In this document: piece by piece, positions 1 to 64,000 of the stretch
Position numbering within the stretch: the first letter of the stretch is position 1
Layout of the letters: every line of letters starts with the position of its first letter
From: Algisphaera agarilytica
GTDB taxonomy: Bacteria; Planctomycetota; Phycisphaerae; Phycisphaerales; Phycisphaeraceae
Reading direction: 5' to 3'
Assembly (NCBI RefSeq): GCF_014207595.1
Contig: NZ_JACHGY010000001.1
Coordinates: 744,001 to 808,000 of the forward strand
DNA: 64,000 bases
Notes under the pieces: generated by a model
Database searches by the model: none
What the model saw: only the letters and a program-made list of their open reading frames with translations
Told to the model about the DNA's origin: nothing
Translations under genes and position numbers: made by a program

Positions 1-185
1 ATGCGGCGGAGATCGTCGCCGGGGGTGTACTCGCGGTAGTCCATGAACTCGATCGAGTTCCCTACGCCGCTGCCCAGCTGTTCGCCGAGCATCCCCGCCG
101 GCGTCTGCGCCGGTCGGCTCAGCGCGTAGCCCAGGCCCGCCCGCCAGCCGGCCTCGATCGCCGCGTTGCGTGCGTCCTCATCCAT
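1..185 (-). CDS. DUF58 domain protein, N-terminal part (cut by window edge)
   Basis: The first 61 or so residues of a DUF58-family protein, running off the left edge. The visible part contains the family hallmark EFMDYREYTPGDDLRR at about residues 45-60, which in complete proteins lies at the start of a von Willebrand-like fold. The ATG at 185 lies inside the 3' end of the upstream permease gene (8-base overlap), so the two are probably translationally coupled. DUF58 proteins normally sit beside MoxR ATPases, as here, and are thought to take part in MoxR-dependent assembly or regulation of membrane or cell-envelope complexes; the precise role is unknown. The rest of the gene lies outside the window. 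Confidence 0.85.
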   Translation of the reverse strand, partial: MDEDARNAAIEAGWRAGLGYALSRPAQTPAGMLGEQLGSGVGNSIEFMDYREYTPGDDLRR

Positions 186-1803
186 CCGCCGCTACTCCTG
201 GACCCGGGCCATCGTCTAGTGCCGGGTCCGCGTTTAAGCCCTTGGAGTTTGTAGAAGCAGGCGGCGCGAAACCCCGGAACTGTCGCCAGTACCACGGCAG
301 GTTGACCAGCTGCATCACCACGAAAAAGATGATCGAGAGGATAAAGGCGATCGACCCATACGTGCCTGTCCAGTCGCCTTTTTCGCAAAACAGCGGGCCA
401 AACGGATTGAGCAGCAGCCAGAATTCCACGTTGAAATCCCAGCGGTCCGGGTCCATCGCGTAGGCAATGATCATGGGGACCACGCTAACCGCCGCCATGA
501 TGATCAAGCCCATCACGCCGGTGACGATCACGCCGTTTTTCATCTTCGTGGACCGGCGGCAGATGATGACCGACAGCAGCAGGTAGCCGATCACCCACAT
601 GCTCGTCGACGCAAACCGCGGCAGCCATTCATCGGGGAACGGGTCGTACGAGGAGTAGCGGAAGGTAGAAGACGCACCGCTGGCAATCAGCCCCTCGAAA
701 TAGGCCTTCGCGATATACACAGCCAACATCGACAGGAGCAGAAGCCCCTGCACCCAAAGCAGCCCCCCCGCCGCGCCGCTGTAGAAAAAGAACGCGGGGA
801 CCCGCAGCAGCCTCGACCGGGGGATGCCACGCCGAAGACGCGGCCCCAGGTTTTCTCGCTCGCTGGAACTGATCACCGACGCGAGGGTCAGCATGATGAA
901 GACCCCGACCAGCCACGCCACCAACGGCTCCATGGTGCCGACGTTCCGGGTGAGGTAGAAGAACCCGACGAAGCTGCCGACGCACACCAAGGTGAAGTAC
1001 AGCCGCGGCACCAGCGCCCGGTTCGCGGTCGCCGGCGTGATCATCGCCACCGACAGAAAGAACACCAGCGCCACCCCCGCCAACCACGAGCCGACAAACA
1101 CCGCCATCCCGATCCAGAAGTCGCGGTCGTCCATCGCCGAGCCGATCCCGCTGCGCAGCAGTTCATCTCCGACGAAAATCGTCATCCCGATGAAACCCAT
1201 CACCGACATGCCGATCAGCACCAGGCTGAGGAACGCCTTCACCGGCCAGCCGATCGGCATCGTGCCCACAAAGATCGCCAGCTGCGTCGCCGCCAACACG
1301 ATCAACACATCCAGACTCAGTACGAACAAGATCGTGGGCAAGTCGATCCCGCGGAGCAGGTAGGTGATGACCATAAACGGCGCGCACGCGCTGAAGGTCA
1401 ACGCCGTGACGATCATGCCCGCCAGCAGCTTGCCCCAGACGATCGACGAGGGGCGGATGGTCGTGACGTAGATCAGGTCCGAGGTCGCGGTGGATCGCTC
1501 CGCCGCCAGCCGGATGCCGACATACAGCGGCACAAACAACATGCAGGTCGCCAGCAAGATCGACTGGAAGACCAGGAACAGCTCGGACCCGGCGTCCTCA
1601 TCAAACCCACGCCGCGGGTCCTGGCCCAGCAGCACCGCGGTCAGGATGATCATGAGGATCGACAACATCAGCATGAGCACCGCGACCACAAAGCGCGACT
1701 TCACCGCCTGACGAAGTTCCTTGACCACGATCGGGTTCATCCGGTCGTCGATCCACCCCGTGGTTCGGCCCGGCACCTGCAGTAGTCCCGTGATCGCACT
1801 CAT
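178..1803 (-). CDS. ABC-2 type transporter permease
   Basis: A 541-residue polytopic membrane protein with about a dozen hydrophobic segments and few charged loops. The start overlaps the stop of the ATPase gene in an ATGA (1800-1803), which strongly suggests that the two form one ABC exporter. The N-terminal segment MNPIVVKELRQAVKSRF, just before the first membrane helix, is the usual opening of ABC-2 permeases of the NatB/Gld type; those residues start about 20 codons in, so a later start is possible. The substrate cannot be read from sequence. It sits inside a MoxR/DUF58 operon, which hints at cell-envelope or gliding-type export rather than nutrient uptake. The stop overlaps the DUF58 start. 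Confidence 0.85.
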   Translation of the reverse strand: MSAITGLLQVPGRTTGWIDDRMNPIVVKELRQAVKSRFVVAVLMLMLSILMIILTAVLLGQDPRRGFDEDAGSELFLVFQSILLATCMLFVPLYVGIRLAAERSTATSDLIYVTTIRPSSIVWGKLLAGMIVTALTFSACAPFMVITYLLRGIDLPTILFVLSLDVLIVLAATQLAIFVGTMPIGWPVKAFLSLVLIGMSVMGFIGMTIFVGDELLRSGIGSAMDDRDFWIGMAVFVGSWLAGVALVFFLSVAMITPATANRALVPRLYFTLVCVGSFVGFFYLTRNVGTMEPLVAWLVGVFIMLTLASVISSSERENLGPRLRRGIPRSRLLRVPAFFFYSGAAGGLLWVQGLLLLSMLAVYIAKAYFEGLIASGASSTFRYSSYDPFPDEWLPRFASTSMWVIGYLLLSVIICRRSTKMKNGVIVTGVMGLIIMAAVSVVPMIIAYAMDPDRWDFNVEFWLLLNPFGPLFCEKGDWTGTYGSIAFILSIIFFVVMQLVNLPWYWRQFRGFAPPASTNSKGLNADPALDDGPGPGVAADG

Positions 1804-2741
1804 TGCACATCCCCCTTGGTCACATCCATAAACAGCTGCTCCAGGTCGGTCTCGACCTGCTTGAATTCAATAATGCGGTATTCACGACGCAGCAGCTCCG
1901 CGAGCAGTTCGCACGCCTGGTCCTCGTCCCCGGCGACCTCGGCTTCGACGTAGGGCCCGGCCTGCTTGGCCTGCTTGACGTAAGGCATCTCCAGCATCGT
2001 CTTGTACAACTCTTCGTTGCGGTCTTTCGTGCGGATCGCCACGTGCTGGAAGTGTTCGTTGTCCGCGCGGCCGTGCCGGGAAATCTGGTCGATGGTCCCA
2101 GCACGCAGCAGGCCGCCCCGCTCGATGATCACCGCGCCGTCGGCGATCTCGGCGAGCTCGGTCAGGATGTGCGAGCTGATAAACACCGCCTTGCCTTGGT
2201 TGGATAACGCTTTGAGCAGTTCGCGCAGCTCGACCCGGGCGCGCGGGTCCAGGCCCGCGGCGGGCTCGTCCATGATGAGCAGCGGCGGGTCGTGGATCAA
2301 CGCCCGCGCAAGCGACACACGCTGCTTCATGCCCTTGGACAACGCCTTGAGCATCTTCTCGCGGATGCCCATCAGGTTGGTGAACTCTTCGATCTGTTCG
2401 ACCATGCGGATGCGCTTGCGTCCCCGCAGGCCGTAGGCCCGGGCGAAGAAATCCAGGTAGTCGTGGACCGTCAGGTCGCGGTGGGTCGGCAGGTTGTCGG
2501 GCATGTACCCGATCATCCGGCGGGCCTCTTCGGGGTACTGCAGGATGTCCAGATCATCGAAGCGGCAACCGCCCTCGTCGGGCACATCGAGCGTGGCGAG
2601 GATGCGCATCGTGGTGGTCTTGCCCGCGCCGTTGGGGCCCACGAAGGCAAAGATCTGCCCGGTCTCGAAGCTGAACGACAGGTCGTTGACGGCCTTGGTC
2701 TTGCCGAAGGTGCGTGTGAGGTTTTCAACGTGGAACTGCAT
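1800..2741 (-). CDS. ABC transporter ATP-binding protein
   Basis: The nucleotide-binding subunit of an ABC exporter, 313 residues. Walker A GPNGAGKTTT is near residue 35, the signature LSKGMKQRVSLARAL near 135 and Walker B LLIMDEPAAGLDP near 155. About 90 residues follow the ATPase core, as in CcmA/NatA-type exporters. I start it at the ATG whose A is also the last base of the upstream stop (TAATG at 2743-2739). An in-frame start 18 bases upstream would overlap more and adds no conserved residues. It pairs with the permease that follows. Conserved residues suggest an active ATPase; the substrate is unknown. Confidence 0.93.
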   Translation of the reverse strand: MQFHVENLTRTFGKTKAVNDLSFSFETGQIFAFVGPNGAGKTTTMRILATLDVPDEGGCRFDDLDILQYPEEARRMIGYMPDNLPTHRDLTVHDYLDFFARAYGLRGRKRIRMVEQIEEFTNLMGIREKMLKALSKGMKQRVSLARALIHDPPLLIMDEPAAGLDPRARVELRELLKALSNQGKAVFISSHILTELAEIADGAVIIERGGLLRAGTIDQISRHGRADNEHFQHVAIRTKDRNEELYKTMLEMPYVKQAKQAGPYVEAEVAGDEDQACELLAELLRREYRIIEFKQVETDLEQLFMDVTKGDVQ

Positions 2742-4591
2742 TACTCGGCTCCCTCCCAACGCCCGACCACCACCGCCCGGGTCTCGTGATCGGTCAGATC
2801 GGCCAGGCCCGGCTCGACAAAACTCGCGTCGTCGAGAATCGCCACGTACGTCGATCTGGAGGCATACAGCTCGGGCGCCTTTTCAAGATCGTTGACCGTA
2901 TAGATCGCCCCAACTTCCGAAAGCTTCTCCATGACCGATTCGCGATCAACGGCTTTTCGCTCAATCCTTTCGGCATCGACGGACCCGCCCGCCGCGATGC
3001 TTGGCGCTTCGTACATCTGCCCCTGCGCATCTACGAGGATGAGCCGCTTGATCGGCAACCCCAGGCCGTTGACCACCGCGAGGCCGCCGTCTTCGGCGCG
3101 GGTGATGTCCAATCGTTCGCGTCGGTCCTCGACGGTGCGTAGGTCGAAGTGCGCCGGGACTCGGGCGACGACCCAGCCGCGGCTGAGGTGCTGGCCGTTG
3201 GTGACATCGATCGTGCGGGGGCGGCCGCGGTTGTAGCCGTAGTACCCCGAGTCGCTGTTCTGCGGGGTGATCATCGTGCGTTCACCGAAGCGCAGGCCGT
3301 CGCCGGGGGTGAGCGGGGCGTAGTAGCCGGTGAACCCGAGCGTCACTGCTTGTCGGGTCGTCTGATCCAGCACCGTGACGGCAACCGTCTTCGCACGCGG
3401 CCGGACGCCTTCGCTCAGGATCGAATACGCCAGGACCGCCCCCGCGAAGACGAACGCGATGGCGGGGATGGTCCACAGCAGCCACATGCGTCGCTTCATC
3501 CACGACAGCAGAAAGATGTTGGCCGGGCCGATCAGCAACGTGAACAGGAGCATCATCCCCAGCAGGCCGCGGGCGGGGACTTGGTTTTTTTCGAGCATCG
3601 GGAGACGGCCCTCGGCGGCGTCGGCACTGATTTTACTCGTGCGACCCCGTATCTTCTCCAGCGAACGCTGGATGTACTGCTCCCAGCCATCGGCGTCTAA
3701 CGCCGCCAGGGTGTCGGCGCTCGACCGCTCAACTTCGCCCAGCCCGACACGCATCGCTTGAGCGTTACCGGCCTGCGTGGCCCACTCCGAAGTCGCGGCC
3801 CGCTGCCACGCGGGCATGAGCTCGGGCAAACGGTCGTCTTCTCCGATGACCACGAGCAGTCCGCCCGCCGCCACATAATCCCGCAGCCCCGAATCCACCG
3901 CGGGCGGCGCGTCGCGCAGCTCTTCCTCGGTCAGCATCACCACCAGGTAGCGCGTGTAGGCCAACCAGTTGCCGCTCCATTCGTTGACCGGCCACTGCGC
4001 GCGAGCCAGATGGCCTGGACGATCCGACGACCCGCCAAACCCCCCGTACGGACTGCCCGATGCGTTGCGCGCCTCCACGAGCGCGGTCATCGCGTTGTCA
4101 AAGTTCCCGGCAAGCACCCGACCGGCACCCCGGCTGGTGAGTATGGGCTGCCCATCCCCGTAATGATTAATGTGATTCGCGAGGGACAGGGGAACCAAAT
4201 CACGCTGAAGCTGACCGTCGATCCGCACCTGGGCATCGCTGCCGTTCATCGTCAGCGGCGGCTGCAGGAGTTCCGCGGTGGCGACGCCGTTGGGCTCGAC
4301 CCGCACGGTCCGCGACAGTCGGCTGATCGAGTCGCCGTAGCTCCACGACTCGGCGGGCAGCGTCACCGTGACGTTGCGGGGCGACGCGGTGCGGTTGGTG
4401 ACCGTCATGCGGTACACCGCGTAGCCGTACCAGCTCGTAGCCGACGCCGGCGACTCGACCGTCACAGCGATGCCGTCGTAGTTCCTCGTGCCCGCCCCGG
4501 CGCTCGCCGTGAACAGGCTGAGCAGGGCCGCGGCGACGAGCCATCCCTGTATTGCACCAAACCCGCCGGACCACCCGATTCGCTGACTCAT
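2741..4591 (-). CDS. Membrane protein of MoxR cluster, unknown function
   Basis: A 616-residue protein with a hydrophobic N-terminal segment that looks like a signal peptide (about residues 14-33), a large extracytoplasmic region, and two adjacent membrane helices around residues 345-395 with KRR between them. The remainder is soluble. It starts in a 4-base overlap with the MoxR gene (4588-4591) and ends in a TAATG overlap with the ABC ATPase. I do not recognise a named family. Its place between a MoxR ATPase and an ABC exporter is common in planctomycete and Bacteroidetes gene clusters, where such proteins are thought to belong to the membrane assembly that the ATPase acts on. That role is inferred from context only. 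Confidence 0.75.
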   Translation of the reverse strand: MSQRIGWSGGFGAIQGWLVAAALLSLFTASAGAGTRNYDGIAVTVESPASATSWYGYAVYRMTVTNRTASPRNVTVTLPAESWSYGDSISRLSRTVRVEPNGVATAELLQPPLTMNGSDAQVRIDGQLQRDLVPLSLANHINHYGDGQPILTSRGAGRVLAGNFDNAMTALVEARNASGSPYGGFGGSSDRPGHLARAQWPVNEWSGNWLAYTRYLVVMLTEEELRDAPPAVDSGLRDYVAAGGLLVVIGEDDRLPELMPAWQRAATSEWATQAGNAQAMRVGLGEVERSSADTLAALDADGWEQYIQRSLEKIRGRTSKISADAAEGRLPMLEKNQVPARGLLGMMLLFTLLIGPANIFLLSWMKRRMWLLWTIPAIAFVFAGAVLAYSILSEGVRPRAKTVAVTVLDQTTRQAVTLGFTGYYAPLTPGDGLRFGERTMITPQNSDSGYYGYNRGRPRTIDVTNGQHLSRGWVVARVPAHFDLRTVEDRRERLDITRAEDGGLAVVNGLGLPIKRLILVDAQGQMYEAPSIAAGGSVDAERIERKAVDRESVMEKLSEVGAIYTVNDLEKAPELYASRSTYVAILDDASFVEPGLADLTDHETRAVVVGRWEGAE

Positions 4592-5661
4592 TCCGCTGCC
4601 CCCTGTTCGACCCGCATCCCCGCGGGCAGGTTTAACTCGGCCTCGTCGATCGCGTCGATCAGTCCGCGGACCACATCGTGTGCGGTGACCTTGTCGAACC
4701 GCGCGGGGTAGCTAAGGATCAGCCGGTGATTCAAGACGTGGGGCGCAACCGTATCGACGTCTTCAAAACCAACGGTCGGTCGGCCGGCGAGCAGCGCCAC
4801 CGCGCGGGCGGACTCGGCCATCGCGATCGCGGCCCGTGGCGAAGCCCCGTGGGTCACGTACTGCTTGACCACATCGGGCACCTCGGCACCGGGCTGTTCC
4901 GCGCCGGAAGGATGCGAGGCCGCGACCAGGCGAGCGATGTACCGCGCCACCGGCGAGGGCAAGACGATCCGCTCCATCACCCCGAACAAGCCACGCAATT
5001 GTTCCTCGGACACGAACGACTGCGGCGTCACCGCCTCGCCCCGCCGCCGGGTGTCGAGGATCGTTTCGAGCACGTCCACGTCCGGCTGCTGGACGTGGAG
5101 CTTGAACAGGAAGCGGTCGACCTGCGCCTCGGGGAGCGGGTAGGTCCCCTCGAGGTCGATCGGGTTCTGCGACGCCAGGACAAAAAACGGATCGGAAAGC
5201 GGACGCGTTTCGCCGCCCACGGTGACCCGGCGTTCCTGCATCGCTTCGAGCATCGCGGCCTGCGTCTTCGGCGACGCACGGTTGATCTCATCCGCCAACA
5301 GGATATTGGTGAAGATCGGCCCGGGCTGGAAGACCATGCGCCGCTGGCCGTCGCCGGACTGCTGGAGAATGGTCGTGCCCAGGATGTCGCTGGGCATGAG
5401 GTCGGGCGTGAACTGCACGCGGTTGAAACTCAGGGACATGATCTGCCCCAGCGTTTTGATCAGCACGGTCTTGCCGACGCCGGGCATGCCCTCGAGCAGG
5501 ATGTGCCCGCGGCTGAGGACCCCCGCCAGCACCAGCCGGTGTAGTTCTTGCTGCCCCAAGAGCACCGCATCCAGGTCGGCCAGGATGCGAGTGGTCAGGT
5601 CCACTGCGGGCTGTAGCTCCTGGGGCTGCAGCAACCGCAAGGTCGATGGATTGTCGGTCAT
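4588..5661 (-). CDS. MoxR family AAA+ ATPase
   Basis: A 357-residue AAA+ ATPase of the MoxR type. Walker A GMPGVGKTVLIKTL lies near residue 60 and Walker B ILLADEINRASPKTQAAML near 120. The sensor and lid regions end with the usual NHRLILSYPARFD-type segment. MoxR proteins work as chaperone-like ATPases with von Willebrand or DUF58 partners to activate or assemble protein complexes. I prefer the ATG at 5661; a GTG 15 bases upstream is possible. It overlaps the next gene by 4 bases, and all genes of the cluster face the same way. Confidence 0.93.
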   Translation of the reverse strand: MTDNPSTLRLLQPQELQPAVDLTTRILADLDAVLLGQQELHRLVLAGVLSRGHILLEGMPGVGKTVLIKTLGQIMSLSFNRVQFTPDLMPSDILGTTILQQSGDGQRRMVFQPGPIFTNILLADEINRASPKTQAAMLEAMQERRVTVGGETRPLSDPFFVLASQNPIDLEGTYPLPEAQVDRFLFKLHVQQPDVDVLETILDTRRRGEAVTPQSFVSEEQLRGLFGVMERIVLPSPVARYIARLVAASHPSGAEQPGAEVPDVVKQYVTHGASPRAAIAMAESARAVALLAGRPTVGFEDVDTVAPHVLNHRLILSYPARFDKVTAHDVVRGLIDAIDEAELNLPAGMRVEQGAAE

Positions 5662-5800
5662 ACCCGGTCCTGTCACAGAAGTTAAAACACGTTAGGCCAG
5701 AATCACGCTTAACGCGGGTCCAAAATATGAACCGCATACAGTCTAAAAGTTTGGGGTGTCGCACAACGCATCAATCGCCGCGCGGTTTGTCCCAATTGTG

Positions 5801-7213
5801 CTAGTCATCCGTTTCCGCCCCGCGCTCGAAGTAACGCTGCACCGCAGCGCGGTGCCTTGGCAACACCACGACCTCGGCGGCACTGCCCCCGCCCGCCGTC
5901 GCGCCGGCGAGTGCGCCGCCGCTCGATCCGGTGGCCCCGTCGACTTGCTGGGGCGCCCCTCGGCTGGTCCCCAGCAACTGCGCATCACGCAACTCGTTCA
6001 TCCGCGAGGGCGGAAGCAGATTCGGATCAAACTCCACGCCCTCTTTCGATGCGGGGTCTTTCCAGATCATCTCGGCGTGACCGGGGCCACGGCTCAGGCC
6101 GCCCCGCCCCGCCCGCATGCCGCGACACATCGCCAGGACCCCCTGCCCGTCGCACTCGCCGTCCCCCGACAGCCATTCGAGCAACTCGGCCGCATCCATC
6201 GCTTCCGCGCCGCCCGACCCCGAGCCGCCGCCTTCACACAGGCCCGCCTCGGCCAGCGCGTCGAGCATGGCCTGGAGTTCTTCCTGCCGACCCGCCATCA
6301 TCTCGGCGAGTTGCTGCAGCATCTCTTCACTCAGCTGCGACGCATCGATCCCGCTCTGGGACAAGGCCTCCGCCAACTCGGGGGGCAGGGTCAGTCCTTC
6401 CAGCGTGGGCAAACCCGCAGCCGACTCACTCAACTCTGCCAGGGCCGACATCGCTTCACTTAATCGTTCGGAGGACAGCGTCTGAGCGCCTTGTTCAAGC
6501 GCTTCAGACAACGCCTGCGCCGCCGCCGCCTCGTCCTTGCGCTGCTGCGCGAGTTCCACCGCTTCGTCGGCCGCCTGCTCGATTTTATCAGCCAGGTGAT
6601 CCAACGCCTCCCACGTCTTGGACGGGTCGTCGCCCCGGGCTTCTTCGCCGATGCGTTCCGCGGCCTGCCGGATCTGGTCCGCGTCGGGCGAGTCCAGGAT
6701 GTGTTCTTCTTCGAGGACTTCGACCTGCCGCTGGATCGCCTCCACCGATCGGCTCACGTCCAATCGCCCCCGCTCCGCCGCCTGCCCCGGCATCGGCACA
6801 AGCATCGCCGCGATCACAAAGCAGACCGACGCCACCAAACACCAGGCACTGGGCCCGCCCCGCCAACGGACGCTGGGCTCGCGCAGCCGAGACATCTGAC
6901 CCGACCAGGACTCCCGACCCTCGGCCTCGACCATCATCAGCCCGCCGAGTTCGTTTTCATGATCAAACAAGGCCCGCGCTTTGTCGGCCGAGGGCACCGC
7001 ACTCCGCGACCACCAGGCCCCCGCCAACCAAACGACGATCAGCCCCAGCCCGCCCCACCACAGGCCAACCACCCCGTCGCTCATCGCACGCAGCACCAGC
7101 GCCACCACCCCCCAGGCCAACGCATACGCGATGCTCGCGCGCACCCCAACGCGCACCCAGATCAAGCGATGTACTTTTTTGCGCCACCGCTCAATGATCT
7201 GCTCATTCGACAT
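5801..7213 (-). CDS. Coiled-coil membrane protein, first gene of MoxR operon
   Basis: A 470-residue protein with two close membrane helices near residues 25-66 and a third near 124-140. A long Glu/Gln/Ala-rich region at about 150-310, predicted coiled coil, follows, and the tail is Gly/Ser-rich. It resembles the DUF4175-like helical membrane proteins often found at the head of MoxR/DUF58 clusters, but I cannot assign it firmly. The next gene starts about 140 bases downstream on the same strand, so the whole block down to the window edge is probably one operon. Its upstream region (7214-7484) ends at a terminator that belonged to tRNA-Glu before the mobile element inserted. Confidence 0.75.
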   Translation of the reverse strand: MSNEQIIERWRKKVHRLIWVRVGVRASIAYALAWGVVALVLRAMSDGVVGLWWGGLGLIVVWLAGAWWSRSAVPSADKARALFDHENELGGLMMVEAEGRESWSGQMSRLREPSVRWRGGPSAWCLVASVCFVIAAMLVPMPGQAAERGRLDVSRSVEAIQRQVEVLEEEHILDSPDADQIRQAAERIGEEARGDDPSKTWEALDHLADKIEQAADEAVELAQQRKDEAAAAQALSEALEQGAQTLSSERLSEAMSALAELSESAAGLPTLEGLTLPPELAEALSQSGIDASQLSEEMLQQLAEMMAGRQEELQAMLDALAEAGLCEGGGSGSGGAEAMDAAELLEWLSGDGECDGQGVLAMCRGMRAGRGGLSRGPGHAEMIWKDPASKEGVEFDPNLLPPSRMNELRDAQLLGTSRGAPQQVDGATGSSGGALAGATAGGGSAAEVVVLPRHRAAVQRYFERGAETDD

Positions 7214-7483
7214 ATCAAACTACTCTGATCGTTGACCGCGGAAAATGACCCAAGTGCATTATTCAGCACCTGTAAGACGATTGCAAAGACATTTTTTTCA
7301 CCGAAAACTCAGAAATGAGGATCAGCAGGCGTGCTTCTTTCGCTCGGGGTACCGCTCAACTGAACACCCGCTCGACAGGTTTCCGGGACGATCAGCATGC
7401 CTTCTTTCCGCGATAAAACAGACATACCGTGCCCCCATCTGGCCTCGCATCACCCCCGACACCGCTCATCACTCATGCCCGGA
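7214..7483. other. Intergenic region upstream of the MoxR operon
   Basis: About 270 bases with no convincing gene. It should hold the promoter of the minus-strand MoxR operon, but I found no promoter good enough to place. It ends at the tRNA terminator described next. Confidence 0.5.
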
Positions 7484-7512
7484 AAAGCAAAAACGCCGCA
7501 AAAGGCGGCGTC
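7484..7512 (-). terminator. Rho-independent terminator, originally of tRNA-Glu
   Basis: Read on the minus strand, a 7-bp stem ACGCCGC/GCGGCGT with loop CTTTT is followed by TTTTGCTTTT. It lies 16 bases beyond the left att repeat. If the mobile element is removed in silence between the repeats, this terminator falls about 18 bases after the tRNA-Glu 3' end in the correct orientation, so it is almost certainly the tRNA's original terminator, displaced by the insertion. Confidence 0.8.
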
Positions 7513-7527
7513 AGAGCAATTCGTCAA

Positions 7528-7543
7528 AAGTGACCCCTACGGG
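7528..7543 (+). repeat. Left attachment site (attL core)
   Basis: AAGTGACCCCTACGGG, identical to 26784-26799. After one mismatch both copies continue with TT. It repeats the last 13 bases of tRNA-Glu (antisense) plus three bases beyond the tRNA end. The other outside flank, 7484-7527, is the original downstream flank of the tRNA. Confidence 0.88.
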
Positions 7544-7765
7544 GTTAATTCAAATGATCGTAACGAATGCGAAAGCCTTCACTTACGGATTCCCGAGGGA
7601 GGCTCTGGTGCAAAAACAGGGGCAGAATCGGAAGAAACAGCCTCAGCACCGCCCCTCGACCTCACCGCTCTGGGCGAGTTAGGCGAGGTGATGGCCGCAT
7701 GGCCGACCCTCCCGACCCACGTCCGGAAGACCATCCTCGGCATCACACGAAGTACGAAAACGTAA
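7529..7765 (+). other. Detached integrase C-terminal coding segment
   Basis: From the att core this frame reads SDPYG, exactly as in the integrase gene at the other end, and continues 73 codons past the core to a TAA at 7763-7765. Its end, GEVMAAWPTLPTHVRKTIL, resembles the C-terminal tail of planctomycete tyrosine recombinases. When the element is circular this segment would follow codon 426 of the integrase in frame and give a 499-residue protein. In the integrated state it has no start codon of its own that makes sense and is probably untranslated. Confidence 0.8.
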
Positions 7766-7838
7766 CCCCACACGTCGCCCCCACCGGCTGGCGTGCGGGG
7801 CTGCGTTTACTTCACAGCCAGCGATAAGGAATATCGAC

Positions 7839-8192
7839 ATGACGTTTCCCGCAAAGAATGGCCTTCTGATTACGACACCAGTCCCTCGCCTCAGCCCGCC
7901 TGAAACCGGTATCAGGATCATCGTACTTGGAGACGATGACGGATCACACGAGGTATACGATATCTACGATCCAGAGCTTCCCGAGAAAGTAAGAGAACGT
8001 GTAATCAATGAGGATCGGAAGCGGTTTGGCTACCCCGAGCCTTACGTCCCCCTCAATCGAGAACAACTCCTTAAGGCTCAGGAAGCATCAGATCGAGCCA
8101 TGGCAGAGCGGGCGGCAGAGGACCTCTACGGTCACATGGGTGAAGGCAAACCAATGGCTCCCCAGGAAGAACCAGCAATGGCCCTGGTATAG
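7839..8192 (+). CDS. Small hypothetical protein of the element
   Basis: A 117-residue hydrophilic, acidic protein that I do not recognise. AAGGA 8-12 bases before the ATG is a good ribosome site. The middle has a run of acidic residues (LGDDDGSHEVYDIYDPELPE), and the C-terminal half is charged and probably helical. There is no membrane segment or signal peptide. It is the first gene inside the left end of the element and is followed by a hairpin that may be its terminator. Its position next to the end could suit an accessory or regulatory role, but nothing in the sequence shows one. Confidence 0.6.
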   Translation: MTFPAKNGLLITTPVPRLSPPETGIRIIVLGDDDGSHEVYDIYDPELPEKVRERVINEDRKRFGYPEPYVPLNREQLLKAQEASDRAMAERAAEDLYGHMGEGKPMAPQEEPAMALV

Positions 8193-8200
8193 ATCATCTA

Positions 8201-8240
8201 GCCCACGCTGCCTTAGCGGGTGGCGGTGGGCATTTATTAA
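8201..8240 (+). terminator. Possible terminator after the 117-residue gene
   Basis: GCCCACGCTGC pairs with GCGGTGGGC, with a G bulge, around a short loop (8201-8231). The tail ATTTATTA is only weakly U-rich. It lies between two convergent genes. Confidence 0.4.
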
Positions 8241-8314
8241 CGCAAGTCATCTGGATATATGCGAGCACAGCTCAGGCCAAGACTACACCAGTTTGCGCGA
8301 ACCCATGTGCACTA

Positions 8315-8788
8315 TTAGTCTTTCTGCTCCAGCGATAATTGACCAGTAATTCGCACCCCCTCACTATTTTCACATTCGATCCATAGAATACCCCCTTCAT
8401 CAAAATCAGCCGGACACGTTACATCTGCGTGGTAGTCGCCGCCCGAACCGAATGCCTTGCTTTTGACCGATCCCGTGGCAGATTCATCGCCTATCCACGC
8501 TCTGATCGCCTCAGGTGTTGGCTCACCCTTGACTTCAATATCGAGGTGTAATGTGACATTCGGGCCTGGCTCGCCACCGACTGAAACTTCGAGTACCAAA
8601 CCGGCGATCTCGATTTGGCCGAGACCATGATCTGCATCATGTTCATCCTTGACTTCGTTGGCGTGGTCATCCACCTCCGAATGTTGTTCGTGATCATGAT
8701 CGTGGTCGTCGTGGGATTCGCCGCATCCGGTGAGTAGAAATGTCCCTGTGAGAGCAGGGGCAAGCAATAGCTTCATGAGAATGGTCAT
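8315..8788 (-). CDS. His/Asp-rich lipoprotein of the metal-efflux operon
   Basis: A 157-residue predicted lipoprotein. The signal peptide ends in the lipobox LLTGC near residue 22, followed by a metal-binding-type stretch HDDHDHDHEQH and further D/H clusters to about residue 60. The remaining 90 residues look like a small beta-rich domain. AAGGA precedes the ATG at 8788. It is the last gene of the minus-strand efflux operon, 39 bases after the RND pump gene. A periplasmic or outer-surface metal buffer or chaperone for the pump is likely, by analogy with His-rich proteins in Cus/Czc-type operons. The metal cannot be told from sequence. Confidence 0.75.
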   Translation of the reverse strand: MTILMKLLLAPALTGTFLLTGCGESHDDHDHDHEQHSEVDDHANEVKDEHDADHGLGQIEIAGLVLEVSVGGEPGPNVTLHLDIEVKGEPTPEAIRAWIGDESATGSVKSKAFGSGGDYHADVTCPADFDEGGILWIECENSEGVRITGQLSLEQKD

Positions 8789-8827
8789 ATCAAGGTCCTT
8801 TGGATTTGGCCGGTCGTAACCGCCCGA

Positions 8828-11800
8828 TTAGTGAATAGATGCCCCTGGGCCCGGTGCCCGTCGTGGTTCTGCTTGGCATCGAAAAACCAGCGCGTATCCC
8901 GCCGGTACAACAATCAAGTTGAGGAAAGTCGAGGTCAGCAGCCCGCCGAGAGTGACGATCGCCAGAGGCGCAAGCAGCTCGCTTCCTGGTTCGCCCGCCG
9001 CTAAAGCGAGCGGTACGAGACCCAGTGCGGCAGATATGGCGGTCATCAGGATCGGCACGAGCCGTTCCATCGAGCCTTGTACCACTGCTTCGTCGGGTGC
9101 GACGCCTTCCTCCTGCATGAGGTGGTTGTAGTGGTTGATCAACAGGATGCCGTTGCGGACTGCGATACCGAACAGCGTGATGAAGCCGACCATGCTGGCG
9201 ATGGAAATCACGGGCGGGATGTAGTCCCCACCAACCCCCAACAGGGCCAGCGTGTTCGATACGGCCCCGCCGCCTTCGGTGAGGTAGATCGCGACGATCC
9301 CGCCGATGAGGGCCAGAGGCATGTTGAGCATGACTAGAACCGCAGCCCGCATCGAGCCCGTCGAAATCTGTAACAGCAAAAGCATGACGACTGCCACGAC
9401 TAATCCCGCAACAAGGATGGTTCTTGATGCCGACTGCTGGGCCTCGAATTGCCCGCCGTAGGAAACAGTCATCCCTGCTTCGGCAACAATAGGATCGACC
9501 CGCTCACGAACCTGTTCAACAAGGTCGCCCAGGTTCGAGTCTTCGGCCACGTTCAGCGATATGACCGCCTTGCGTTGGGCATTCTCGCGTGTGATCAGGT
9601 TGCTGGAACGCTCAGGGCCGATGTCCGCCACATCCCTCAGGCGGACGGTTGCCCCACCACGGCCACGCAGCAGTAGGTCCCGGACCTGGCGGATCGATTC
9701 ACGTTGATCTGGAGCCAAGCGAACCACCAGGTCATATTGGCGGATACCTTCGTTCACAACATCGACCCGTTCGCCGTAGATGGCTTCGCGGACCTGCTCC
9801 GCAGCGTCTGCGGGGCTTAGACCGACCGCAGCAAGCTCGGCGTGACGGTAGCGGATCGGAAGCGAGGTAATCATGACTTCGCGGTTGGCGTTGACATCGC
9901 GTGCACCGGGAAGGGCTTGCAACTCGCCTTCAACCTTCTTGGCCACCCGACGCAGCTCACTGAGTTCCTCGCCGTAGACATTGATCGTGATCGCGGCCGG
10001 AGTACCGGATAGCACGTGGCTCAGGCGGTGCTCGATCGGCTGGCCGACCATCGTGGTGATGCCTGGGATTGCCCCCAGTACACGATCGATGCCCTCTCGG
10101 ACCTCGTGGCGGTCCCTGCCGTCCTCAACCGTCACCTCAATCTCAGAATTACTCACCGGCTCGGCGTGTTCGTCACGCTCGGCCCGTCCGGTACGGCGAG
10201 AGACTGAACGTACGCCATCGATCTCGACAAGTTGCTTCTCCACTTCGGTCGCTAGCCGGTCGCTTTCGATGATCGACGTGCCGGGTGGCGCGAGTAGGAA
10301 AACTGTGAAAGTCCCCTCATTAAACGATGGCAGGAACGAAGTGCCATAGGTACTGGCCAGCAGCAACGCACCAACCGTCGCAAGCCCCGCTCCACCGATC
10401 ACCCATACACGCAAGCGGATCGCGTAGCGCAAGCTGGGCTCGTACGACCGCTTGAGCAGGCGGACCAGGAAACCGTCGCGGTCTTCATGTTGGCCGCCCC
10501 CACCCAATCGGCCTTTGAGCAGGAAACGGCAGAGCGCCGGCACCACGGTCAGTGCGACTAGGAGCGAGGCCCCAATCGACACCATGTAGGTCAGCGCCAA
10601 CGGCTGGAAAAAGCGGCCTTCTAGCCCCTGCAACGCGAGCAGCGGGACGAAGACCATCACAATGATCAGGGTCGCGAACACCATCGCCGGTCGGATTTCG
10701 TTGCTCGCATCGAAGATGACCTCTACCGCGTCCCGCCGATCAGATTCAGGACGGCCACGGTTCTGCTTGAGCCGACGGAATACGTTTTCGACATCGATAA
10801 TCGCGTCATCGACCAGCACGCCGATCGCGACAGTCAGGCCCCCGAGCGTCATGACATTCAGGCCGAGATTCATCCCGTCCATAATCAGCAGACCAACCGC
10901 TAACGAGATCGGGATCGCGGTCAGGGTGATCAGCGTCGTCCGCACGTTCATCAGGAACAACACCAAAACGACGAGAACAATCACCACCGCTTCGAGCAGT
11001 ACTTTGGTTACATTGTCGATTGAGCGATCAATGAAGTGAGACTGCCTCACCACGTCACGGTTAAGTTCAGCGCCTCCGGGCAGTGTCGGCTCGATCTGAT
11101 CGAACAGTATGTCCAGTTGATCGGTTAATGCGAGTGTGTTCGTGCCGGGCGATTTCTGGATGGAAAGAATGACGGCCGACTGTCCCCCCTCAGAAGCGGT
11201 GCCGCGCCGCAAAGCAGGGCCGAGACGGACTTCGGCGACCTGCCCAATCGTGACCGGTACGCCATCGTGGTACTTGATGATGGTGTTAGCGATGTCCTGC
11301 GGGCGGGTGACTCGGCTCTGCTGGCGGATGGGGATCTCAAAATGGTCAACATCAACGAGGTAGCCCCCGCTCGCAGTGCTGTGCGATCCGCCCGCCGCTT
11401 GGACTACGTCGGATATGGTGAGATCGAATAGGCGCAGACGTTCCTGATCGACGTTGACTTGGTATTCAGGAAGCTCGCCACCGATCGCAACGACCTGGGC
11501 GACGCCCGGCACCGCGAGAATCTTGTTACGCAGATCAAACTCCGCATAGGCTCGCAGGTCCATTGAACTCACTTCACGTGACGGTGAAGAAAGCGACACG
11601 AGCATGATCTCGCCAGCGATCGACGTAATAGGCGTAATGAAAGGCTCGGTGTCTTCGGGCAAGCTGCCACGTGCTGCGTTCAGCCGTTCCGAGACGAGCT
11701 GACGAGCATCGTACAGGTCAGCCCCCCAGTCGAGATCGACCCACACGATGGAAAGGCCGATCGCACTGGCGCTGCGGACGCGACGCACTCCAGTCATTCC

Positions 11801-12022
11801 GTTAACCGAGGTCTCGATGGGGAACGTGACGTACTGCTCGACCTCGTCGGCAGAGAGCCCACCGGACTCCGTCATGATGGTGACGGTCGGCGCGTTGAGT
11901 TCAGGAAATACATCTACTGACATGTGTGGTAGCCGGTAACCGGCATAGGCCACCACAAGCACGGCGGCAATCAGCACGAGCGATGAATAGTTCAGAGAGA
12001 AGCGGATGACAGCTTTCAGCAT
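8828..12022 (-). CDS. RND efflux pump, heavy-metal (CusA/CzcA-like) family
   Basis: A 1064-residue inner-membrane proton-driven pump, of the length usual for the family. It has one N-terminal helix, a large periplasmic domain, a helix bundle from about residue 340, a second periplasmic domain and a second bundle from about 875. The helix-4 segment AIGVLVDDAIIDVENVFRR carries the acidic proton-relay residues typical of RND pumps. The gene follows the adaptor gene by two bases and precedes the lipoprotein, so a complete tripartite exporter is encoded. With His-rich partners the likely substrate is a metal cation such as copper, silver, zinc or cobalt, but I did not identify substrate-specific residues. 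Confidence 0.92.
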   Translation of the reverse strand: MLKAVIRFSLNYSSLVLIAAVLVVAYAGYRLPHMSVDVFPELNAPTVTIMTESGGLSADEVEQYVTFPIETSVNGMTGVRRVRSASAIGLSIVWVDLDWGADLYDARQLVSERLNAARGSLPEDTEPFITPITSIAGEIMLVSLSSPSREVSSMDLRAYAEFDLRNKILAVPGVAQVVAIGGELPEYQVNVDQERLRLFDLTISDVVQAAGGSHSTASGGYLVDVDHFEIPIRQQSRVTRPQDIANTIIKYHDGVPVTIGQVAEVRLGPALRRGTASEGGQSAVILSIQKSPGTNTLALTDQLDILFDQIEPTLPGGAELNRDVVRQSHFIDRSIDNVTKVLLEAVVIVLVVLVLFLMNVRTTLITLTAIPISLAVGLLIMDGMNLGLNVMTLGGLTVAIGVLVDDAIIDVENVFRRLKQNRGRPESDRRDAVEVIFDASNEIRPAMVFATLIIVMVFVPLLALQGLEGRFFQPLALTYMVSIGASLLVALTVVPALCRFLLKGRLGGGGQHEDRDGFLVRLLKRSYEPSLRYAIRLRVWVIGGAGLATVGALLLASTYGTSFLPSFNEGTFTVFLLAPPGTSIIESDRLATEVEKQLVEIDGVRSVSRRTGRAERDEHAEPVSNSEIEVTVEDGRDRHEVREGIDRVLGAIPGITTMVGQPIEHRLSHVLSGTPAAITINVYGEELSELRRVAKKVEGELQALPGARDVNANREVMITSLPIRYRHAELAAVGLSPADAAEQVREAIYGERVDVVNEGIRQYDLVVRLAPDQRESIRQVRDLLLRGRGGATVRLRDVADIGPERSSNLITRENAQRKAVISLNVAEDSNLGDLVEQVRERVDPIVAEAGMTVSYGGQFEAQQSASRTILVAGLVVAVVMLLLLQISTGSMRAAVLVMLNMPLALIGGIVAIYLTEGGGAVSNTLALLGVGGDYIPPVISIASMVGFITLFGIAVRNGILLINHYNHLMQEEGVAPDEAVVQGSMERLVPILMTAISAALGLVPLALAAGEPGSELLAPLAIVTLGGLLTSTFLNLIVVPAGYALVFRCQAEPRRAPGPGASIH

Positions 12023-12024
12023 GT

Positions 12025-13482
12025 TCAGTGCTCTCCCTCGTGAAATGTACCGTCGGCGTGGAAATGGCCACCTTTCTGGATGGAGCCGCTGCTCGAAAGC
12101 ATGAGCTGGAAGCCGCCGTCTAAAACGATCTCGTCACCCTCTGCAACACCGCTGAGTAGCTCAACCCATCGGCCATCGTCACGGCCGAGGTCTGCTTCCA
12201 TCCGCATCACCTGGTTGGGATCATCGGGCTGGCGTCGGAAGATGACTGGGGTCAGCCCATCGCGCTGGACGGCGGCAAGCGGGATCGTCAATTCGGTAAT
12301 CGCAGATTCATCAAACACCACCTCAAGCTGCGCCGACACACCGGGACGTGCCCAATCCTTGAGTTGTTCGGGAATCACGAACATCTCAACTGTTCGCTCG
12401 TTCGGATCGCCTTCCAATCCGAGTTGAAGTTCGCCAGTCATGTCGTCGCTGATAGAAATCGAGCGTCCAGAGGCGGTCGGTGAGGGTGAGACAATTCTCG
12501 CCGAAAGACCATCGCGTAGTACGCCAAGATCGCTCTGGAGACCTGATGCTCGGAAGCGAAGACGGTCGGGTTGAACAACGGTGACAACCGAGGTCTTTTC
12601 GTCCGCCCAAGCGCCAGTGGTCAGCCCAAACATCGCTACCACACCCGCCACTTCGGACCGCACCTCGATTCGGTCAATCGTGGACCATCTTGGTAGAGCC
12701 CGGCCATCGCTACGGGTGGAAGCGAGAAGGTCTGCACGGCCTAATGCCGTGACCGCCGCTGCATCATCCAACAGATAATTCAGGCGCGATTCTGCCGCCC
12801 GAATCCCGACCTGTGCCTGCTGCCTCTCGGCAGTCAGCTCTGCCTTTTTTTCTTGTACTTGTGCGAGATCAGCCCGCGCACTGCTCAACTCGGCGCGGGC
12901 CTGCGTGAGTTGTTCAATCCGCCCGCCGCCCGCCTCGCGGAGCCCCTCCAATCCCTCCACACGAGTCGTCCAAACTTCGATTACGTCCCGCAAGCTCTGC
13001 TCGTGTTCCTGGTGAGCTTCCAGCAGCGGGCCGTAAGTTTCGATCTGAGCACGAAGCTGATCGATTTCGGAACCCGCTTCGGCAAGGTTCTGTTGCAGTT
13101 CACGCCAGCCCGGCGAGTCGATGCGGTACAGCACCGCCCCCGCCTCAACCTTTTGAAACTGCTCAACCTCCAGCTCAACCCGCCCCGGTACCGGAGTGCG
13201 GTAATCACGACGGGCAGAGGGCTGGTATTCAAAGTGCCCCGGCACGCGCAAAGTCTGCTCAACCCTGCGACGCTCCACTTGAACAAACGTAATACCGAGA
13301 TTGTTGCGGACTGGAGCCGGGATATCGATGAGATTGAGGTTTTCGGGTTGCTGGCGATCGGCATGCTCACCACCATCTTCCCGCTGATCATCGTAGTTAG
13401 GAGAACTACCATCGCAAGCGATCAGTAGCAATGGAACGGCCAACATGCTCGTGAGCCAGGCCCTTTGTGTAACAAATTTCAT
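12025..13482 (-). CDS. RND periplasmic adaptor (CusB/HlyD-like)
   Basis: A 485-residue membrane-fusion protein. A lipoprotein-type N-terminus ends in LLIAC near residue 23. A barrel-sandwich half is at about 80-130, a long coiled-coil hairpin runs from about 130 to 235, and beta-barrel and membrane-proximal domains follow. The C-terminus is His-rich (GGHFHADGTFHEGEH), which suits metal handling. Its start overlaps the outer-membrane gene's stop by 4 bases (13479-13482), and the pump gene begins two bases after its stop. Adaptors of this type link the pump to the outer-membrane channel and, in CusB, pass metal to it. Confidence 0.9.
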   Translation of the reverse strand: MKFVTQRAWLTSMLAVPLLLIACDGSSPNYDDQREDGGEHADRQQPENLNLIDIPAPVRNNLGITFVQVERRRVEQTLRVPGHFEYQPSARRDYRTPVPGRVELEVEQFQKVEAGAVLYRIDSPGWRELQQNLAEAGSEIDQLRAQIETYGPLLEAHQEHEQSLRDVIEVWTTRVEGLEGLREAGGGRIEQLTQARAELSSARADLAQVQEKKAELTAERQQAQVGIRAAESRLNYLLDDAAAVTALGRADLLASTRSDGRALPRWSTIDRIEVRSEVAGVVAMFGLTTGAWADEKTSVVTVVQPDRLRFRASGLQSDLGVLRDGLSARIVSPSPTASGRSISISDDMTGELQLGLEGDPNERTVEMFVIPEQLKDWARPGVSAQLEVVFDESAITELTIPLAAVQRDGLTPVIFRRQPDDPNQVMRMEADLGRDDGRWVELLSGVAEGDEIVLDGGFQLMLSSSGSIQKGGHFHADGTFHEGEH

Positions 13483-14936
13483 GGCGAGATTCCTTCGGCC
13501 GCATCGCGGTCGTTATCAATGGGTTCTGTGTTGTTTGTGCCTGGAACGGGCACTGGCTTTATCGCTTCTGCTGGCCCCAGTAGCCGCGCCACCTCGATTC
13601 GGTCACGTAGCGCAGTTTGGTGCAGTTCGAGAATTTGGTTCTTTGCTTCAAACCGCCGGGTCACTGTCTCTAACAAGACGAGTGTGTTCACTTCCCCCAA
13701 TTCAGCAAGGCGATCGATCTCGTCCGCCTGCTCATCGAGCATCGGAACCAATTCTCGTTCGAGAACCTTTCGTTGCTGCTCGGCTGCTTTTAATCGCGTC
13801 TGAGTTGACACCAACTCGAAAGCGAGACGTTCATACTCGGTCTCGACCGTCGCACGTGCTAGGTCACGGTTCGCATGCGCCTCGGCGATGCCACCCCGGT
13901 TGGCGTTGAAAACTGGGATTGGTAGAGAAGCGCCGAGCAGGAGTCGGTCGTCATTATCCTCGCTGCCAAGACCGCCCCCGATCTGAATATCTGGATATTG
14001 CTTTTGGACCTCCAGCCGCAGAGCTTCTTCTGCGACTTGGTAATCCGCTCTCAATGCCGCAAGATAGGTACTCGTACGGATTAGTCGTTCGGTCAATTCT
14101 GATGGTTCGAGGTCGTCCAACACCGGTAGTGCTGACACAAGTGTGAGTTGTGTTTCTGGCAGCACTCCCATCAACGCAAGAAGATTAAGCCGCGCCTGTT
14201 CGGCCTCGGCGGCAACGGAAAACCTTTCTACGCTCAGACTAAGCCCCTGAGAGTTGAGCAGCCTCACCTCGGTACGAGTGAGTTCTCCCGCCTCGACTAG
14301 GCGACTGGGCACCTCACTGATTTGGCCGATTGATTGGATCACCTGATCGATCAGCTCCACTCGTTCGTTTGCCACCGACCAAGTGACCCACGCTTGGCGA
14401 ATTCGTGCCCTCGTGGTCCATTCGGCATCGACAACATGCCGGAGCTGCGCAACATACGCCGCATCGGCCCGGTCCTGTTCAGCACCGAGTCGTCCCGAGA
14501 CAGGGATCGTCAAACTCAACGTCATCCCGTATTCAAACGGGCCCGAGGGCGAGAGCAGTTCTGCCCCATCAAAGCCAAATACCGGGTCTTCCCAAAGGCC
14601 AGCCGTCTCAGAAGTGGCTAGAGCCACGCCCGCGTTTAGTCGAGCCAAGCGCAAGTCCGGGTTGTAGAAAAGTGCAATTACCTCGGCCTCAGCTACGTCG
14701 ATCCCATCGCTGAGATCGAATGCGTTGGCCGCATCTCTGTCGGCGATCGAAAGCCGCTGCGAGAATGCACGAAGCGTCTCCTGCTCATCCAGGCGTGAGG
14801 CAACTTCGGCCCTGTGTAGTTCAAGGTTGACGGGTACGGGTTGGTAGCTCTGGCAGCCCGAGAAGAGCAAGACGCTTACATACAGCGCCGCGTACCAGAG
14901 CCTCCGCGCATACCGCGAAAAGCATCTAATTAACAT
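13479..14936 (-). CDS. TolC-like outer-membrane efflux channel
   Basis: A 485-residue outer-membrane efflux protein with a lipoprotein signal (LLFSGC near residue 27) and two repeats of long amphipathic helices alternating with short strands, as in CusC/CzcC. It supplies the outer-membrane duct of the tripartite pump. It comes second in the operon, after an 83-base gap from the Cys/His-rich small protein, and overlaps the adaptor gene by 4 bases. The N-terminal half is rich in polar helix-forming residues. The protein has the full family length and no visible defect. Confidence 0.9.
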   Translation of the reverse strand: MLIRCFSRYARRLWYAALYVSVLLFSGCQSYQPVPVNLELHRAEVASRLDEQETLRAFSQRLSIADRDAANAFDLSDGIDVAEAEVIALFYNPDLRLARLNAGVALATSETAGLWEDPVFGFDGAELLSPSGPFEYGMTLSLTIPVSGRLGAEQDRADAAYVAQLRHVVDAEWTTRARIRQAWVTWSVANERVELIDQVIQSIGQISEVPSRLVEAGELTRTEVRLLNSQGLSLSVERFSVAAEAEQARLNLLALMGVLPETQLTLVSALPVLDDLEPSELTERLIRTSTYLAALRADYQVAEEALRLEVQKQYPDIQIGGGLGSEDNDDRLLLGASLPIPVFNANRGGIAEAHANRDLARATVETEYERLAFELVSTQTRLKAAEQQRKVLERELVPMLDEQADEIDRLAELGEVNTLVLLETVTRRFEAKNQILELHQTALRDRIEVARLLGPAEAIKPVPVPGTNNTEPIDNDRDAAEGISP

Positions 14937-15019
14937 GGATAAATTCCTGAAAGCGATCCAACGAATAGCCAGCCATCAACCATGCGATCGACGGTGGAAA
15001 CGGGAACGAACTTCCAGTA

Positions 15020-15442
15020 CTACACAATCAGACGAGTCGTTGAGATATGTTCCACACGCTGCATGCCACCGGGGTCAAACCAACTTGGCATTTGTGGCAA
15101 GAACCCAATCGGCCGAAAATGCAGGCTGCGGACCAACACCAGATCAACGGTTTCGAATACGAGCGCTGTTGGAAATGAGGATTCCACACGAGGCGGTACT
15201 GTAAGCAGTTCAGAAATCGAGAAATCAATATCAATACACCCACATTCAGAGTGTGATTCCTCAACCGGAACGGGCAGCAAAGCATTGTTGGACGCATGGC
15301 TGCAGTCCAGTTCACATGCTTGAACTATATCGTCATCTGGATGCTCGTGCCCACCTCCAAAACAAATTACACCAGCCGTATTGCCAAGCAAAGCTTGGAA
15401 CAACACGATTGCAGCAATCAAGATGGGTACCACTTTAGGCAT
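15020..15442 (-). CDS. Cys/His-rich exported protein heading the efflux operon
   Basis: A 140-residue protein with an N-terminal hydrophobic signal-like segment (about residues 5-24), then Cys and His in ligand-like spacing: CFGGGHEHPDDD, CELDCSH and HSECGC. I do not know a named family. Its place at the head of the RND operon and its ligand content suggest a periplasmic metal sensor or chaperone. The ATG at 15442 is directly preceded by an AT-rich stretch that probably holds the operon promoter. It could also act as a leader peptide-type regulator. The assignment of a metal role is inference. Confidence 0.65.
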   Translation of the reverse strand: MPKVVPILIAAIVLFQALLGNTAGVICFGGGHEHPDDDIVQACELDCSHASNNALLPVPVEESHSECGCIDIDFSISELLTVPPRVESSFPTALVFETVDLVLVRSLHFRPIGFLPQMPSWFDPGGMQRVEHISTTRLIV

Positions 15443-15827
15443 GCTTATACGTAGCGTATATCGGCTAGCACAGTTCTACAAAATCAAATTCATATTTGAG
15501 TTTTCGTTATCACTTAATTCAAGATATACACGTCCACTCGACCTACCAGAAGTCATAGCCACTCCGAGACCACCCGCAGAGCGTACTAATGGCTCTAACG
15601 TATTCTGGGCAAAATTCGCGTCAAGCTATCTCATAGAACATGAGAGGCGATTTCCCCCCATACCCCCCTCGCGTCCTCACACCTCCAACTCAGCAACACA
15701 TGCCCCCACCCCTTCTTGTCAACTCGTCAGGAGAAGGCGTCTAATCGCCTGAAACCGCCGGGCACCTGTGGGCTCGCCTGAGAGGTCGGAAGCTCTTAGG
15801 CGTCTTCTCTCTGGACCTGCTGGCCAT
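15443..15827. promoter_or_regulatory. AT-rich region upstream of the efflux operon
   Basis: About 385 bases without a credible gene. The first 100 bases next to the operon are clearly AT-richer than the surroundings. On the minus strand TTGTAG, a 17-base gap and TACGCT lie shortly before the ATG at 15442, which is a weak promoter candidate. I saw no clear MerR/CueR-type long dyad, and no metalloregulator gene is present in the element. Confidence 0.35.
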
Positions 15828-16016
15828 TCACAGCTTGCCACCGACATGCCACAGCCCCCAAGCGGCACCGGCACATAGCACCGCGAGAGCTGCAAACATC
15901 CCCGCGACGTTGGGGACTCTGATAGCGACCTGAGCGAAGTCGATGGTGAACCACGCTGGCACGATTGCCACGGCGCGGAGGAGTATTCCTAGCCACCCGG
16001 ATACATGTGGATTCAC
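15828..16016 (-). CDS. Small membrane protein
   Basis: A 62-residue protein starting at GTG 16016 with a good AAGGA about 8 bases before it. It has one hydrophobic segment at about residues 8-22 and a second at 35-57, with few charges. The size and two-helix plan are like small phage membrane proteins (holin-like) or toxin-like peptides, but there is no specific motif and I do not assign a function. It shares direction with the next small gene and lies between the efflux operon and the recombinase module. Confidence 0.5.
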   Translation of the reverse strand: MNPHVSGWLGILLRAVAIVPAWFTIDFAQVAIRVPNVAGMFAALAVLCAGAAWGLWHVGGKL

Positions 16017-16137
16017 GGTCTGATCCTTGCGTTGGCCACCTCACGGGCGGCGTGAGTCGGTCCTTCCGAAATCTACCCGAAAATGCATAGACATTGACGA
16101 AAAGCCTCGGCCTCTCTGGTCGGGCTGTATCAGCGGG

Positions 16138-16353
16138 CTATCGGCCCAACTGTTCGCGGTAGAAGGCGACCATCAGCCGCCCCACCGATACAGCCTTCGC
16201 ATCCTCTCCACGCTCCCACTCTGCGTACTGGTGAGCTTCAGCCGTGCTCTTCAGCCAGAAGGCATTCATAGCCCACCGACCGCTTCGCACAGTCACAGCT
16301 CCACCATCCAGATCAAGCATGAACCAACGTCCTGTCTCAACGAGTAGCTTCAC
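16138..16353 (-). CDS. Small hypothetical protein
   Basis: A 71-residue protein from GTG 16353, mixed charge, with aromatic residues in the N-terminal half and no membrane segment or known motif. The ribosome site is poor (GGAG about 12 bases upstream). It lies divergent to the serine recombinase. It may be a real small element gene, but the support is limited to codon pattern and position. Confidence 0.4.
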   Translation of the reverse strand: MKLLVETGRWFMLDLDGGAVTVRSGRWAMNAFWLKSTAEAHQYAEWERGEDAKAVSVGRLMVAFYREQLGR

Positions 16354-16588
16354 CCGAAAGACTCCATGTATAAGCTGCCTCGTCGATGACGCTGACCGTC
16401 AACGCCACGCCGAAGCCTCACCAGCAAGATACCCACCTCTACACCTGCGCGCCACAACAAACTCAAAATAGTTCACGAAATGACGAGAAACCTCTGGCGC
16501 GCCGATGGCCGTGGCGCTACGATGGCGACCGTTACACATATCGAACGTCCGTTCGTGCCTGTAACGCCCACTATCCGAGGAGTAAAGC

Positions 16589-17296
16589 ATGGTCAGTCAG
16601 CCCGCCCCACGATTCGTCGCGTATCACCGCGTGTCTACTGCACGCCAAGGCCGGTCAGGCTTGGGGCTGGAAGCCCAGGAGGAGGCCGTCCGGGTTCACA
16701 CCGCTACGGTCGGCGGGACGATCCTGGAAGCCTTTACCGAGGTTGAGTCCGGCAAGCGGAGAGACCGGCCCGAGTTGGCCAAGGCATTAGCCGCGGCGAA
16801 GCGGCGGAAGGCTGTCCTCATCGTGGCCAAGCTGGATCGGCTGGCCCGTAACGTGGCGTTCCTCTCCGCCTTGATGGAGTCGGGGGTGGACTTCGTCGCC
16901 TGCGATAACCCGCACGCCTCCCGGCTGACGATTCACATTCTGGCGGCTGTTGCCGAGGATGAGGCTCGGCGGATCAGCGAGCGGACCAAGGCCGCACTGG
17001 CTGCGAGGAAGGCTCGGGGCTTGCCGCTGGGGAATCCGGCCAACCTCACGCCGGGGAACAGCCCCGCTCCTCAGATGAACAAGACGAAGGCCCAAGCGGA
17101 CGCCGAGCGGATGCGGCCTGTGGTGGAGTCGATCCTCGGGGACACGTCTGTGGCCGTGGAATCCGTACGGGGACTGTGCAGGGAGTTGAAGGAGCGGGGG
17201 TATGTGACGGCGTCGGGGTCTGATTGGCACCCAACGTCCACGAGCCGCCTGCTCGTCAGACTTGGGCTTGAAATGCCTTCCACCCGTAATTACTGA
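16589..17296 (+). CDS. Serine recombinase (resolvase/invertase family)
   Basis: A 235-residue serine recombinase. The catalytic serine is in YHRVSTARQGRSG (Ser16). The resolvase fold includes LDRLARN near residue 88, FVACDNPHA near 106 and the helix with EDEARRISERTKAAL near 130. The tail, with GLCRELKERGYVTASG and a WHP segment, matches the helical DNA-binding part of short recombinases. GAGGAG lies before the ATG. It could resolve dimers of the element, invert DNA, or be left from an earlier insertion of the cargo. It is a second recombinase besides the tyrosine integrase at the right end. Confidence 0.9.
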   Translation: MVSQPAPRFVAYHRVSTARQGRSGLGLEAQEEAVRVHTATVGGTILEAFTEVESGKRRDRPELAKALAAAKRRKAVLIVAKLDRLARNVAFLSALMESGVDFVACDNPHASRLTIHILAAVAEDEARRISERTKAALAARKARGLPLGNPANLTPGNSPAPQMNKTKAQADAERMRPVVESILGDTSVAVESVRGLCRELKERGYVTASGSDWHPTSTSRLLVRLGLEMPSTRNY

Positions 17297-17345
17297 AACT
17301 TCAAACGAACACTTACAACTCTCTACGAGTAGAAGAACTAGAGCT

Positions 17346-17975
17346 ATGAACGAACCGAGTAAACAATTCATTGATATTGAGCACGGACGCGAACCGGCCG
17401 AGCTAACCGGCCACACTTACACCCCTAGTCAATTGCCGTGCAACGGTGAGACAGAAAACAGATGGAAAGGTTGGGTCACATGGTGGGGACTTAAGAAGGG
17501 TGATGTTGTCGGAGTACGCATGGCGGTTCAAAAACGTGACTACAGCGACGACCCCACAGCAGGCATCGAGATCGGAGGAATGTTCAAGTACGCATTGGCG
17601 GAAGTCGTGCACCTCAACTTCTCTCAGCCACAGCACCGAGTCCCTAGGCAAATAACCGTTGCCGTACTTGACGGCTATCCCACTGAGCTGAACGGCAAGT
17701 ATTACGGGAAAGGATCGAAGTGCAGCGCGGCGTATCGACTCGGGGACCGCAAGTATCAGCTCGTTGCTCCGACACCGGCCGTAGTAGCCGCAGCACACGA
17801 GAAGGCAGAGTTTCCCACCGCAAGACTCACTTTCGCAGATCATGGTGACGGGGCGGGTCAGTCCGACGATCCAGAAGCGTACTACCAAGGAAAGACGGGC
17901 AGCCGCGGACGAAAGCTGAAGGTGAGGGCGGAGCAACAGCGAAAAAGACGCAATGCCCAGAAGGCAAAAATGTAA
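17346..17975 (+). CDS. Hypothetical protein after the recombinase
   Basis: A 209-residue soluble protein of unknown family, starting at the ATG at 17346, about 50 bases after the recombinase stop. The N-terminal two thirds look like a compact alpha/beta domain with many Trp and Tyr. The last 40 residues are basic and repetitive (RGRKLKVRAEQQRKRR), a possible nucleic-acid-binding tail. An in-frame start further upstream overlaps the recombinase and adds no typical residues. No membrane segment or catalytic motif is visible. Confidence 0.55.
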   Translation: MNEPSKQFIDIEHGREPAELTGHTYTPSQLPCNGETENRWKGWVTWWGLKKGDVVGVRMAVQKRDYSDDPTAGIEIGGMFKYALAEVVHLNFSQPQHRVPRQITVAVLDGYPTELNGKYYGKGSKCSAAYRLGDRKYQLVAPTPAVVAAAHEKAEFPTARLTFADHGDGAGQSDDPEAYYQGKTGSRGRKLKVRAEQQRKRRNAQKAKM

Positions 17976-18945
17976 CCTCAAACACCCCACGTAAATGTCT
18001 TTGTAAAAAGCACTTTGTGTTTAGACATCAGTTGTTGAATATAGGGTTGCGCTTGAGCCTCCAAGCGTGACTCCAGCCTCTATCTTGAGCGTCGTATCAC
18101 TCGCCGCTTGAGTGGCTTACGTCCACCCCGCAGTTGATGTAAATCCACCCGAGGTTAAAGGACACATAAGCAATATACGAATCGCTCCTCTCCCGATCCC
18201 ACACTCCCCTTCTCCTCACCAACCCCACCCCGGCCTAGTGTCCTACGAACGCCTCCCCTTCCATCCGTCGCCGCATTCACCACGCTGGGTGTGGCTCGTC
18301 GGTGTTGTCCGTCCGCCTGACTGATGCCCCCAGCGTTGATGGGCGTTCAATTGGCGGGCCGGGGTGGGTTGAGACCGACGGAGAAGCCCGCTACCCCCTA
18401 GCAGAGAGCGTGTAAGAGCTTCCGGGTGCCACACCGACCTCGTTCCCCCTCAGGAAGATCGAGACGCTTAGAGCCTCTCTCCTGACGAGTTGGACTATCC
18501 GTTGCCCCCTGGGGTCGTTCGGCTGCATGGGTGTTCTCTATGTTATGTCAGGGTTCGGACCACAGCCCCCACCAATCAGCTCTTCACGGTGCGTTGTGTC
18601 GTATTTCGGACGTAATCCCCCAGTACAACACCAACAGAGAAGTGGCTAGGAGACGCGTTATCCCTAGCCCGGCGTTTACCCACCGTGAACGCTCGGACGC
18701 ACGCTAAGCACATCTCTGTGGTTGCTTGGCCCATCACGCAACAGGGAAGCCTGTAAGGGCCCGAAGCTGAGTACGACCGTTGGCCCTTCTAAGACTCTGA
18801 AAGCCAGCAGAGCCTTCGGTAGTGGATGGAACAACGATCTTTTACCGCACCAGCTACACACCTTTCTTACCCCTTGCCTCGTCCCCCGCCGTCGCGGAGG
18901 GACTTTCTCACACCCACCCCTTCTCAATCGAAAGGACTTTGCCCA
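17976..18945. other. Long non-coding stretch with hairpins, in the element
   Basis: About 970 bases without a credible gene on either strand. It holds two perfect 7-bp stems: GGCTAGG/CCTAGCC at 18644-18669, and AAGGGCC/GGCCCTT at 18755-18788. A shorter CGCTTG/CAAGCG hairpin lies near 18050. I saw no iteron-like series of direct repeats. It lies directly upstream of the primase module, so a replication origin, packaging site or regulatory RNA is possible. Confidence 0.5.
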
Positions 18946-19353
18946 ATGAACTCGCACTCTCAGAATCAATCGAACTATTGGAGGAACCGCAAAAACAGGA
19001 TGAACGGCTGCGTAGTGGACCCAGACGCACCGCCGCCCACACACGACGTCATTGCATGGACGTACGGCGGGCATCCGCCAACCGAACGCATGGGATCAGC
19101 AGCCAAGCTGGCCCGCCTCCTCGAACACACCCCATATCTCACTATCAATGCCGAAATGCTCTGGATGCTGACAGGAGTCAGGTCTAACCGTCACGCGAAG
19201 GCGATGCGTGATCCGCGTGTTGCTGCAGTGGCTGAACGTCGGGGATGGCGGCAGTTGATCGAAAACAGACCGAGCGGCGGTAAACGCTCATCCCTGACCC
19301 GCGAACCCATCGAAGATCGAAAGGACTCGATTAGTGCCCACGAAAATGAATGA
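18946..19353 (+). CDS. Hypothetical basic protein before the primase
   Basis: A 135-residue protein, rich in Arg, His and Asn, starting at the ATG at 18946. An earlier in-frame ATG would add a Pro-rich stretch that looks non-coding. The middle, GSAAKLARLLEH...MLWMLTGV, suggests a small helical DNA-binding fold, but I recognise no family. Its 3' end overlaps the primase gene by 20 bases, so the two are probably coupled, which points to a replication or copy-control role. That is inference. Confidence 0.55.
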   Translation: MNSHSQNQSNYWRNRKNRMNGCVVDPDAPPPTHDVIAWTYGGHPPTERMGSAAKLARLLEHTPYLTINAEMLWMLTGVRSNRHAKAMRDPRVAAVAERRGWRQLIENRPSGGKRSSLTREPIEDRKDSISAHENE

Positions 19354-20506
19354 CCTGAACAAGCTATTGAGGAAAGAAGCCTTGGCGGCAGTGGGGAGAG
19401 GCTGGAAGGTGTTCCCACTGGCACCGCGGAGCAAGATGCCTCTACGCAACTCGGCGGGCTGGAAGGACGCATCGACTTGCCCCGAGCAGGTCCAGCTTTG
19501 GTGGAGTAAGACTCCGGAGGCCAACATCGGACTGGCAACGGGGGAAGTCTCAGGCGTGGTTGTCCTCGATGTTGATCCACAACACGGGGGAAATGAATCC
19601 CTAACAGCTCTGGAGGCGGAACACGGCCCCCTGCCGACTACCGTAGAGACGGCCACAGGCGGAGGAGGAAGGCACCTCTACTTCAACCACCCAGGCCGAC
19701 GGATCAGCACAAGCATTTCGAAGATCGGTGATGGCCTAGATGTACTGGGAGATCGTGGCAGTGTGGTACTTCCCGAATCGATTCACAAGACAGGAACTGT
19801 GTACGAGTGGACCCATTCACCAAACACCACACCCATCGCTGACCTACCGGGTTGGCTTGGGAAGCTGATGGATGGTCCACCAAGTGGGAGTTATTCTTCC
19901 CCTGTATATACCCCACCTGTAAATCTGTCCTCTCTCTCCTCATCTGTCCTCTCTGTCACACCTGAACTTGAGTCCCTGATTGTCTCCACCCAACCCACCG
20001 CTGAGGGCCAGCGTCACCGCAGGCTGTTTGATCTAGCCAGAGGCTTGAAGGCCTTACCCGAATACGCTCAGGCCGAGGCGAGGGCCGTAAGGCAGATCGT
20101 CAAGCAATGGCACGCACTCGCACAGCCAATCATCGGGACAAAAGAATGGGAGGCGACATGGGGGGACTTCGTCGAATCCTGGCCCAAGGTGAAGCACCCT
20201 GCCGGAACAGGACCTTTCGCGGAGGCTGTTTCTAGGGCAAAGCAAGCGCCGAACCCCCCAGAAGCCGAGGAATTCGACTCGCCCAGCACCAAGCTGTTAC
20301 TCCGTATCTGCCGGGAACTACAACGCCAAGCCGGGGACGAGCCCTTCTACTTAGCTTGTAGAACCGCGGCTCAAGCTATCAGCATCAACCACAACTCAGC
20401 AAGCCGACTTCTCAAGATGTTCACCGCTGACGGACTCCTTGAATTAGTCGCCAAGAACACCACCCACAGGGCTACCCGCTACCGATACCTCGGCTCTATG
20501 GACTGA
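19334..20506 (+). CDS. Bifunctional primase/polymerase (Prim-Pol) protein
   Basis: A 390-residue protein with an N-terminal Prim-Pol domain of the kind found in plasmids, satellites and phages. GWKVFPLAPRSKMPL near residue 20 is the family opening. VVLDVDPQHGG near 75 has the metal-binding DxD, and TATGGGGRHLYF near 105 has the conserved His. The C-terminal half (about 210-390) is helical and ends in a winged-helix-like segment with SINHNSASRLLKMFTADGL. No Walker motif is present, so a helicase must come from elsewhere. I start it at the GTG at 19334 because AAGGA lies 9 bases before it. An ATG at 19346 is possible. The role is to prime or copy element DNA. Confidence 0.85.
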   Translation: MPTKMNDLNKLLRKEALAAVGRGWKVFPLAPRSKMPLRNSAGWKDASTCPEQVQLWWSKTPEANIGLATGEVSGVVVLDVDPQHGGNESLTALEAEHGPLPTTVETATGGGGRHLYFNHPGRRISTSISKIGDGLDVLGDRGSVVLPESIHKTGTVYEWTHSPNTTPIADLPGWLGKLMDGPPSGSYSSPVYTPPVNLSSLSSSVLSVTPELESLIVSTQPTAEGQRHRRLFDLARGLKALPEYAQAEARAVRQIVKQWHALAQPIIGTKEWEATWGDFVESWPKVKHPAGTGPFAEAVSRAKQAPNPPEAEEFDSPSTKLLLRICRELQRQAGDEPFYLACRTAAQAISINHNSASRLLKMFTADGLLELVAKNTTHRATRYRYLGSMD

Positions 20507-20597
20507 ACCACCCACAGCACCAACCGCACAAGTACTCGCCCAGCCGACCACGGCGATGGGATGCGTTGCTGTGCGCCTACCCCGAAAGACCTATCCA

Positions 20598-20984
20598 ATG
20601 AAAACCCCCACCAAGACCATCGTCCGCCGCGAACCCTACCGAGAAACCGACAAGAACGGCCGTGAGGTCGTCCGCGTTCCGCTCGCAGGCGGTCTACACA
20701 CCGCCACACTCTACGCCGAAGACTTCGACCGCATCATCGCCGACGGCTGGAGCGACCAATGGCAACACGTATCCAATTACAGGGGCCGTCGATATGTCCG
20801 TGTATGCCATCGAGACGGTGGCAATAGACGAGAGAGCATCCACCGCCTAGTCGTGGACGCAGGCCCAGGCCAAGCGGTCATGTTCAAGACGGACAACACC
20901 CTCGACCTGCGTCCGAGCAACCTCATCGTGTGCCGCAAGAAGGACCAACAGCGTCCCTATGTGACCCACCTCCTATACGACTGA
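20598..20984 (+). CDS. Degenerate HNH-type protein
   Basis: A 128-residue protein. The C-terminal part, with SIHRLVVDAGPGQAV, TLDLRPSNLIVC and KKDQQRP, follows the layout of phage HNH homing endonucleases (HRLV..., DH.DGNTLDNR.SNL). The middle His that should coordinate the metal is replaced, because the usual VDHIDGN is VMFKTDN. Nuclease activity is therefore doubtful. It sits between the primase and the large ejection-type gene, where HNH genes are often found in phages. It could be a decayed free-standing endonuclease or a DNA-binding protein that has lost catalysis. Confidence 0.65.
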   Translation: MKTPTKTIVRREPYRETDKNGREVVRVPLAGGLHTATLYAEDFDRIIADGWSDQWQHVSNYRGRRYVRVCHRDGGNRRESIHRLVVDAGPGQAVMFKTDNTLDLRPSNLIVCRKKDQQRPYVTHLLYD

Positions 20985-21017
20985 CCCGCCCACCACACCA
21001 ACACGAAACACCCAACT

Positions 21018-24000
21018 ATGACTGAAAACACCTTCAACCCCACCGCGGCTGCCGCCGAATCAGTGGAAGTGGGCGAGGTCGTCTCGACCGTCCCCGCCTC
21101 CTCCGCTGCCCCTCCCCGACTCCCCTCTCCCGACGCCCGCTTCCGAGCGGAAAACGAGCCTCCCTCGTTCTTCGCGACCTTCTCCGCTGCGTGGCAGGAC
21201 AACACCCTTACCGCCGCGGGCCTCCGGTTCATCAACCGTGAGCAGCAACAGCTCGACACGACCTTCCGGTGGACAGATAAGGAATTTGAACAGCTCACCG
21301 CCGACCTCCCCCTCGAAACCCTCGACGAGTTCCGCGGAGCTGTCTCCTACAGCCACGCTCAAACCATCAGGCAGAGAATCCTCGATTCACAGGAACGCAA
21401 GGCCACTCTCGCGGACGCCGGATGGACAGGCGCGACACTGTCGATGGTTTCCGCCATAACCGACCCCGTCACGCTCATCGCTGGTGCCCTCACAGGTGGG
21501 ACCGCGTGGGCCGGAGGCATTGGCCGAGGTGCCTGGGCCTATCGAGCCGGTAAAGGTGCCTTAGCTGGTGCGGCTTTCACCGGTACCGAGGAAGCTCTCC
21601 TCAACCTCGAAGACCCAATCCGCGACTACACCGATGTGATGGTTGCCTCCCTCTACGGGGCAGCCTTCGGGGGCACGATCAACGTCGCCGCTCCGCAGCT
21701 TCGCAACGCCTACGTCAAGACCTCCAGCCGCCTCGAAGCCCAGGCGATGAACCGTGCGGGCATCCCGCTGAGTGAGCTGGGAACAGACCTCGCCGGAACC
21801 TCGCCTCAGAGAGCCTCTAAGCGTCTCAAACAGGTGGATAGTCCAGAGGCCTTCGGGGAGGTCTCCTCAACACACAGGGCTCTCTCCGAGACCCTAGAGA
21901 CGCTCTCAGATGCCAAACTCCTCGGCACCTCCGGTGTGCGGGCAGCTCGTCAAATCCTCTCCGTCGTCAACCCCAAACTACTCGCCCGCGTCTCCCTCTC
22001 TGCCGCGGACGATATCCGTAACGCTGTGGGAGAGTCAGTGGAAAATGCCTTGGGATCGACTCGGCAGGTTGGCGACGGGTTCCAAGTGAACCTCCGCCGG
22101 TCGGAGAGCGGGGCGAAGGGGAAACGCCAACTCGGCGTCCTCCTCCACGAGATCGGCCACGCTGCACACAAGACCCTTGATCCCGCAGCAGCCAAGCAAT
22201 TCAACTCTCTGGTGGCTGACCTCCGAGATCGGAATCAGCTCCGCCAGTTCGTTACCGCGATCGCAGGCCGAGACGTCGCCCGTGACCTGTCCCGGCTTGA
22301 AGCCGACCCGGCGGAACTGTTCGGGGAAGTCTTCTCCAAGTCCCTGATTGCCCGGTACGGGGGAGATGCCGTTTCCGACTACTCCAAGCGAGTCGGCCGA
22401 CAGGCGGAGAAGTACCGCGAGGGAGCGGGGCTAGACCCGAAGCTCCTACGCGGCTTCGATAAGATCGTGGACACCGCGGCGGGAATCGATCCCGCCAAGC
22501 TGGAGTTCGAGCCGCAGCTACCGCAGGCACCTTCGCAGGCTTACCTCGACATAGAAGAGGCAACAGCAGCCGCAGATGAGGTTCTATTCGACGTAGCAAG
22601 CGACACGCCCGACCAGCTCACCGGCTTGGAGCGGCGGCTCCGCTTCGACCTCGCAGCAGACATGCTTTCGTCCAGTGTGGAGCGTATCCGGGGCATAGGG
22701 TCTTACCTGCTCTACAACGGCGTGGGCGATCCGGACAAGGTCCGCATCCGCTCTACTGAGGAGGCCATCAGCCAAACCAGCGAGCGGATCAGAGTTGAGC
22801 TGTACGCCAAGGTGAATCCCGCCTTCGAGTCCTGGGCGAGAAGCCAAGGCAGCGGCCTGAAAGCGGTGAGTGACGTTGCCCGTGCGGACTTCTTCGAGCA
22901 AGTCGGCCGGGTGATGCACTTGGAGCAACTACCCGAAGGCATCGACGCCAACGTGGCCACGGCAGCAACAGCCATGCGTCGAGCCATCAACTCGGCTCTC
23001 AAGCACGCCGTGAACTCCAAGGTTCCCGGAGCCAAGGAGGCTGCCAAGGGTCTATTCAACTACCGCCCTCGCGTTGCGTCACAGTCGAAGCGTCTCAACA
23101 CGACCCGCCGTTACGGCAAGAAGGCCATCGTGGATTGGTTCCAAGGGGCAATCCTCTCCGCGTCTAAGAAGCTCAATGCTGCCGATGCCGACGACGTCCG
23201 CGTAGCTCGTCAGATGGCCCGCGGTTACGTGGCTCGCCTGGAGAAGTTCCGTGGGGAAGCAGCGTATCGGGTGAACTCTGGCCTAGCCGGAACAGCCGAT
23301 GAGTTGGACGAAGTCCTCGCCCTGTTCAAAGACCAAGGAAAGATGACGGACGCCGATATCGCCAAGGCCAAGGATATTCTCGTCAACCCCGAGGACGGAC
23401 GCCCCGACATATTCAAGGCCCGCATGCCACTTGATGAGGACTACGTCCAGAAGACCAAGGACGGCGAGATCGCTTTCCACGACCTCTTCGAGACCGACGC
23501 GGAGAAGCTCGCTCAGTATTACATCCGCTCCTCTGTCCGAGAGTCGGAGTTCTACTCTTTGCGTCGTCGCTTCGCCGACCCGAAGAAGGACACACGCACC
23601 ACCAAGGCGCTAGACGATGAGGGGAACGTCGCCGGGGAGACCTCCGAGCTGGTGGTCCCCTCATGGGAGGAACTCATGGGCCGCATAGCGGCAGACATGC
23701 AGAACCTCGACCCGAAGACGTTCAAAGCGGAGAAGGCCCGCCTCGACCGCCTCGACGATGCCGGGAAGATTCTCTCCGGGCAGATCGATGAATCGAGCGG
23801 CGGCCACCAAGCCGCCCGTCTGCTTATGAAGTCCAACTTCAACCGCATCGCGGCTGCGTTTGGTATCGCACAGATCGCAGAGATTCCCGTGGCCGTGGCC
23901 AGTCAGGGACTAGGCGTGATGGTCCGCTCCATCCCCGAGTTCCGCCGCATCCTCACAAACCGGGCACAGACGCTGGTGAATAACGATGACGGAGTCCTTA

Positions 24001-25088
24001 GCGAACTCATCGGTATGGGTATCGGTGCAGAGGGTTGGACCCGACCGAGCCGCCTTATGCAAGACGTAGCGGGCGACTTGGAATGGGATCGCCAGATGCT
24101 CAGCACCGCGGACAAGGCAGAGAAGCTCCTCGACAAAGGGGGCCGGATCGTGTCCATCGTGGGCGGTCTACAGCCCATCACCAACTGGACGCGGGTTGCG
24201 TGCGCCAACACGCTGGCCCATCGCATCGGTATGAATGCCCTAGGCGAAGGCCGAACCATTCGCCTCGAACGCCTGCGCGATATGGGGTGGGATGAAGCCG
24301 CCGCCGACGCGATCTATGAGCAGTTCAGGAAGCACGCCGAGTTCAACGGCAAGAAGCTGGTCCGGATGAACCTGGATGAGTGGGACGAAGACGTGGCCTC
24401 TACGTTCGCCTATGGCGTCACACAGAAGACCCACGCGATCATCCAGCAAAACCACCTCGGCGGTCAGCCCAAATGGTTCGCGTCGTCACCCGTGATGAAG
24501 ATGCTCCTCCAGTTCCGCAGCTTTCAGCTCCAAGCATGGACCAATCAGACTCTCCGCGGTCTCAAGTATTGGGACATGGAGACGTTCGCCAACTTCTCTC
24601 TGCTCGCCTTCGGCGGTGGCCTGTCGTACGCAGCCCTCGTGGCTGTGCGGGCTTCGTCGCAGGAAGACCCGGCGGAGTACCTCGCGGAGCATCTAACGCC
24701 TCAGCGGATGGCTATGGGGGCGTTCGCCCGTAGTGGCTTCTCCTCCATCATCCCGACGGTGGCCGACACGGCGGGCGACATGTTCCTCAACTTCCAGTTC
24801 TTCTCCAACACACGAACCAGCGGACTGCGACAGAACGCCATCATGGGCATACCCACGGTGGACCTGCTCGCGGAGAAGCTACCGGGAGCCATTGGAGCGG
24901 TCGCCTCGCCCATCAGGCCAGACTACAACCTGTCGAGTGAGGACGTCCGCAACTTCCGCTCTCTGATCCCGCTGCAAAACCTCATCGGCATCGACCACAC
25001 CTTCAGGTCTATCGAAGGCCAACTGCCTAAGCGTTCGCAGAAGGCCGACGCCAAGAACAGTCTCGACGCTCTACTCAACGAAGAGTGA
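21018..25088 (+). CDS. Giant phage internal-virion/ejection-like protein with zincin motif
   Basis: A 1356-residue protein. The C-terminal ~200 residues carry the pattern QFRSFQLQAWTNQTLRGL, FGGGLSYAALVAVRA, GAFARSGFSSIIPT and NTRTSGL...GIPTVDLL, which I recognise from T7-like large internal virion (DNA-ejection) proteins. The N-terminal region also fits, with FSAAWQDNTLTAAGLRF followed by glycine-rich hydrophobic stretches near 125-225. Instead of the lytic transglycosylase of T7 gp16 it has LLHEIGHAAH (His377, Glu378, His381), a zinc-protease motif, and DPAELFGE about 50 residues later could supply a third ligand. Such polyvalent proteins travel in virions and enter the host with the DNA. 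No other virion gene is present, so it may ride in a helper phage particle. Confidence 0.8.
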   Translation: MTENTFNPTAAAAESVEVGEVVSTVPASSAAPPRLPSPDARFRAENEPPSFFATFSAAWQDNTLTAAGLRFINREQQQLDTTFRWTDKEFEQLTADLPLETLDEFRGAVSYSHAQTIRQRILDSQERKATLADAGWTGATLSMVSAITDPVTLIAGALTGGTAWAGGIGRGAWAYRAGKGALAGAAFTGTEEALLNLEDPIRDYTDVMVASLYGAAFGGTINVAAPQLRNAYVKTSSRLEAQAMNRAGIPLSELGTDLAGTSPQRASKRLKQVDSPEAFGEVSSTHRALSETLETLSDAKLLGTSGVRAARQILSVVNPKLLARVSLSAADDIRNAVGESVENALGSTRQVGDGFQVNLRRSESGAKGKRQLGVLLHEIGHAAHKTLDPAAAKQFNSLVADLRDRNQLRQFVTAIAGRDVARDLSRLEADPAELFGEVFSKSLIARYGGDAVSDYSKRVGRQAEKYREGAGLDPKLLRGFDKIVDTAAGIDPAKLEFEPQLPQAPSQAYLDIEEATAAADEVLFDVASDTPDQLTGLERRLRFDLAADMLSSSVERIRGIGSYLLYNGVGDPDKVRIRSTEEAISQTSERIRVELYAKVNPAFESWARSQGSGLKAVSDVARADFFEQVGRVMHLEQLPEGIDANVATAATAMRRAINSALKHAVNSKVPGAKEAAKGLFNYRPRVASQSKRLNTTRRYGKKAIVDWFQGAILSASKKLNAADADDVRVARQMARGYVARLEKFRGEAAYRVNSGLAGTADELDEVLALFKDQGKMTDADIAKAKDILVNPEDGRPDIFKARMPLDEDYVQKTKDGEIAFHDLFETDAEKLAQYYIRSSVRESEFYSLRRRFADPKKDTRTTKALDDEGNVAGETSELVVPSWEELMGRIAADMQNLDPKTFKAEKARLDRLDDAGKILSGQIDESSGGHQAARLLMKSNFNRIAAAFGIAQIAEIPVAVASQGLGVMVRSIPEFRRILTNRAQTLVNNDDGVLSELIGMGIGAEGWTRPSRLMQDVAGDLEWDRQMLSTADKAEKLLDKGGRIVSIVGGLQPITNWTRVACANTLAHRIGMNALGEGRTIRLERLRDMGWDEAAADAIYEQFRKHAEFNGKKLVRMNLDEWDEDVASTFAYGVTQKTHAIIQQNHLGGQPKWFASSPVMKMLLQFRSFQLQAWTNQTLRGLKYWDMETFANFSLLAFGGGLSYAALVAVRASSQEDPAEYLAEHLTPQRMAMGAFARSGFSSIIPTVADTAGDMFLNFQFFSNTRTSGLRQNAIMGIPTVDLLAEKLPGAIGAVASPIRPDYNLSSEDVRNFRSLIPLQNLIGIDHTFRSIEGQLPKRSQKADAKNSLDALLNEE

Positions 25089-25115
25089 GCTAACACCACA
25101 CAACACAACGCGACT

Positions 25116-25166
25116 AGCAGGGCCACTCCTTGGGCATCACCGCCTGGGGTTTGGCCCTGCTTTTGT
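25116..25166 (+). terminator. Rho-independent terminator after the ejection-like gene
   Basis: A 10-bp perfect stem AGCAGGGCCA/TGGCCCTGCT closes a 26-base loop, followed by TTTTGTTG. It separates the primase-to-ejection operon from the HTH/integrase pair. Confidence 0.8.
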
Positions 25167-25185
25167 TGCGCAGGAACACACCTCA

Positions 25186-25503
25186 ATGACCCGAAACACC
25201 CAGCCAGATAGCTGGCTCGACAGTTACGAAGACCAAGACAACGAGCGGCACAAGAACACCGCCAACTCACCCACTACCGCGGGCAGCCTCACCCCTCTAC
25301 TCGTGAACACAGCAGAAGCCGCCCGACTCCTCGGAGGCATCAACCCAAAGACCCTCCAGAAGTGGCGGGATAACGGCCATCTCGACGGGGCATGGTTCCG
25401 GATCGACGGCCCCATCCTCTACTGCGTGGACGCACTCAAGGAGGCGGTGAGGCGGCTATGTGAAGCCTCAGCCTTGACAGCGCGCTCCGATCCATCACAC
25501 TAA
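25186..25503 (+). CDS. Excisionase-like helix-turn-helix protein
   Basis: A 105-residue protein with a MerR/excisionase-type helix-turn-helix at about 40-80: LVNTAEAARLLGGINPKTLQ, then KWRDNGHLDGAWFRI, then a short C-terminal helix. The N-terminal 35 residues are acidic and unstructured. It ends 18 bases before the integrase start, so the two are probably transcribed together. By analogy with phage Xis and the MerR-like AlpA proteins it would bend DNA at the att sites or regulate the integrase. The assignment rests on fold pattern and place. Confidence 0.7.
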   Translation: MTRNTQPDSWLDSYEDQDNERHKNTANSPTTAGSLTPLLVNTAEAARLLGGINPKTLQKWRDNGHLDGAWFRIDGPILYCVDALKEAVRRLCEASALTARSDPSH

Positions 25504-25521
25504 CCCCACCGGGAAACTCTT

Positions 25522-26850
25522 ATGGCAAGTCTCTACACCGAGCACAACCGCCGCACGATTCAGATAAACAACCTGCCGCAGCGTCCCAAACTGCGGCTAG
25601 GACACATCCGTCTACGCCAAGCTCAGTCAATCCTGACGATGGTTGAAGCGTTGGTCGCCTCTCACGTCGCAGGCCTTCCCGTCGGAGACGACGTCGGCCG
25701 GTGGCTCGATACCATCGACGGCACACTCAAGGATCAACTGGCCGCAATCGGCCTGATTGACAAACCAAAGGCAGGCAGGCTCGGCAAGCTCACCGAGTTC
25801 TACATCACGCGGAAAGAGGAAGCCAAGTGCAAGGCGGGTACGCTCACACGGCTGCGACAATCCGCGAAGGACGCTATCAGCTTCTTTGGGTACGACCGCA
25901 GAGTGCACACCATCACGGAGGCGCACTGCGAGGACTTCCGGCACTACCTCCTGCACAAACGGACACCTAAGACTCTCAGCGAGGCTACAACCCGCAAGCG
26001 TTGCGGTGATATCCGTGCGATGTTCACTAGCGCGATCAAGGCAGGCGTGTTACGCTCCAACCCGATGCAAGCCGTGCCCACTGCAAACATCAGCACCACC
26101 CAACGCCAATTCATCTCCGAGGCCGACGCGGTCAAGGTGATGGAGCAGTTCCCTAACGCTCAATGGCGGCTTCTGTTCGCCTTAGCTCGCTGGGGCGGAC
26201 TACGAGTCCCGAGCGAACCCCAGGCATTGACTTGGGCGGATATCAATTTCGACGACAACCGGATGACCGTCCACAGCCCCAAGACAGAGGGCTACGTGGG
26301 CAAAGAGTCACGGATTGTCCCGATCTTCCCGGAGATACTCGGCCCGCTCCAAGACGTGTTCGATCAGGCAGAAGTGGGCGAGGTGTTCGTACTCCCGATG
26401 CTTCAGGACCGAACCGGAGCCGCACTGCGGAAACCAATGGAGAAGGCTGTCAAAGCCGCAGGCCTACAACAGTGGCCGCGGATGTGGCACAACCTGCGGG
26501 CCACTCGGCAGACCGAGCTTGAGGACAACTTCCCCACCCACGTAGTTTGCTCGTGGATCGGCAACAGTCCCGGCATCGCCCAACAGCACTACCTACAGAC
26601 CACTGAGGACCACTTCGCGGCAGCGATTCGCTCCCCAGAACCCGTGGTGCAGTCAGGTCTAGTCTTTGGTGCAGAATCCGGTGCAGTAGACGACGGAAAC
26701 GGAGAGAAATGCTCCGTAATCTGCACCACTCCTACCAATGAAAAAGCGGAAAACCTTGATATAGAAGGCTTTCCGCAAGTATCAAGTGACCCCTACGGGA
26801 TTCGAACCCGTGTTGCCTGGATGAAAACCAGGTGTCCTAGACCAGACTAG
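25522..26850 (+). CDS. Tyrosine integrase, C-terminus altered by integration
   Basis: A 442-residue tyrosine recombinase. The core-binding domain is at about 85-180. Catalytic residues visible are Arg228 in GGLRVPSE, Lys254 in SPKTEG, His323 and Arg326 in WHNLRATR, and the nucleophile Tyr357 in QQHYLQ. The site usually held by a second His/Trp is Trp345. From codon 422 the frame reads through the att core (SDPYG), so the last 16 residues are antisense tRNA sequence. The tail that follows the core at the element's other end is in frame and would lengthen the protein to 499 residues in the circular form. It catalyses insertion into and excision from tRNA-Glu. A terminator for the opposite strand is embedded near codons 407-418. 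Confidence 0.92.
   Translation: MASLYTEHNRRTIQINNLPQRPKLRLGHIRLRQAQSILTMVEALVASHVAGLPVGDDVGRWLDTIDGTLKDQLAAIGLIDKPKAGRLGKLTEFYITRKEEAKCKAGTLTRLRQSAKDAISFFGYDRRVHTITEAHCEDFRHYLLHKRTPKTLSEATTRKRCGDIRAMFTSAIKAGVLRSNPMQAVPTANISTTQRQFISEADAVKVMEQFPNAQWRLLFALARWGGLRVPSEPQALTWADINFDDNRMTVHSPKTEGYVGKESRIVPIFPEILGPLQDVFDQAEVGEVFVLPMLQDRTGAALRKPMEKAVKAAGLQQWPRMWHNLRATRQTELEDNFPTHVVCSWIGNSPGIAQQHYLQTTEDHFAAAIRSPEPVVQSGLVFGAESGAVDDGNGEKCSVICTTPTNEKAENLDIEGFPQVSSDPYGIRTRVAWMKTRCPRPD
26741..26776 (-). terminator. Replacement terminator for tRNA-Glu, carried by the element
   Basis: On the minus strand GCGGAAAGCCTT pairs with AAGGTTTTCCGC (one mismatch) around a 7-base loop, followed by TTTTT. It lies about 10 bases beyond the tRNA 3' end and inside the integrase coding sequence. 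It takes the place of the original terminator, now at 7484-7512. Confidence 0.75.
26784..26799 (+). repeat. Right attachment site (attR core) in tRNA-Glu
   Basis: AAGTGACCCCTACGGG, identical to 7528-7543. Bases 26787-26799 are the last 13 positions of tRNA-Glu (acceptor strand and part of the T-stem). The neighbour on the right is the intact rest of the tRNA. Confidence 0.9.
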
Positions 26851-26861
26851 ACGAAGGGGCC
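26787..26861 (-). tRNA. tRNA-Glu (anticodon UUC)
   Basis: A 75-base tRNA on the minus strand. The acceptor stem GGCCCCT pairs with AGGGGTC (one G-U), with discriminator A. The anticodon stem CCTGG/CCAGG holds loop TTTTCAT, giving anticodon UUC. The T-arm contains GGGTTCGAATCCC. CCA is not encoded. The tRNA is complete, so the insertion in its 3' end regenerated a working gene. Its 5' neighbour lies outside the element, at higher coordinates. Confidence 0.95.
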
Positions 26862-27390
26862 AACCGAAGTCGGTCCGACATTCTAGCGATCCTCGCAAAC
26901 TCGGCAACCCGAAGGCAGGAAATCATTTATTCAGATGCCGACCCTAGTTCTTCGGGGCTCTGCAGGCGGGGGCGAGGAGCGGGCCGGGGCTTGGCTTAGT
27001 GCTTTGCCGGGCGGGGCTTAGTGAAGGCGAGCGGTACGGCGGGTGCCGTTTATCGGACACCCCGGGCGTGATTTGCAGGGGATGCGAACTTTGGCCGCGC
27101 CCATGCGTTCTATAGGTTGCAGGCCGCTGCGTGGCGGTTTGGGGCGTTTGATCGAGATGGATGAGACCTCAGGCCATGCCCGAGCCCGAGTTAAAGTTCA
27201 ATCTGGAGGGGCTTGGCGGGTCTCCTGTGATAAACTACAGAACGCCTTGAATTGCGTTCAAGGCGGCTTCTGAATCACCCGCTTCTCCGACGCAGCCCCC
27301 GGCCCGTGGCTGCGTAACACAAGGGCCTGCGGCCTCCGCCGCGCCGCCCGCGCCGTCGCCCGGGGGGACCCGACGCACCAGGACGTAACC
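26862..27390. other. Leader region with two hairpins, upstream of the FHA gene
   Basis: About 530 bases without a credible gene. A strong hairpin lies at 27238-27272: CGCCTTGAA/TTCAAGGCG with a 5-base loop, extended outward by CAGAA/TTCTG after a GC bulge. A second one, ACGCAGCC/GGCTGCGT, lies at 27290-27315. Neither is followed by a U-run. Both sit in what should be the leader of the FHA gene or the tRNA promoter region. Confidence 0.5.
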
Positions 27391-29676
27391 TTGCTGACTT
27401 TGATCCAGTTCAATCCCGACGAGCGAACCAAGCCGCAAACGTTCCATCTCTCGGCGGATCAGCCCCACGTCATCGGCCGACGCAACGGCGAGGTCCAACT
27501 GCTCGACACCCGCATCTCTCGCCAGCACGCCGAGGTCTCGGTCCAGAACGGGACCTGGGTCATCCGCGACCTGAATTCCTCGAACGGCACGTGGGTCAAC
27601 GGCGACCGCGTCGAAGGCCTGTGCGAACTCGAAGAAGGCGATCGCCTGGTGGTCGGGCGGGTCACCCTGATCGTCGGCCACGTCGCGGTCGATGAGACCG
27701 AGGTGGGCATCACCATGCCCGCCCCGCCGACCGAATCGGAAACCGAAGCGCCCGCTCTTCCGGAACCCGAGGCCGAGCCCACGCTCGAGGCGGATGCGCC
27801 CGAGGGCCTGGACCTTGAGGCAGACATCGAGCTCGAGCCGATCGACTTCGATGGCGTGATCGATGAGGAACCACCCCAGGAACCAAGCGAACCCGACGCC
27901 TCTGCCGATGAAGTGCTGGCGGTGTCCCCGGAGTCGGACGAGGTTTCGTCGCCGACCCAAGACGAGGCCGACCTGCTCGACCTGAGCAACGAGTCGGAAG
28001 AAGACGCGGGGTTGAGTGCTTCGTCACTGGGTCCGACGCTCGCCGCTCCGCCGGAGTCTGAGCTCGAAGCTGGGCTGGATGAACCGGGGGTGGAAGACGA
28101 GTACGCCGCGACGATGGACTTCGTCACGCCGACCACCCGCCCGAACTCGCCGCTGGACGACAGCGACGCGCCCTCCGAACTCCCGGAAGAGCAAGGCGCG
28201 GCTTCGGCGGATGACTCTGATGATGCGCCGCCGGTCGTCGGTCTCTCGCTGGACATGCCCGGCCCGTCGGATGAACCGGGAGACGACCGGGGCGATGAGG
28301 ACCACGCTCTGGAGGAATCGCTGGAAGCTTCCTTGGAGCTGAGCGATCTACCCGGCGATGACGACGCCAACGACGACACGGCAGACCCGCAAGCCGCGGC
28401 AGACGACAAGCCCGCCGAGAAAACCCCGGCCTACGTCGAGGAACGGACGGGCCCGGATTGGGTCGAGTCCGAAGAGCAGCAGGAACTCTCGCCCGAGTGG
28501 TCGTCGAACCGCGGCTCGTCCGGCAAGAAGAAGGCGCTGATTGCATTGGTGCTGTTGGCGTTGGCTGGTGGCGGAGCGTATTGGGCGATCAACACCATGC
28601 AGTCGGACACGACGACCGCGGTTGTCTCGCCGGGCGATGGCTCGGCGGCTCCTGCGGGACCGGTGGCCCAAGCCCCGCCCACCCAAACCCAAGCCTCGAC
28701 TCCGCCTACCCCCAAGCCGCAGACACCCGCCGTCGCGCCGCCTGTCGAAGTCGCCGAGGCCGACGAAACGCTCGACGTTCCCAAGTCCAACGCCTTCGGC
28801 CAGGCCCCGACCCTGACCACCCCCCCGCCGCAGATCACCCCGCCTAAGACAACGCCCACGCCGCCGGCCGTCGTCGAAGCCCCCACCCAGGTCCCCGCCG
28901 AGGAACCTGCACCGACCGACACCACGGTTGAAGCTACCCGCGTGGACACCCCCGAAGTGCCAGAGCCCCCGGCCGTTCCCACGGAAACCGACACCAACTC
29001 CGGCGCTGCGGTGGCGGCGCTCGATCCGCCCGCGGCCAACGACGCGCAGCTGACGCCCGTGCCGACTGAACCCGCGGAGGCTGAGACGCCCCCGCCCCCC
29101 GCCATCCCGGTGGAGGCCCAACGCCTGGTCTTTGTGATCGATGCCTCGGGCTCGATGGTTGACTCGATGAACCAAGGCGCGTTGAGTTGGCTCGAACAAC
29201 GCTTGGCCTTGATGTCGGATCACGACCAGTTCGCGGTGCTGTTCTTCCGTGATAACGAGGTGATCGAGGTCCCGCCGATGGGCATGAAGCCCGGCGACAG
29301 CCTGTCGCGTGAGCACGCCCTGGCGTGGGTCGCTCCCGACGCGGGGCACGTCCGCCCCCGGGGCAAGTCCGAGCCGCTCAACGCGTTGCAACAAGCCCTG
29401 CAGTACGGGCCCACCGACCTGTTCATCCTCTCGGACGACAAGTTCGGCCAACGCAAAGCCGCCGCCGCGATCGATGTGCGAGACCTCGAATCTCTGCTGG
29501 GCGATCAGAAGACGCTGATCCACACCGTCCAGTTCTTCTACCCCAGCCCCGAAGACCGCCGACTCGAAGCCATCGCCAAGCGTTTCGGCGGTACCTACGA
29601 GTTTGTCGAAGAGCCGCCGTTCGACATCAACCCCGGAGACAACCTCGGGGTCGATCTGCTGGGCATCTCGCGGTAA
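27391..29676 (+). CDS. FHA-domain and von Willebrand A-domain membrane protein
   Basis: A 761-residue protein starting at TTG 27391. It has an N-terminal FHA domain (about 1-95, with HVIGRR, RISRQHAEVS and SSNGTWVNG), a long acidic linker, a single membrane helix near 380-400 after SGKKKALI, a Pro/Thr-rich spacer and a C-terminal von Willebrand A domain (about 580-761) with the metal site FVIDASGSM. The FHA part should face the cytoplasm and bind phosphothreonine, and the VWA part should face outward. That suggests a link between Ser/Thr kinase signalling and an envelope process. It is convergent with the LuxR/GAF regulator. The acidic linker is unusual in length. Confidence 0.9.
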   Translation: MLTLIQFNPDERTKPQTFHLSADQPHVIGRRNGEVQLLDTRISRQHAEVSVQNGTWVIRDLNSSNGTWVNGDRVEGLCELEEGDRLVVGRVTLIVGHVAVDETEVGITMPAPPTESETEAPALPEPEAEPTLEADAPEGLDLEADIELEPIDFDGVIDEEPPQEPSEPDASADEVLAVSPESDEVSSPTQDEADLLDLSNESEEDAGLSASSLGPTLAAPPESELEAGLDEPGVEDEYAATMDFVTPTTRPNSPLDDSDAPSELPEEQGAASADDSDDAPPVVGLSLDMPGPSDEPGDDRGDEDHALEESLEASLELSDLPGDDDANDDTADPQAAADDKPAEKTPAYVEERTGPDWVESEEQQELSPEWSSNRGSSGKKKALIALVLLALAGGGAYWAINTMQSDTTTAVVSPGDGSAAPAGPVAQAPPTQTQASTPPTPKPQTPAVAPPVEVAEADETLDVPKSNAFGQAPTLTTPPPQITPPKTTPTPPAVVEAPTQVPAEEPAPTDTTVEATRVDTPEVPEPPAVPTETDTNSGAAVAALDPPAANDAQLTPVPTEPAEAETPPPPAIPVEAQRLVFVIDASGSMVDSMNQGALSWLEQRLALMSDHDQFAVLFFRDNEVIEVPPMGMKPGDSLSREHALAWVAPDAGHVRPRGKSEPLNALQQALQYGPTDLFILSDDKFGQRKAAAAIDVRDLESLLGDQKTLIHTVQFFYPSPEDRRLEAIAKRFGGTYEFVEEPPFDINPGDNLGVDLLGISR

Positions 29677-29717
29677 CACCGTCGATAACATCCCCGCGTA
29701 GGGCAATAGGTCGCTAT

Positions 29718-30587
29718 TTATTCCGACCCTGCCGCCTGTAGATCCGCCAGGCGTTGTTCCAGCGACTCGACGCTGCGTTGCAGGCTGTCGATCAGCTTCA
29801 TCTGGCCGAGTTCCGCCGCGGCCCGTTCCGCGCAGATGCGGAGCACCGTCTCGGTGGCCGGGTTGAACGAGGCCGCCGGGTCGTCCAGCACCGCCACCAA
29901 AGTCCCGATGGTCTCCTGAGACAACGGGTCGTCCAACCGCACCCCGACGTAACTCGCCACCTCGAAACTCGATTGAGCGGCGTGCGTGGGGAACACTTCG
30001 GGGAAGTTGCCTTCGCACTGATAAAAGTCTCGCTCGATCGAGGCTTCGCACGGCGACCCCACAAAGGGAAAACGTACTTCGTCGACCAACGCCCCCCGGT
30101 AGGTCATCGCGACCGAACGCATCGTGCCCAGATCGTGTTCGCAGAACATGAGGCCCGCGCCGGTCGTGCCCAACTCCTGGCTCAAGGTTTTGCAGAGCAT
30201 CTGGGCGTAGTTCATGCCGACCATACTGGTGCAGGCCCACTCGATCCGCCGGACCAACTCCGCCGCATGCGGGTCTTCGCTCAACTGGCCACGCGGGTCC
30301 CGCTCGGAGATCAGCGGCGGCACCGCGTCGACCCCCTCCAGCGGAGCTAAGCCGACCTGGATGGCGATCCGCGCGAGCTCCACACGGTTACTCGCCCCCA
30401 GTTTTCGGCCCAGTGACTGGCGGTGGGTCTCAATGGTCTTCTGACTGCGAAACAAGGTCTCGGCGATTTTCGGGATCGAATAACCCTGGCCGATCAGAGC
30501 CAGGACCTGTTGCTCCCGTTTGGTTAATACGCTGATATCGCGGTTAATGATTCGTATCTCCAGTCCCTCGGATCGACCCCACAACAA
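29718..30587 (-). CDS. LuxR-type regulator with N-terminal HTH and GAF-like domain
   Basis: A 289-residue protein. A LuxR/NarL helix-turn-helix occupies about residues 18-77 (LTKREQQVLALIGQGYSIPK, then KTIETHRQSLGRKL), and the rest (about 100-270) looks like a GAF-type sensor domain. The last 40 residues include the helical segment SVESLEQRLADLQA. The order is reversed compared with most LuxR regulators, which carry the HTH at the C-terminus. It should bind DNA and respond to a small ligand or redox state, but the signal is unknown. It faces the FHA protein gene, 41 bases away. Confidence 0.85.
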   Translation of the reverse strand: MLWGRSEGLEIRIINRDISVLTKREQQVLALIGQGYSIPKIAETLFRSQKTIETHRQSLGRKLGASNRVELARIAIQVGLAPLEGVDAVPPLISERDPRGQLSEDPHAAELVRRIEWACTSMVGMNYAQMLCKTLSQELGTTGAGLMFCEHDLGTMRSVAMTYRGALVDEVRFPFVGSPCEASIERDFYQCEGNFPEVFPTHAAQSSFEVASYVGVRLDDPLSQETIGTLVAVLDDPAASFNPATETVLRICAERAAAELGQMKLIDSLQRSVESLEQRLADLQAAGSE

Positions 30588-30732
30588 CTCGGGTCCAATC
30601 CCCCGGTGTAAAGCGTCAATCGTCCTGACCTACGCCTCGGCGAAACCTAGGCTGCACCTTAGATTGATCCTAGAGAAATCTGGATTCACCGCTTCAGGTG
30701 AAGACCTGAATTTGGGTGAGTTAACTCTTTTA

Positions 30733-30870
30733 TATGTTTACACTTGGGGCAACTACTCATAAGATGCAAGGGAAGCACCGGTCAAGGTGTGGGGCTTGCC
30801 CCCATATTCGCCCCGATTGTCTTCGCTCCGTCGGCGTCTACCAACCCCCCAACGCCGGCGGGGTTTTTTT
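30733..30870 (+). ncRNA. Candidate small RNA with promoter and terminator
   Basis: TTTACA at about 30735, then a 17-base gap and TAAGAT give a fair promoter. The transcript would start near 30768 and end at a terminator at 30843-30870, where AACCCC/GGGGTT closes a loop and is followed by seven T. That makes about 100 bases between the LuxR regulator and nuoA, with no convincing reading frame. I looked for SRP, 6S, tmRNA, RNase P and cobalamin-riboswitch hallmarks and found none complete. Confidence 0.35.
30843..30870 (+). terminator. Rho-independent terminator of the candidate sRNA
   Basis: Six-bp stem AACCCC/GGGGTT with an 11-base GC-rich loop and a run of seven T. Confidence 0.6.
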
Positions 30871-31031
30871 GTACCCCACACATCCGGTGGGCTCTGACCA
30901 AACCGCGAATCGCAGCCGGTGAATCCAAACCGCCTGACACATAAAACAGCCGCAGCCGAATAAATCCAGCCGCTCAACACTGAATTTGATGGTTGTGATG
31001 CATCGCCAAGCCCGCGGGGCTTGCCGTGCGA

Positions 31032-31436
31032 TCAGTCGTAGCGGAACACGCCCTTACGCCACGCATAGGCGAACGCGATGATGCTCGTCAGGATGAAAAA
31101 CAGCATCCGCCCAAAGAAGATCGGCGAGAGCACTTCGCCCTCGGCCCCGCCCAGACTCGGGAAGGTCGTCGCCCAGGGGTAGAGGAACACGATCTCCACG
31201 TCGAACAGCAGAAACGTCATCGCCACGACGTAGAACCGCACATTGAACCGCCGGCGGGCGTCGCCGATGGGGTTCATGCCCGATTCGTACACGGTGCCCT
31301 TGACCTCGCCCTTGCGGCTCGGCCCCAGCAGGTGCGTCAGCACGATGTTGCCCACGCCAAACCCGATCGCCATCAACAGCAACACGCCCACGGCGGCCCA
31401 CATGGCAAACGAACTGGATGCAAGGATCATCGGCAT
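31032..31436 (-). CDS. nuoA: NADH-quinone oxidoreductase subunit A
   Basis: A 134-residue membrane subunit of respiratory complex I with three helices. The family landmarks are [20 protein letters not shown], where E and D residues line the quinone-side channel, and [15 protein letters not shown]. The length is usual. It takes part in proton-pumping NADH oxidation. In most bacteria nuoA heads a long nuo operon, but here the next genes on its strand are unrelated and thyA faces away, so it stands alone in this window. The rest of the complex must be elsewhere. Confidence 0.93.
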
Positions 31437-31545
31437 CCCACGAGTTTACCCAAGCCCGGCGGCCGTGTCACACCGGAAAAGGCGATCCCCCAGACGGATC
31501 CGGTGCCCCCAACGCCGAGCCCGCCTCGGCTACAATATCCCCCTC

Positions 31546-32367
31546 ATGCAGCAATACCACGACCTGCTCCAGCACGTCCTCGACCACGGCGTCGACAAAC
31601 CCGATCGCACCGGCACCGGCACACGATCCGTCTTCGGCCACCAGATGCGGTTCGACCTGTCCGAGACGTTCCCCTGCCTCACCACCAAGAAGCTCCACCT
31701 CCGCTCGATCATCCACGAGCTGCTGTGGTTCCTCCGCGGCGACACCAACGTCCAGTACCTCCAGAACAACGGCGTGACCATCTGGGACGAGTGGGCCGAC
31801 CCCAACACCGGCGAGCTCGGGCCCGTCTACGGCCACCAGTGGCGCAGCTTCCCCACGCCCGACGGCGGCAGCGTCGACCAGATCCAGAACGTCCTCGACT
31901 CGCTACAAAACAACCCCGACTCCCGCCGACACCTCGTCTGCGCCTGGAACCCCGGCCAAGTCGAGCAGATGGCCCTGCCCCCCTGCCATTGCCTGTTCCA
32001 GTTCTACGTCGCCCCGGCTCCCGAAGGCAGCGACGCCAAGGGCATCTTGTCCTGCCAGCTCTACCAACGCTCGGCCGACATCTTCCTGGGCGTGCCGTTC
32101 AACATCGCCAGCTACGCCCTGCTCACGATGATGATCGCCCAGGTCACAGGCCATCAGCCCGGCGAGTTCGTCCACACCCTCGGCGACGCCCACCTCTACC
32201 TGAACCACTTCGATCAGGCGAAAGAACAACTCAGCCGCGATCCCCGCCCGCTGCCGACGATGAAGCTCAACCCGAACGTGACCGACCTCTTCGCGTTCAC
32301 CTACGAAGACGTCACCCTCGAAAACTACGACCCCCACCCCAGCATCAAGGCCCCGATCGCGGTCTAA
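31546..32367 (+). CDS. thyA: Thymidylate synthase
   Basis: A 273-residue enzyme that converts dUMP and methylenetetrahydrofolate to dTMP and dihydrofolate in the cytoplasm. The catalytic cysteine is in [19 protein letters not shown] near residue 20 and [20 protein letters not shown] near 170 are the dUMP and folate-binding segments. The length is usual. I start it at the ATG at 31546, because the longer frame upstream has no conserved residues. It precedes folA, which regenerates the tetrahydrofolate it uses, with a REP palindrome between them. Confidence 0.96.
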
Positions 32368-32376
32368 CCCCCCCCG

Positions 32377-32400
32377 GCGTGCGGGCTTCAGCCCGCATGC
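32377..32400 (+). repeat. REP-like palindrome, family 1, between thyA and folA
   Basis: GCGTGCGGGCT-TC-AGCCCGCATGC: an 11-bp stem with one G-T and a 2-base loop. It starts 10 bases after the thyA stop. The same element occurs at 39486, 40120 (inverted) and 40168. Confidence 0.75.
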
Positions 32401-32433
32401 CCACCCCCCAAAAAAACGCGCTCAATAACATCC

Positions 32434-32943
32434 ATGCAAAAACGCCTGACTATGATCGCCGCCATGTCGGAAAACCGCGTCATCGGCGTCGACGGCGGCC
32501 TGCCGTGGAAACTGCCCGACGAGATGGCTCAGTTCCGCGCCTACACGCTCGGCCACCCCGTCATCATGGGGCGGGTGAACTTCGAAGCCGAGGGCAAGCC
32601 GTTGCCCCACCGCCGCAACATCGTGCTCACCCGCAACGCCGACTGGCAGCCGCCCGAAGACGCGACGGAACAGATCGAGGTCTGCCACACCCTCGACGAA
32701 GCGCTCGCTCTGGTGGAAGGCGACCCCGAGCCCTACATCATCGGCGGCGCCAAGATCTACGAACTCGCCCTGCCGATCGCCGACCGCATCGTCCTCACCA
32801 CTGTTCACACCACCCTCGACGGCGACACGTTCTTCCCCGAGTTCGATCTCAACGACTGGACGCTCACCGATTCGCGTCACCACCTCGCCGACGCCCGCCA
32901 CTCCTACGCGTTCACGGTCAACACCTACGACCGCACGCATTGA
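32434..32943 (+). CDS. folA: Dihydrofolate reductase
   Basis: A 169-residue enzyme that reduces dihydrofolate to tetrahydrofolate with NADPH. The family residues GVDGGLPWKLPDEMAQF, HPVIMGR and YIIGGAKIY are present. The cofactor-binding arm segments are in their usual places, and there is no visible truncation. It lies 66 bases after thyA, so the two may form one transcript interrupted by a REP element. There is no good ribosome site, which is common in planctomycete genes. Confidence 0.95.
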   Translation: MQKRLTMIAAMSENRVIGVDGGLPWKLPDEMAQFRAYTLGHPVIMGRVNFEAEGKPLPHRRNIVLTRNADWQPPEDATEQIEVCHTLDEALALVEGDPEPYIIGGAKIYELALPIADRIVLTTVHTTLDGDTFFPEFDLNDWTLTDSRHHLADARHSYAFTVNTYDRTH

Positions 32944-33009
32944 CCGTGGCTGCAGTCCGAACCGCCCGTTCCTGATTTTCAGGGTCAAGAGAATAAACCA
33001 TCTATTTTG

Positions 33010-33033
33010 CGGTTTCGCTAAAGCGAGAAACCG
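33010..33033. other. Hairpin upstream of the prepilin-like gene
   Basis: CGGTTT/AAACCG and CGCT/AGCG stack around a 2-base loop, with an AG bulge on the 3' side. It is about 140 bases before the ATG at 33176 and not followed by T. It may belong to the leader of that gene. Confidence 0.4.
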
Positions 33034-33175
33034 AGAGGCGACCGTATATTTAGTTTGGTAATACATCGGTGTTTCTAGCATCTCCGATGTCGCCTGAGCT
33101 TGCCCCTGCATTTCTACGCGAGCTTTTCGTTTGCATCTCTGTTCGTTACGACATCTCTACGATTGGATTTCCCCC

Positions 33176-34051
33176 ATGACTACACGCCCGAACACCCCGC
33201 GGACTTTTAGAGGATTCACCCTCATCGAACTACTCGTGGTCATTAGCATCATCGCGTTGCTGATTGGCATCTTGCTCCCCGCCTTGGGGGCTGCACGGCA
33301 AACGGCACGCCAGATGGCCAACAGCACCCAGCTCCGTGGTATCCACCAGGGCATGATTATTTTTGCCCAGAGCAACAAGAGCGGCGGCAAGGACGGCTGG
33401 TTCCCCGGGCTCGACGCCGCCGGCGACATCGCCACCAACCCGACCATGGCCGGGGGTGACCCGTACTGGACTCAGAACAATCGCAAGAACCTGCCCCAGG
33501 TCCGCTTCGCCATCATGCTCAACAACAACGTCTTTACCCCCGAGTACCTCATGAACCCCGCCGACCCGGGCGTATCCGAAGCGGAGGCCAACGCGGAGTT
33601 CACCTCGCTCAACTACTCCTTTGCCATGCTCACCCTCGGCGGGAGAATCACGCCGGCGCTCAACGACACCAACAAAGTCATCGCCAGCCACCAAGCGGGC
33701 CGCAAGGCCGAGTGGCAGGAAACCATCAACAGCCAAGCCCCGATCATCAGCGATATCAACACCGGGGCAAACACGTTTACCCAAGCGAGCTCGTGGTGGA
33801 CCGAAGAAAACTCCGGCGAATGGGGTGGCGGCGTCGTGATGAACGACAACAGCACGAGCTACGAAAGCACCACCGTCATGGAAAACACCCGCTACGGCAA
33901 CCTCCCCGAAAACCCCACCGACAACATCTTCACCAACTCGCGTGGATTCGCCGCGGCACCCAACCCCGACGGCGGTGACGCCACCATGATCTTCGCCTGG
34001 CCCACCAACTTCAATATGGAGATTGACCGCGAGAACCCCGCACGGCGGTAA
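33176..34051 (+). CDS. Prepilin-like (type II pseudopilin fold) protein
   Basis: A 291-residue protein with a type IV prepilin N-terminus, FRGFTLIELLVVISIIALLI. The cleavage site is expected between the Gly and Phe of FRGFTLIE and a hydrophobic helix follows at once. The adjacent GILLPALGAARQTAR is the form usual in Phycisphaerae. The rest is an extracellular globular region, rich in Asn and Thr, with no recognised enzyme motif. Many planctomycete genomes have numerous such proteins of unknown role; they probably assemble at the envelope via a type II-like machinery. It is monocistronic, ending at a clear terminator. Confidence 0.9.
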   Translation: MTTRPNTPRTFRGFTLIELLVVISIIALLIGILLPALGAARQTARQMANSTQLRGIHQGMIIFAQSNKSGGKDGWFPGLDAAGDIATNPTMAGGDPYWTQNNRKNLPQVRFAIMLNNNVFTPEYLMNPADPGVSEAEANAEFTSLNYSFAMLTLGGRITPALNDTNKVIASHQAGRKAEWQETINSQAPIISDINTGANTFTQASSWWTEENSGEWGGGVVMNDNSTSYESTTVMENTRYGNLPENPTDNIFTNSRGFAAAPNPDGGDATMIFAWPTNFNMEIDRENPARR

Positions 34052-34092
34052 CCTCCAAGCGGCATCGCACCAGCGCTCTTCACCCATGAAGC

Positions 34093-34124
34093 ACACCCCA
34101 AGCCTAACGATTGGGGTGTTTTTC
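34093..34124 (+). terminator. Rho-independent terminator after the prepilin-like gene
   Basis: Eight-bp stem ACACCCCA/TGGGGTGT, an 11-base loop and a following TTTTCTT. Confidence 0.85.
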
Positions 34125-34330
34125 TTGCGCTGCATACGCTCCCCTCCCTCACGCCGACGCTGAGCCACGCGAAGCGTCTGGTACCGCCTCAGCCCGCCCT
34201 GGTGTACACCTAACCACACCGTTATCCCCCGAGTCGAGAATAAGCCAACTATCTTCCCACATCGCCAGCGAGTTCAAGCGCCACCCCCAATATAGTGAAC
34301 GGCTCGGCTACTCCGCTGATCGGATCACCC

Positions 34331-35956
34331 ATGCGCACATTCTTCGCTCTGCTCGCCGCACTGCTGCTTGCTCCTTCTCCCCAGGCCCAGCCGACCGGCA
34401 AGCCCAACATCCTGTTCATCTCCATCGACGACCTACGCACCGAGCTTGGCTGCTACGGCTCGGACATCGCCGTCACCCCGCACATGGACGCCCTCGCCCA
34501 GCAAGGACTTCGCTTCAACAACGCCTACTGCCAGCAAGCCATCTGTGGCCCCTCCCGCGCCAGCCTGCTCACCGGGCTCCGCCCCGACACCATCGGCATC
34601 ACCCACAACTACGTCAAGATCCGCGAGCAGGCCCCCGACGTCGTCACCCTCCCCCAATACTTCGGCAACCGCGGCTACGACACCGTCGCCTTCGGCAAGA
34701 TCTTCCATCCCGGCGACCGTGACCCCGCTTCATGGAACCGCCAGCCCCAAGTTACCGAAGAAGACGCCGAGTTCGCCCGCAGCCGCTACGGCTTCGCCCT
34801 CACGGAAAACCGCGAGAATACCCATCAGTCGCGTCAGGAGATGTTCGCCAAGTACGGCGAGGTCGCGAAGTACGGCCTGGCGATGGGCCCGGCCTACGAA
34901 GCCGCCGACGTCCCCGACAACCGCTACATCGACGGCCACAGCACCGACCTGGCCATCGCCACGATGCGCCAGCTCGTCGCCGAGGGTGACAAGCCGTTCT
35001 TCCTGGGGCTGGGACTCTACAAACCCCACCTCAACTGGATTGCACCGAAACGCTACTGGGACCTCTACAACCCCGACGACATCACCCTCGCCACGCAAAC
35101 CACCGCCCCCGAGAACGGCGCGGCGATGGGCCTGCACGCCTCGTTCGAGCTGCGCGTCCGCCAAGGCATCCCCAAGAGCGGCGGCTTCGACCCCGAGTTG
35201 GCCCGCACGCTGAAACACGCCTACCTCGCCTGCACCAGCTACATCGATGCGCAGGTCGGGCGGATGATCGCGGCCCTCGAAGAAGAAGGCGTCCGCGACA
35301 ACACGATCATCATTCTCTGGAGCGACCACGGTTTCCACCTCGGCGAGAAAGGCGTCTGGGGCAAGGCCACGAACTACGAACTCGCCACCCGCGTGCCCAT
35401 GATCATCTGGACGCCCGACATGCCCGCGTCGACCCGCGGCCGATCGACCGATGCGCTGGTCGAGCTCATCGACATGTACCCCACGCTCTGCGAACTCGCC
35501 GGACTCGACTCGCCCACCGATGTCGAAGGTCACAGCTTCGCACCGCTGGTTCATTCGCCAGACACACCTTGGAAGACCGCCGCGTTCAGCCAGTTCCCTA
35601 ATCCCGCCCTACGCGAATGGGGCGCCTTCCCGCTCCGCCCCGCGATGCGTGAGACCTTCTTCGGCCCGCTCATCGAAGACGTCGAAGCACGCATCAAGCA
35701 GCAGTTCCCCGACCGGTGGGACCGCGACCTGTTCGAAAACCGCCTGATGGGCTACTCGATGCGTACCGCCCAGCACCGACTCATCATTTGGATCGACCAG
35801 GCCAACCCCGACGCGGAGCCGCTGTTTGTCGAGCTCTACGACCACACGGCCGACCCGGAAGAAACCGTCAACGTCGCCGCCGAACAACCCGGCCTGGTCG
35901 TCGACCTGATTCAGCAGTTCCGTCGCGGCTGGCAAGGCAACCTGCCACCACAGTGA
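34331..35956 (+). CDS. Iduronate-2-sulfatase-like sulfatase, secreted
   Basis: A 541-residue formylglycine sulfatase. The signal peptide is MRTFFALLAALLLAPSPQA. NILFISIDDLRTELGCYGSD carries the metal-binding Asp pair, and the activation motif is CGPSRASLLTG (Cys near residue 75, to be oxidised to formylglycine). FGKIFHPG and DNTIIILWSDHGFHLGEKG are typical of the iduronate-2-sulfatase group. It should remove sulfate from glycans such as marine algal polysaccharides, a hallmark of planctomycetes. The ATG at 34331 gives the proper signal peptide; an in-frame start 36 bases earlier does not. The exact substrate is not known. Confidence 0.93.
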   Translation: MRTFFALLAALLLAPSPQAQPTGKPNILFISIDDLRTELGCYGSDIAVTPHMDALAQQGLRFNNAYCQQAICGPSRASLLTGLRPDTIGITHNYVKIREQAPDVVTLPQYFGNRGYDTVAFGKIFHPGDRDPASWNRQPQVTEEDAEFARSRYGFALTENRENTHQSRQEMFAKYGEVAKYGLAMGPAYEAADVPDNRYIDGHSTDLAIATMRQLVAEGDKPFFLGLGLYKPHLNWIAPKRYWDLYNPDDITLATQTTAPENGAAMGLHASFELRVRQGIPKSGGFDPELARTLKHAYLACTSYIDAQVGRMIAALEEEGVRDNTIIILWSDHGFHLGEKGVWGKATNYELATRVPMIIWTPDMPASTRGRSTDALVELIDMYPTLCELAGLDSPTDVEGHSFAPLVHSPDTPWKTAAFSQFPNPALREWGAFPLRPAMRETFFGPLIEDVEARIKQQFPDRWDRDLFENRLMGYSMRTAQHRLIIWIDQANPDAEPLFVELYDHTADPEETVNVAAEQPGLVVDLIQQFRRGWQGNLPPQ

Positions 35957-36036
35957 TGTGAACCGCGGGGCTTGCCCATCCGCGTCCTCTTCAGCATCTC
36001 CATTGCCCCACACTCCAAAAAGGGTTAAATGGGTGC

Positions 36037-36957
36037 ATGCACAAGCCCTACCGATGCCACTGCGTGGATTGGGAGTTCGACGATTCGTTGTCGGGGCAAT
36101 TGGCGTTGTGGCCCTCGACCAAAACCGTGACGCGTTCGCTCAAGGGCTCAGCGATCCTCATGGTCTTCGTCGGCATCATCGTGCTCGCCTTCGGTTTTCC
36201 ACCGGGCTGCCGCACCGTGAGTAGCGAGCACCGCAAGCTGGCGCAGATGGAGCAACAACTCGAACAAGCCCAGCGTCACGCGAAACGTGTCGCCACCGGG
36301 GCCACCGCCAACGAGCCCGGCTCCGTCGGCAGCCAAGTCGCCCAGCAAGCCCGAGCGACCGCCGAGTGTCTCGGACGTGAGGTTGAACAACAACGAACCC
36401 GAGCCGAGAACGCCCGCCCCACCCTCGGCCCCGTCGGCGACACGCTCTACTGGTTCGCTGTGAGCGGGCTCACTCTGCTGGCCGTCGCCGTGCCGTTCAT
36501 CGCCCGCCGCGAACGCATCGCCCTCGACCTCGATGCCGACGGCCACACCCTGCGCGTCAAGCGCCGCGGCCAGGTCTTGCCCTCTCGAACGTTCGACACC
36601 CGGCACTACGTCGGCCTCGCCGTCGTCGTGCAACGCATCATCACCCGGGGTGAACACGGCCGAACCTACGACCACGGCTGGCGCTGGTCCGTCGTCATGG
36701 TCAGCCCCGACCCCGGCACGCCGTGGCTCGAACTCGCCATAGACGAAGACACCATCCTCCCCCAGCCCTTCACCAAACTCACCACCCGTGTCCGCAAGGG
36801 GCTGCGCTATTTCGAGCAAGCCACCCACTTACCCACCGCCCCGCCGGTCAAGATCGACGTCGGCGAATCCTGGTCCGGCCTGCTCCGCAGTTTCGAAACC
36901 CGCGTCGAGCAAGGCACCGAGCCCGCCATCAGCGACTCGCCTTACACGCCGTTGTGA
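36037..36957 (+). CDS. Hypothetical membrane protein
   Basis: A 306-residue protein. It has a hydrophobic segment at about residues 36-54, a coiled-coil-like stretch rich in Gln, Glu and Arg at about 62-125, a second membrane helix near 138-158 and a 140-residue soluble C-terminal region. There is no known motif, and I do not recognise the family. It lies 80 bases after the sulfatase on the same strand, but nothing links them. Confidence 0.65.
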   Translation: MHKPYRCHCVDWEFDDSLSGQLALWPSTKTVTRSLKGSAILMVFVGIIVLAFGFPPGCRTVSSEHRKLAQMEQQLEQAQRHAKRVATGATANEPGSVGSQVAQQARATAECLGREVEQQRTRAENARPTLGPVGDTLYWFAVSGLTLLAVAVPFIARRERIALDLDADGHTLRVKRRGQVLPSRTFDTRHYVGLAVVVQRIITRGEHGRTYDHGWRWSVVMVSPDPGTPWLELAIDEDTILPQPFTKLTTRVRKGLRYFEQATHLPTAPPVKIDVGESWSGLLRSFETRVEQGTEPAISDSPYTPL

Positions 36958-37773
36958 CGTTAGCAAATTCGGATCGAAACGAACTGCTGGTGCGCACATA
37001 GATACGCACGGGAGAGTTCGTGCGATTATTTTATTTTTCGAGTTATCTACCGTCATCCCAACGGCTTGCAAAATCATCTGCCACGATCGCGCGCACAGAT
37101 GTGGCACGCCATCCCTACATAGAGGGAGGTTTTTTTCGGCACCCCGCGGCGGCGGGACGGTTTCAGGCAAGGACCGTTCCGTGAGATGCGTGGGGAGGGC
37201 CGGGCTCGCGTTTTCAAGCGTGGGGGTTTCGGCGTTCGTCGGTGAGTCACCTTGCCGACAACAGACACGATGGACCGTGGCGTAATCGCGCAGCCGCTCC
37301 CAGCACGCGGGTCGAGGACGTTGGCTTGAAGTGAACTTCGCGACACGGGCCGATGCGTGTGGCGGGGTTGAGCCGGGCGTTCGCTCTTTGGAAATTAGGG
37401 GCTTGGGTGTTGGGGGCTTGGAGGCTTGGGTTGCGCGCCGAGCGCGGGATGCGAAGCAGCCGCGTGGCTTCGCTACGCTGGTCGGGTTGTAGGTCAGGTC
37501 TTCGACCTGACGCGAGTGATAGTGCACATATGAACCGTGTCAGGTCGAAGACCTGACCTACAGCGCTTGTCGGGACTTCATAGGGAGTCCGAATAATTCG
37601 TCCCGGTCACGGGGCTTTGTGTCGAAGCACGGCAAACGGTTCCCATAACCCGACGTCGCGTCCGAGGATGGCTCTAAACCATTCATACCATTCAGCCGTT
37701 TTTGGCCAACCAATCCAAAAGACTGAACTCCCCGATATTCGTTGGTGGAAGCCCGACTTAACCCCCCACCACC
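36958..37773. other. Intergenic region with a weak terminator and a repeat pair
   Basis: About 815 bases without a credible gene. A weak hairpin TCCCT/AGGGA at 37112-37127 followed by seven T (37130-37136) may end transcription from the previous gene. GGCTTGG recurs three times at about 37402-37436. The inverted repeat pair at 37489-37561 lies near the end. Confidence 0.5.
37489..37561. repeat. Paired inverted repeat (family 4)
   Basis: The left arm at 37489-37511 (GTAGGTCAGGTCTTCGACCTGAC) and its exact reverse complement at 37539-37561 flank a 27-base spacer. Each arm is itself a small hairpin (GTCAGGT/ACCTGAC), so the unit resembles a bacterial interspersed mosaic element. Confidence 0.75.
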
Positions 37774-38799
37774 ATGTCACGCACGTCCTCCAACCTGTTC
37801 ACCGAGCTCGCCGAGCACCGACGCCAACGGCGGAACGTCGCCCACGCGGTGCTCGCGCTGATGATCGTGCTGATGGTCGGCACGGGCGGGTTCACGCTGC
37901 TCGAAGAGCAGTGGACGCCGTGGGACGCGTTCTTCTTCACGCTCATCACCATCACCACCGTTGGCTACGGCGACTACGGGCTGGACATGAAGGGCGAAAT
38001 CTTCGCACTCGTGCTCCTGCTGACCGGGATCGCGGTGACCACCTACGCCTTTGGACAAGTTGTGCAGCTCGCGGTCAGCAGCCGCGCCGCCTGGAGACGC
38101 AAGATGCTCAAGACCATCGAAAACATGTCGGACCACTACATCGTCTGCGGCGCCGGCCGAGTCGGACGCGCGGTGTGCGAACGCTTCGAGGAATCGGGCA
38201 TCCCGCTGGTCGTCGTCGACAAAGACGAAGAGCGCTGCGAGTGGGCCCGGTCACACGGACACCTGGCGATCGAGGGCAACGCCACCAACGACGAGACGCT
38301 ACTCATGGCGGGCATCGAACGCTGCAAAGGCCTGGTCGCGGCCGCCCCCGCAGACAACCAGAACCTGGTGATTACGCTGACCGCACGGGAGCACAACCCC
38401 GATGCGCTCATCGTGTGTCGATCCGACGACCCGGACACCGAGGCGAAGTTCCGCCGAGCCGGGGCCGACCGCGTCGTGGCCCCCGAGACCAACGGCGGGC
38501 ACACGATCGCCAACCTCCTGGTCCGCCCGCACATGACCGACTTCCTCGCCCACACCGGCGAAGACGACTACCAGCTCTCGGAGCTGCACCTGCGCGATAA
38601 CTCGCCGCTGGTGGGACTCACGATCCGCGAGCTCGGTGAACGCGAACCACAGCTCGTATTCGTCGCCCACAAGCGAACCGACCAACCTACGCGGGTCCGC
38701 CCGAACCCGGACGAGGTGTTACAGGTGGACGATGTGCTGATCGTCGTGGGCGAGCTGGATGCATTGGCCCGGGCGGCGCAACACGCCGCCGCGGCATAA
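37774..38799 (+). CDS. Potassium channel with TrkA domains
   Basis: A 341-residue channel. Two membrane helices flank a pore loop with the K+ selectivity filter TVGYGDYG (near residue 66). A cytoplasmic RCK region follows: TrkA-N (VCGAGRVGRAVCERFEE near 125 is the dinucleotide-binding turn) and TrkA-C (about 258-341). It should form a ligand-gated tetrameric K+ channel. It is the Kch/MthK type, of usual length. Confidence 0.93.
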   Translation: MSRTSSNLFTELAEHRRQRRNVAHAVLALMIVLMVGTGGFTLLEEQWTPWDAFFFTLITITTVGYGDYGLDMKGEIFALVLLLTGIAVTTYAFGQVVQLAVSSRAAWRRKMLKTIENMSDHYIVCGAGRVGRAVCERFEESGIPLVVVDKDEERCEWARSHGHLAIEGNATNDETLLMAGIERCKGLVAAAPADNQNLVITLTAREHNPDALIVCRSDDPDTEAKFRRAGADRVVAPETNGGHTIANLLVRPHMTDFLAHTGEDDYQLSELHLRDNSPLVGLTIRELGEREPQLVFVAHKRTDQPTRVRPNPDEVLQVDDVLIVVGELDALARAAQHAAAA

Positions 38800-38912
38800 G
38801 ACGGTGAATGCGAGATTGCTCCGGGGTGGACTGAAATCCATGGGCCTAACCCACGTCTACCCCTGCAAGGCGTTCGGCGGTGGCTTGCACCCCCGCGACC
38901 CGCCGCTGTTCT

Positions 38913-39458
38913 ATGATGATCGCGATGCTCGAAATCACCCTGCTTATCTTCGCCATCGTGGCGCTGCTGCTGATCAACGCGACGGGTGTGGTGCTGACCG
39001 CCATCCAGTTGCCGGGGACGTGGCTGATGATCGGGGCGACCGCGGCGTTCGCGTGGTGGCGCTGGGACGCCGAGTATTTCACCTACGGCTGGTGGACGCT
39101 GGCGAGCCTGCTCGTTCTGGCCCTCATCGGCGAGCTGATCGAGTTCGCCGCGAGCGCGGTGGGCTCGAAAGCGGTGGGCGGATCGAAACGGGGGGCAGCG
39201 ATCTCGATCGTCACCGCCCTGGTCGGCGCGATCGCCGGCTCGTTTCTTATCCCCATCCCGATCGTCGGCACCCTGATCGGCGCCGCCGTCGGCGCGGGCC
39301 TAGGCGCTTCGGCCGGCGACAAGTGGGCCGGCCGTTCGTGGTCCGAAACGGCCCAAGGTTTCAAAGGCGCCGCCGTCGGCAAACTCGGCGGCGCCGCAGG
39401 CAAGCTGCTGGTCGCGGCGATCATGTGGCTCGTCGCGGCGGTGATGTTGTTTCTGTGA
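38913..39458 (+). CDS. DUF456 family membrane protein
   Basis: A membrane protein of about 181 residues. It has hydrophobic segments at about 5-25, 28-46 and 60-78, a Gly-rich region (GALVGAIAGSFL... and GAAVGAGLGAS) and a C-terminal hydrophobic segment. Its layout matches DUF456, a family of unknown function. Several close ATGs exist (38913, 38916, 38925), and I use 38913. It lies 113 bases after the K+ channel on the same strand. Confidence 0.8.
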   Translation: MMIAMLEITLLIFAIVALLLINATGVVLTAIQLPGTWLMIGATAAFAWWRWDAEYFTYGWWTLASLLVLALIGELIEFAASAVGSKAVGGSKRGAAISIVTALVGAIAGSFLIPIPIVGTLIGAAVGAGLGASAGDKWAGRSWSETAQGFKGAAVGKLGGAAGKLLVAAIMWLVAAVMLFL

Positions 39459-39485
39459 CTCAAGAGGAAACAATTGTTTCCCTAG

Positions 39486-39509
39486 GCGTGCGGACTTCAG
39501 TCCGCATGC
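39486..39509 (+). repeat. REP palindrome, family 1, overlapping the transposase 3' end
   Basis: GCGTGCGGACT-TC-AGTCCGCATGC. The loop holds the TGA stop of the transposase gene on the other strand, so the last three codons lie in the repeat arm. Confidence 0.8.
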
Positions 39510-40099
39510 CTCCCCTCATAACGCTTGTATCTCACCCCCTCCATGAATGCGCCCAGCTCCAGCGCACGCTTCACCGCCCGATCGATATCCAATCCCACAC
39601 GCGTGTGATCATAGGTACGCCAATCGTCACACACCCCATGCCGCTCGGATTGGATCAACGTGTAGCGATAGGCCCGACGGGCTTGCAAATCGTCACGGAT
39701 ACAGCCATCGAAGTAGTTCTGCCTGCCGCTATCGATCCAGAAGGGTTTGATCCGATCCAAACCTTCCGCAACAAGCAAGTCGTTTACTCGCTTGGCTGTG
39801 CGTCCATGGATCCCGCGCATCATCCTCGGCAACTCCGTCCCCAATTTCAGATATCCCAGCGTGTGGTAGTGATTGCCCAACAACGATGTCACCCAAGGCA
39901 CAAATCCGTGCGCTACGGTGTAGTGCTCAAACGCGTCCCAGAACACGGATTTCGCTTCTTCGGTATTGAACGCGGGGAACTTGCCGCGTACCCGAGCGGT
40001 GATGAAATACACCTGATTGTCGCGGAGCCAGTGTTCGAAGCGGTGTTTGCCTCGAAAGGTGCGCTTGGTTGACCCGGAATTGCGTTTGGTTGGACGCAT
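39497..40099 (-). CDS. REP-associated tyrosine transposase (RAYT, IS200-like)
   Basis: A 200-residue single-domain transposase. LLGNHYHTLGYL holds the metal-binding HxH (near residue 78), and RAYRYTLIQSERHG near 146 has the catalytic-type Tyr. Such enzymes recognise REP palindromes and are thought to cut and move them. The gene has family-1 REPs on both sides: 39486-39509 at its 3' end and 40120-40143 and 40168-40191 just before its start. I use ATG 40099. A TTG at 40117 would add six residues. It is the likely source of the family-1 repeats in this genome. Confidence 0.88.
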   Translation of the reverse strand: MRPTKRNSGSTKRTFRGKHRFEHWLRDNQVYFITARVRGKFPAFNTEEAKSVFWDAFEHYTVAHGFVPWVTSLLGNHYHTLGYLKLGTELPRMMRGIHGRTAKRVNDLLVAEGLDRIKPFWIDSGRQNYFDGCIRDDLQARRAYRYTLIQSERHGVCDDWRTYDHTRVGLDIDRAVKRALELGAFMEGVRYKRYEGRHAD

Positions 40100-40119
40100 G
40101 GTTTCATCATACTGCAACC

Positions 40120-40143
40120 CATGCGTGCTGAAGCACGCACGCC
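40120..40143 (-). repeat. REP palindrome, family 1 (inverted)
   Basis: CATGCGTGCT-GA-AGCACGCACGCC, minus-strand orientation, 20 bases before the transposase start. With the next copy it forms a head-to-head pair. Confidence 0.7.
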
Positions 40144-40167
40144 GAAATATGAGCCCACTTCCCTATA

Positions 40168-40191
40168 GCGTGCGGGCTTTAGCCCGCATGG
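40168..40191 (+). repeat. REP palindrome, family 1
   Basis: GCGTGCGGGCT-TT-AGCCCGCATGG, 24 bases after the inverted copy. Confidence 0.7.
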
Positions 40192-40216
40192 CCATCCTGA
40201 AACTCTCAACTCAGCG

Positions 40217-40245
40217 CAAGAAAAACCCCGCCAGGGGGCGGGGTT
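40217..40245 (-). terminator. Rho-independent terminator of rpoBC
   Basis: On the minus strand a 9-bp stem AACCCCGCC/GGCGGGGTT with a 4-base loop is followed by TTTCTTG. It lies 55 bases after the rpoC stop. Confidence 0.85.
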
Positions 40246-40299
40246 GAGGGGAGTTAGATTTAAACATCACGCCGACCGTAGGCCGCAGAGCGGAACGTC

Positions 40300-44766
<4,467 letters not shown>

Positions 44767-44829
44767 GGGGGTAACGCTTCGTTTGGGGTGAGCGTGAATA
44801 AGTCAGTGGGGGTAGGAACAAGAGGCTTT

Positions 44830-44855
44830 GGCCTGCACGCTTGAGCGTGCGGGCC
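44830..44855. repeat. REP-like palindrome in the rpoB-rpoC gap
   Basis: GGCC-T-GCACGCT-TG-AGCGTGC-G-GGCC, a nearly perfect 12-bp stem. It resembles family 1 in plan but not in sequence. Confidence 0.6.
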
Positions 44856-44870
44856 GGGAGGGCACATCGC

Positions 44871-48656
<3,786 letters not shown>

Positions 48657-49001
48657 CAAGTTCCTCGCGCTAAAGCCAGGGTGAATGAGTGTCGTCAAGT
48701 TGTGAGGGTTCGAGTCCCGATCACGCCGCGAACACAGCATTGTAGGACAAACCACAGGGGACCACAACCGGACCCCGGAAAAAATTTAAGTCCAGAGGGG
48801 TTATTGGCCCCAAATTTGCCACACCGCCCCGCCCGGCACCGTCCTATCCACGCAAATCATATCCAAACCTGAATTTACAGGTTTTCCCAAAATTCTCCAC
48901 GAACCATTAAGAAACCGCCCACCCAGCCGTCTGTCACCCCGGCGGGTCGATTCGCTCGGATTTCACCCAAAACCTCAGATTTTTCGCGGGAAGGCCTCGG
49001 G
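48657..49001. other. Divergent promoter region of rpoB and the ECF sigma gene
   Basis: About 345 bases. A perfect hairpin AAACCTG/CAGGTTT (48865-48884) with a 6-base loop lies near the middle, in an AT-rich stretch that is a likely promoter area. At 48700-48735 GTGAGGGTTCGAGTCCC resembles the T-arm and 3' end of a tRNA, but the rest of a tRNA cannot be folded. No gene is visible. Confidence 0.5.
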
Positions 49002-49598
49002 ATGACTGTACAACTCCATGAACGCCCTTCCGAATCTGCCGCCCCGCCCATGACCGATTCCGACCCCGCAGCCGATCCCGACCTGCTTCAGCCCCACGAG
49101 GCGGACCTGTTGCGTTACGCCAACCACCTCCTGGGCCGAACGCCTGGAGCCGCGGACGTGGTTCAGGACACCTTCGCCCGGTTCTGGGCCCAGCCGGATG
49201 ACACCCGGCAGCGCCTCTGCGAAGCCAACGCCCACCCCGGCCGCGACCCGCACAGCCGACTCCGGGCCTGGCTCTTCACCGTCTGCCGCAACCGGGCGTT
49301 CGACGTCCGCAAGAAGGAGCGACGCATGACCCCACTCACCGCCCCGGTGTCCGACGCCCAGACCCACCCCGCCCCGGGCCCCGACCAGCAGGCCGAGCAA
49401 CGCGACACCCACGACGCGGTGCTCCGCCGACTGGCCGACCTGCCCGACGCCCAGCAAGAAGTCGTCCGCCTCAAGTTCCAGGCCGGGCTCAGCTACAAGC
49501 AGATCGCCGAGGTCACCGGCCTCACCGTCTCGGGCGTCGGCGTCCACCTCCACCACGCCCTCAAAACCCTGCGCCAGCAAATGAACCCCGCCAACTGA
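49002..49598 (+). CDS. ECF RNA polymerase sigma factor
   Basis: A 198-residue sigma-70 factor of the extracytoplasmic-function class. Region 2 covers about 30-110, with DLLRYANHLLGRTPGAADVV and RLRAWLFTVCRNRAFDVRK, and region 4 about 145-195, with LPDAQQEVVRLKFQAGLSYK and TGLTVSGVGVHLHHAL. It directs RNA polymerase to a small stress or envelope regulon. The next gene begins about 105 bases later and carries an anti-sigma-like N-terminus, so it is probably this factor's partner. A family-2 repeat separates them. GTP or other effector control is not visible. Confidence 0.92.
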   Translation: MTVQLHERPSESAAPPMTDSDPAADPDLLQPHEADLLRYANHLLGRTPGAADVVQDTFARFWAQPDDTRQRLCEANAHPGRDPHSRLRAWLFTVCRNRAFDVRKKERRMTPLTAPVSDAQTHPAPGPDQQAEQRDTHDAVLRRLADLPDAQQEVVRLKFQAGLSYKQIAEVTGLTVSGVGVHLHHALKTLRQQMNPAN

Positions 49599-49653
49599 CA
49601 CACACCCCCCATGCCGCGAACACCATCCGCGGTCTTCAAACGAAACACCCCAC

Positions 49654-49682
49654 GTTTAGCGGGCGGCCCGAAGGGCCCCGCG
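49654..49682 (+). repeat. REP-like repeat, family 2
   Basis: GTTTAGCGGG then CGGCCCGAAGGGCCCCGCG, containing GGCCC/GGGCC. Related copies are at 54576, 54638 (inverted) and 60112. It sits between the sigma gene and its partner. Confidence 0.6.
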
Positions 49683-49703
49683 ACCTCCCCGGAGGAAACC
49701 ACC

Positions 49704-52700
49704 ATGACCGACCAACCCACCCCCGACATCAACCTCACCGCCTACGCCCTGGGCGAACTCGACCCGGCCAGCCCCGAGCACGCCGCCGTCGAAGCCCGCC
49801 TCGCCGCCCCCGGCCCCGAAGGCGACGCCGCCCGCGCCGAGGTCGAGTCGATCCGCGCCACCGCCGCCGACCTCACCGCCGCCCTCGCCGACGAGCCCGC
49901 CCCGGAAGCCACGCCCACAAAGCCGCGGATGTCATCCGCGGTCTCGGCAGCTTCCAACAACAATCAAAACGATCCCCCCGCCCCCATCCCGATCCGCAAC
50001 TGGCCCCGCCGCCTCGCCCTCGCCGCCAGCCTCGCCGCCGCCGCCGCGCTGGGCGTCGCGGTCCTCCTCCCGGGAATCCTCGAACAGCGAGCCAACGCTC
50101 TTGCCCAACAACGGCTCGAGCAGGCCAACGAACTCTACGAGCAAGGCCTACTCAGCCGGGCCGAATGGGATGCCGCCACCTCATTAATCTATCAGCCCGA
50201 AGGCTTCGGCCACTTCATCGAAAAAGCCCAAAACCTCACCGACGATCAATGGCTCGCCACCATCGAACGCGAAGCCGACGCCCGCTCGAGTAACGACAGG
50301 CTCGGGGCACAACTCCGTGGCCTCTATCTGCAAGAAGACGGCAGATCCGAAAGCGAAACCGATCGGTTCATGCGTGAGCTTGATGCCCGTATCTCGGCTT
50401 CCACCGACCCGGCCCCAGGGGAACCCGCCCACGAAACCCGCGTCTACGACATCCGCGACCTGGTCGTGCAGGTCCCCACCTTCACCGACGCCCCCGAGTT
50501 CGATCTCAATGAAGCGCTCGCCCAAACCAACGGAGGTACCCAACACGAAACCGGCGTCTCCCTCTTCGGCGTAGATGATTCCGCCACCCCACAGAGCGGC
50601 ACAAAAACGATGATCGCCGCTGGCGAAGCCGGGGCTCGCCCCAACGATCGGCTGTTCTACTGGAAAGACAACACTTCCGGAGACTGGCGCGGCGGTATCA
50701 CACGTAACGACAACTCGACGGATTTCTCAACCGAACGCTCCCCGGCAGGTGCAGATCGCACGGCATCGTTACACCAGCTCGGCGCAAGTAGCGGCAAAGA
50801 GGTACGCACCCTGATCTCGGAAGCCCGTCAGCTTCAAAAAGAAATGAAGTACGACGATGCTTTAGCACTCCTTGATCAAGCAAACGCTATCGATCCGAAC
50901 AACTTCACGGCCCAACTACTCAAAGAGTTGGTTGAAGACTCCAAGGTTGCCGTCGCGTACACCAAGATCGAACGTCAGCGTCGTCTCGAAGGTGCTCGCG
51001 ACCACCTGCTCAACCGCGAAGCGATCATCCCCTACACCGATCTGGTCGCCTTCCCCGAAGACTGGCCCGAGTTGTCCCACCGCCAAATCGAAGAGCGGAA
51101 CGCTCGGACGTTGGAGATGCTGAAGCACAACGAGAATGCTCTTCGTCTACGAAGAACGGTGCCGATCAACTTCGACGCCAACCCCCTTGAATCGGTCATC
51201 CTTTATCTGGAAGAAACCACCGGTGCCGATCTGGAAGTCGATTGGGACACACTCGCGGAAAGCGGCGGCATCGAGCGTGACCAACCGATCTCGCTTTCTC
51301 TGCACAACGTTCCGGCGGGGAAAGCTCTGGAACTGGTGCTACAGCAAGCCTCGTCGAGCGGCTTTGGCGACCCCATCGGATATACCGTGGCAAACGGCGT
51401 GGTGAAGATTACAACCCAGGAGAACATCAATTCACCACTTCTAACGGTAGAGCGGCACAAGGAAGCCAATCGGGAAGCTGAACTAAGACTCAAAAAAACG
51501 ATATCTATTGTTCTCGATGGCAACCAACTCGAACGGGCTATTGGCGATATCAGGGAGAGAACCGGCAACAATATCTTCGTCAACTGGCCAGAGCTGATCG
51601 ACGCAGGAGGTATCGAGAAAGACGTACCCATTACGCTGACCCTAGAAGACGTACCTGCCGATCGTGCACTTGAAATTATCCTGCAACAGGCTGCACACGG
51701 TTTCGGTGATCCGATCAGCTACGCAGTGATCGATGGGATCGTGATGATCTCATCCCAACGCGACCTGGATCAGATGAAACAGAAAAGCGAAGAGTTCACC
51801 ACCGAATCCTACGACCGCGTCGAAGACAACCCGTTCCTGGCCGCGATCGACAACCCGTTGTCGACGTTCTCGGTCGATGTGGATACCGCGAGCTACGCCA
51901 ACGTGCGGCGGTTCCTGGATCAGGGTCAACTTCCCCCCGCGGATGCGGTGCGGATCGAGGAACTCGTCAACTACTTCGAGTACGGCTACGAGCCCCCGAT
52001 GGCTTTTGAACTCAACGGCGCTTTACCCAATGCCAATGATGAGCCGGCGGCTGCAGACACGGCCCCATTCGCCGCACACGTCGAGGTCACCGCCGCGCCG
52101 TGGACGCCCGAGCACCGGCTCGTTCGCATCGGGATCAAGGGCATGGAGATCGCCACCGACGATCGGCCCGCGGCGAACCTCGTGTTCCTGCTGGACGTGT
52201 CAGGCTCGATGAATCGACCCAACAAACTCCCGCTGGTGAAAGCCGGGATGAAGAAGCTCGTCGGCGCGCTACGCATGGACGACCGTGTGGCGATCGTGGC
52301 GTACGCCGGGGCGTCGGGGCTGGTGCTGGATTCGACCAGCGACCACGACGCGGTGCTCGCGGCGATCGACAACCTCACGCCCGGCGGCTCGACCAACGGC
52401 GCGGCGGGCATCGAGTTGGCCTACCAACAGGCCGTGGACAACCACATCCCGGGCGGGCTAAACCGCGTGATCCTCTGCACGGATGGTGACTTTAACGTCG
52501 GCATCACCGACCGCGGGGCGCTCACCCGTCTCATCGAAGACAAGGCCAACGCCCCCGAGACGCCGACGTATCTCACCGTGCTCGGCTTCGGCACGGGCAA
52601 CCTCAAGGACGCCACGATGGAGGAGCTCTCCAACGTCGGCGACGGGAACTACGGCTACGTCGACTCGCTCGCCGAGGCCGAGAAACTCCTGGCCGAGCAG

Positions 52701-53375
52701 GTCAACGCCACGCTGCTGACCATCGCCAAGGACGTGAAGGTCCAGGTCGAGTTCAACCCCGCCAACGTCGCGTCCTACCGCCTCATCGGCTACGAAAACC
52801 GCCTGCTGGCGAAAGAAGATTTCAACAACGACGTGGTCGATGCGGGCGACATCGGGGCCGGGCACACGGTGACGGCGTTGTATGAGGTGGTGCCGGCTTC
52901 GGCTGAGCAACCCGCAGCCCAAGAGCGCGGGCCTCAAGACGTAGACGACCTCAAGTATCAGAAGAAGAGCGCGCTCTCCGACGCCGCGGACTCGAACGAG
53001 TTGCTGACGCTGAAGCTGCGGTACAAGCAGCCGGACGCAGCGAAGGTGCAGGGGACGTCGAAGCTGCTGGTCTTCCCGGTCGAGGACGCGAGCACGCCGT
53101 TTGCCGAGGCGTCGGAAGACACACGGTTCGCCGCGGCGGTGGCGGGGTTCGGGATGCTGCTGCGGGGCTCGCCGTATGCGGGTGAGCTGGATTTCAACGA
53201 CGTGGCGGCCTTCGCGGCGGAAGCCGGTGCGGGTGTGGTGGATGCCCGCGGCGAGCTGACGCCCGAGCACGAGCGCCGGGCCGAGTTTCTCCAGCTCGTA
53301 ATCCGTGCAGACGCCCTGGCGAACCCGGTGAAGCTGCCCCCCGCCGCACCCGCGACCGAACCCGCGGCGGACTGA
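49704..53375 (+). CDS. Anti-sigma-like, STN-repeat and YfbK-type VWA fusion protein
   Basis: A 1223-residue protein with GGAGG 9-13 bases before the ATG. The N-terminus INLTAYALGELD is the usual anti-sigma opening, and a membrane helix follows near 100-124. A helical TPR-like part with KYDDALALLDQANAIDP is near 385. Two similar STN-type domains (about 485-570 and 598-690) repeat NxLExxIxxLxExTG, GGIE and VPAGKALELVLQQA. After DNPLSTFSVDVDTASYANVRRF near 720 comes a YfbK-type VWA domain (metal site FLLDVSGSM near 828) and a C-terminal domain. It follows the ECF sigma gene. It looks like an envelope sensor that controls it, but this is inference. The fusion is unusually long. Confidence 0.85.
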   Translation: MTDQPTPDINLTAYALGELDPASPEHAAVEARLAAPGPEGDAARAEVESIRATAADLTAALADEPAPEATPTKPRMSSAVSAASNNNQNDPPAPIPIRNWPRRLALAASLAAAAALGVAVLLPGILEQRANALAQQRLEQANELYEQGLLSRAEWDAATSLIYQPEGFGHFIEKAQNLTDDQWLATIEREADARSSNDRLGAQLRGLYLQEDGRSESETDRFMRELDARISASTDPAPGEPAHETRVYDIRDLVVQVPTFTDAPEFDLNEALAQTNGGTQHETGVSLFGVDDSATPQSGTKTMIAAGEAGARPNDRLFYWKDNTSGDWRGGITRNDNSTDFSTERSPAGADRTASLHQLGASSGKEVRTLISEARQLQKEMKYDDALALLDQANAIDPNNFTAQLLKELVEDSKVAVAYTKIERQRRLEGARDHLLNREAIIPYTDLVAFPEDWPELSHRQIEERNARTLEMLKHNENALRLRRTVPINFDANPLESVILYLEETTGADLEVDWDTLAESGGIERDQPISLSLHNVPAGKALELVLQQASSSGFGDPIGYTVANGVVKITTQENINSPLLTVERHKEANREAELRLKKTISIVLDGNQLERAIGDIRERTGNNIFVNWPELIDAGGIEKDVPITLTLEDVPADRALEIILQQAAHGFGDPISYAVIDGIVMISSQRDLDQMKQKSEEFTTESYDRVEDNPFLAAIDNPLSTFSVDVDTASYANVRRFLDQGQLPPADAVRIEELVNYFEYGYEPPMAFELNGALPNANDEPAAADTAPFAAHVEVTAAPWTPEHRLVRIGIKGMEIATDDRPAANLVFLLDVSGSMNRPNKLPLVKAGMKKLVGALRMDDRVAIVAYAGASGLVLDSTSDHDAVLAAIDNLTPGGSTNGAAGIELAYQQAVDNHIPGGLNRVILCTDGDFNVGITDRGALTRLIEDKANAPETPTYLTVLGFGTGNLKDATMEELSNVGDGNYGYVDSLAEAEKLLAEQVNATLLTIAKDVKVQVEFNPANVASYRLIGYENRLLAKEDFNNDVVDAGDIGAGHTVTALYEVVPASAEQPAAQERGPQDVDDLKYQKKSALSDAADSNELLTLKLRYKQPDAAKVQGTSKLLVFPVEDASTPFAEASEDTRFAAAVAGFGMLLRGSPYAGELDFNDVAAFAAEAGAGVVDARGELTPEHERRAEFLQLVIRADALANPVKLPPAAPATEPAAD

Positions 53376-53424
53376 GTCGTATGATCACGCATGGCCGTAA
53401 TCTTCCTGACAGGAGTGCTGTGCG

Positions 53425-54561
53425 ATGCGTGATTGGACCCGATCGATGGGGTTGGCGGTGGCTGTGGGTGCGATAGGCGCCTTGGCTTTTCAGGGATTCT
53501 GGCAGGGCAATGGGGGCACGTCGGCCGTCGCGCAATCGGCGGAAACTGCGCCCGCGATTCAGCCTGAGCCTCGACCGTTGCCCGAAGGGTTGCTGCCGGA
53601 CGAGTTGCACACCGTTCAACTCTTCGAGACCGCCTCGCCGTCAATCGTGAACGTCGACATCACGCAGCGACGGGTTGACCCGTGGTCGCGCCGCAGCGTT
53701 GAGGTGCCGGCCGGGTCGGGCTCGGGGTTCTTGTGGGACGACCAAGGCCACGTCGTGACGAACTTCCACGTGATCCGCCAAGCGAGCGGCGCGACGGTGA
53801 CGCTGGACAACCAGACACAACTTGAGGCCGAACTCGTCGGCGTCTCGCCCGACCACGACCTCGCGGTGCTGCGCATCAAGTCCGAAGACGGCATGCCGCT
53901 GCGTGCGCTACCCATCGGCGCATCCGGCAAGCTGCGCGTCGGCCAACGCGTCTACGCCATCGGTAACCCGTTCGGGCTCGACCACACGCTCACCACCGGC
54001 GTCGTCTCCGCCCTCGACCGCGAGATCCAATCCCTCACCGGGCGGATGCTCGACCACGTGGTGCAGACCGACGCGGCGATCAACCCCGGCAACTCCGGCG
54101 GGCCGCTGCTCGACTCGGCCGGACGGGTCATCGGCGTGAACACCATGATCTTTAGCCCATCCGGTGCCTCGGCGGGCGTGGGCTTTGCCATCCCGATCGA
54201 CACGGTGAAACGCGTGGTGCCCGAGCTGATCGAACACGGCGAGTACACCCGGCCGATCCTGGGTGTGCGGATCGACGACCGCGTCGCGGCGCCCCTGCTC
54301 GCAGAGCTCGGCGTACGTGGCGTGCTAGTGTTGGGCGTCGATCCGAACAGCGCCGCGGGTAAGGCGGGGTTGCGCCCGACGCTGCGCGATCAGGCCGGGG
54401 AGATCACCTTCGGCGACGTGCTGCTCGCCATCGACGGCCAACGTCTGGAAGACACCGACGACCTGCTGAACGTGATGGAACGCCTGACCGACCCCGGCAT
54501 GATCAAGCTGAAGGTGTACCGCGAGGGTGAAGAGGTCGAGATCGAGGTTGCGCTGGATTAA
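53425..54561 (+). CDS. HtrA/DegP-type serine protease
   Basis: A 378-residue periplasmic serine protease with an N-terminal signal anchor (about residues 8-28). The catalytic triad is His in NFHVIRQ, Asp in SPDHDLAVLRI and Ser in NPGNSGGPLL. It has one PDZ domain (about 270-378), as in DegS or HhoA, not the two of DegP. It degrades or checks misfolded envelope proteins. It comes after the sigma/VWA pair on the same strand, with 49 bases between them, so an envelope-stress connection is plausible. Confidence 0.93.
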   Translation: MRDWTRSMGLAVAVGAIGALAFQGFWQGNGGTSAVAQSAETAPAIQPEPRPLPEGLLPDELHTVQLFETASPSIVNVDITQRRVDPWSRRSVEVPAGSGSGFLWDDQGHVVTNFHVIRQASGATVTLDNQTQLEAELVGVSPDHDLAVLRIKSEDGMPLRALPIGASGKLRVGQRVYAIGNPFGLDHTLTTGVVSALDREIQSLTGRMLDHVVQTDAAINPGNSGGPLLDSAGRVIGVNTMIFSPSGASAGVGFAIPIDTVKRVVPELIEHGEYTRPILGVRIDDRVAAPLLAELGVRGVLVLGVDPNSAAGKAGLRPTLRDQAGEITFGDVLLAIDGQRLEDTDDLLNVMERLTDPGMIKLKVYREGEEVEIEVALD

Positions 54562-54575
54562 ACCCGCAAAAAACC

Positions 54576-54604
54576 GTTTAGCGGGTGGCACGAAGTGCCC
54601 CGCG
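54576..54604 (+). repeat. REP-like repeat, family 2
   Basis: GTTTAGCGGGTGGCACGAAGTGCCCCGCG, with GGCAC/GTGCC stem. It follows the protease stop by 15 bases and pairs head-to-head with the next copy. Confidence 0.6.
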
Positions 54605-54637
54605 TTGGCGAAATCAAGCTTATACGACATAAGGAAG

Positions 54638-54664
54638 CGGGACGCTGCGCGTCGCCCGCTAAAC
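54638..54664 (-). repeat. REP-like repeat, family 2 (inverted)
   Basis: Reverse complement reads GTTTAGCGGG then CGACGCGCAGCGTCCCG, nearly the same as 60112-60138. It lies between the convergent protease and lipid-kinase genes. Confidence 0.65.
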
Positions 54665-54680
54665 CAATGGTTGATCTGCA

Positions 54681-55598
54681 TTAAACCCGGATGACGTTCA
54701 ACGCGGCGGGCATGACGGTCATCTCCAGCGGCGTATCGCCCGCCGGATCGCCATCAGCTTGGGCTGGGGCGGGGTGGCCGTTGCCGGTGCGGAGGGTGAC
54801 GCGGTCGGCTCGGCCGTGGGCGACGGTTTTGCGGGTCAGGTGTTTGCCACGCAAGACCGACCAGTGGTAGCCGAGCAGATTAATAAAGCCGGGCTTCTCG
54901 AAGACGACCCAGGCGAGTTGGCCGTCGTCGCGCTGGGCTTCTTTGCCGATGTGCAGGTTGCCGCCGTACTGCGGGAGGTTGAACACGTAGGCCTGGTGGC
55001 CGGTGACGGTTTGCCCATCCGCTTCGAGGGTGACGGGCGGGAAGCGGTAGCCAAGCATCGCGGAGACGACGCGCGGGGCGTAGCTCATGCGGTTGACACG
55101 CTTGAGGCTGGTGTCGGCGGTGGCGTTGCGCCAGCGGTCGACACGGTGAACGACGTCGGCGTCGAATCCGGCGGAGGTCATCAGCGTGAACAGTCGGCCG
55201 GGCTCGTCGGGCTGCTCGGGGTCTGCGGCCCGGGCGAGGTCCACGGGCACGGTGTCTCCCCGCACGATGGCGTCGGCGATGTCTTCGGGTTTGCCGGTGA
55301 ACTTGAACTCCTGGGCGAAGAGGTTTTCGTTGCCCGCGGGCAATGTGGCGAAGGGTAAACCCAGGCACCCGGCGGTCTGCATGTCGTTGAGTACGTCCGC
55401 CACCGAGCCGTCGCCCCCCGCCGCGACGACGCAGCGCAGTTCGTCGCCCGCATCCTTGAGCGCGGGGATGCGTTCGTCACGATCCCACACAACACGGGTC
55501 GACAAGCCTTGCTGAGTCAGCGCCTCTTCGAGACGCAGGACGCGTTTGCGGTTGGGGCCGGTGCCGCTGAACGGGTTGGCGAGGATGAGGACTTTCAT
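54681..55598 (-). CDS. Diacylglycerol/lipid kinase family protein
   Basis: A 305-residue cytoplasmic kinase-fold protein. The N-terminus VLILANPFSGTG, the nucleotide-binding VAAGGDGSVADVLN near residue 60 and FATLPAGNENLFAQE near 85 are typical of the DAGK catalytic family (YegS/BmrU type). It should phosphorylate a lipid such as diacylglycerol or a sphingoid base using ATP. The C-terminal part is a beta sandwich as in YegS. The substrate is undetermined. Confidence 0.9.
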   Translation of the reverse strand: MKVLILANPFSGTGPNRKRVLRLEEALTQQGLSTRVVWDRDERIPALKDAGDELRCVVAAGGDGSVADVLNDMQTAGCLGLPFATLPAGNENLFAQEFKFTGKPEDIADAIVRGDTVPVDLARAADPEQPDEPGRLFTLMTSAGFDADVVHRVDRWRNATADTSLKRVNRMSYAPRVVSAMLGYRFPPVTLEADGQTVTGHQAYVFNLPQYGGNLHIGKEAQRDDGQLAWVVFEKPGFINLLGYHWSVLRGKHLTRKTVAHGRADRVTLRTGNGHPAPAQADGDPAGDTPLEMTVMPAALNVIRV

Positions 55599-55685
55599 AT
55601 CGGCCGGTTCGGATCGGTCTAGCCCTATCGGCGTTGCCCGTGAGCAGCGGGTTAAAAAGCCGCGAATGCTGTGTGCGAGATGAAC

Positions 55686-55910
55686 CTACCAGTGCGGTGG
55701 CTTGTCGTCTTCGAGTTGCTGATCGCTGTCGGGGGCGGGTGCGTCGCCGGAGCCGGGCTGATGGGTTTCGAGATCGGAGCGGATTTTTTCGAGCTGGGCT
55801 TTGAAGCCGTCCATGCGGTCGTACATCTCGCGGACCACGCCGTCGAGTTCGCCGAGGTGGCGCTCGAGGTGGGCGATCTTTTCTTCGATGTTGACGAGTC
55901 GCTGGTCCAT
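55686..55910 (-). CDS. SlyX family protein
   Basis: A 74-residue coiled-coil protein: IEEKIAHLERHLGELDGVVREM is the SlyX-type heptad helix, followed by a second helix and a Pro/Asp-rich tail ending PPHW, the SlyX hallmark. Its function is not known. It is a small soluble protein, 87 bases before the lipid kinase on the same strand. Confidence 0.85.
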   Translation of the reverse strand: MDQRLVNIEEKIAHLERHLGELDGVVREMYDRMDGFKAQLEKIRSDLETHQPGSGDAPAPDSDQQLEDDKPPHW

Positions 55911-56022
55911 GGTGCGGGATTGTAACCGGGGGTGGTTGGTTTTGGGTGTCTAGGTGGATACCAGACGCTTCGCCCCGTTGGGGCTCAGTGTCGGCGTGGG
56001 GGGGTGAGTTGGGGGCCTGAAG

Positions 56023-57345
56023 TCAGAGGAACATGCCGGCGACGGCGGCGGTGCAGCAGGACGCGAGGGCGCCGCCGAGCATGGCGCGGAAGGCGAGCTT
56101 GGACAGGTCGGTCTTTCGGCCCGGGGCGAGCGGGGTAATGCCGCCGATCTGGATGCCGATGGACGAGAAGTTCGCGAAGCCGCACAGGGCGTAGGCCGCC
56201 ATCTTGGCCGAGCGAGCGGATTGGAAGCCGCCCTCTTCGCCGACGGTCATCTGGCTGAGGTCGAGGAAGCCGATGAACTCGTTGATCGCGATCTTCGTGC
56301 CGAGTAAGCCGCCGAAGAGCTGACAGTCTTGCCAGCCCTGCACGCCGATGACCCAGGCGATCGGCGCGAGCACCCAGCCGAAGACCTTGGCCAGCGTAAG
56401 CGGGTTGCCGGGGTCGGTCACCACCCCCGCGTCGTCGGTCGTCGGCAACGGCATGCCCAGCAACGCATCGCCCACCCAACCCAGCGGCCAATCGACCAAC
56501 GCCACCAACGCGATGAACGCGATGAGCATGGCGATGACGTTCAGCCAGAGCTTGAGGCCGTCGGCCGTGCCGTTGGCGGCGGCTTCGATGAGGTTGTGCG
56601 CATCGCGTTTGATCTCGAGCTTGATCTGGCCCTGCGTCTCGGGCGTCTCGCGTTCGGGGAGCATGATCTTGGCGATGACAAACGCGGCCGGGGCGCTCAT
56701 GACCGACGCGGTGAGCAGATGCCTTCCGAACTCCACGCCCTGGTCGCCGAACAACCCGATGTACACCGCCATCACCGAGCCCGCCACCGTGGCGAAGCCG
56801 CCGGTCATCAGCGCGTTGAGTTCCGAGCGCGTCATCTTGGGGAGGTAGGGCTTGACCACCAGCGGCGCTTCGGTCTGGCCGACGAACATGTTCGCCGCCA
56901 TCGCCATCGCCTCGGCCCCGCTCACACCCATCGTGACCATCATCACCCGCGCGAACACCCACACCAGGATCTGCACGATCCCGATGTAGTACAGCACCGA
57001 CATCAACGCCGCGAAGAAGATGATCACCGGCAACCCCTGCGCCGCGAACGCGAACGCCGGGCCGAACGTGCCGTCCGCCGAGGACAGCCCCGTGCCGAAA
57101 AGCAGAAACGTCGCGGGCTCCACGCTCGCCACCAACCGCTGCACAAACTCCGCCAACCCGCCAAACACCGCCAGGCCCACCGGGGTCTTGAGCACGAGCA
57201 ATCCCAAGAGCAGCTGCAGCCCCATGCCCCAGGCGATCAACCGCCACGGCACCCGCTTGCGGTCGCTGGACATCAGCCACGCCAACGCCAGCAGCACCGC
57301 CACCCCGAGCAACCCACGCAACATGAAAATCGCCAACGCTTGCAC
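56023..57345 (-). CDS. Concentrative nucleoside transporter (NupC/CNT family)
   Basis: A 440-residue inner-membrane cotransporter with about ten helices. GQTEAPLVVKPYLPKMTRSELNALM and TVAGSVMAVYI near residues 170-205, and the C-terminal ALCGFANFSSIGIQIGG, are CNT signatures. It should import nucleosides with Na+ or H+ in symport. The length is close to the bacterial norm. PpnP at 62636, a nucleoside phosphorylase, would use its products but is not in the same operon. Confidence 0.93.
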   Translation of the reverse strand: MQALAIFMLRGLLGVAVLLALAWLMSSDRKRVPWRLIAWGMGLQLLLGLLVLKTPVGLAVFGGLAEFVQRLVASVEPATFLLFGTGLSSADGTFGPAFAFAAQGLPVIIFFAALMSVLYYIGIVQILVWVFARVMMVTMGVSGAEAMAMAANMFVGQTEAPLVVKPYLPKMTRSELNALMTGGFATVAGSVMAVYIGLFGDQGVEFGRHLLTASVMSAPAAFVIAKIMLPERETPETQGQIKLEIKRDAHNLIEAAANGTADGLKLWLNVIAMLIAFIALVALVDWPLGWVGDALLGMPLPTTDDAGVVTDPGNPLTLAKVFGWVLAPIAWVIGVQGWQDCQLFGGLLGTKIAINEFIGFLDLSQMTVGEEGGFQSARSAKMAAYALCGFANFSSIGIQIGGITPLAPGRKTDLSKLAFRAMLGGALASCCTAAVAGMFL

Positions 57346-57527
57346 TCCACGCCCGAACGGGCTTCTCGAAAGTGTCCCTCTCGCAGCAGGCCCCTGCCGC
57401 AGTGTCAGCTTAACCGGTTCCGCCCCGGTTGTCGGGGGTTGGCCGATGGGTGGCCCCGCGTGTCACCGCAATGCCGCGGTGTTTTGACCTACAATGCCTC
57501 ATCACCCCAACCCCGAAGGACTCCACC

Positions 57528-57812
57528 ATGCCCAGCGCCGTCGCCAGCCACATCCTCGTCTCCAGCGAAGCCGAAGCCCTCGACCTCAAGCAGCAGATCG
57601 CCGATGGCGCCGCTTTCGCCGACCTCGCCAAGCAACACTCCGCCTGCCCCTCGGGCAAAGGCGGCGGCTCGCTCGGCCAATTCAAGCAAGGCGACATGGT
57701 CCCCGAATTCGACGCAGTCATCTTCAGCGACCTGCCCATCGGCGAAGTCTCCGAGCCGGTGAAAACCCAATTCGGCTACCACCTGATCGAAGTCCAACAA
57801 CGGTTGGCCTAA
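57528..57812 (+). CDS. Parvulin-type peptidyl-prolyl isomerase
   Basis: A 94-residue single-domain parvulin like E. coli PpiC. ASHILVSSEAEALDL, FADLAKQHSACPSGKGGGSLGQF, and FGYHLIEV at the C-terminus are the family segments. It catalyses cis-trans isomerisation at proline bonds. I start at ATG 57528; the longer frame upstream is not conserved. It has no signal peptide, so it is cytoplasmic. Confidence 0.93.
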   Translation: MPSAVASHILVSSEAEALDLKQQIADGAAFADLAKQHSACPSGKGGGSLGQFKQGDMVPEFDAVIFSDLPIGEVSEPVKTQFGYHLIEVQQRLA

Positions 57813-57930
57813 GCATCGATTCACCCGGATGTTGTTCCGGGCGGGTTCGGTTTTTCCTCGCTGTCGCCTGCGCGGCGGGCGGCAGGGGCTCCGCCCCTTG
57901 CATCCCCGCCAAACCACCACCCCGTCTCCA

Positions 57931-57999
57931 TTCGCCCCGGGCTCTGCCCGGGGGCGGTTGTTTATATCGACACGGCCCCCGGGCAGAGCCCGGGGCGAA
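57931..57999. repeat. Paired inverted repeat (family 3)
   Basis: Left arm TTCGCCCCGGGCTCTGCCCGGGGG and its inverted partner at 57975-57999 flank a 19-base spacer. Each arm holds CCCCGGGC/GCCCGGGG. Matching units are at 61993-62063 and 62548-62616. Confidence 0.75.
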
Positions 58000-58008
58000 T
58001 GGGGCCGA

Positions 58009-58686
58009 TCAAGGCAACTCGAAGGTGCCTTGGCCGCCTTTTTTCAATCGGCCCAGTTCCACCAACTTGATCCACACCGCCATCGGGTATTCCTTGGGCG
58101 GAGTCACCGCGCTGATCTGCGAGCCGCGTCCCGATGTCACGTACTTGCTGCCGAGCTTCGATTCATCGTCCCGGCGGATCGTCTTAAGCTTTCGGCGAAA
58201 CGCCTTGAGCGCCCGCTTGAGGTTCTCTTCTTCGAGTGAGTCGTAGCCCGCCTTGGCGGCGGCCTCGTCGCGCATCTGCCCGATCGTTCGCCCGCCGCCG
58301 GGCTGATCGGCGACCGAGCGTGCGCCCATCGCCTTGATCTCCGAGCCGTCGAGAGGCGTTGCGCCTTTATGCGGACGCTTCACGGTGCCGGGGGCACTGG
58401 CCCGGTGCTGCCCCATCGCCTTGCCCGCGTCGGCTTTCTGCACAAGCTGCGCGAGCGCTTCCATGTCACGCTTGGCCACGACCTGGCCGACGCGCGTCGC
58501 GTCCACGCCCATGCGCATCAACGCGACCTGGGCCTTGCCCCAGAGCTTGGTCTGCGTCTTGGCGTCCTCGGCGAGCCACAACTCCGACACGAGGTCCGAG
58601 AGTTTGTTGCTCTGGATCGTGTCGTGGTTCTCGTAGTAACGCTTGACGATGCCCTGTTGGTAACGCGAGAGGTCTTGCTTGGCCAT
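58009..58686 (-). CDS. Hypothetical protein
   Basis: A 225-residue basic protein, rich in Lys, Arg, Gln and Ala, starting at the ATG at 58686. It begins MAKQDLSRYQQGIVKRYYEN, then has a helical stretch with ELWLAEDAKTQTKLWGKAQV near 45. The middle is a charged, probably disordered region, followed by ALKAFRRKLKTIRR near 165. I recognise no family. The composition suggests nucleic-acid binding, without proof. Confidence 0.7.
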   Translation of the reverse strand: MAKQDLSRYQQGIVKRYYENHDTIQSNKLSDLVSELWLAEDAKTQTKLWGKAQVALMRMGVDATRVGQVVAKRDMEALAQLVQKADAGKAMGQHRASAPGTVKRPHKGATPLDGSEIKAMGARSVADQPGGGRTIGQMRDEAAAKAGYDSLEEENLKRALKAFRRKLKTIRRDDESKLGSKYVTSGRGSQISAVTPPKEYPMAVWIKLVELGRLKKGGQGTFELP

Positions 58687-58709
58687 GAAACGATTGTAGC
58701 GACCCTCCC

Positions 58710-60104
58710 TCACGGATTCGTCGGCCGCACAATCTTCACCCCCCGAATCACAAATGCGTGATCCAGGATCGCCGTGATGTCCGGTGTATCGCTCGCCACA
58801 TCCGGCGCAGGCTCGAACACCAGATCCACCAACGTGCCGTCTTCCCATTCGTCGGGCACCGCCCCGCCGATGCCGAAGCCGTGGTTCCCCACCGTTTGCG
58901 TAGAGGCCACCGTACTGAGCTTCCACTTCTGTTCGCCGCGTTGCATATACAGCTGATAAGCCAGATCAACCGGAATGGAAGACCAATCCAGCATGGCGTT
59001 GATGCCGTAGGTGTTCACCGTGAGTTCGCCATCTCGCAGTTCGACCGCCTGCTCGACCTGCGCCGCCAACGCGGGGTCGTGGATCATGGCAATCGGGTCG
59101 CCGCCTTCGGGGACGTATTCAAACCTAACCGGATGCGGCTCGGTCCAATGGACCAGCAGCGGACCGTTTTGTCCGTCGGTGATGCGGACAGGCACCTCAG
59201 CAACCATCTCGTGAACCCCGAGCCCCAGGCCGCGCGGCAGGCCGTAGCTCGGCGCCAGCGAGGTCCCGCTCCAGCCCGAACTACTACTGCCTCCACCCCG
59301 GGTAGCGCTAAGGCTGCCGCCGCTGGACATGCCTAACGGATAGCGCTGCGTATCCATGACGATCACCGGAGGATCGAGGTGACCGTACAGACCCGCCGCA
59401 TAAGACGGCCCGAACTCGCGCCGTTTAAAGCGGATCGGCACCGACTCCCCCACATGTGTTTTAGCCCGAACCTCGACGGAAAATTCGATCCATGAGCGCC
59501 CAATAATTTCATGCTCGGCCGGCGTGCCTACACCCCGGCGTAGCAGCTCAACCGCAAGGTCATCCCAAGCATTCCCGATGGCTACGTTAGTCAACAACGG
59601 ATTACCCGCCGGGCCGTACGCGACCGCGTCATCCATCAGCCGTTCCAGGGCGGTGTTGCTGAGTTGGCCGTTCTTCAGCCGCACAGTCATTTCACTCAGC
59701 GCCACCCCCGCCGCGCTGGACGAACCCGATCTGGCTTCCCAACGCAGGAGCCAGACCGGCTTGTACTTCGCAAGCTGCTCCGCGCCGTAATTCTGATACC
59801 CCCACACCCCCGCGCCGCCCAGCGACGCGAGCATCAACAACACCCCCGCCAACACCAACACCGGCCGGCGTTTGCGATTCCCCACAAGCGGCTCGCGCCG
59901 CGTCCCGCACTCCGGGCATTTGGGGTGTTTGTCGGGGATCGGCTCGTGGGTGCCGACCAGGTCGAAGCCGCAGCCGCGGCAGATCGGGTGGTCATCAATC
60001 CGCTTGCCGCGTCGCCCCGCAATCAGCAGCAATAGCCCCGGCAGGAAGCCGATGATCACGACCCACACAATGAACCACGGGAACCCGGCGGACGCCTGAG
60101 ACAT
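58710..60104 (-). CDS. Zinc-ribbon membrane protein, unknown function
   Basis: A 464-residue protein. It has a membrane helix at about 10-28, then CRGCGFDLVGT...CPECGTRRE (four Cys, a zinc ribbon at about 42-68), and a second helix near 82-102. The rest is a 360-residue outer or cytoplasmic region. Membrane-anchored zinc-ribbon proteins of this layout are common in Phycisphaerae, but their role is unknown. It lies 23 bases upstream of the previous gene on the same strand. Confidence 0.8.
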   Translation of the reverse strand: MSQASAGFPWFIVWVVIIGFLPGLLLLIAGRRGKRIDDHPICRGCGFDLVGTHEPIPDKHPKCPECGTRREPLVGNRKRRPVLVLAGVLLMLASLGGAGVWGYQNYGAEQLAKYKPVWLLRWEARSGSSSAAGVALSEMTVRLKNGQLSNTALERLMDDAVAYGPAGNPLLTNVAIGNAWDDLAVELLRRGVGTPAEHEIIGRSWIEFSVEVRAKTHVGESVPIRFKRREFGPSYAAGLYGHLDPPVIVMDTQRYPLGMSSGGSLSATRGGGSSSSGWSGTSLAPSYGLPRGLGLGVHEMVAEVPVRITDGQNGPLLVHWTEPHPVRFEYVPEGGDPIAMIHDPALAAQVEQAVELRDGELTVNTYGINAMLDWSSIPVDLAYQLYMQRGEQKWKLSTVASTQTVGNHGFGIGGAVPDEWEDGTLVDLVFEPAPDVASDTPDITAILDHAFVIRGVKIVRPTNP

Positions 60105-60111
60105 GCAAACA

Positions 60112-60138
60112 GTTTAGCGGGCGACGCGCAGCGTCCCG
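60112..60138 (+). repeat. REP-like repeat, family 2
   Basis: GTTTAGCGGGCGACGCGCAGCGTCCCG, just upstream of the zinc-ribbon gene start (60104). Confidence 0.6.
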
Positions 60139-60215
60139 AGGATTTCACGTATGCAATCGTCCCGGTTTTGCGATTAGACGAGCGCGAGGACAATCCCCGC
60201 GGCTAACAACACGTA

Positions 60216-60566
60216 TCAACCGCCCGCGGGTTTGGCGGGGTAGCCCTTGGCCTTGAGCATCTCGACCAAGCGGTCGCGGTGGTCGCCCTGGACTTCGAGG
60301 CCGTCGGCCGTCACGGTGCCGCCCGCCGAGCAGGTCTTTTTGATCTGCTTCAGCAGTGCGGGGAGATCGGTGGCCTGTGCATCCAAACCGCGGACCACGG
60401 TCGTCCACTTGCCTCGGCGTTTCTCACGCTGCACCCGCGCGGGCTGATCCTGCGGCCGACAGACCGCACCCGAGCCGTCACGCGGGCAGGCGCAGTCAGC
60501 GACCGCTTCGCTGCAGTGTTCGCAGGTGACGGGTTGTTCGAGCGCGGTGCCGTCGAAGAGTCCCAT
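60216..60566 (-). CDS. SUI1/eIF1-type translation factor (YciH-like)
   Basis: A 116-residue protein. The C-terminal half (about 45-112) is the SUI1 fold with TTVVRGLDAQATDLPALLKQ, KKTCSAGGTV and GDHRDRLVEMLKAKGYPAKPAGG. The N-terminal third has Cys in CEHCSEAVADCACP, a possible zinc site. Bacterial SUI1 proteins influence start-codon choice. It ends a four-gene minus-strand block starting with the 61972 gene. Confidence 0.9.
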   Translation of the reverse strand: MGLFDGTALEQPVTCEHCSEAVADCACPRDGSGAVCRPQDQPARVQREKRRGKWTTVVRGLDAQATDLPALLKQIKKTCSAGGTVTADGLEVQGDHRDRLVEMLKAKGYPAKPAGG

Positions 60567-60600
60567 GGGTGTTGGCTCCGCGGGGGCGTGGCTTGAAGGA

Positions 60601-60915
60601 TCAGGCTTCGAGCGAGTCGTAGATCACGACCTTGGCCCAGGTGTCCTTGAAGTTCTCGATGAACTGGGTGTGGAGGGTGTCGTCGGCCGACTGGTAGCGG
60701 TCGTGGTCTTCGACGCTGTTGAAGCCGCAGACGAGCTGAATGTCGTAGCTGTTGTCGACCACCGGGCGGTCCGTGCCCGCGGGCACTCCGACCCGGCAGG
60801 ACGCGACGTTGGGGCTTTCGCCCAAACCCTTGAGGGCCTCGACGAGGGCAGCGCGACGCTCATCGCTGACATCGGGCTGCAACCAGAAATGCACGGCGTG
60901 GACGAATGGATTCAT
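60601..60915 (-). CDS. Dabb (stress-responsive A/B barrel) protein
   Basis: A 104-residue protein of the Dabb fold: MNPFVHAVHFWLQPDVSDER, LVEALKGLGESPNVA and YDIQLVCGFNSVEDHDRYQ are the family landmarks. These small dimeric barrel proteins have various, mostly unknown roles. The ATG at 60915 is preferred to one 18 bases upstream. It starts 5 bases after the stop of the TVP38 gene. Confidence 0.85.
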   Translation of the reverse strand: MNPFVHAVHFWLQPDVSDERRAALVEALKGLGESPNVASCRVGVPAGTDRPVVDNSYDIQLVCGFNSVEDHDRYQSADDTLHTQFIENFKDTWAKVVIYDSLEA

Positions 60916-60919
60916 GCGT

Positions 60920-61666
60920 TTACTGTACCGCATCCATCGCGGCCTGAGGAGCCTGGGCCGTGGGGGTTTGCTCGGGGGCCAGCCGCCGCAGCGTGTTCAA
61001 AGCCACCCAGCCCATCGAGAACAGAACCAGCACCGTCGCCGCCACGCCGACCGCGAGCCACCCCCAGCCGCCGGGCTTGGTCATCTCCAGCTTCTCCAAC
61101 CCCGCCCCCAGCGCCGCGACCGCCGCGACCCGTGGCGCGAGGCCCAGTGCGGTGCCCCAGATGAACGCCCCGAGGCGCACCCTGAACGCCGCCGCCAGGA
61201 CATTGGTTGCGCCGTACGGCACGACCGGCGAGAGCCGCAGCAAGCCCACCAGCCACCCCGCTCGCCAGGCCGAGGAACGGGTGATCGCTTCGCACACCGC
61301 GGCGCCTTTCGGGTATTTCTCCGCCCAGGCCAACGCGCCCGGGCCCGCCAACTTGCCGCCCACGACATAGCCCAACGGCGAAGCCAACGTCGCCGCCAAC
61401 AACGCCACCGCCGCGCCCACCGGAAAGCCCAACGACCAGCCGCACACCAGCGAAAGCACGTGGGTCGGCATGAGCCACAACCCGCAGCAAACCGTGCCGA
61501 TGACCAACAGCATCACCGCGATCGGCAACCCGCCGTCACGCAGTTCGTCGGACCAGCCGATCAACACCCCCAAAGCCACCGCCCCGCCCAGCCCCGCAAG
61601 CACGGCGGCCATGAACATGATCACCGCGGGTCGGCCGAGTTCTCGGATGGTCTGCTTGGTGCTCAT
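60920..61666 (-). CDS. TVP38/TMEM64 family membrane protein
   Basis: A 248-residue polytopic protein of the TVP38/DedA superfamily, with about six helices. GWSLGFPVGAAVALLAATLA is near 78 and the family motif LRLSPVVPYGATNVLAAAF near residue 140. The C-terminal tail is Pro/Ala-rich. Such proteins are linked to membrane lipid or ion homeostasis. It lies 9 bases from the previous gene on the same strand. Confidence 0.85.
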   Translation of the reverse strand: MSTKQTIRELGRPAVIMFMAAVLAGLGGAVALGVLIGWSDELRDGGLPIAVMLLVIGTVCCGLWLMPTHVLSLVCGWSLGFPVGAAVALLAATLASPLGYVVGGKLAGPGALAWAEKYPKGAAVCEAITRSSAWRAGWLVGLLRLSPVVPYGATNVLAAAFRVRLGAFIWGTALGLAPRVAAVAALGAGLEKLEMTKPGGWGWLAVGVAATVLVLFSMGWVALNTLRRLAPEQTPTAQAPQAAMDAVQ

Positions 61667-61675
61667 CGCCGAAGT

Positions 61676-61972
61676 CTAGCGCTTCACCCGCAGCCAGAGC
61701 CACATGGCCAACCAGAACAACAGGTTCGCGGCGAAGAACTGAAACACCAGCAGCACCACGAAGTTGCCGATCGGCGAATACAGGATCTCGGTGAGCGGGT
61801 CGTTGGTCGTGACCTGGGCCGCGAGGTTTTCCTCCGGCTCACGCACCGCGTACCACCCCGCCCACCACGTCAACGGGATCATCACCGCCACGATCGAGCC
61901 GATGGCGATCCAGTAGGTGCGTCGGCTCACCGACTCAAACACACGGGGACGGGGCGTTTTTTCATTGGCCAT
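61676..61972 (-). CDS. Small two-helix membrane protein
   Basis: A 98-residue protein with hydrophobic segments at about 21-43 and 68-92. A KTPRPR stretch precedes the first. No family recognised. It starts the block that runs into TVP38, Dabb and SUI1, with 9-base spacing to TVP38. I use ATG 61972. Confidence 0.65.
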   Translation of the reverse strand: MANEKTPRPRVFESVSRRTYWIAIGSIVAVMIPLTWWAGWYAVREPEENLAAQVTTNDPLTEILYSPIGNFVVLLVFQFFAANLLFWLAMWLWLRVKR

Positions 61973-61992
61973 GGATACATTCCAAACTGCCC

Positions 61993-62063
61993 TTAGCCCC
62001 GGGCTCTGCCCGGGGGGGGCTGGCGCTCTCACCATCTTGCCCCCGGGCAGAGCCCAGGGCTAA
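61993..62063. repeat. Paired inverted repeat (family 3)
   Basis: TTAGCCCCGGGCTCTGCCCGGGG and, after a spacer, GCCCCCGGGCAGAGCCCAGGGCTAA (62039-62063; one base differs from perfect). It lies 21 bases upstream of the previous gene's start. Confidence 0.75.
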
Positions 62064-62083
62064 GGGAGAACATTCCGAAGCGA

Positions 62084-62488
62084 TTACTTCGAGCCGCCGA
62101 GGAACTTCTCGGCCAGCGTCGCCAGGTCGCCGCCGCCCTTGGCTTCGAGGAACTCCATGACCTTGGGCAGGAACTGCGTGACCATCGACGCGTCGAGCCC
62201 GAGCTTGTCGAAACCGCCCGCCAGCGAGGCGACGCCCTCAAACTTCTCGCCGCCGAGCGCCCCGGCGATCGAGCCGACCACGCTCATGAGGCCACCGCCC
62301 GAACCCTCGCCGCCCTCGGCTGCGCCGTCCGCCAATGCCTCGGCCCCGGGCACCGCTTCTTTGATCTTCTCGAAGTCTTCGCCGCCGAGCTGATCCTTGA
62401 ACAGCTTCATGATCAAACCCAGACCGCCCTCGGCCTGCTTCTCGTCGATCCCCAGTTCCGCCGTTAGCTTCGCGATCAATTCCTGCAT
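62084..62488 (-). CDS. DUF2780 family protein
   Basis: A 134-residue soluble helical protein: MQELIAKLTAELGIDEKQAE at the start, a Gly-rich middle (DGAAEGGEGSGGGLM), and LGLDASMVTQFLPKVMEFLE near 108 are family segments (VcgC/VcgE-like). The function is unknown. It is flanked by family-3 repeat pairs on both sides. Confidence 0.85.
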   Translation of the reverse strand: MQELIAKLTAELGIDEKQAEGGLGLIMKLFKDQLGGEDFEKIKEAVPGAEALADGAAEGGEGSGGGLMSVVGSIAGALGGEKFEGVASLAGGFDKLGLDASMVTQFLPKVMEFLEAKGGGDLATLAEKFLGGSK

Positions 62489-62547
62489 CGTGGCCCTCTC
62501 GTGGTAGTGATTTGGGTTGTGATAAATGGACGAATCAATTTCAAAAT

Positions 62548-62616
62548 TTAGCCCCGGGCTTTGCCCGGGGACCCGGCGTTTTTACCCCATCGCCCCCGGG
62601 CAGAGCCCGGGGCTAA
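62548..62616. repeat. Paired inverted repeat (family 3)
   Basis: TTAGCCCCGGGCTTTGCCCGGGG and the inverted GCCCCCGGGCAGAGCCCGGGGCTAA at 62592-62616, with a spacer of about 20 bases. It is between DUF2780 and PpnP. Confidence 0.75.
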
Positions 62617-62635
62617 TGGGCAGACGCCGCATGCT

Positions 62636-62917
62636 TCAACGGAAACGGCAGAGGTATGCCGTGGGCGCTTCGACCTGCACGACGAACGCGCTGTCGCCGG
62701 GCACATCAAATTGATACCCCGCCGGGTATTGGGCAAACGCATCTCGGCCCGGCAGCTTCACCATCAAGCAGCCGGTGATCACCGACATCGTCTCGGGCGC
62801 CGCGGTGTTGAACGTGTACTCGCCGGGCAGCATCACGCCAACGGTGGCCTTGCCCTCGGCGTCTTCGTATCCGAGCGAGCGGACGTGGTCATCGAAATAG
62901 GTGTTGGGTTGGATCAT
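62636..62917 (-). CDS. ppnP: Pyrimidine/purine nucleoside phosphorylase
   Basis: A 93-residue cupin-fold enzyme. TYFDDHVRSLGYEDAEGKAT, GVMLPGEYTFNTAAPETMSVI and GYQFDVPGDSAFVVQ match the YaiE/PpnP family. It splits nucleosides with phosphate to give the base and ribose-1-phosphate. I start at ATG 62917. The usual length is about 94 residues. Confidence 0.93.
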   Translation of the reverse strand: MIQPNTYFDDHVRSLGYEDAEGKATVGVMLPGEYTFNTAAPETMSVITGCLMVKLPGRDAFAQYPAGYQFDVPGDSAFVVQVEAPTAYLCRFR

Positions 62918-63039
62918 CGTAGACTTCCTGTTTTTCAACATGCCGGGCGTTCCGGATGTATCCTCACATCATAGTGGTCTGGCTACACAACTGTTCGTAA
63001 CCTGCTTGCTGTTTGTATCCACTTTCCGAGGAAGATGTC

Positions 63040-63585
63040 GTGCAATCACCAATCCGTCGCAGAACCGCATCGCTACTTTTGTGCCTTTTCGCAATCGTTT
63101 TTTCTGGCTGCACCGACCCCAGCGACAACGCATTCATCTCAGCCAATCTTTTGTTTCCTCCCGCCAAAACGATGGGGCCGGATTGCACGGTAAGCGATTC
63201 ATCGGATAACACCGCGATCGCGATCGCGACCGGAACCTATCAACCGCCGGCCGGGGCAGCCTCTCCCTCGATCTGGGGGCACCTCCAGTGCCAGTACAAA
63301 AACCCCGACGTGCTCGTCACCGTTCGCATGCAGTCAGACGCAGACGCAGCAAAAAAACAACACGAGGACTTTCTTCAGCAGATGGGTGAGATGTCCAGCC
63401 TGAAAGACTACGACACCTCGAGCATGAAACGATATGGAGCCGGCGGAGCAACGTGGAAAGATCCGTTCGCGCACGGCGCCTACTTCCGCTACGGCAATCT
63501 GCTGGTCTCACTCAGCGGGGATTCACCCCAAGAGTTGCAGGACGTCGCTGCGAAACTGGTTAGCCATAATCAATCTTCACCGTAG
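63040..63585 (+). CDS. Hypothetical lipoprotein
   Basis: A 181-residue predicted lipoprotein. The signal peptide begins with RRR, then SLLLCLFAIVFSGC as lipobox (Cys near residue 24). The mature part is soluble, with no recognised domain. GAGG before a GTG at 63040 gives a sound start. An ATG at 63013 adds nine residues and has a poor site. It is divergent from PpnP. Confidence 0.75.
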   Translation: MQSPIRRRTASLLLCLFAIVFSGCTDPSDNAFISANLLFPPAKTMGPDCTVSDSSDNTAIAIATGTYQPPAGAASPSIWGHLQCQYKNPDVLVTVRMQSDADAAKKQHEDFLQQMGEMSSLKDYDTSSMKRYGAGGATWKDPFAHGAYFRYGNLLVSLSGDSPQELQDVAAKLVSHNQSSP

Positions 63586-63594
63586 ATCGCCGAC

Positions 63595-64000
63595 TCAGAT
63601 AATCGAATCGTTCTTCGACAGCCCGTGTGCCTCGGCGGTGTTGAGCTGGACCAGCGTCTCCTTGGGCGCTACCTCTTTGGCTTCATCCGGGTCGACATAG
63701 TCGCTGTGGCAGGAGGCTTTGCCGGAATCGTCCTTGGCGGTGAGCTTACCCTTGGCTTTGGCGGCGAGCTTGTGGATCTCTTCGGGGCTGAGGTGTCCGC
63801 GTTGTTCGAGGATCTGTTGCTGCTCGGGGGTGAGGCCGGGCGACTTCTTGGTCTTGCCGCGGTCGAAGCCGTCGGCTTTGCCGCTGGCCCATTCCTGGAT
63901 CTCCTTGGAGATGCGGACGCTGCACCAGTCGTGGCCGCACATCGCGCAGAAGTCGGTGTCGACGTCGAGGTCTTCATCGTGGAAGGCCCGGGCGGTGTCG
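63595..64000 (-). CDS. thiC: Phosphomethylpyrimidine synthase, C-terminal part (cut by window edge)
   Basis: The visible 134 residues begin with DTARAFHDEDLDVDTDFCAM, which leads into the Fe-S motif CAMCGHDWC (spacing CxxCxxxxC) that binds the 4Fe-4S cluster of this radical SAM enzyme. The enzyme turns aminoimidazole ribotide into the pyrimidine of thiamin. After the cluster motif come over 100 more residues, including a charged segment with DDSGKASCHSDYVDPDEA, a longer tail than I expect for many ThiC proteins. The rest of the gene is outside the window. Confidence 0.9.
   Translation of the reverse strand, partial: DTARAFHDEDLDVDTDFCAMCGHDWCSVRISKEIQEWASGKADGFDRGKTKKSPGLTPEQQQILEQRGHLSPEEIHKLAAKAKGKLTAKDDSGKASCHSDYVDPDEAKEVAPKETLVQLNTAEAHGLSKNDSII

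Follow-up and report, generated by a model that had tools for sequence, protein, structure and literature searches.

The window analysed here, a 64-kb stretch of the Algisphaera agarilytica genome, contains an integrated element bounded by two copies of an exact 16-bp repeat, AAGTGACCCCTACGGG (Table 1). We call this repeat the att core. The spacing between its two copies is 19,256 bp, and the repeat extends to 19 bp if one mismatch is allowed. Only 1 of 2000 16-mers starting in positions 25000-27000 recurs within the window. The right copy overlaps a tRNA-Glu gene. The element has the layout of a tRNA-targeted genomic island or prophage, with a tDNA at one end, a 3' tDNA fragment at the other and an integrase inside. 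Joining the two outer ends by script gave an empty site with an intact tRNA-Glu. In the same-genus genome G002, the tRNA-Glu adjoins a homologue of the FHA gene of the right flank. The genome search found no integrase match in G002, whose assembly is 91% complete.

Table 1. Features of the element, its target and its integrase gene in the window.
Feature	Position	Strand	Basis or remark
Integrated element	7528..26799	.	19,256-bp unit plus second core copy
Left att core	7528..7543	+	exact repeat of right core
Orphan 73-codon integrase tail and stop	7544..7765	+	in frame with the integrase across the circle junction; profile match
Arm-like repeat, P' side	7600..7625	+	inside tail coding sequence
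Tail helical hairpin (predicted), ELGEVMAAWPTLPTHVRKTILGITRSTK	7676..7759	+	structure model of tail
HTH_17 protein, candidate excisionase/RDF	25186..25503	+	just upstream of the integrase; Pfam E 4.9e-6
Integrase ORF, integrated (short) form, 442 aa, tyrosine recombinase	25522..26850	+	ORF; Pfam SAM-like and Phage_integrase domains
Arm-like repeat, P side, GGTGCAGAATCCGGTGCAG type	26661..26686	+	inside integrase coding sequence; best match to left-end repeat
Right att core	26784..26799	+	last base of integrase codon 421 to codon 426
tRNA-Glu(TTC), attB target	26786..26861	-	ARAGORN; antisense to integrase 3' end

As cargo, the element carries a CzcA/CzcB/CzcC-type RND heavy-metal efflux operon (8828-14936, minus strand); it also has a primase-polymerase. 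A serine resolvase/invertase gene (16589-17296, plus strand) accompanies the element's own tyrosine integrase, and inverted repeat arms lie on either side of it (15720-15750 and 18462-18492). A 1356-aa protein (21018-25088, plus strand) matches a phage internal virion protein with an endolysin domain (phrog_342, E 6e-113). With this virion-protein homologue, the element could be a satellite or a defective prophage.

The integrase matches PF00589 (E 2.6e-6) and PF13102 (E 1.4e-8). The best fold match of its relative L149 is lambda integrase (1z1b, E 2.4e-10). Residues R228, K254, R326 and Y357, which correspond to the catalytic residues known for this family, are invariant in a 25-row alignment. 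All four are encoded upstream of the core, so the integrated short form retains them. Among PHROG families, the HTH_17 protein encoded next to the integrase weakly matches a MerR-like regulator (E 4e-4) and an excisionase (E 0.0023).

The right core lies within the integrase ORF. It is read as SDPYG (codons 422-426) and followed by 16 codons of antisense tRNA and a stop. Past the left core, the same frame stays open for 73 codons. We joined the ends of the element by script, with the crossover placed 0, 8 or 16 bases into the core, and obtained a 499-aa ORF at all three points. Thus, the attP core sits inside the integrase ORF and is in frame on both sides, as in an Mx8-type arrangement. Integration exchanges a C-terminus of 73 codons for one of 16. 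The first-pass annotation had claimed that the integrase frame crosses the core at these codons and ends after 16 antisense-tRNA codons. It had also claimed that the left core with its 73 in-frame codons would give 499 residues in the circle and 442 in the prophage. Both claims held, the second on the script-made junction. A circle junction out of frame would have spoken against them; the junction is in frame.

We then asked how often this arrangement recurs. The order set consisted of the window and 72 hand-picked, near-full-length relatives from the same family and order. One of them had no stop, which left 72 evaluable loci. Partial matches and most contig-edge matches were left out, including the long form on contig G001:C161. 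A left copy was counted if the repeat had at least 13 bp and overlapped the tDNA, or had at least 16 bp where ARAGORN calls no tDNA. This rule was meant to keep arm-like repeats from counting as cores. The 12-bp picks in G062:C17 and G060:C1b fall under the 13-bp limit and were not counted.

In 60 of the 72 order-set loci, a tRNA or tmRNA gene lies antisense to the integrase ORF and overlaps it. A left repeat was detected in 41 of them, against 2 of 72 in a control with the reverse complement of the upstream DNA. One control match, in G032:C1c (L105 and L283), is a 21-bp match of the tDNA region lying inverted upstream. After the left repeat, a tail of 40-130 codons is open in the integrase frame (frame 0) at 40 of 41 left ends; the other two frames give 9 and 7. 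The sole exception, G052:C14, has no called tDNA, and its left repeat is probably a chance or arm-like match. The targets of the 41 elements include tRNA-Val, Glu, Lys, Met, Gln, Ile, Phe, Leu, Arg, Ala, Tyr and His, and tmRNA. The elements of this set are compact (3.7-35 kb).

For the set outside the order, we started from the 45 matches in other orders whose E was below 1e-90 and left out three partial ones (G162:C1, G134:C1 and G184:C4), which gave 42 loci. The tDNA overlap is present in 29 of the 42, and left copies were detected in 15 (control, 2). Only 10 of these 15 left ends are followed by a tail of at least 40 codons. The five others (G213:C1, G308:C1a, G174:C1b, G217:C45 and G276:C1) have 0-21 codons. 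A left copy is missing in 31 of 72 loci of the order set and in 27 of 42 outside it, partly because contigs or fetched stretches end first.

Across 50 elements, the integrase does not keep to a single frame of the tDNA: the three frames account for 30, 11 and 6 elements, and 3 are undetermined. The frame that is kept is therefore that of the integrase and not one frame of the tRNA. In a tree of the integrase bodies, the embedded layout occurs throughout (89 of 114 loci). The 25 loci without a detected overlap are scattered and do not cluster, requiring 22 changes against a shuffled mean of 22.8. Some of them end, by eye, in tDNA-like peptides that ARAGORN does not call. As a separate observation, seven integrases of the same family (L095, L097, L102, L128, L254, L270 and L271) stop short of the tDNA, with a tRNA or tmRNA gene 60-160 bp downstream of the stop. 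They might represent a loss of the switch.

The tail behaves as a conserved protein part. We built a profile from the order-set tails and tested it by leaving one genome out at a time (E < 0.01, database size set to 1). It recognises the frame-0 tail in 39 of 41 held-out cases, and pieces from the other frames in 2 and 1. The tail of the window scores E 6.6e-11 under the same scheme. Outside the order, 11 frame-0 tails reach at least 10 aa; of these, 9 score E <= 0.001, a level that no other-frame piece out of 13 attains. The four remaining frame-0 tails are shorter than 10 aa. The consensus has two blocks, GGAKSGA and DPDLAALIAAWPSLPPAVRAAILAMV. Among 371 tail pairs with over 35% identity, pN is lower than pS in 359, although the pairs are not independent. 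In a subset of 16 pairs, 3 have dN/dS values of about 0.87-0.95.

Structure models predict that the end of the tail is helical. We modelled the 73-aa tail of the window with 30 relatives (alignment A3, which used 31 of the 43 tail reference sequences). Helices are predicted at residues 45-55 and 58-72, with pLDDT block means of 87-97 from residue 41. An AlphaFold2 model of the natural long form L149 (492 aa, 22-row alignment) has pLDDT below 50 at residues 376-461. Past this stretch, it shows helices at 463-474 and 477-489, with block means of 70-92. In these models, the core and the arm-like repeats are coded within a predicted disordered linker between the catalytic domain and a C-terminal helical hairpin.

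These arm-like repeats are paired, matched tandem repeats that flank the core in most elements. They lie about 110-170 bp before the core, in the integrase body, and about 35-60 bp after it, in the tail. Within an element they match better than between elements (median score 18 versus 10), and in 37 of 50 elements their own pair beats all 8 swapped partners. The pair of the window scores 14 against 8 swapped partners with a mean of 9.8 and a maximum of 13, which is a narrow margin. Their usual peptide readings are AQNPAQ-like for the body copy and GGAxSGA for the tail copy, so that the repeats look conserved at the level of DNA. On the analogy of lambda, they would be arm sites of the integrase. 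We infer from the sequence and the model that attP would consist of the DNA that codes for a flexible linker in the protein.

The tail is absent from all 114 genome-assembly integrases in the sample (best E 0.019). On viral contigs, a search with a 25-row alignment returned 82 relatives, and 80 of them were retained; the same scan with a single sequence as query gave no matches. At 9 of the 80 viral loci, the tail and the catalytic domain are in one ORF (7 distinct tails), and none of these 9 overlaps a tDNA. In some of them (L144, L149, L176 and L179) a tRNA-like core peptide is visible by eye. Of the remaining viral loci, 6 overlap a tDNA without a tail, 62 have neither and 3 are open-ended. 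The 62 loci with neither mean that the tail is not universal for this type of recombinase.

A sibling pair presents both forms. L149 has 492 aa and no tRNA, and L156 has 437 aa and ends in a tRNA-Ser. Their DNA is 81.8% identical over 1300 bp up to the core, and beyond it they diverge, one into the tail and the other into the tRNA-Ser. A further long form comes from a same-genus genome, on the contig G001:C161, which was outside the sample of 114. The contig has 6156 bp and a 121-bp exact terminal repeat, as a circle or a tandem array would be expected to have. Once closed, it encodes a 527-aa long form whose tail scores 1.1e-7, and 16 of 17 positions of its core fit a tRNA-Phe found in another genome. 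Overall, natural long forms have 479-527 aa, and integrated copies have a median of 427 aa (50 elements).

Among the best 80 of 209 named loci, which overlap in part with the other samples, 70 overlap an antisense tDNA and none has the tail at E < 1e-4. Judging by record titles, nearly all of these 80 are from Planctomycetota; L306, L330 and L331 are not. Phage records gave only a distant match in 1 record with the window integrase as query, and plasmid records only distant matches in 9 records with L149 as query.

These results bear on another claim of the first-pass annotation, that the tail looks like the natural end of planctomycete integrases. It held in part. Relatives share a homologous tail in frame, but integrases in genome assemblies do not usually end in it (0 of 114 sampled). 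The free forms do end in this tail, and in integrated elements it is left behind as an orphan at the left end. Related integrases ending near residue 426 had been named as a possible refutation. This is literally true of the integrated copies, which are themselves recombinants. The claim that integration switches the integrase is supported at the sequence level, and an effect on excision or stability is only inferred. As precedent, it had cited mycobacteriophage repressors; the integrase of phage Mx8 is closer.

In Mx8, a phage of Myxococcus, attP lies inside int and integration replaces a 112-residue C-terminus by 13 residues. Integration leaves the Mx8 enzyme modified and with lower activity, though it does not inactivate it (PMC6070905, PMC4701971). 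The planctomycete enzyme resembles the Mx8 integrase (IntP) in being a tyrosine recombinase with attP in its gene and a long C-terminus swapped for a short one. The two are also laid out similarly: the catalytic domain is followed by a linker, which contains a GLEP motif resembling antisense tRNA, and then by a C-terminal extension. In the GenBank record of Mx8, the gene adjacent to int is annotated as the excisionase uoi. BLASTP of the window integrase against Mx8 Int is not significant (E 0.49), and the tail is different. An hhalign comparison gives weak similarity (probability 54.6%, E 1.2e-4) over 182 columns at and before the catalytic domain and leaves the tail unaligned. Furthermore, unlike Mx8, the planctomycete enzymes form a family that occurs across Planctomycetota, uses many targets and has its paired arm-like repeats within the ORF.

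Other known systems are less similar. In archaeal SSV-type suicidal integrases, the att site is in the integrase gene and integration alters the gene; a review of archaeal recombinases considers self-disrupting integrases exclusively archaeal (PMC8371274). There, the gene is split into an N-terminal and a catalytic part, whereas the planctomycete catalytic domain stays whole, with R228 to Y357 all upstream of the core. Streptococcal ICEs in rumA have attR in the integrase gene, and their excised and integrated forms differ at the C-terminus (PMC6070905, PMC4701971). However, their enzymes are serine integrases, an unrelated class. In mycobacteriophage BPs, attP is in a coding gene, integration shortens the C-terminus of the repressor, and the long form is degraded via a tag (PMC4557955). 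The switched protein is the repressor in BPs and the integrase in the planctomycete element. The authors of Islander allow for integrases that extend across attP (PMC4383910). Our title-level search of the literature found no paper on this planctomycete arrangement. Thus, the principle is already known from Mx8, while the breadth, the removable hairpin and the layout of attP as a linker appear to be new.

The sequence itself implies the isoform switch, and relatives show it again with a homologous tail in the right frame. At this level, it is shown that the integrase encoded by the circle is long, and that the one encoded by the prophage is short and retains the conserved catalytic-type residues. 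It is also shown that, once the element has recombined with the tRNA gene, a short antisense-tRNA run stands in place of the hairpin codons. The rest of the proposed mechanism is inferred. The hairpin would regulate the recombinase, for which there are no activity data. The long form, made from the circle, would favour integration of attP into attB. While the element is integrated, the loss of the hairpin may then damp its turnover and re-integration. Excision would be carried out by the short form, probably together with the adjacent HTH protein, and would restore the long gene. Integration would thereby limit itself and could be undone, in line with what has been described for phage Mx8. A role of the tail in deciding between integration and excision is an inference and is not shown. 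Several findings count against the explanation: the left ends outside the order that lack a long tail, the tail pairs with dN/dS close to 1, the viral relatives with neither tail nor tDNA overlap, the integrases that stop short of the tDNA, the 21-bp control match and the narrow margin of the arm-like pair of the window. With these and without expression, protein or activity data, we favour this explanation as a whole with moderate confidence.

Three rival explanations must be weighed against the hairpin-regulated switch. The first, less likely but possible, is self-inactivation. In this case, no recombination would proceed without the hairpin, the integrase of the prophage would be dead, and excision would need the long integrase of another element, as in the archaeal SSV-type. 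The conservation of the tail in sequence and frame speaks for it, many genomes contain several related integrases, and there is the archaeal precedent (PMC8371274). Against it, the short forms keep the conserved catalytic-type residues, unlike the split SSV-type genes; most viral relatives (the 62 of 80 above) have neither tail nor tDNA overlap; and the recombinant form of Mx8 remains active to a lesser degree.

It seems unlikely that the arrangement is a mere by-product, in which compact elements put attP over the 3' end of the integrase gene and the ORF runs through without functional consequence. The small size of the order-set elements, the arm-like repeats, which put a DNA-level constraint on part of the tail, and the reading of the tDNA in all three frames speak for it. 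Nevertheless, the tail profile is specific to frame 0, the models place a helical hairpin beyond the arms, pN is lower than pS in most tail pairs, and the other frames mostly close earlier. We give very little weight to a degradation switch, in which the long tail is a protease tag like that of the long BPs repressor and integration stabilises the integrase. A C-terminal tag removed by integration has a precedent (PMC4557955). However, none of 50 tails ends in LAA or VAA and only 2 of 50 end in AA, and the tail is a conserved hairpin, not a short tag.

Returning to the hairpin-regulated switch, a bolder reading extends it to a large family of planctomycete integrases that would use recombination itself as a directionality switch. 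The attP site, including its arms, would be linker DNA. The conserved hairpin would be detachable, present only in free elements, and edited off and restored in each cycle across tRNA and tmRNA targets. We consider this reading slightly less likely to hold than to fail. Integration that rewrites the integrase is described for very few bacterial elements in the reviews consulted (Mx8 and the rumA ICEs; PMC6070905, PMC4701971). A common architecture with a removable hairpin would offer many natural long/short pairs in which to ask whether a recombinase encodes its own direction. For annotation, it means that many integrases in planctomycete genome assemblies are recombinants ending in antisense tRNA and not the complete protein of the free element.

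Two minor observations concern single loci. L118 and L121 (G051:C4b and G060:C1a) have integrase bodies that are 93% identical and tails that are just 58% identical, with a dN/dS near 0.95; the pattern looks as if elements at one site had exchanged tails, which is only a possibility. At L243 (G290:C1), two integrase genes of the family are adjacent in tandem on one strand and might belong to stacked elements.
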